Shown here in pieces: positions 1 to 23,221 of a stretch of 23,221 bases of DNA. The translations under genes and the position numbers were made by a program. The notes beneath the pieces were generated by a model. It did not search any database. It saw only the letters and a program-made list of their open reading frames with translations, and was not told where the DNA came from. Within the stretch, counting starts at the first letter, position 1. Each line of letters opens with the position of its first letter. Origin of the DNA: a virus; IMG/VR virus record IMGVR_UViG_3300013126_003460, positions 1-23,221 of that record. One strand, 5' to 3'.

Positions 1-1
1 A

Positions 2-733
2 GCAGCAGCGCCACCACCTGCACCAGAACCTGCCGCACCACCACCAGTAGATCCAATGGCAGCGGCAGCACCACCTGTTGATCCTATGGCAGGCGGAGCA
101 GCACCTGGACCAATGATACCAAATCCAGCAGCAGCCCCACCTATGATGGAGGGAAGGATGATGCACCGTATAGTAGATGAAATCTTTAGTCGAGTCAGTG
201 GCTTCTTCAATGAGAATAATGGTACATTTACTATTGGTGAAGAAGGGTTCGTTACCAAGATGTGTAAAGAGCTTAAGGAAAAATATCATATTGATCCAAA
301 ACATCCTAAATCAGAAATGTTTGATCGTATGGTGGAAGGTGCCTGTGCTCGTATTATGGAAAAGATGAAGCAAAAGCATCAAGCCGAAAGTGATCACGCA
401 CGTATGATTGAACTTGCTGGAATGATGCCAAATCAAGGTGTGGCGGAAGGCTCGGCATTTGACATTGATACCACCGGTTACACAAAGAATGATATGTCTG
501 TAATCAATCAAGAAATTAGTCAAATCAAAAAAATCCGTGCCAAGTTATTGAAGATACCAGGCTTTGTAAGAAAAGTCAGTGATGAAAAAAGTCAACTGCG
601 ATTGGCTGAAAAAATATTTAATCTAATGAAACGCGGTCAGACATTTGATAGTGCCTTGGTATTGGTTCAAAAGCAAGGTGTGGCGGAGGGTGATGAGTTA
701 GGTAGAGTATTAAAAATAGCGGGATTACGATAG
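2..733 (+). CDS. Pro/Ala-rich protein with QGVAEG repeats, 5' end cut off
   Basis: The reading frame is open from base 2, so the true start lies outside the window; the ATG at 56 has no ribosome site and sits inside a Pro/Ala-rich stretch that continues upstream in frame. The visible part begins with a low-complexity segment containing two copies of a PPVDPMA-type unit, followed by a predicted mostly helical region rich in Lys, Met and Glu. The peptide QGVAEG occurs twice, encoded at 434-450 and 674-690 by nearly identical DNA. Each copy lies close to a related short helix (RMIELAG before the first, RVLKIAG after the second). I recall similar QGVAEG peptides in predicted proteins of environmental T4-like phages, but I know no function. 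I do not recognise the family; a virion or scaffold role is possible but unsupported. It precedes gene 32 on the same strand. Confidence 0.75.
   Translation, partial: AAAPPPAPEPAAPPPVDPMAAAAPPVDPMAGGAAPGPMIPNPAAAPPMMEGRMMHRIVDEIFSRVSGFFNENNGTFTIGEEGFVTKMCKELKEKYHIDPKHPKSEMFDRMVEGACARIMEKMKQKHQAESDHARMIELAGMMPNQGVAEGSAFDIDTTGYTKNDMSVINQEISQIKKIRAKLLKIPGFVRKVSDEKSQLRLAEKIFNLMKRGQTFDSALVLVQKQGVAEGDELGRVLKIAGLR
434..450 (+). repeat. QGVAEG coding repeat, copy 1
   Basis: A 17-base unit encoding QGVAEG. It matches the unit at 674-690 at 16 of 17 bases and is read in the same frame. The two flanking bases upstream (aa, then one variable base) also agree. The identity at silent positions points to a copied DNA element rather than only a conserved peptide. 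Confidence 0.6.
674..690 (+). repeat. QGVAEG coding repeat, copy 2
   Basis: Second copy of the unit at 434-450, differing only at position 688 or its neighbour in the GAA/GAG codon, and again read as QGVAEG. It lies 14 codons before the end of the gene. Confidence 0.6.
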
Positions 734-750
734 ATTTAATCTACCTTTTT
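731..750 (+). terminator. Weak hairpin with T-tract after the first gene
   Basis: TAGAT (731-735) and ATCTA (739-743) form a 5-bp stem with a 3-base loop, followed by CC and five T (746-750). The stem starts on the stop codon of the upstream gene. The A/T-rich stem is short, so termination would be weak; the stronger candidate is the hairpin at 769-795. Confidence 0.3.
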
Positions 751-759
751 ACTTGATTT

Positions 760-767
760 TATAAATA
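760..767 (+). promoter_or_regulatory. T4-type late promoter box TATAAATA
   Basis: TATAAATA is an exact match to the -10 sequence of T4 late promoters, which needs no -35 box. It sits in the only sizeable gap upstream of gene 32. In T4 the transcript starts about six bases downstream, which here would fall near 773, inside the left arm of the hairpin at 769-795. That geometry is awkward, so the match may be chance in A/T-rich DNA. Confidence 0.4.
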
Positions 768-768
768 C

Positions 769-800
769 AAACGCATACAATACAAGTATGCGTTTTGTTT
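769..800 (+). terminator. Perfect 10-bp hairpin with T-rich tail before gene 32
   Basis: AAACGCATAC (769-778) pairs perfectly with GTATGCGTTT (786-795) around a 7-base loop, and the T run continues to 800 with one G. This has the form of an intrinsic terminator for the upstream gene. It could also act as a leader hairpin of the gene 32 mRNA. Confidence 0.6.
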
Positions 801-817
801 GACAGGGCGTCAGACAT

Positions 818-847
818 ATAGGCAAATTTTAAACAACATAGGCAAAT
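818..847 (+). promoter_or_regulatory. Direct repeat in the gene 32 leader
   Basis: ATAGGCAAAT occurs at 818-827 and again at 838-847, exactly 20 bases apart, in an otherwise A-rich, unstructured leader just before the ribosome site AGGAG at 850-854. In T4, gp32 represses its own translation by cooperative binding to an unstructured leader next to a folded element. The hairpin at 769-795 plus this repeat have the same general layout, so an autoregulatory operator is plausible but inferred. Confidence 0.35.
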
Positions 848-861
848 ATAGGAGAAACACT

Positions 862-1845
862 ATGGCAACTTTGGCAGAAATTAGGGCAAAACTTAAAGAG
901 CAAGAACTTAAAGGCGGCGCAACAGGAGGCGGAGACCTCACAATTTATCCCTTCTGGAACTTAAAAGAAGGTGGCGAAAGCACAGTAAGATTCCTTCCAG
1001 ATGGCGATTCAAGCAACACATTCTTTTGGGTAGAGCGTGCTGTAATTAAACTTGAATTCGCTGGAATCAAAGGTGAAACAGATAACAAAAAAGCAAGTGT
1101 ACAGGTTCCTTGTATGGAAATGTATGGCGAATCTTGCCCAATTCTTAATGAAGTGCGTCCTTGGTTTAAGGATCCCAACCTTGAAGCAATGGGTCGTAAG
1201 TATTGGAAAAAGCGTAGTTATTTGTTTCAAGGCTTTGTAGTGGAAGATGGTCTTAAGGAAGATACACTTCCAGAAAATCCTGTGCGTAGGTTCATTATTG
1301 GTCCACAAATCTTTACTCTTATCAAAGGTGCTTTGATGGATCCAGAGATGGAAGATCTACCCACTGACGTAGTTAATGGTGTAGATTTTAAACTGATCAA
1401 ATCAAGCAAAGGTGGTTATGCTGATTATGGTACAAGCAAGTGGAGTCGTCGTAGTCGTCCACTAAATGAGAAGGAACAAGCAGCATTAAAAGAGCATGGC
1501 TTGTTTAATCTTAAAGATTTCCTTCCAAAGAAACCCACTGAAGTTGAACTCAAGGTTATCAAAGAAATGTTTGAAGCCAGTGTAGATGGTGAAGCATTTG
1601 ATATGGAGCGTTGGGGTCAATACTACAAGCCCAGTGGTGCTAGTGCTCGTACTGGTGATCCAATGGCTACTGGTCGCAATAGTGATGTAGCAGTAGTAGA
1701 AGATCATGATGATGAAGAAGAAGCACCAAAAGTACAACCAAAAGCAGCATTAAAGGCTGTATCTAAAAATACAGACGAATCAAAGAGTACAGAAAGTCGT
1801 GCTGGTGACATCTTAGCAATGATCCGTAATCGCAACAAGCAATAA
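862..1845 (+). CDS. 32: Single-stranded DNA-binding protein, gp32 family
   Basis: A 327-residue protein (T4 gp32 is 301) that would coat single-stranded DNA at replication forks and in recombination and work with UvsX and UvsY. A short basic N-terminus (MATLAEIRAK) is followed by the OB-fold core, with the segment around Y114-V127 (YWKKRSYLFQGFVV) typical of marine T4-like gp32. The last ~50 residues carry a strongly acidic patch (DHDDEEE), matching the protein-interaction tail. Of the T4 zinc-site cysteines only two equivalents are evident, C84 and C92; the third position of CPxC is Leu. I chose the ATG at 862 because AGGAG lies at 850-854; an in-frame TTG at 799 would run through the hairpin tail and lacks a ribosome site. 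Confidence 0.93.
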   Translation: MATLAEIRAKLKEQELKGGATGGGDLTIYPFWNLKEGGESTVRFLPDGDSSNTFFWVERAVIKLEFAGIKGETDNKKASVQVPCMEMYGESCPILNEVRPWFKDPNLEAMGRKYWKKRSYLFQGFVVEDGLKEDTLPENPVRRFIIGPQIFTLIKGALMDPEMEDLPTDVVNGVDFKLIKSSKGGYADYGTSKWSRRSRPLNEKEQAALKEHGLFNLKDFLPKKPTEVELKVIKEMFEASVDGEAFDMERWGQYYKPSGASARTGDPMATGRNSDVAVVEDHDDEEEAPKVQPKAALKAVSKNTDESKSTESRAGDILAMIRNRNKQ

Positions 1846-1853
1846 AAACTATT

Positions 1854-1884
1854 TGACTCGGGCTATACGCTCGAGTCACCTTTT
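1854..1884 (+). terminator. Strong hairpin between gene 32 and uvsX
   Basis: TGACTCG (1854-1860) pairs with CGAGTCA (1872-1878), and the stem continues inward by a G-T and two G-C pairs to a 5-base loop, giving 10 pairs. CCTTTT follows. This could be a terminator that makes gene 32 a separate highly expressed unit, or an mRNA-stabilising hairpin; the T-tract is short. The uvsX ribosome site GGGAG (1885-1889) lies directly behind it. Confidence 0.55.
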
Positions 1885-1895
1885 GGGAGATTTGT

Positions 1896-2954
1896 ATGGC
1901 TACAAAGGCATTCGATTTAAGTAAATTTCGTAAAACATTAACAAAGAGCATTGATGGACTTGGTGTAGGCTTTAACGATCCTACTGACTGGGTCAGCACT
2001 GGCAATTATGCTCTAAACTATTTGATTAGCAGCGACTTTAAGAAAGGTGTACCTCTTGGTAAGGTAACTGTATTTGCTGGTGAGAGTGGTGCAGGTAAGA
2101 GTTATATCTGTAGTGGTAATTTGATTAAAAATGCTCAAGAACAAGGCATTTTTGTTGTATTAATTGACAGTGAAAATGCCTTGGATAAGGCATGGCTTGA
2201 AGCTTTGGGTGTTAGTACTGACGAGTCAAAACTTCTTAAGCTTAATATGGCAATGATTGATGATGTTGCTAAAACTATCAGTGAGTTTATGAAAGAATAT
2301 AAGGCTATGCCAGAAGATGCAAAGCCTAAAGTATTGTTTGTAATTGACAGTTTAGGTATGTTATTAACTCCTACTGATGTTGATCAGTTTGAGGCAGGTA
2401 ATATGAAGGGTGATATGGGACGTAAGCCTAAAGCATTAACCAGTTTGGTACGTAATTGTGTTAATATGTTTGGTAGTCACAATGTAGGTCTTGTCGCTAC
2501 TAATCATACATATGCTAGTCAAGACATGTTTGACCCAGATGATAAAATTAGTGGTGGTCAAGGGTTTATTTATGCGTCAAGTATTGTAGTTGCCATGAAG
2601 AAGCTTAAGTTAAAAGAAGATGAAGATGGTAACAAGATCAGTCAAGTTAAGGGTATACGTAGTGCCTGTAAGATTATGAAGACTAGATATGCTAAACCTT
2701 TTGAGAATATTCAAATTAAGATTCCTTATGAGACAGGAATGGATCCTTATAGTGGTCTAGTAGATTTATTTGAAGAAAAGGGTATCCTAGTACAGCAAGG
2801 TAATAGGCTTAAGTTCGTTGATAGTACTGGTAAAGAGCATTTATTTTACAGAAAAGAATGGAAAAGTGATAAATTAGATATGATAATGGCGGATTTCCCC
2901 AATATCAAAATCAAAGATGAAGTCATTTTAGAGGAAACTGTAGAACATGAATGA
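1896..2954 (+). CDS. uvsX: UvsX RecA-like recombinase
   Basis: A 352-residue strand-exchange ATPase of the RecA/UvsX family (T4 UvsX is 391), expected to form filaments on single-stranded DNA and drive recombination-dependent replication. Visible motifs are Walker A GESGAGKS at residues 62-69, the RecA-type segment DSENALD at 91-97 with E93 in the place of the catalytic glutamate, and Walker B VLFVID at 146-151. A DNA-loop-like stretch follows, from ATNHTY to SGGQGF. The start is supported by GGGAG at 1885-1889. The 3' end overlaps the next small gene by 8 bases, and UvsY follows two genes later, the expected functional grouping. Confidence 0.95.
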   Translation: MATKAFDLSKFRKTLTKSIDGLGVGFNDPTDWVSTGNYALNYLISSDFKKGVPLGKVTVFAGESGAGKSYICSGNLIKNAQEQGIFVVLIDSENALDKAWLEALGVSTDESKLLKLNMAMIDDVAKTISEFMKEYKAMPEDAKPKVLFVIDSLGMLLTPTDVDQFEAGNMKGDMGRKPKALTSLVRNCVNMFGSHNVGLVATNHTYASQDMFDPDDKISGGQGFIYASSIVVAMKKLKLKEDEDGNKISQVKGIRSACKIMKTRYAKPFENIQIKIPYETGMDPYSGLVDLFEEKGILVQQGNRLKFVDSTGKEHLFYRKEWKSDKLDMIMADFPNIKIKDEVILEETVEHE

Positions 2955-3186
2955 TACACAAATTGGAGAAGTTTGGTTATTCTTCAAGGAATATTTGCGT
3001 AAGGAAGATATTAGCAATGCTGCGGAAGCTTTTGTGGACTTATTAGCAGATTTTAACATTAAAGATAAGGTATTACAAGGTGCAGTAGGTTTTGACCCAG
3101 ACTTAGACACAGCTATTGAATATTATTTAGAAGATGATAGTGAAGAAGAATACGAAGAGGATTATGACGAAGACGATGAGTACTAA
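2947..3186 (+). CDS. Small acidic protein between UvsX and UvsY
   Basis: A 79-residue protein that I cannot assign to a family. The first ~55 residues look like a small helical domain (EVWLFFKEYL, AAEAFVDLLADF). The last ~20 residues are almost all Asp, Glu and Tyr, a DNA-mimic-like or interaction tail. It overlaps uvsX by 8 bases and ends two bases before the uvsY-like gene, so it is very likely co-translated with both. Its place suggests an accessory role in recombination, perhaps binding UvsX, UvsY or gp32, but only context supports that. Confidence 0.8.
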   Translation: MNDTQIGEVWLFFKEYLRKEDISNAAEAFVDLLADFNIKDKVLQGAVGFDPDLDTAIEYYLEDDSEEEYEEDYDEDDEY

Positions 3187-3188
3187 TT

Positions 3189-3641
3189 ATGTGGTACTCT
3201 AAAATATTAAAGGATATTACTGTATTACCTGATGCTATTGATTACTATACTAACGAGTTAAGTGAAGCTAAACTAGATACCCGTATAGCGGGGAATATTG
3301 AAAAGGCAGCAGCCAGTATGCCTGGTATAGTAGAACATAGGTTTAGTCAATTACAGGAAATTGAAGCAATTTTAGAGTATCTCAATATAGAACTAAGACA
3401 ACTTAAAAGTCAGCATTTTCGTAAATATTTAGAAAATTATCAAAGAGCATTGAGTAGTAGGGATTGTGACCGTTATGTAGAAGGTGAATCAGATGTAGTT
3501 GATATGGAAAAAATCATCAATGAGTTTGCCCTTCTACGTAATAAATGGTTAGGAATCACAAAGGCGTTGGATGTCAAGCAGTGGCAGCTAAGTAATGTAA
3601 TTAAATTACGAACTGCGGGGATGGAAGATGCAACATTATGA
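3189..3641 (+). CDS. uvsY: UvsY-like recombination mediator
   Basis: A 150-residue, mostly helical protein resembling T4 UvsY (137 aa), which loads UvsX on gp32-coated DNA. The C-terminal half shows the UvsY-like order from memory: an aromatic helix (RKYLENYQRAL), then DRYVEGES, a Val/Asp-rich linker, a helix with LLRNKWLGITKALD, and an end with VIKLRTAGMED resembling the IKxxRxxG end of UvsY. Its position directly after uvsX and the small acidic gene supports the call. Identity to T4 UvsY looks low, so a profile search should confirm it. It starts two bases after the preceding stop, and its end overlaps the cupin gene by 14 bases. Confidence 0.7.
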   Translation: MWYSKILKDITVLPDAIDYYTNELSEAKLDTRIAGNIEKAAASMPGIVEHRFSQLQEIEAILEYLNIELRQLKSQHFRKYLENYQRALSSRDCDRYVEGESDVVDMEKIINEFALLRNKWLGITKALDVKQWQLSNVIKLRTAGMEDATL

Positions 3642-3984
3642 ACATGTAGATAAGACTTGGGGTTATTATCGTGTATTTTACGAAAATGGTCCCGAAACTA
3701 AAGTAAAAGAGTTAGTATGTAATCCACATAGCAAGTTAAGCCTTCAACGACACTTTGATCGTAAAGAATTATGGTTCTTTATGGAAGGTGAAGGATATAT
3801 TAATACACTTAATAGCAATGGTGAACTTGTACGTATGGGACCTTATAAACAGTTTGACACTGCATTTATTGACTACGAAGAATGGCATCAATTAGTTAAT
3901 GAAGGTGATATACCTATAAAAATTGTAGAAATACAATATGGGCGCAAATGTATAGAAGAGGACATAGAAAGAAAGGTACTATGA
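3628..3984 (+). CDS. Cupin protein of the mannose-6-phosphate isomerase type
   Basis: A 118-residue single-domain cupin resembling the C-terminal isomerase domain of ManC/type II phosphomannose isomerases. The metal-site pattern is visible: PHSKLSLQRH (33-42) supplies Q40 and H42, followed by E47 in ELWFFMEGEG, and H87 in EEWHQL. The ending EIQYGRKCIEEDIER matches the IEIQxGxxxxEEDIxR signature of that family. It probably isomerises or epimerises a sugar phosphate feeding the glycosyltransferases downstream. It overlaps the UvsY-like gene by 14 bases and is the first gene of the accessory island. The exact substrate cannot be told. Confidence 0.82.
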   Translation: MQHYEHVDKTWGYYRVFYENGPETKVKELVCNPHSKLSLQRHFDRKELWFFMEGEGYINTLNSNGELVRMGPYKQFDTAFIDYEEWHQLVNEGDIPIKIVEIQYGRKCIEEDIERKVL

Positions 3985-4328
3985 ACGAAGATCTTAAAAA
4001 AATATTTGAAATAGCTAACTTTATGAATAGCCTTAATAATCAAAAAAGAGAATTATTTGAAGAATTTAACCAAAGTCTCTTTTATTACAAGGATGGCCAT
4101 GTATTTAAAGCTACTTCAGAGTTTATTTCATTTATCAGTGCTTTAATGAATAATAGTATTAATTCTATTGTACTGTTAGATGTTAATAATGAGCCTTATA
4201 ATGTAGAAGATGTTAAACAATTTTTAGAAGATATAATATCTGTTTATGTTGAAGCAACAAATTCTTACTATTATAGTTATAAGAAGTTAACCCAAAGTAG
4301 GAATATTGAATCATTAACGATAAAATGA
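3981..4328 (+). CDS. Conserved small phage protein, unknown function
   Basis: A 115-residue protein that I do not recognise by function. It is predicted to be almost entirely helical, with an N-terminal helix (KKIFEIANFMNSL), a central Phe-rich segment and a Tyr-rich C-terminal helix (EATNSYYYSYKKL). I chose the ATG at 3981 over the one at 3948 because GAAAGG lies just upstream at 3970-3976 and the longer start would lie deep inside the cupin gene. The start overlaps the cupin stop by 4 bases (ATGA). I recall similar small proteins in marine T4-like phages near sugar genes. Confidence 0.8.
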   Translation: MNEDLKKIFEIANFMNSLNNQKRELFEEFNQSLFYYKDGHVFKATSEFISFISALMNNSINSIVLLDVNNEPYNVEDVKQFLEDIISVYVEATNSYYYSYKKLTQSRNIESLTIK

Positions 4329-5122
4329 CTAATGGTATTTTAATATTTGCTCAACAAACTGATTTTGATTATATCAAGTTAGCAGAAATGTCGGCACTAA
4401 GGGCTAAGAAGTATTTAAAAATGCCAATTTCCTTAGTTACTAATACTAATTATAAAAATTTAGATAATATTTTTGACAAAGTTTTCATAGTAAAAACAAA
4501 ATCAGTTCAATATAGAAACATATACGATGGGGAAAAATCTAACTCTATCAAATGGTTAAATTTTGACAGATATATGTGTTATAACTTAAGTCCATATGAT
4601 AACACTTTAGTAATAGATGCTGATTATATAATATCATCAAATCATTTGTCATACTGTTTTAACAGCGATAAAGATTTTTTAATTTTTAATAACGATTATT
4701 ATTTTATTGAATCTCCAATTAAAAACGAATTTAAATATATTAATGAATTCGGAGTCGATTTTTATTGGGCCACAGTATTCTTTTTTAGAAAAACAGAAAA
4801 AAATAGATTATTTTTTACTCTAATAGAACATATTAAGAATAATTGGGAATACTATAGAGCCTTATATTCCATTAATGATACCAAGTTTAGGAATGATTTT
4901 GCTTTTAGTATGGCAATAAATTTGATGCATACTAAATTATCTTCTAAAGAATTTAGTTTTATACCTGGAAAATTATATTATACTATTGATAAGGATTCTT
5001 TAATATATTCAAATGATAGTAGTTTAAGTTTTCTGTTGCATAATAATTCCTGTGTAAGAACTAATGGGTTAGATATACATATAATGAACAAAAATAGTAT
5101 ATTAAGGTGTTTAAATGACTAG
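4325..5122 (+). CDS. GT-A-like glycosyltransferase candidate 1
   Basis: A 265-residue protein with the layout of a GT-A nucleotide-sugar transferase: an N-terminal ILIFAQ strand, a region reading SLVTN (residues 36-40) typical of GT8-like folds, and VIDADY with D98-A-D100 as the metal/nucleotide-binding DxD. A Tyr/Phe-rich acceptor-side domain follows. It would transfer a sugar in the cytoplasm; donor and acceptor are unknown. It starts on an ATGA overlap with the previous gene and is related to the next gene in motif order (ILIFAQ/VILAQ, VTN/ITN, DAD/DSD), indicating an old tandem duplication. A+T content is very high. Confidence 0.7.
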   Translation: MTNGILIFAQQTDFDYIKLAEMSALRAKKYLKMPISLVTNTNYKNLDNIFDKVFIVKTKSVQYRNIYDGEKSNSIKWLNFDRYMCYNLSPYDNTLVIDADYIISSNHLSYCFNSDKDFLIFNNDYYFIESPIKNEFKYINEFGVDFYWATVFFFRKTEKNRLFFTLIEHIKNNWEYYRALYSINDTKFRNDFAFSMAINLMHTKLSSKEFSFIPGKLYYTIDKDSLIYSNDSSLSFLLHNNSCVRTNGLDIHIMNKNSILRCLND

Positions 5123-5933
5123 AGGACATGTTATTCTTGCTCAAAATTCTAATATTAACTATATTAGACAAGCGTATGCTCTGGCTTTAAGTATTAAAAA
5201 GTTTAATAAAATTAATCAAGTTTGTTTAATTACTAACGATTCTATACCTTTAGAATATATCAAGGCATTTGATTATATAGTTCCTATACCTTGGGGGGAT
5301 ATGGCATCAAAGTCTGAATGGAAAATCGAGAACAGATGGAAAATAATATATGTTAGTCCATTCAAAGAAAATTTGGTATATGATTCAGATATGATATTAT
5401 TGTCTAGCAATGATCATTATTGGTATCATTTACAAAATTATGACATAGCATTAACCCAAAATGTCATTGATTATAAAGGTAACAGAATTACCTGTAAAAA
5501 TAATCCATATAGAAATGTATTTTTTAATAATGATCTACCTGATGTTTATTTTGGGTTACATTATTACAAAAAAAACGAAAAAAGTTTTGAATTTTATAAA
5601 TGGTTAGAATACATTATTAAAAATTGGACTCTTTTCTCAAATGAGTTTACTAAAAAAAGTACACAAAAATCATCAAGTTTAGATGTTGCAAGCGCCCTTG
5701 CTATGAAGTTTGGTAATTTTAATATTACAAATGATATATTGTCATTTATACATATGAAACCTTTGATACAAGGATGGAGTAAGAACGCTATTGAAACTTG
5801 GTTGGATCATACATATTATGATTTTAATAAAGATTGCATATTGCATATAGCCAATACACAACAATCTGGGTTATTTCATTATACAGATGATTCTTTTTTA
5901 TCAGATGAAATTATAGAATATTTAAAGATATAA
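5115..5933 (+). CDS. GT-A-like glycosyltransferase candidate 2
   Basis: A 272-residue relative of the preceding gene. Shared points are the N-terminal VILAQN strand, CLITND (37-42), and VYDSDM with D90-S-D92 as the DxD motif. The remainder contains FGLHYYKK and a late HMKP segment, in the place where GT8-type enzymes often have a second metal-binding His. It starts 8 bases inside the preceding gene. Sequence divergence from its neighbour is large, so the two probably differ in donor or acceptor. The substrate is unknown. Confidence 0.7.
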   Translation: MTRGHVILAQNSNINYIRQAYALALSIKKFNKINQVCLITNDSIPLEYIKAFDYIVPIPWGDMASKSEWKIENRWKIIYVSPFKENLVYDSDMILLSSNDHYWYHLQNYDIALTQNVIDYKGNRITCKNNPYRNVFFNNDLPDVYFGLHYYKKNEKSFEFYKWLEYIIKNWTLFSNEFTKKSTQKSSSLDVASALAMKFGNFNITNDILSFIHMKPLIQGWSKNAIETWLDHTYYDFNKDCILHIANTQQSGLFHYTDDSFLSDEIIEYLKI

Positions 5934-5934
5934 T

Positions 5935-6471
5935 ATGCAACAAGAAATACTGTTAGAACCAATAGAGTTACCTAAAACAAGTTTTTATCTTTACTATGAT
6001 AAAGAGGGACATATTACAGACTTATTGAATTATAAAAAAGAAGGACAAGGTTATATCGAAGTTACAGAAGATTTTGTTACTGAATTTAGAGAAAGTAATA
6101 AAGAACTAACAAATTTTAAAGTAGAAATAGGCAGTAATTTTAAAATTAGTAGAATTGTAAATGAAGTTCAATTAGGATCTTTAATCAAAGTTAATAAAAC
6201 GATCAACAATCCAGAAATACTTATAAAAGTAACCAAAAAGACACTGTCATTTAAGTTATTAATTAATGAATTATATAATACTATGAATTTAACAGACGTT
6301 TTTAATTTTTATATTATAAAAAAAGATAATATGAATTTTTTAATATCTACAATATCTATAAAATATAGTAACTTGGTAAAAGGTCACAAGATAAGATATA
6401 GTTTTAATAATGAGGAAGAAGTTATTGTAACTATAAAATATTTTAATTCTTACGGGATAGTCTATGAGTAA
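5935..6471 (+). CDS. Unknown protein, probably beta-rich
   Basis: A 178-residue protein without a motif that I recognise. The first ~50 residues (FYLYYDKEGHI, GQGYIEVTEDFV) look like paired beta-strands of a small domain that I recall in other phage hypothetical proteins. The rest alternates short hydrophobic strands with Lys/Asn-rich turns. No signal peptide or membrane segment is seen. It starts one base after the previous stop, with no separate promoter, and overlaps the next gene by 8 bases. Part of the gene (6301-6360) has only 5 G/C in 60 bases, among the most A+T-rich coding DNA of the window. Confidence 0.75.
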   Translation: MQQEILLEPIELPKTSFYLYYDKEGHITDLLNYKKEGQGYIEVTEDFVTEFRESNKELTNFKVEIGSNFKISRIVNEVQLGSLIKVNKTINNPEILIKVTKKTLSFKLLINELYNTMNLTDVFNFYIIKKDNMNFLISTISIKYSNLVKGHKIRYSFNNEEEVIVTIKYFNSYGIVYE

Positions 6472-7393
6472 AAAAATTAAAATGATTGACTGTGATTTAG
6501 TATACTTAAGTTATGATGAGCCTAACAAAGAGCGTAACTATGCTGACCTAAAGAAAAAGTTTCCATGGGCTAAACGTGTAGACGGGGTACATGGAAGTGA
6601 TAGTGCTCATAAAGCCTGTGCTAGATTAGCAGAAACTGAACGTGTAACGATCATTGATGGTGACAATATTGTTAAACCTGAACTAATGAATCAAGTTATT
6701 GAATTAATTGATACAGCAGATACCAGCATATGTGTACTAAGTTTTCCTGCTCAAAATATTATTAATGGTCTAATATATGGAAACGGTAGTATTAAAAATT
6801 GGCCTACACAGTTAATTTTAGATATGAAAACTCATGAAAATGCTGAAACTACAAATAATAAAACGCAAGTAGATTTCTGTTGGGAAATAAAATATTTACA
6901 AATGAATAACTGGATGAGTTGGGTACATAACAATAGTAGTCCAAGACAAGCATGGAGAGCAGGATTTAGAGAAGGTGTTAAAATGTGTTTACTTGAAGGC
7001 GAGAAACCGAGCAATAACAAACCATTTAATCAGCAAATTCATTGGAAAAATTATCAAAGACTTCTAGCTTGGTTAAATGTAGGTAGTGATGTAGATAACG
7101 GACTATGGGCTATCTACGGGGCTAGGTTAGGATGTTATATGATCATGTTGACTAACTGGGATTATTTAAATGTTAGGACTTTTAGTTATTTAAACGAGTT
7201 ATATGATGAAGTTATGCCAACGAATGATCAAGCATTAGCAGATGAAATTACTAGATTGGGTATACTACTAAGAGATAATTTAGGAATTTTAACTGGTCCA
7301 AACCCAATGGATGTAGATCAGAGTAAATTCTTTAAAGCAGTTTATACTAATCCTCCAAGATTAAAAAATGATTGGGTTATTGATAATGTATGA
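6464..7393 (+). CDS. GT-A-like glycosyltransferase candidate 3
   Basis: A 309-residue protein with a GT-A-like N-terminal half: DLVYLSYDEP near residue 11, FPWAKRVDGV at 33-42 and IIDGDN with D65-G-D67 as a DxD motif, then an IYGNGSIKNWP segment. It shares this order with the next gene and with many phage proteins annotated only as hypothetical or glycosyltransferase-like. The C-terminal part (WLNVGSD, AIYGARLG) is also shared with the neighbour. It overlaps the preceding gene by 8 bases. Catalysis is inferred from fold and motif only. Confidence 0.65.
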   Translation: MSKKIKMIDCDLVYLSYDEPNKERNYADLKKKFPWAKRVDGVHGSDSAHKACARLAETERVTIIDGDNIVKPELMNQVIELIDTADTSICVLSFPAQNIINGLIYGNGSIKNWPTQLILDMKTHENAETTNNKTQVDFCWEIKYLQMNNWMSWVHNNSSPRQAWRAGFREGVKMCLLEGEKPSNNKPFNQQIHWKNYQRLLAWLNVGSDVDNGLWAIYGARLGCYMIMLTNWDYLNVRTFSYLNELYDEVMPTNDQALADEITRLGILLRDNLGILTGPNPMDVDQSKFFKAVYTNPPRLKNDWVIDNV

Positions 7394-8054
7394 TATTGTT
7401 TTTATAAGTTATCAAGAACCTAATGCGGAAGAAAATTGGAATAATCTTAAATCTAGATTTCCTTTAGCTAAAAGAGTTCATGGTGTAAAAGGCATTCATC
7501 AAGCTCATATAGCAGCAGCCAAAGAATGTAAAACGCATATGTTTTGGGTTGTTGACGGTGATGCACAGATATTGAAAGATTTTCAGTTTAATTTTAGAAC
7601 TAGGAGTTACGATATTGTTCATGTTTGGCGAAGTCGTAATCCCATTAATGACCTAGAGTATGGAAATGGTGGGGTCAAACTTTTACCAAGAAATATGACA
7701 ATTAAAATGAGAACAGATACTACTGACATGACTACTAGTATTAGTAATAAATTTGTTCCGATGGAGCAGGTAAGCAATATAACTGCTTTTAATAGTGATC
7801 CTTTTAACACTTGGAAGAGTGCATTTAGAGAATGTTGTAAGTTAGCTAGTAAAACTATTGATAGGCAAAAAGTAGATGAAACTGAAAAAAGATTATCTGT
7901 TTGGTTAACTAAAGGAATGGATCGTCCTTATGGTGAATATGCAATAAAAGGAGCCAAGTCAGGCATCCAATTTGTAAGAGATAATATCCATGATGTTAAT
8001 TATCTTAGAAAGATAAATGATTTTGACTTTTTAAAGGAGTTATTTCAGAAATGA
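7386..8054 (+). CDS. GT-A-like glycosyltransferase candidate 4
   Basis: A 222-residue shorter relative of the preceding gene. Matching blocks are DIVFISYQEP, FPLAKRVHGV, VVDGDA with D57-G-D59, YGNGGVKLLP, WKSAFREC and AIKGAKSG. It lacks most of the C-terminal extension of its partner. I chose the ATG at 7386, which aligns the N-terminus with the partner (MYDIVFISY) and gives an 8-base overlap; the codon at 7368 would add six residues with no counterpart. The substrate is unknown. Confidence 0.65.
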   Translation: MYDIVFISYQEPNAEENWNNLKSRFPLAKRVHGVKGIHQAHIAAAKECKTHMFWVVDGDAQILKDFQFNFRTRSYDIVHVWRSRNPINDLEYGNGGVKLLPRNMTIKMRTDTTDMTTSISNKFVPMEQVSNITAFNSDPFNTWKSAFRECCKLASKTIDRQKVDETEKRLSVWLTKGMDRPYGEYAIKGAKSGIQFVRDNIHDVNYLRKINDFDFLKELFQK

Positions 8055-8986
8055 ATGAAAATGGTAATAATAAAGTTGAGTGGCTTTATGGACTAGAAGA
8101 TTATTATAAGTTTACTTTAAAATATGAAATATCTTTTTTTATTCATCAACTTATAAATTTATCAATTAATGATGATCCATATCCAACTTTGAAAAAGTTA
8201 AGTATAGAAGCTCATAAATTACAAGCTCCAGAATGGGTATTTTCTAAAAGTATGGGGTTTTTTGTGAACCTAATACAAAATAAACACACACTTGTGGAAT
8301 TTGCAAGTATAGCTAGATACTTTTTTGAAAATGAAAAACTTTTTAGAATGATACATTCTTATGAAAGAAACAATAAGGATGTAGATATTATAAGTGATGC
8401 ATTAAGTAGAGGACAAATTAAAAGTAAGATATGGTTGATAAAAGAATTAATACCGATAAAAAAACATTTTGATAATGTACTAATAATGGCAGGATGGATA
8501 GGGCTACTAAAAGTCCTATATTCTAACCGTTTAACTTATAGAAAGATGCGTATAATTGATTTAGATAGGGAAAGTTGTAAAATTAGTGATGAAATAGTTA
8601 ATAATCAGGACTTACACAACTACAAAGTAAAAAGCGTTAATTGTGATATTAATAATCTAGTATGCCATAAAAATGGATATGAGTTTGATATAGAAAATTT
8701 TAAAACAGAGGAAAAATTTACTGAGAAATTTCTGCCTAATCTTATAGTAAACACTAGTGCAGAGCATATGTCTGAAGAATGGTTTCATCAAATAAAAAAT
8801 AAAAATTTAGAATCAAACCCAATTTTAGCAATTCAAAGTAATAATATGTTTGATATACCAGAGCATATTAATTGTGTACATAGTATAGAACATATGAAAA
8901 AGAAGTTTCCTATGAAAGAAATTTTTTATGAAGGTGAATTACAACTAAAAGGTTATAAACGAGTAATGCTAATAGGTAAGCCATGA
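8051..8986 (+). CDS. Rossmann-fold methyltransferase candidate
   Basis: A 311-residue protein. About 135 residues of mostly helical sequence come first, then a Rossmann-like half: NVLIMAGWIGLL (142-152) in the place of the SAM-binding motif I, with the Gly-rich loop reduced; MRIIDLDRE with D170/D172 as the ribose-binding acid; and NLIVNTSAEHM (230-240) as a motif IV-like strand. This suits a class I SAM-dependent methyltransferase. The weak Gly loop leaves room for a non-catalytic or different-cofactor role. It is coupled to both neighbours by 4-base overlaps. The C-terminal half of the protein at 18121-19542 has a comparable motif I region. Confidence 0.55.
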   Translation: MNENGNNKVEWLYGLEDYYKFTLKYEISFFIHQLINLSINDDPYPTLKKLSIEAHKLQAPEWVFSKSMGFFVNLIQNKHTLVEFASIARYFFENEKLFRMIHSYERNNKDVDIISDALSRGQIKSKIWLIKELIPIKKHFDNVLIMAGWIGLLKVLYSNRLTYRKMRIIDLDRESCKISDEIVNNQDLHNYKVKSVNCDINNLVCHKNGYEFDIENFKTEEKFTEKFLPNLIVNTSAEHMSEEWFHQIKNKNLESNPILAIQSNNMFDIPEHINCVHSIEHMKKKFPMKEIFYEGELQLKGYKRVMLIGKP

Positions 8987-9207
8987 TAGATTTAGATCAA
9001 CTAGAACTTCGTGATTTACAAAAAGAAGCAGCCAGAGCATTGAGTATTATGAAAGCTACTAACAATAACATATACAAATATAATATACAAGCTTACCATA
9101 ATAGTCAAAATTGGTTCAAAGCTGTAATTAAAGATTACATAGATCAATATGGAGGGTTACCAAGTAAAATAGGACCTGCCAATTCAATAAAACTTATTTT
9201 AGATTAA
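8983..9207 (+). CDS. Small unknown protein before the first radical SAM gene
   Basis: A 74-residue protein with no recognised domain. It looks helical (LRDLQKEAARALSIM, WFKAVIKDYIDQYG), with a Gly/Pro turn (GGLPSKIGP) and a hydrophobic tail. It overlaps the preceding gene by 4 bases and its TAA shares one base with the next ATG (TAATG), so it is translationally coupled to the radical SAM gene. It has no signal peptide and no cysteine. It could be a partner or accessory protein of that enzyme; a substrate peptide is conceivable but not shown. Confidence 0.7.
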   Translation: MIDLDQLELRDLQKEAARALSIMKATNNNIYKYNIQAYHNSQNWFKAVIKDYIDQYGGLPSKIGPANSIKLILD

Positions 9208-10379
9208 TGCTTTATACTTACAATCAAATAAAAACAGTACATTTAGAAGTTACAGATTCTTGTAATGCTTCTTGCCCTATGTGCGCCCGTAATATTAATG
9301 GTGGGGAAGATAACCCGCAGTTGCCAAATACTGAGCTTTCTATAGAAGACATAAAGAAAATTTTTGATCCTAAATTTATAGCACAATTAGAACGCATATA
9401 CATGTGTGGAAATTACGGAGATCCTATAGCTGCTAAGGATACGTTAGAAATATTTGAATATTTTAGGAAACATAATGACAAGATTATGTTAAGTATGCAT
9501 ACTAATGGTTCAGCTAAAAAACCAGAATGGTGGTCAAAATTAGCTAAAGTATTAGGGAGAAAAGGCTATGTAATTTTTAGTATAGACGGTCTTGAAGATA
9601 CTAACAATCTTTATAGACAAAATACTATATGGTCTAAAATAATGGCCAATGCTGAGGCTTTTATTGAAGCAGGTGGACGAGCTAGATGGGATTATATTGT
9701 ATTTGCTCATAATGAACATCAAGTAGAAGAAGCAAAGGAATTAGCAAAAAAAATTGGCTTTGAAAAATTTCAGTATAAAAAATCTGCTAGGTTTTTTAGC
9801 AATGTAAGTGGCATGACTAAGGAAATGCATCAAGCAGCTAATAGAAAAGGTATGCCTACAACTTTACTACAAGCACCATTAAATAACAAGTATAGAAACT
9901 CTGCATTAGAAGAATTAGGAAAAATTTCTAAGCAAGAGGAACCAGTTAAATTCTTGCCTAGTCAGCAAAAAGAATTAGAAAATTATTCTTATCCTCAAGT
10001 TTTCCATAAAGACAATGATAAAAAGAAACCAATGGAAAAGTTTTGGGATCAAGTTCCTATTAAATGTAAGGTTGCAGAAGAAAAAAGTCTATACATAAGT
10101 GCCGAAGGTATAGTTCAGCCATGTTGTTGGACTGCTGGACAAATGTATGTTTGGTATTGGACTCCAAAAGGAGGACAGATATGGGAATTAATTGATCATG
10201 TCGGAAAAGACAACCTTAATGCAAAATATCATAATCTTGAATCTATTGTTAATGGTGAATTTATACAAGACTTAATACCGAATAGTTGGACTAAACCTAG
10301 TTGTGCTGATGGAAAATTGGCTATATGTGCTAAAACTTGTGGAACAAAATATGATGCATTTGCGGAGCAATTTAAATGA
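9207..10379 (+). CDS. Radical SAM enzyme with C-terminal SPASM-like cluster
   Basis: A 390-residue radical SAM protein. C19-x3-C23-x2-C26 (SCNASCPMC) binds the catalytic 4Fe-4S cluster that cleaves SAM to a 5'-deoxyadenosyl radical; YGDP at 70-73 stands where GGEP usually is. The C-terminus has extra cysteines C287, C306, C307, C366, C374 and C378, a SPASM-like auxiliary cluster domain as in peptide- or sugar-modifying members. The spacing C-x18-CC is nearly the same as that found at the N-termini of four later radical SAM proteins of this window. The start is the shared TAATG with the previous gene. The substrate is unknown. Confidence 0.88.
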   Translation: MLYTYNQIKTVHLEVTDSCNASCPMCARNINGGEDNPQLPNTELSIEDIKKIFDPKFIAQLERIYMCGNYGDPIAAKDTLEIFEYFRKHNDKIMLSMHTNGSAKKPEWWSKLAKVLGRKGYVIFSIDGLEDTNNLYRQNTIWSKIMANAEAFIEAGGRARWDYIVFAHNEHQVEEAKELAKKIGFEKFQYKKSARFFSNVSGMTKEMHQAANRKGMPTTLLQAPLNNKYRNSALEELGKISKQEEPVKFLPSQQKELENYSYPQVFHKDNDKKKPMEKFWDQVPIKCKVAEEKSLYISAEGIVQPCCWTAGQMYVWYWTPKGGQIWELIDHVGKDNLNAKYHNLESIVNGEFIQDLIPNSWTKPSCADGKLAICAKTCGTKYDAFAEQFK

Positions 10380-11542
10380 ATGATACAGTGTGTCAAGTTG
10401 CATGGAAAGAGTTATATATTAATCATACAGGCAAGTTTAGGAATTGTTGTATACAACAAGAAAGTTATGAAGAAAGTGATTTTTTATCATCAGTTGATCC
10501 TAATCAATGGTTTAAGGAGCAGAAAAATTTAAAAGATTTACGAATCCGATTGATACAAAATGAAAAGCCATTTACATGCTTAAAGTGTTGGAAATTAGAG
10601 GAAGAAGGATTAAGCTCTTATAGATTAAATTGGAATGAACAATATAAAAAAGAAAATAATCAAGATCTTAATGAAAGGATTGAGATTATAGATCTTAGAT
10701 TAGGTAACAGATGCAATTTAAAATGTAGAATGTGTAATACCATGTGGAGTGATCAAATAGGCAATCTATATCAGGAAGCTAAGATGTCCGGGATAGTAAA
10801 TTCTTTGAATAGAACTTTTACTCTTGGTACAACTAAAAATGATGAAAATTTTTTAAATGACCTTTTTTATTTTTGTAAGAATACAAAAACAATAAAAGAA
10901 ATTAAATTTGCCGGTGGCGAACCTTTTATTATGGAGGATGTAGAGGAATTTATATTTCGTTTAGTAGAAAATGGTATGACTGATATTAAGTTATCATTAT
11001 TAACAAATACTACAGTAGTTAAATCTTCGGTAGTAAAGGCTTTAGAAAAGTTTAAATCTACACATATACAATGTAGTATTGATGGAGTAGGAAAGGAAAT
11101 AGAATATCAAAGATATCCTTGCAAATGGGAAGTTATAGAAAGAAATTTTATTAAATTATATAACAGTACACTTACAGTTAACCTAACTCCCTGTTGGTCA
11201 CATTTAAATCTTTCTAGTTTACCTGATTTTCTTAATTGGGCAAGTCAGTTTCCTAAATCTCATATTGCTTATAATGAAGTAAACTTTCCTACATATTTTG
11301 ACTTTCGATTAATTCCTTTAGATTTTAGACAACCGATAATAAAAAAAATAAAAGAATCTAGTAAGCCTTTAAAATTACATAAAGACTATGAGATATTTTT
11401 TAAAAATATTGAATATCAGTATAGACTTATAAACGTAGATGAAGTAAGTCAGCTTAAGGATGCAATTGAAATTTGGAATTTTTCTAATCCTGTAAGATAT
11501 CAAGACAGATATCCATGGGCAGATTTATTACTAAATATCTAA
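10376..11542 (+). CDS. Radical SAM enzyme with N-terminal cysteine module
   Basis: A 388-residue protein. Its first ~75 residues hold an auxiliary cysteine set: C6, C24-C25, C68 and C71. The radical SAM core follows with C113-x3-C117-x2-C120 (RCNLKCRMC) and AGGEP farther on. The N-terminal module resembles a SPASM/twitch cluster placed before, instead of after, the core. It has an ATGA overlap with the preceding radical SAM gene. After its stop comes the only real gap of the island, so it may end the first transcription unit. Reaction and substrate are not apparent; related architectures in environmental phages are annotated only by domain. Confidence 0.88.
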   Translation: MNDTVCQVAWKELYINHTGKFRNCCIQQESYEESDFLSSVDPNQWFKEQKNLKDLRIRLIQNEKPFTCLKCWKLEEEGLSSYRLNWNEQYKKENNQDLNERIEIIDLRLGNRCNLKCRMCNTMWSDQIGNLYQEAKMSGIVNSLNRTFTLGTTKNDENFLNDLFYFCKNTKTIKEIKFAGGEPFIMEDVEEFIFRLVENGMTDIKLSLLTNTTVVKSSVVKALEKFKSTHIQCSIDGVGKEIEYQRYPCKWEVIERNFIKLYNSTLTVNLTPCWSHLNLSSLPDFLNWASQFPKSHIAYNEVNFPTYFDFRLIPLDFRQPIIKKIKESSKPLKLHKDYEIFFKNIEYQYRLINVDEVSQLKDAIEIWNFSNPVRYQDRYPWADLLLNI

Positions 11543-11559
11543 TTAATGAAATCGTCAAA

Positions 11560-11588
11560 TAGATCTTAATTTACCTAATAAAGATCTA
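11560..11588 (+). terminator. 8-bp hairpin in the island's only gap
   Basis: TAGATCTT (11560-11567) pairs perfectly with AAGATCTA (11581-11588) across a 13-base loop, followed by ACTTATTTT. The gap 11543-11609 is the only non-coding stretch over a few bases between 4325 and 21065. The hairpin could be a weak terminator or a processing site that separates the island into two units. No clear promoter box is visible in the gap. Confidence 0.4.
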
Positions 11589-11609
11589 ACTTATTTTAAA
11601 ACGGAAATT

Positions 11610-13013
11610 ATGAAATATCCTAGTCAAACCTTTTGTATTTTACCATGGATACATTTATCCACTAGACCAGATGGAAGTATGAGAGTATGTTGCACAGCTA
11701 ACGCTAGTGGAGTTGGCCCTAGTAATGATAAAAAAATTGGAGGACCACAGGTTGGTGTTATCAAAGATGAATTTGGATTACCTAGTAATTTAAATGTTAC
11801 AGATTTTCAAACAGCTTGGAACAGTACTTATATGAAGAATGTTCGTAAACAAATGTTAGCTGGAGGAAAACCTCCTAGTTGTTTGAAATGTTTTAAAGAA
11901 GAAGATTCCGGGCATAACAGTAAAAGAATGTGGGAAACTGAATATTGGAGTCAACGTGTTAATGTTGAGAAGTTAATTGAACAAACTGCTGAGGATGGAA
12001 GTGTACCACCACACTTGAACTATATTGATCTACGTTTTGGTACAAAATGTCAGTTAGGTTGTATAATGTGTAGTCCTCATGATAGTAGTGGTTGGATTAA
12101 AGATTGGCAAGCAATTTATCCGACTATAGAAAACGAGGGTGTTCGTAAAATATGGCAATGGGATAATAAAGGTAGTATTAATGGAAGTAGCTATAATTGG
12201 CACAAACAAAATCCTACATTTTGGCAGCAATTTTATGAACAAATTCCGAATATGCAACAAGTTTATTTTGCAGGTGGAGAGCCTTTGATAATAGACGAGC
12301 ATTATGAAATACTAGAAGAGATAATACGTCAAGGTCGTGCTAAAGATATTGAAATACGTTATAACAGTAATGGTGTAGAATGGAGAGATGATTTATTTGA
12401 TTTATGGAAACATTTTAAGATAGTACGATATCATTATAGTGTAGATAGCATAGGTTCAATGAATGAATATATTCGTTATCCTAGTAAATGGAAACGTACT
12501 GAGGAAGTATTTCGTATTTTAGATGAGCAAACAACCGATAACGTTGAAGTGACTATTGCCTGTGCTGTACAAGCATTAAACATTTATTATATTCCAGATT
12601 TTTTACGTTGGAAACTATCACAAAATTTTAAAAAGGTAAACATGTGGCCGTTAGGAGCAGGGGGAATAAATTACCATTTCGTCTACTGGCCAGCATTTTT
12701 AAATGTCAAAGTATTACCTAAATGGTTTAAAGATGAATGTGAACAAAAATATGAAGAATTTATTACTTGGTTTGAAGAAAATTGGGAGCTCTGTTTATCG
12801 GAAAGAGACAGAGGTATTGTGCGTAAAGAATCTTGGCTAAAAAATAGTTATGGTATAAAAAGATTAAGAGGAATGATATCATTCATGAAAAGTGAGGACT
12901 GGAGTCAGCGACTACCAGAAATGAAAGATTATTTAGAAAAAATTGATATTCATAGAAATATCAATTTTTATGATACTTTTCCAGAAATGAAAAACATATT
13001 TAAGGAACAATAA
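11610..13013 (+). CDS. Radical SAM enzyme with N-terminal cysteine module, long form
   Basis: A 467-residue protein, the longest of the group. The N-terminal module has C9 (FCILPW), C27-C28 (MRVCC), then C91-x2-C94 followed by FKEEDSG. The radical SAM site is C147-x3-C151-x2-C154 (KCQLGCIMC), with AGGEP beyond it. The C-terminal ~100 residues add a helical region with many Trp and Glu. It shares FC-x2-PW and CFKEEDxG with the protein at 14659-15885, so these two are closer to each other than to the others. It begins after the 67-base gap and ends one base before the oxygenase gene. No substrate can be named. Confidence 0.88.
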   Translation: MKYPSQTFCILPWIHLSTRPDGSMRVCCTANASGVGPSNDKKIGGPQVGVIKDEFGLPSNLNVTDFQTAWNSTYMKNVRKQMLAGGKPPSCLKCFKEEDSGHNSKRMWETEYWSQRVNVEKLIEQTAEDGSVPPHLNYIDLRFGTKCQLGCIMCSPHDSSGWIKDWQAIYPTIENEGVRKIWQWDNKGSINGSSYNWHKQNPTFWQQFYEQIPNMQQVYFAGGEPLIIDEHYEILEEIIRQGRAKDIEIRYNSNGVEWRDDLFDLWKHFKIVRYHYSVDSIGSMNEYIRYPSKWKRTEEVFRILDEQTTDNVEVTIACAVQALNIYYIPDFLRWKLSQNFKKVNMWPLGAGGINYHFVYWPAFLNVKVLPKWFKDECEQKYEEFITWFEENWELCLSERDRGIVRKESWLKNSYGIKRLRGMISFMKSEDWSQRLPEMKDYLEKIDIHRNINFYDTFPEMKNIFKEQ

Positions 13014-13014
13014 T

Positions 13015-14049
13015 ATGTATAAATCTATACACGGGGATCCTATAAACTTAAACCCAATTAGAAAAGATTTAAAACAATTTAAAAGTCATTGGGCATCAGA
13101 TAATAAGTTACCTACATATGAATCATATATGCCAGACTTATCTAAGGAATATGCTCGTGACGGAATGAGGAAAAATTTCAGCCCAGCATATGTTTCAAAT
13201 GTTGAATTTGATGAAGATGAGCTTTCTTGGATGTATGGGTTTGCTTTTACTGGTTGTCATAATGTAAGACATAATGCAAATGGAACAATTTTTATCAGTG
13301 GTAACTTAGATATCGTTGCAACAAAATTTTTAGATAAACTAGAAAAAATATTGCCAGGATGTTCAGAAAGTCCTTTGGTAGGAGGTAATTTTTTAATAAC
13401 TCCTACGCAATATGGATTACATAATGATAGTACACGTAGATCAGATTGGGAAAGAGGTTTAAAGGATATTTCTGAGGAAAGTTCTGAAAGAAGATTTGTT
13501 CCTTGGAAAAACATTTTAATACCAATGTGGATAGGCAATTCTCCTAATACTATCAGTCATGGTGTTTGGTTTGAGCAACGACATGTTGATTTCGCTCATG
13601 TTTATTTTCATGGAGGGGAAAATGTTAAACAGCCTGCTACAACATATCCTATTATCCATGACCATGCTTCTATTGATTTTTATAATTCTAATGGAGATTT
13701 AATTCCTAGAGAGAATAATTTAATACCTTACAATAATGATCATTATGCTCAATATCTATCTTATACTCCTAAAAAACGTTTAACAGGTTTGACATCGGAG
13801 CTTATTGTTGAATGGAAGCCAGGAGTTCCATTTGTGTTTGATGCTGTTCAATTACATGCTACAAACAAAGGAACAACCTCTTTAACAAAATATCTTGTTA
13901 TGTCAGATAGAAAAGAGGGTAATAAGTCAAGCTATAGAAGGTTTAGTTCAAATGATGTGACTAATGATATATCTGCTACTATTGATGAGAAAGAAGAATG
14001 GGATATTAAGATGGGGTTATTATTAACTTTTCTAAAGGAGATTAAATGA
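13015..14049 (+). CDS. 2-oxoglutarate/Fe(II) oxygenase candidate
   Basis: A 344-residue protein with the marks of a double-stranded beta-helix 2-oxoglutarate dioxygenase: YGLHNDS supplies H136-x-D138, and AVQLHATNKG supplies the distal H281, followed by K292, which may bind the 2-oxoglutarate carboxylate. A large insert (about residues 140-270) lies between the two halves of the site, longer than usual. Such enzymes hydroxylate or otherwise oxidise a substrate in the cytoplasm. It begins one base after a radical SAM gene and overlaps a second oxygenase by 4 bases, suggesting successive steps on one product. Binding residues are inferred by pattern only. Confidence 0.65.
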   Translation: MYKSIHGDPINLNPIRKDLKQFKSHWASDNKLPTYESYMPDLSKEYARDGMRKNFSPAYVSNVEFDEDELSWMYGFAFTGCHNVRHNANGTIFISGNLDIVATKFLDKLEKILPGCSESPLVGGNFLITPTQYGLHNDSTRRSDWERGLKDISEESSERRFVPWKNILIPMWIGNSPNTISHGVWFEQRHVDFAHVYFHGGENVKQPATTYPIIHDHASIDFYNSNGDLIPRENNLIPYNNDHYAQYLSYTPKKRLTGLTSELIVEWKPGVPFVFDAVQLHATNKGTTSLTKYLVMSDRKEGNKSSYRRFSSNDVTNDISATIDEKEEWDIKMGLLLTFLKEIK

Positions 14050-14669
14050 AATTTTCAGAAGTTCGTATATCTGAAAGAGGGTGGGTTAAATTAAAGTTTA
14101 CTCCTCCGCAACAGGCATTAAATGAATGGAATACCATTAAACATCTAGCTAAACATCACAGAATGGATTACGGAAAAGGATGGATGAGTCTAACATTACA
14201 TGGAATGAAGCCACATTGGACTGAAGCGATTGATAGATATCCAGGTTATAAAGATGAATTAGATTGGGAAATAGATTATCATTGGACTGAAATAGCAGAA
14301 TATTGTCCAGAAACTGTGAATTTTGTTAAAACTTTGCCTTTTACTAAACTACATAGAGTTAGATTCATGTACCTTAGAGCAGGTGGTTTTATAGATTATC
14401 ATAGAGATTCAGATCATATGAATCTTACCCCAATTAATATTAGTATTAATAACCCAACAGCCTGTGAATTTAAGTTTTATAAAAATGAAAAATTTTACAC
14501 TAAAGTCCCTTTTGAAAATTCTAGTGCATTTCTTGTAAACATCGGTTTAAATCATAGGATTGATAATCATAGTAACCAAGATCGTCTTCATATGATAGTG
14601 CATGGGCGATATAATCAAGATTTTGAGAATAATTTTTTAAATTATGTTGAGGAAATGCATGAAATCTAA
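14046..14669 (+). CDS. Aspartyl/asparaginyl beta-hydroxylase-like oxygenase
   Basis: A 207-residue protein resembling the Asp_Arg_Hydrox (aspartyl/asparaginyl beta-hydroxylase) family of 2-oxoglutarate/Fe(II) enzymes. The motif DYHRDSD gives H119-x-D121, GLNHRIDN gives H170, and QDRLHMIVHG gives R180 for the 2-oxoglutarate carboxylate, with the typical INNPTACEF segment between. Members of this fold hydroxylate side chains of proteins or free amino acids. The start overlaps the preceding oxygenase by 4 bases (ATGA), and its last bases contain the ribosome site and start of the next radical SAM gene. The target is unknown; a peptide side chain would fit the family. Confidence 0.78.
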   Translation: MKFSEVRISERGWVKLKFTPPQQALNEWNTIKHLAKHHRMDYGKGWMSLTLHGMKPHWTEAIDRYPGYKDELDWEIDYHWTEIAEYCPETVNFVKTLPFTKLHRVRFMYLRAGGFIDYHRDSDHMNLTPINISINNPTACEFKFYKNEKFYTKVPFENSSAFLVNIGLNHRIDNHSNQDRLHMIVHGRYNQDFENNFLNYVEEMHEI

Positions 14670-15885
14670 AACATTTTGTGTAATGCCATGGAATAGTTTA
14701 GCAACGAATGCTTCTGGAGTTTATCGAATTTGTTGTAATAGTACTCCAGGAAAAAACACTATTAAAAATGAGAAGGGGGAGGCATTAAAAATTCATATGC
14801 ATTTGCCTAGTGAAATATGGAATACCTATACTTATACTAAAATAAGACAGCAAATGTTAGATGGTGAAAGACCAGAAATGTGCAGTCGTTGTTTCAAAGA
14901 AGAAGATGCAGGCATTGAATCTGCAAGAGTAAATTGGAATAAAAAATGGTATAAACAGGATAAAGAATATAAAGTATTTGAAGAACCAGATATTCAATAT
15001 GTTGATCTAAGATTAGGAAATTTATGCAATTTAAAGTGTAGAATGTGTAATCCTTATAGCAGTAATCAGTGGGTAGAAGAATGGAATAAAGTAGTTACTA
15101 AAGCTGAGTTAGTACCAAATTTTCCAATTAATGATGAAGAGTCAAAACGACTTACTAATATGACTTGGCCTAAAAATGAAAAAACATGGAAAAGTTTGAT
15201 TGAAATAGCTAATACTATTGAAGAAATATATTTGACTGGTGGTGAGCCAACCCTTGCTATAGAACAGTATAAACTCTTTGATATTTTAATAGAACAGAAT
15301 TTGACTAAAAAAATAAAGTTAAAATATAATACTAATTTAACAAATATTCCTAAAAAAATGTTAGAATATTGGGAGCATTTTAAAAAAATACAGATTAATG
15401 CAAGTATTGATGCATTTGGTGAATTAAACAGATATATTAGATATCCAACTGCATGGTCTAGTGTAGAAAAAAATATAAGTAGATTTGTTGAAATGCCTAA
15501 TGTCGAAGTACAATTACATTGTACTGTTCAAACATATAATATTTTGAATCTTTCTGATCTTTTTAATTGGATGAAAAAGTATAAAACAATTAAGCTTTAC
15601 TTAAATATTTTGAATCATCCACGAAGTTTAAATATACAAGTTTTACCAAAAGAATTAAAAGAGCTTGCAGAACAAAGACTTTCTGCACATTTAGATCTTC
15701 CAAAAGTTAAAGAAGTTATAAATTATATGTGGGCAGAGGATTTTACTAAATATTTAGAAGAATTTTTTAACTATAACGAAACACTGGACAATTTACGTGG
15801 TCAAGACTTTTATTCATTAGTACCAGAATTTATTTCTTATAAAGAAAAGAGAAAGTATGGATTGGAAAACGATAATAAAAAATAG
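14659..15885 (+). CDS. Radical SAM enzyme with N-terminal cysteine module
   Basis: A 408-residue protein. N-terminal module: C7 (FCVMPW), C25-C26 (YRICC), C75-x2-C78 with FKEEDAG. Radical SAM site: C123-x3-C127-x2-C130 (LCNLKCRMC), then TGGEP. I prefer the ATG at 14659 to the in-frame ATG at 14644 because it follows GAGGA at about 14649 with normal spacing and its N-terminus (MKSKTFCVMPW) aligns with the protein at 11610. It overlaps the hydroxylase by 11 bases and the next gene by 29 bases, the largest overlap so far. It is very similar in layout to the 11610 protein but lacks ~60 residues. Confidence 0.87.
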   Translation: MKSKTFCVMPWNSLATNASGVYRICCNSTPGKNTIKNEKGEALKIHMHLPSEIWNTYTYTKIRQQMLDGERPEMCSRCFKEEDAGIESARVNWNKKWYKQDKEYKVFEEPDIQYVDLRLGNLCNLKCRMCNPYSSNQWVEEWNKVVTKAELVPNFPINDEESKRLTNMTWPKNEKTWKSLIEIANTIEEIYLTGGEPTLAIEQYKLFDILIEQNLTKKIKLKYNTNLTNIPKKMLEYWEHFKKIQINASIDAFGELNRYIRYPTAWSSVEKNISRFVEMPNVEVQLHCTVQTYNILNLSDLFNWMKKYKTIKLYLNILNHPRSLNIQVLPKELKELAEQRLSAHLDLPKVKEVINYMWAEDFTKYLEEFFNYNETLDNLRGQDFYSLVPEFISYKEKRKYGLENDNKK

Positions 15886-16907
15886 AAAAAATACTTATAG
15901 CTGGAGTTCAAAAGTCCCTGATAAGTCCTTAATAGATAAAATTGTTGACGAAATTCATGAATTTTGTCCAAGTAAACAAAAAAAGGTTCCTTTTTATTTA
16001 GATGTTTTGCCAAACTTTGAATATAATCATGATCAGGATGCTTTTCATTTACTATTAAAATCAAAAAAAGGAAATTGGCGATTTGGTAATCAACTTTATT
16101 GAAAATCAGATTATTGAAAAAAAGGTAATATTCATAGGGTATATTTACGATCAATTAAAATGTTATCGTGATATATCATATGTTATTTCAGCGTATGCTA
16201 ATGATATAAGATTTTTATCAAATAAGTCAACATTAGAAATGGCCAAAGGGTATTGGATCGACGGCACTCCTCAGGTTAGACTATTCGCCGAAATAGTTGT
16301 TCATAAATTTATAAAAAGTACTTTAGTTGAAATTTTTTTAAAAAATAATATAAATCAATCAACGATTGATCATTTAGTATCATTATGTGACATAATAATA
16401 AATGTTTTAGAGTATGGTTTAAATAGTTTACCTAAAGAAAAAGTAACCACAAATAGTTTACGTCATGATATTTTTTTAGGTACAGATAGAACAGGAAACG
16501 GGTTTGCTAATGATTTGAGAAATCCCCAAGTATTAGCTCCTTATTTGTTTGTTTTTAGTCAAAGAACTTTAAATGAAGCTGACATAAATTTGAATATAGA
16601 AATAAAGGATCCTATTAAGGCTAGAAATTTTAGTAAAAATGAAATTGGATTAGCAAGTATGTTTACTGTTTTTAGTGCTACTAATTTAGGGTTAGATACT
16701 GGATTTTGTGCTTGTATCAGAAACGGGAATCAAATTGGAAATAGATTAGGACATAATGATCCCGTACTATTATATATAGGAATTGGATATTCTAGTAAAG
16801 AAAAAATATATTTTAATCCAGTAATACATGAATATCTTAGTATACCAGATAGTGATTATGATGTCAGACCTAATTTAGATACACATTATAAGTTTATAAC
16901 ACCATGA
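15857..16907 (+). pseudogene. Nitroreductase-like gene interrupted by a frame change
   Basis: Two reading frames together look like one flavin nitroreductase-fold protein of about 349 residues. The first, 15857-16102 (81 aa), starts MDWKTIIKNRKNTYSW, the usual N-terminal Arg-rich region. The second frame is open from 16059 to 16907 and holds NPQVLAPYLF, NEIGLASMFT and LLYIGIGY, typical of the core and C-terminus. The second part has only a TTG at 16083 and no ribosome site. The frames overlap at a run of seven A (16063-16069); removing one A joins them as LLLKSKKEIGDL. Causes could be a real mutation, a sequencing error or +1 frameshifting. If intact, it would be an FMN-dependent oxidoreductase. 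The family call is moderate, since the middle is divergent. Confidence 0.65.
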
Positions 16908-18124
16908 AACACTTAGTTTGTAGTAAAATGTGGACTGATATAAACATATCAGTTCCAAAAATGGAATTTAGAAATTGTTGTAAACGAGAAATCCAACCTA
17001 TTACTATCGAAGAGATAAAAGAATTGGGTCCTGAGGTATTTGTAAAGAACTATCACCTTATGGAGGACAAAAAGTATTTTATTGAGAAAAATCAATTACC
17101 AGAAAAATGTAAATATTGTAAAGATGTTTGGCCTAATAGTATATGGAAAAATTGGAATGAATGGCAATCTAAAGATTGGTCAAAAGATGAATTAGAAAAT
17201 TTACTTAACGAAGATAGGACTACATATATTGAGTTAATGTTATCTACTACATGCAATCAAACTTGTATGTATTGTACATGGGAAGTTAGTAGTCTTTGGG
17301 CAGAGGTACATAATAAACAAGTATCTAAGAATCAAGAATGGAAGGAAGCTGTATTATATGCTCTTTATCAATATATTGAAAAATATCAAGTTAATAGAAC
17401 ATCTAGATTAGTGTATAATTTTTTAGGTGGCGAACCTTTTTTAGACTTAGAACTTCTGGATGTAATTAAAAAAATACTACTTATACACAAAGAACCTAAA
17501 CGGCCAATTATAATTAATATTACATCTAACCTAAATGTTAAATCAAAAGTTATAGAGAATTATTTAGAGATAATAAAAAATAATAAAGATTTTACTTGGT
17601 CATTAAGTGCTAGTATTGATGCAATTGGAACAGTTGGTGAAGAACTTCGTGATGGTTTAAAAATAGAAAGATTTAAAGAAAATTTAGAACTCTTAATTTC
17701 AAGCAAATTAATATCTCATATTGATATATTACCAAGCGTTAGTTCGATAAGCATACCAGAATATCCAGAATTAATTAGATGGATTAAAAATATTATGTAT
17801 AAACATGGTATTTTAAATCAATACGGCAGTCTTTGGTCATTGGGAGTAAATGTAGTTACTTGGCCAGAGGGTCTGCATCCTGGTACCCTACCTAATAGTT
17901 ATAAAACATACATTGATGAATGTGAAAAAGAAATTATGGATCTAAATAATCACTATATGAAAAAGCAGTTGATGATTCATTTTCAAAATTTAAGAAATAT
18001 GATTGGAACAAGAAGAAGTGATATAGACAAACATAGAATTAATACTTATTTTCAAGAACATTCTCGATTAAAAAATAAAGATTATTTCAAAATATTTCCA
18101 ATTGTTAATGAATTAATAAAATGA
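16904..18124 (+). CDS. Radical SAM enzyme with N-terminal cysteine module
   Basis: A 406-residue protein. N-terminal module: C6, C25-C26 (FRNCC), C69-x2-C72. Radical SAM site: C117-x3-C121-x2-C124 (TCNQTCMYC), followed by LGGEP. Aromatic residues after the cluster (WEVSSLWAE) and the C-terminal HxGTLP-like segment differ from the other family members, making it the most divergent of the four with this architecture. It overlaps the nitroreductase-like gene and the next gene by 4 bases each. It does not contain the FC-x2-PW start of the 11610 and 14659 proteins. The substrate is unknown. Confidence 0.87.
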   Translation: MKHLVCSKMWTDINISVPKMEFRNCCKREIQPITIEEIKELGPEVFVKNYHLMEDKKYFIEKNQLPEKCKYCKDVWPNSIWKNWNEWQSKDWSKDELENLLNEDRTTYIELMLSTTCNQTCMYCTWEVSSLWAEVHNKQVSKNQEWKEAVLYALYQYIEKYQVNRTSRLVYNFLGGEPFLDLELLDVIKKILLIHKEPKRPIIINITSNLNVKSKVIENYLEIIKNNKDFTWSLSASIDAIGTVGEELRDGLKIERFKENLELLISSKLISHIDILPSVSSISIPEYPELIRWIKNIMYKHGILNQYGSLWSLGVNVVTWPEGLHPGTLPNSYKTYIDECEKEIMDLNNHYMKKQLMIHFQNLRNMIGTRRSDIDKHRINTYFQEHSRLKNKDYFKIFPIVNELIK

Positions 18125-19542
18125 ATACACCATCTACCCACTCTATAAATTTTATAACCAATAAGAATGAAAGAAAAAATTCCATTATTTACATTTTTTG
18201 GAATGATTGGTTTACTAATAATAGAAAGTATAACAATAATTTTAATTTTGCAAACGAATTGATGGCATTTACTAATAGTTGTTCAAATAGTAATTTAAAC
18301 CATAATTTTAATAAAATTATAACTTATAATTTAGAGGAAGCTATTGACTTAGCAAGTGATGCTGGGTTTCCATATGCAATAGTTCAAACTCCTGGGCATG
18401 TGATAATGTCAAACTTTGATAGTACTATTAGAGACTATCTTTGGTCTATAAATACTGATTGGTCTGTAATAGGTCATATATTAAATTTTAAAAAGTATAA
18501 TAGTTGGTTAACTTTACATGATCAATGCTTTGTGTTGAATCTTAAGCATGTTAATTTTGTGGGGAGTAATATAGGGTATCCAGATAAAGGTGTGAGATTA
18601 TTTCCTGATTATACACCAAGTGAAGAAAACTTTCATGATGACTATACACCAAAAACAATTGAATTTAATGAAAAGTATTTTAGAACTGGTGGATATGGGT
18701 TAGGATGGAAATGGCTAAGCTATGGGCTAATCAATAACAGCATTCGTACATTTAATAATGACATTAGGAATAAAAAAATTCATTTATATCCAGAAAATCC
18801 AGGAAATCAGGAAGCGTGGTATAATGAAAATTCTGTTAGTGATGAAAACCAATTAAAGAAAATTGTAAAACAATTTAAAGTAAGTGATCCAAGGCAACAT
18901 GTTTTTAATAATGAAAATGTTTTTCCAGGATTGCCTAATATTATAAAAGATAAAATAGAAAATGTAGTAGTAGCGGCCAGTGGGTTTTATGGAATGCAAG
19001 TTTCTAAACTATTAAATGCAAAAAATGTTTATTACTATGATCAAGATTTATCTTTACTTAATTTCAGAGAAAGATTAAATTTGGAATGGAATGGAAAGGA
19101 TCCTATTCATAATTATTATTCAAAAGATATGATTGTCTTTAATGAAAATGCATTGCCTAGAATAAATGCAATAGATGGCCATATAATAAAAGATCAAAAT
19201 GATTTTGATTTATATTTTCAAGAATTTAGAAGGTTACCTAAATTTTATCAACAAGTAAACATTATCAATGAATGGGAAAAATTTTATAATTTTATACCAA
19301 AGGATGGCTCAACATATATATGGTTGGACAGTATATATACTTACTGGTATAATTTATGGCATTTTAGACCTAGCTTAATTCAAAATAGTTTTATATCTTT
19401 AATTCATAAGTTGCAATCTAAGAAAGACCCAATTTGGATTAATGTAAAAGAGCCGTCTGGGCAATATAGAATATTTGAAGTACATAATTATTGCTCAGAT
19501 TCTTTACAAATGCTTTTTAGTCGATATGAGCACTTTTCCTAA
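18121..19542 (+). CDS. GT-like domain fused to a Rossmann methyltransferase-like domain
   Basis: A 473-residue protein that appears to have two domains. Residues ~20-230 contain PYAIVQTPGHVI, SVIGHIL, LHDQCFVLNLK (132-142) and HDDYTP (172-177), a block pattern I recall in phage proteins that look like GT-A glycosyltransferase folds, although no clear DxD is seen. After a linker, residues ~275-473 begin with NVVVAASGFYG (281-291) and YYYDQD with D307, a SAM-type Rossmann start. It may couple sugar transfer and methylation. It overlaps both neighbours (4 and 17 bases). Fold assignment of both parts is tentative; the N-terminal domain could be inactive or bind something else. Confidence 0.6.
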   Translation: MNTPSTHSINFITNKNERKNSIIYIFWNDWFTNNRKYNNNFNFANELMAFTNSCSNSNLNHNFNKIITYNLEEAIDLASDAGFPYAIVQTPGHVIMSNFDSTIRDYLWSINTDWSVIGHILNFKKYNSWLTLHDQCFVLNLKHVNFVGSNIGYPDKGVRLFPDYTPSEENFHDDYTPKTIEFNEKYFRTGGYGLGWKWLSYGLINNSIRTFNNDIRNKKIHLYPENPGNQEAWYNENSVSDENQLKKIVKQFKVSDPRQHVFNNENVFPGLPNIIKDKIENVVVAASGFYGMQVSKLLNAKNVYYYDQDLSLLNFRERLNLEWNGKDPIHNYYSKDMIVFNENALPRINAIDGHIIKDQNDFDLYFQEFRRLPKFYQQVNIINEWEKFYNFIPKDGSTYIWLDSIYTYWYNLWHFRPSLIQNSFISLIHKLQSKKDPIWINVKEPSGQYRIFEVHNYCSDSLQMLFSRYEHFS

Positions 19543-20107
19543 AATTTTAGTAGCAGGTAATAAGAATTACGGTTTATCAAAAGAGATATGGAAAATATAT
19601 CCTGATACTTTTTTTGCTAGTAGAACTACAGGTTTTGATCTTACAAACAGTAAAGATCAAACTAAGTTAGCAGAATCAATTATAAATTATGATATTTTTA
19701 TTAATTGTAGTGCTTTATGGAAGTTTAATCAAACGGTTTTATTAGACTTAATATATAAAAAATGTATAGAAAATAAGCATAAACCATACATAATATGCAT
19801 AGGATCAACTACTGATAGAGTAAAAAAAGGTGGATCTTGGTTATATAATGCAGAAAAAAAAGCACTAAGGGATTATTGCAATACTTTAGGAATGAATGGT
19901 GTATGGGACAATGGGCCTAAAATTACATTAATAAGTTTTGGCAGTTTAACGAATGTTCAAGATAAGCATCCAAATAGAACATGCCTGCCTATAGAGGAAG
20001 CAGCTAAATATATTAAATGGTTAATAGATCAACCTAGTTATTTATGTATTAATGAAATAAGTGTAGACCCTATTCAAAATTTTATTTATGATAGAAAAAA
20101 TAAATAG
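19526..20107 (+). CDS. Short-chain dehydrogenase-like protein
   Basis: A 193-residue NAD(P)-binding Rossmann protein of the SDR type. ILVAGNKNYGLS (7-18) stands for the TGxxxGIG loop in degenerate form, FINCSAL (58-64) for the NAG strand, S94 in CIGSTTD for the catalytic Ser, and Y107-x3-K111 (YNAEK) for the catalytic pair. At 193 aa it is short for the family (about 250). I chose the ATG at 19526, which begins just before the first beta-strand; starting at 19475 adds a tail that overlaps the previous gene more deeply. It may oxidise, reduce or epimerise a sugar intermediate. The altered glycine loop makes activity uncertain. Confidence 0.7.
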   Translation: MSTFPKILVAGNKNYGLSKEIWKIYPDTFFASRTTGFDLTNSKDQTKLAESIINYDIFINCSALWKFNQTVLLDLIYKKCIENKHKPYIICIGSTTDRVKKGGSWLYNAEKKALRDYCNTLGMNGVWDNGPKITLISFGSLTNVQDKHPNRTCLPIEEAAKYIKWLIDQPSYLCINEISVDPIQNFIYDRKNK

Positions 20108-20837
20108 TAAATTTGGAATAATAAATTCATCAGATATTAGACAACTTATGGCCGTATCTTCATTAATTGAGGAAGGTCCTATTTTAGAAATTGGGACATG
20201 GCTTGGTAAGAGTGCATACGTAATAGCTTGTTCTAAAAAGGAAAATGTGATCATTCATTGTGTGGATCCATTTATGAGTGATTTTGATAACACATATCTT
20301 TATCCAAAAGCTTTATTGACTAAGTATTATCTAGATTATTGTAGTAACTTAGACTTCGAGTATATTAAACATTTAGAAAACATGATAGTAGAAAACTCTG
20401 GAGATAACTTACCAGCGGTTAAATTTCAATTGAAAGAATATCTAGATTCAATAGTATTTCATAGATGTAAAAGTCAAAATTTTTCTCTGGATTTTTCCCC
20501 TCAATTTGCCTTTATTGATGGTGGGCATAGTTATGAAGAATGTTACAGTGATTTAAAAAAGGTAATTGTCTATGAGGAATGTTTAATACTTGTTCATGAT
20601 TATGATATACCAGATGTCAGGGAAGCTTGTCATATGATAATAAAAGAATATAAAAGATATTTTGTTAAATGTAATAAAAACATGTTTTATATACTTGATA
20701 AAGAAATGAAATATAAGGATAAGGTATTAGGCATTGTATCTAAAGAGAAAAAAATAAAAGAGTTAGAATACGAGCAATCAATGATTAGAATTTTAATGGA
20801 AAAAAAGGTAAAAGATGAAACTTACTATATTCGGTGA
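20088..20837 (+). CDS. Class I SAM methyltransferase (Methyltransf_24-like)
   Basis: A 249-residue protein. ILEIGTWLGKSA (32-43) is a good SAM-binding motif I, HCVDPF (57-62) supplies the ribose-binding acid, and FIDGGHSYEEC (142-152) plus LVHDYDIPDV (168-177) are characteristic of the Methyltransf_24/cephalosporin-hydroxylase-like group, often found in sugar and capsule clusters. The last ~45 residues are a Lys/Glu-rich helix, possibly coiled coil, and overlap the following tiny gene by 23 bases. The start overlaps the SDR gene by 20 bases. The substrate is not apparent; methylation of a sugar hydroxyl would suit the context. Confidence 0.8.
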   Translation: MIEKINSKFGIINSSDIRQLMAVSSLIEEGPILEIGTWLGKSAYVIACSKKENVIIHCVDPFMSDFDNTYLYPKALLTKYYLDYCSNLDFEYIKHLENMIVENSGDNLPAVKFQLKEYLDSIVFHRCKSQNFSLDFSPQFAFIDGGHSYEECYSDLKKVIVYEECLILVHDYDIPDVREACHMIIKEYKRYFVKCNKNMFYILDKEMKYKDKVLGIVSKEKKIKELEYEQSMIRILMEKKVKDETYYIR

Positions 20838-20994
20838 TAGTTTTGGAGATGATCATTTTCTATGGCCAAGATATTATAAAGATGTTGGACCTTCATGGAT
20901 TGAGTATGTCGCCGAAAAGACAAATTATGAAATTGATACTATTAGAGGTAAAGATTTTTATTTTAATAAATTAGATACACTTGAGAATAAATGA
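20815..20994 (+). pseudogene. SGNH-hydrolase-like N-terminal fragment 1
   Basis: A 59-codon frame, too short to be a whole enzyme, beginning MKLTIFGDSFGD. The GDS motif with a preceding beta-strand is block I of SGNH/GDSL hydrolases, carrying the catalytic Ser; WIEYVAEK then matches the first helix of the phage versions. Blocks with the catalytic Asp and His are missing, and the frame ends at a TGA at 20992. Either it is the remnant of a truncated acetyl-esterase-type gene or a chimera of collapsed cassettes. It overlaps the methyltransferase by 23 bases. Confidence 0.55.
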
Positions 20995-21065
20995 AAATTG
21001 GAATTTACGGCGATAGCTATGCTGATTACAACTACACTCTAGGTAATAAAAAAAATTGGATATAA
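20991..21065 (+). pseudogene. SGNH-hydrolase-like N-terminal fragment 2
   Basis: A 24-codon frame starting on an ATGA overlap with the fragment before it. It reads MKIGIYGDSYAD, again the strand plus GDS block I of an SGNH hydrolase, then stops at TAA (21063-21065) before any other conserved block. It is a second, independent beginning of the same kind of gene, with a different sequence, directly next to the first. The next gene starts five bases later. Confidence 0.5.
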
Positions 21066-21069
21066 ACAT

Positions 21070-22305
21070 ATGAGTGAAAACAAAGACCTTAAGTGGAGTG
21101 CTTATGATTTTACGGTTATTCCATATGATGACATTGTTCGTGTGGGGCAACGTACAATGTTGTATAAAGACTTATTTACTGTGAGCTGGTTATTGGGAAG
21201 ATACTGTAATTATAGGTGTAGTTATTGTTGGCCTTATGCACGTAGTGATACTAAAGATCATAGACCTACAGAATTATGCTTGAAAACGATTGATGAAATA
21301 AAAAGACAAGCCAGAGAACGTAACTTTAATAGTTTTCATTTTAGCTTAAGTGGTGGGGAGCCAACATTTCATCCAGGGTATATAGATATATTGAATTACT
21401 TAAATGACGATGTTGTTAATACAAATTATACAAGTGTTCATATGACTAGTAATATGAGTAGGCCGATTAAATGGTTTCAAGAAAAATATTGTACTGCTGT
21501 AAGTAAATTTCATAGAGCTAGTATTACAGCCAGCTTACATACAGAGCATGTTAATACAAGAGAAAAGATGCAGGAATTTGCAGATAAACTTATTCTTTGT
21601 CAAGAACATGATGTACAAATCACTATTAATATGGTTATGGTTCCTGAATGGTTTGAAAGAGACTTTGACAATGCTCTGTTCTTTCACGACCAAGGCATCA
21701 ATGTCACTCTTAAACCGCAAAGCGATCCCACAGCCAGCAGAGTAGTTGATGGATACACTAAAGAAATGTTGGCCAAACTACATAATGGTATGCCACAAAG
21801 AGCATTTACTGAGGATAAAGCTACTAAGGTTAAAAAGGTTGTTAGACCTGAACCAAAGTTTTTTAAGACTCCTGATCCTATTTTTAAAGAAGAAAATAGC
21901 AAAATACCACAACATTTTCAAGTTGAATTTATGGATTCAAAAAAGAAGATATGGTATATGGATCAAGCTGAACGGTTCAATGCTTTTAATTTTAATAAAT
22001 TTAATGGGTGGGAATGTAGTAGTGGATACAGAGGAATTATAATTAGAGAACCAGATGGCAGCATTAAAAGAAGTTATAGTTGTTATGATGAACCAATTGG
22101 TAATATTGAAATTGGTTTTAAATTATATGATGGTCCTAAACCTTGTACGAGCCCAAGTTGTGTAAGTAGTGCAGATAGTAAAATTCCAAAAAGAGCACCT
22201 GGCACACAATTACCCTTATGGCCAGGAGATAAATCTTATTTAAAATCAGAAACTAAAGGGAATACTTTAGCGATAACTGAAGCGCAAGCAACGGCTATTT
22301 CTTGA
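21070..22305 (+). CDS. Radical SAM enzyme with C-terminal four-Cys cluster
   Basis: A 411-residue radical SAM protein. C46-x3-C50-x2-C53 (YCNYRCSYC) is the catalytic cluster, and SGGEPTFHPG (94-103) the SAM-binding loop. C316, C338, C359 and C364 near the end suggest a single auxiliary cluster. Unlike the other five, it has no N-terminal cysteine set and its codon usage is less extreme in A+T, closer to the phage core. It lies convergent to thyX, and the last ~23 codons (from about 22236) are antisense to the end of thyX. No terminator is seen in between. This member may be an older resident than the island genes. The substrate is unknown. Confidence 0.87.
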   Translation: MSENKDLKWSAYDFTVIPYDDIVRVGQRTMLYKDLFTVSWLLGRYCNYRCSYCWPYARSDTKDHRPTELCLKTIDEIKRQARERNFNSFHFSLSGGEPTFHPGYIDILNYLNDDVVNTNYTSVHMTSNMSRPIKWFQEKYCTAVSKFHRASITASLHTEHVNTREKMQEFADKLILCQEHDVQITINMVMVPEWFERDFDNALFFHDQGINVTLKPQSDPTASRVVDGYTKEMLAKLHNGMPQRAFTEDKATKVKKVVRPEPKFFKTPDPIFKEENSKIPQHFQVEFMDSKKKIWYMDQAERFNAFNFNKFNGWECSSGYRGIIIREPDGSIKRSYSCYDEPIGNIEIGFKLYDGPKPCTSPSCVSSADSKIPKRAPGTQLPLWPGDKSYLKSETKGNTLAITEAQATAIS

Positions 22306-22910
22306 TGTTCTAATTGTGTACCATTTTCACTACGTAGTTCAATATAATGCACCCAACTACGAATAGTTCCATTCATATATAACTTACTTTCCATTATACC
22401 CTCAGGCAATACAGCACGAGCCTGTTCTTTGGCTATGCCGTTATTAACAGCCCAAGTGTAGGCTTTTCTTGCAGCCTTAATGACTTCTTCTTGTTGTTGA
22501 ATCCATTGTTCTCTAAGTACACTATGTTCGATGGTAGCATCAAGTTCAATACTGTTCTGTCTATTTTTGGTGTCCTGCAAGCGGGCTTCTCTAAGTACGA
22601 ACGAGAGGTCCTTAGTAGGGTCAGCATATCGCTGGCTGAACTCTTGGAAACTGAAACTTCTGTGTCTGAGTATCTGTCTGGCAATGTCTCTTGTTGTGGT
22701 AATTTCGAGACAGGCACTGACCATTTCCAGTGGGCTCCAGTGTTTGTGCTCAACCAAGTATTTGATGAGTCGTTGGCTTGTGTCTGTGTTGAGTTGATTG
22801 CTTGGATTGGAGACACGGGCGCAGAAAGCAATAAGGTCCTGCGCATCCTCGATACCAAGAGATCTAAGTTCCTCAGTGGGTTCTGAACTGGAGATAAGTT
22901 TAACATTCAT
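22236..22910 (-). CDS. thyX: Flavin-dependent thymidylate synthase ThyX
   Basis: A 224-residue ThyX, which makes dTMP from dUMP with methylene-tetrahydrofolate, FAD and NADPH, supplying thymidine for phage DNA. The signature RHRx7S is exact: R82-H83-R84 followed by S92 in RHRSFSFQEFSQRY. Family features around it also fit (HWSPLEM near residue 57, RAVLPEG and a C-terminal QLEHQEIA). Length is normal. Its ATG at 22910 overlaps the TGA of the upstream minus-strand gene (22907-22909), forming a two-gene unit. Its 3' end overlaps the convergent radical SAM gene by 70 bases. G+C content is higher than in the island, as expected for a long-term phage gene. Confidence 0.95.
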   Translation of the reverse strand: MNVKLISSSEPTEELRSLGIEDAQDLIAFCARVSNPSNQLNTDTSQRLIKYLVEHKHWSPLEMVSACLEITTTRDIARQILRHRSFSFQEFSQRYADPTKDLSFVLREARLQDTKNRQNSIELDATIEHSVLREQWIQQQEEVIKAARKAYTWAVNNGIAKEQARAVLPEGIMESKLYMNGTIRSWVHYIELRSENGTQLEHQEIAVACASVIAKVFPLVSDFK

Positions 22911-23221
22911 TTGAGCCTTCGTTTACGTAAAAATTTATTAGTTTCTTTAGTAACATCACGTTTAATTTTGTCAGTGTCCAATTTAAAATCTATACTGTCA
23001 ATATGGCGCTTATAGTTCATAACTAGTTCTTGTATATTACGTTCTATAGTTTGCCAATTTGCATCTCTAGTTTTTGGACTAACATCAATAGTCCAAATTC
23101 TTTTATCCTTAAATTTAACGTGTACACTACACAAATACTCTATAGGAACTACGTTTAATTTAACTTCTTCAAATATCTCCGGCCAACTTTCAATAACTTC
23201 CTTACTCAGCTTTTTTCCGGA
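22907..23221 (-). CDS. Conserved phage protein upstream of thyX, start cut off
   Basis: The frame runs open from the window edge to a TGA at 22907-22909, giving at least 104 residues; the TTG at 23134 is not the likely start because coding sequence continues beyond it (KKLSKEVIESWPEIFEEV). I do not know the function. It contains alternating beta-strands and a helix, with DIDVSPK-like and IDFKLDTDKIK segments, ending in a Lys/Arg-rich tail (KFLRKRRLK) that could bind nucleic acid. I recall related proteins of about this length in marine T4-like phages. It overlaps thyX by 4 bases (ATGA), so the two are translationally coupled. Confidence 0.75.
   Translation of the reverse strand, partial: SGKKLSKEVIESWPEIFEEVKLNVVPIEYLCSVHVKFKDKRIWTIDVSPKTRDANWQTIERNIQELVMNYKRHIDSIDFKLDTDKIKRDVTKETNKFLRKRRLK

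What the first reader, a model, noticed from the sequence alone, without database searches (positions are those of the whole stretch)
434..690. QGVAEG element copied inside a coding sequence
Two 17-base units 240 bases apart match at 16 of 17 bases and are read in the same frame as QGVAEG; each lies near a related R-x-x-x-x-A-G helix (RMIELAG, RVLKIAG). Conservation of silent positions suggests recent copying at DNA level, like a small in-frame mobile or recombination unit. From memory, the same peptide appears in many unrelated environmental phage proteins, which would make it a protein-embedded repeat family.
Basis: partly seen in the sequence, partly recalled or inferred. Interest (0 to 1): 0.6.

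Follow-up and report, generated by a model that had tools for sequence, protein, structure and literature searches.

The report
Shuffled protease-site joints in phage polyproteins
A 17-base DNA unit that always reads QGVAEG joins interchangeable small domains inside proteins of T4-like giant phages; it most likely encodes the cut site of the phage's head protease, so that one gene yields a changeable set of peptides packed in the virus head and injected into the host.

Summary
In detail: CAAGGTGTGGCGGA(A/G)GG lies at 434-450 and 674-690, in frame as QGVAEG. The unit is widespread. Of 335 distinct copies, 334 are sense and in frame in ORFs of at least 90 aa; the last lies at a contig edge. Among copies not used as search seeds, 75 of 94 agree at four silent positions (about 1% expected). 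Homology between carrier genes breaks at the unit, and whole unit-to-unit cassettes are present or absent, duplicated and swapped.

Junctions fetched by a neighbouring module instead of by the unit nearly all read hydrophobic-x-E then a small residue, although few have the exact DNA. That resembles the (L/I)-x-E cut rule of the T4 head protease gp21. Carrier genes often start with T4-type capsid-targeting sequences (e.g. MRATEFIIE|GVAEG). Ten carrier or sister contigs hold gp21, and three carriers sit just after the major capsid gene.

Best reading: internal-head polyproteins whose protease-site DNA doubles as the recombination joint. In the window it frames an 80-aa cassette in a variable slot of a putative virion protein. 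Cleavage and injection are predicted, not shown.

The parts
2..733 (+). Carrier gene (5' end outside the window): C-terminal part of a putative virion structural protein, directly upstream of the gp32-type SSB gene
   Evidence: open ORF; full-length orthologs of about 730-890 aa; two orthologs hit phrog_13484 'virion structural protein, head and packaging', E 5e-15 and 3e-14
170..427 (+). Conserved resident part before the slot, ending ...ARMIELAGM
   Evidence: orthologs match residues 1-86 of the query at 72-95% identity and then diverge at the unit
434..450 (+). Unit 1, CAAGGTGTGGCGGAAGG = QGVAE|G, predicted head-protease site with the cut between 448 and 449, and recombination joint
   Evidence: orthologs L220/L221 have CAAGATGTGGCGGAA (QDVAE) at the same place
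434..673 (+). Cassette: unit 1 plus module (240 bp, 80 codons); predicted released peptide GSAFDIDTT...VQKQGVAE
   Evidence: in-frame unit-to-unit segment; orthologs carry other modules in this slot; one weak relative of the module in viral contigs
674..690 (+). Unit 2, CAAGGTGTGGCGGAGGG = QGVAE|G, predicted cut between 688 and 689
   Evidence: from GGTGATGAG on, the DNA is the same as in L220, where the site reads NVRE|GDELG
689..733 (+). Conserved resident C-terminus GDELGRVLKIAGLR, similar to the C-terminus of the scaffold gp22 in related contigs (IKRLAGL)
862..1845 (+). gp32-type single-strand DNA-binding protein (context: T4-like phage)
   Evidence: phrog_1192, E 1e-60
1896..2954 (+). UvsX/RecA-type recombinase (context; could drive homologous exchange at the units)
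   Evidence: phrog_97, E 3e-68; PF00154, E 6e-15

Best explanation
The unit is the DNA for a maturation-cleavage site, and it doubles as the joint at which small protein modules are exchanged. T4-like, often giant, uncultured phages carry genes for internal-head proteins. These are led by a capsid-targeting sequence and built from modules of about 40-150 aa separated by (Q/K/E)GVAE|G or decayed forms (V/M/I-x-E before a small residue). Predicted course: the precursor is drawn into the prohead core, the gp21-type protease cuts after each E, and the released peptides are packaged and injected with the DNA. The frequent version of the site is one DNA word, AGCAAGGTGTGGCGGAAGGC, always in the same frame, so homologous recombination between any two copies adds, drops or swaps a module without breaking the frame. 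In the window one such cassette (434-673) sits in a variable slot of a putative virion protein. SHOWN: the dispersed in-frame unit, silent-site identity, cassette boundaries at units, junction consensus, T4-type N-termini, gp21/gp22/gp23 in carrier contigs. INFERRED: cleavage, packaging, injection, the effector role of the modules, and UvsX-type recombination as the engine.
For: DNA-level copying: 75/94 non-seed QGVAE copies identical at four silent positions, 0.9% expected from codon use; 19 of 23 junctions reading GVAE, fetched by module, have GGTGTGGCGGA. Exchange: 39% and 33% of internal homology ends lie in a unit, 5% of random positions; 22 unit-to-unit cassettes at 80% identity or more; L076 and L114 share A (96%) and B (92%), but L076 has an extra 318-bp cassette between them with both borders at units. 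Protein constraint: all 45 module-B junctions carry E at or within one residue of the expected P1, nearly all with V or M at P3 and G/A/S/N/D after it, though only 4 have the exact unit; motif density with GVAEG masked is 2.0 per 1000 aa, reversed motif 0.3, controls 0.2. gp21 of T4 cuts after L/I-x-E (PMC9026906). T4-type N-termini, e.g. L077 MRATEFIIEGVAEG. gp21 and gp23 in carriers; carriers just after gp23 in L013, L031, L050. T4 recombines at 6-10 bp microhomology (PMC9391042).
Against: No proteomics: no cut, packaging or injection was observed. P3 is mostly V, whereas T4 gp21 prefers L or I. The window's own gene has no clear capsid-targeting N-terminus in its orthologs (MSANFERIAIDLGRQ), so its link to the head rests on phrog_13484 and the phage type. 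The signal regexes are loose: 39% of neighbouring ORFs also match the loose form, partly because many neighbours carry it genuinely. gp21 was found only in some contigs; many are fragments. Two of 19 module-A junctions lack the motif. One carrier starts with a deoxyribonucleotidase-like domain (L111). In cassette pairs, unit silent sites are only modestly more conserved than module silent sites (11.6% against 20.9% changed), so constant homogenisation is not required.
Confidence: 0.75

Rival explanations
1. Uncleaved linker: QGVAEG is an interdomain linker of large multidomain (polyvalent-type) injected proteins, and the DNA identity comes only from recent domain shuffling; no protease acts at it.
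For: Modules look like separate domains (two module families fold at mean pLDDT 85 and 87 on their own); polyvalent phage proteins with 2-15 domains are known (PMC5512222).
Against: A plain linker does not explain the near-invariant E with hydrophobic P3 and small P1' in diverged junctions, N-terminal capsid-targeting signals of the same type, or the excess of the motif over its reverse.
Confidence: 0.15
2. Dedicated site-specific system: the unit is recognised by a phage recombinase or homing-type endonuclease that moves cassettes, as integron integrase or homing enzymes do.
For: A single DNA word is reused; putative homing-type endonuclease genes occur next to gp23 and carriers (their identification is from memory).
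Against: The unit varies by 1-3 bases at many joints; it shows no palindrome; T4-type phages recombine at 6-10 bp microhomology without special sites (PMC9391042). No enzyme gene consistently linked to the unit was seen, but none was searched for systematically.
Confidence: 0.1
3. Codon preference or RNA-level function: the peptide is selected and the codons are fixed by translation or RNA signals; there is no recombination role.
For: The unit holds a purine-rich, Shine-Dalgarno-like stretch (GGCGGAAGG).
Against: Codon use predicts 0.9% identity at the silent sites, 80% observed; GCG is a minor Ala codon (11%); no start codon is enriched downstream; other realisations of the motif use other codons; breakpoints coincide with units.
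Confidence: 0.03
4. Assembly chimeras joined at a roughly 20-bp repeat.
For: The unit with its flanks is about 21 bp, the size of a small assembly k-mer.
Against: Identical joins occur in contigs of different metagenome numbers (L027/L049, L017/L086, L094/L116, L110/L118); the repeat itself has to exist in hundreds of contexts; the window shows two units in a slot where orthologs have other inserts.
Confidence: 0.02

Closest known systems
T4 internal head proteins (IPI, IPII, IPIII, Alt) with capsid-targeting sequence and gp21 cleavage
   Same: Short N-terminal targeting signal ending at a gp21-type site; T4-type gp21, gp22 and gp23 in the same phages; highly diverse bodies behind a conserved signal; IPs are injected anti-restriction proteins (PMC9026906, PMC3012670, PMC12373910).
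   Different: T4 IPs are single proteins with one cut; here one ORF holds up to about nine cut-like joints, with one reused DNA word at the joints. Cleavage and injection are not shown here. P3 is V rather than L/I.
Polyvalent proteins of phages and conjugative elements (Iyer et al. 2017, PMC5512222)
   Same: Many domains in one polypeptide, strong mosaicism, thought to be packaged and injected; GNAT and ParB-like domains occur.
   Different: Those are described as multidomain proteins, some with embedded peptidase domains that release parts. Here modules are small and mostly orphan, separated by short sites for an outside (head) protease; none of the six ORFs scanned showed a peptidase domain.
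Giant-phage head proteins processed at A-x-E / S-x-E sites (SPN3US, phiKZ)
   Same: Head protease cuts after E at a short motif and processes ejection proteins (PMC5694885).
   Different: There, mainly propeptide removal from individual proteins; no shared DNA word and no cassette exchange is described in the passages read.
In-frame palindromic repeats such as Rickettsia RPE, and integron cassettes (from memory)
   Same: A DNA element in many genes in one frame; cassette gain and loss at a shared sequence.
   Different: The unit is 17-21 bp, not palindromic, and not mobile by itself; cassettes are sub-genic and read through.

Membership tests
T4-type internal head proteins | N-terminal capsid-targeting sequence ending in hydrophobic-x-E (carrier class as a whole) | tested here: met
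   Loose form in 82% of 82 complete carriers, 39% of 494 neighbours; clear cases MRATEFIIE, MRAQEFITE, MKINEIITE, MRFTEFISE
T4-type internal head proteins | Same N-terminal signal in the window's own gene | tested here: not met
   Orthologs start MSANFERIAIDLGRQLQTRFPSL, with no typical signal; the window lacks the 5' end, so the window gene itself is not filed as a typical IP
T4-type internal head proteins | gp21-type prohead protease (PF03420) encoded by the same phage | tested here: met
   5 of 25 contigs (5 of the 7 that exceed 110 kb) and 5 of 10 in a second set; not found in the 23-kb window, which is a fragment
T4-type internal head proteins | Junctions fit the protease consensus independently of the DNA unit | tested here: met
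   Module B 45/45 with E at or next to P1, module A 17/19; density against reversed motif and controls
T4-type internal head proteins | Cleaved after E, packaged in the head, injected | not testable with these tools
   Needs virion proteomics
Polyvalent proteins | Multidomain polypeptide with conflict-related enzyme domains | tested here: inconclusive
   GNAT, 5'-nucleotidase and ParB-like matches in some carriers; most modules have no match; PADLOC none
Polyvalent proteins | Embedded peptidase domain | tested here: not met
   None in six large carriers
Uptake/Chi-like dispersed signals | Occurs in all frames, both strands and between genes | tested here: not met
   334 of 335 copies in frame 0, sense, inside ORFs of at least 90 aa
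Integron-type cassettes | Hairpin attC site and tyrosine integrase | not tested
   The unit has no palindrome by eye; no integrase search was done

The most novel reading that the evidence does not exclude
A dedicated sub-gene cassette system: a fixed DNA word, acted on by a phage enzyme, lets these phages trade injected effector domains across genes and species as integrons trade genes, with the same word also encoding the cut that releases each effector.
Probability: 0.12. Interest if true: 0.92.

Novelty: new variant of a known kind. Interest (0 to 1): 0.78.

Why it matters
If right, T4-like giant phages carry polyproteins that work as changeable magazines of injected peptides. Carrying the cut site on the same DNA word that serves as the joint would explain how domains can be traded in frame without loss of processing. 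It also gives a practical handle: cutting ORFs at GVAE-type sites and reading the MRAxEFIxE signal lists many small orphan domains that are candidate anti-defence or host-takeover proteins. No paper in the library mentions QGVAEG, and the unit was not found in four related or homologous isolates tested.

Tried and rejected
1) Chance: rejected. 2) Spread in cellular genomes: 83 loci in 257 Gb, one copy each, scattered over taxa, as expected by chance. 3) Uptake/Chi-like signal: rejected by frame and strand. 4) Codon bias or internal start site: rejected. 5) Known isolates: the window protein has no hit among phages; unit absent at up to 2 mismatches from Vibrio phage 2.275.O, Sinorhizobium phage Phosso, S-RIM8 and P-SSM2. 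6) Relatives of the window's module: one weak partial hit, so it stays an orphan. 7) Fold search of two module families against PDB: no significant match. 8) Unit kept more constant than its modules: only modestly (11.6% against 20.9%), so I do not claim strong DNA-level upkeep. 9) Genome-wide count of signal-led genes in one 300-kb contig: 8 by a strict regex, of which about 6 look genuine, so 'dozens per genome' is not supported there. 10) T-even polymorphism paper (Repoila 1994): not held.

Full report
1. Observation. The two 17-mers are at 434-450 and 674-690 in the open ORF 2-733, same frame, 16/17 identical. The window is a 23-kb virus record with a gp32-type SSB and a UvsX-type recombinase just downstream, so it comes from a T4-like phage.

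2. How widespread. The same letters read backwards gave one. In 84,980 cellular genomes there were 83 loci, one copy each in scattered taxa, which is about what chance gives. Contigs with the unit reach 300-374 kb and hold it mostly in one or a few places. In 1.77 Mb of fetched loci no other independent 16-mer occurs in 10 or more contexts that differ on both sides; this one has 192 (part of those loci were fetched by the unit, but 88 copies lie in 39 of 118 loci that were not). Of 335 distinct copies at up to 2 mismatches, 334 are sense and in frame 0 in an ORF of 90 aa or more; the last lies at a contig edge.

3. DNA or protein? Leaving out one seed copy per ORF, 75 of 94 QGVAE copies agree at the four silent positions of CAA GGT GTG GCG, against 0.9% expected from the ORFs' codon use (GCG is 11% of Ala codons). 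To avoid seed bias I fetched loci by two neighbouring modules instead. Of their junctions, 23 read GVAE and 19 of these have GGTGTGGCGGA. So the DNA itself has been copied. But most diverged junctions are not this DNA: they read QGVSEG, KSVSEA, QDVTEA, QGVTEN, TSMNES. In module B all 45 carry E at or within one residue of the expected place, nearly always with V or M two residues before and G/A/S/N/D after; in module A 17 of 19 do. With GVAEG masked, carriers still have the motif at 2.0 per 1000 aa, against 0.3 reversed and 0.2 in controls. There are thus two layers: a peptide rule, and one dominant DNA spelling of it.

4. What moves. Pairwise homology between carriers ends inside a unit in 39% (left) and 33% (right) of internal ends; random positions do so in 5%. 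There are 22 pairs with unit-to-unit cassettes at 80% identity or more. The clearest: L114 has A-unit-B; L076 has A-unit-X-unit-B, with A 96% and B 92% identical, flanks unrelated, and X (318 bp) bordered by units. L063 carries one cassette at 99.4% in two genes; L106 holds a cassette related to that of L014 twice in tandem. 208 internal modules have a median length of 69 aa and fall in 153 clusters, 121 of them singletons. Identical joins occur in contigs from different metagenome numbers, which argues against chimeras.

5. The window's case. Sixteen orthologous loci show a protein of about 730-890 aa upstream of gp32. It is conserved up to RM(I/L)EL(A/S)G and again at the C-terminus ...LKIAGLR; between them lies a slot. 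The window has unit-module-unit there; L220/L221 have QDVAEN/D with another module; L222/L223 start QQEERKTMSQ; L226/L227 have DQGA(A/E)E. At the 3' border the window reads GVAE|GDELG and L220 reads NVRE|GDELG, with the same DNA from GGTGATGAG on. So the window's 240 bp (434-673) is one cassette in a variable slot, and the borders in several relatives also fit x-x-E sites. Two orthologs match phrog_13484, virion structural protein, head and packaging; more distant relatives are structural proteins of PA5oct-like phages.

6. What the site is. The T4 prohead protease gp21 cuts after L/I-x-E (PMC9026906); SPN3US cuts at A-x-E and phiKZ also after E (PMC5694885). T4 internal proteins are packed by a short N-terminal capsid-targeting sequence removed at such a site. 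Many carriers begin this way: MRATEFIIE|GVAEG (L077), MRAQEFITE, MRAHEFIVE, MRFTEFISE, MKINEIITE, MKTLREYINLIES. Loosely defined, 82% of complete carriers and 39% of neighbours match; about 30 neighbours are of the MRAxEFIxE kind too. A cyanophage gene (S-RIM8) beside a homologue of a carrier module begins MKSYNEFISE. gp21 (PF03420) is found in ten contigs and gp23 in five of those. The capsid proteins have I/C-L-E|N and L-x-E sites near the place where T4's mature gp23 begins. In L013, L031 and L050 the carrier follows gp23, separated by one putative homing-endonuclease gene. The capsid protein is closest to that of Vibrio phage 2.275.O, Phosso and GAP32.

7. Mechanism (inferred). The precursor is packed, gp21 cuts after each E, and modules are released and injected. 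T4 IP1-3 each block a type IV restriction enzyme (PMC12373910), so anti-defence is the natural guess for the modules; GNAT, nucleotidase and ParB-like matches occur in a few, but most are orphans. T4 recombines at 6-10 bp microhomology (PMC9391042), so a 17-21 bp shared word is ample, and because it always lies in one frame every exchange stays in frame.

8. Limits. No cleavage was observed. P3 is V rather than L/I. The window's own gene lacks a typical targeting N-terminus. Unit silent sites are only modestly better kept than those of the modules they border, so recent descent may explain most of the identity. A dedicated recombinase is not excluded.

Noticed in passing
9207-22305: Six radical SAM genes (9207-10379, 10376-11542, 11610-13013, 14644-15885, 16904-18124, 21070-22305; one below the Pfam cut-off) with an Asp/Asn-hydroxylase-like gene (14046-14669): an unusual modification-type cluster in a T4-like phage.
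   Followed up: partly
22236-22910: ThyX-type thymidylate synthase on the minus strand (PF02511, E 5e-44).
   Followed up: partly
L013:790-1887, L031:5430-6515, window:692-733: The scaffold protein gp22 ends I(A/D)IKRLAGL and the window gene ends LKIAGLR; 19 of 1067 ORFs match such a C-terminus, including several carriers: a possible second core-targeting signal.
   Followed up: partly
neighbouring genes in viral loci L001-L120: Many single genes near carriers start MRA[STQK]EFI[TVIS]E: a large set of candidate injected proteins, some of which look ADP-ribosyltransferase-like (YHFT, FHYT; from memory).
   Followed up: partly
L111:7468-10377: A carrier that begins with a 5'-3' deoxyribonucleotidase-like domain (phrog_2643, E 2e-22) followed by cassettes and ParB-like modules.
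   Followed up: no
L013:3241-3984, L031:7870-8589, L050:1959-2678, L213, L215: Putative homing-endonuclease-type genes directly after gp23, some of them beside a carrier gene (family from memory).
   Followed up: no
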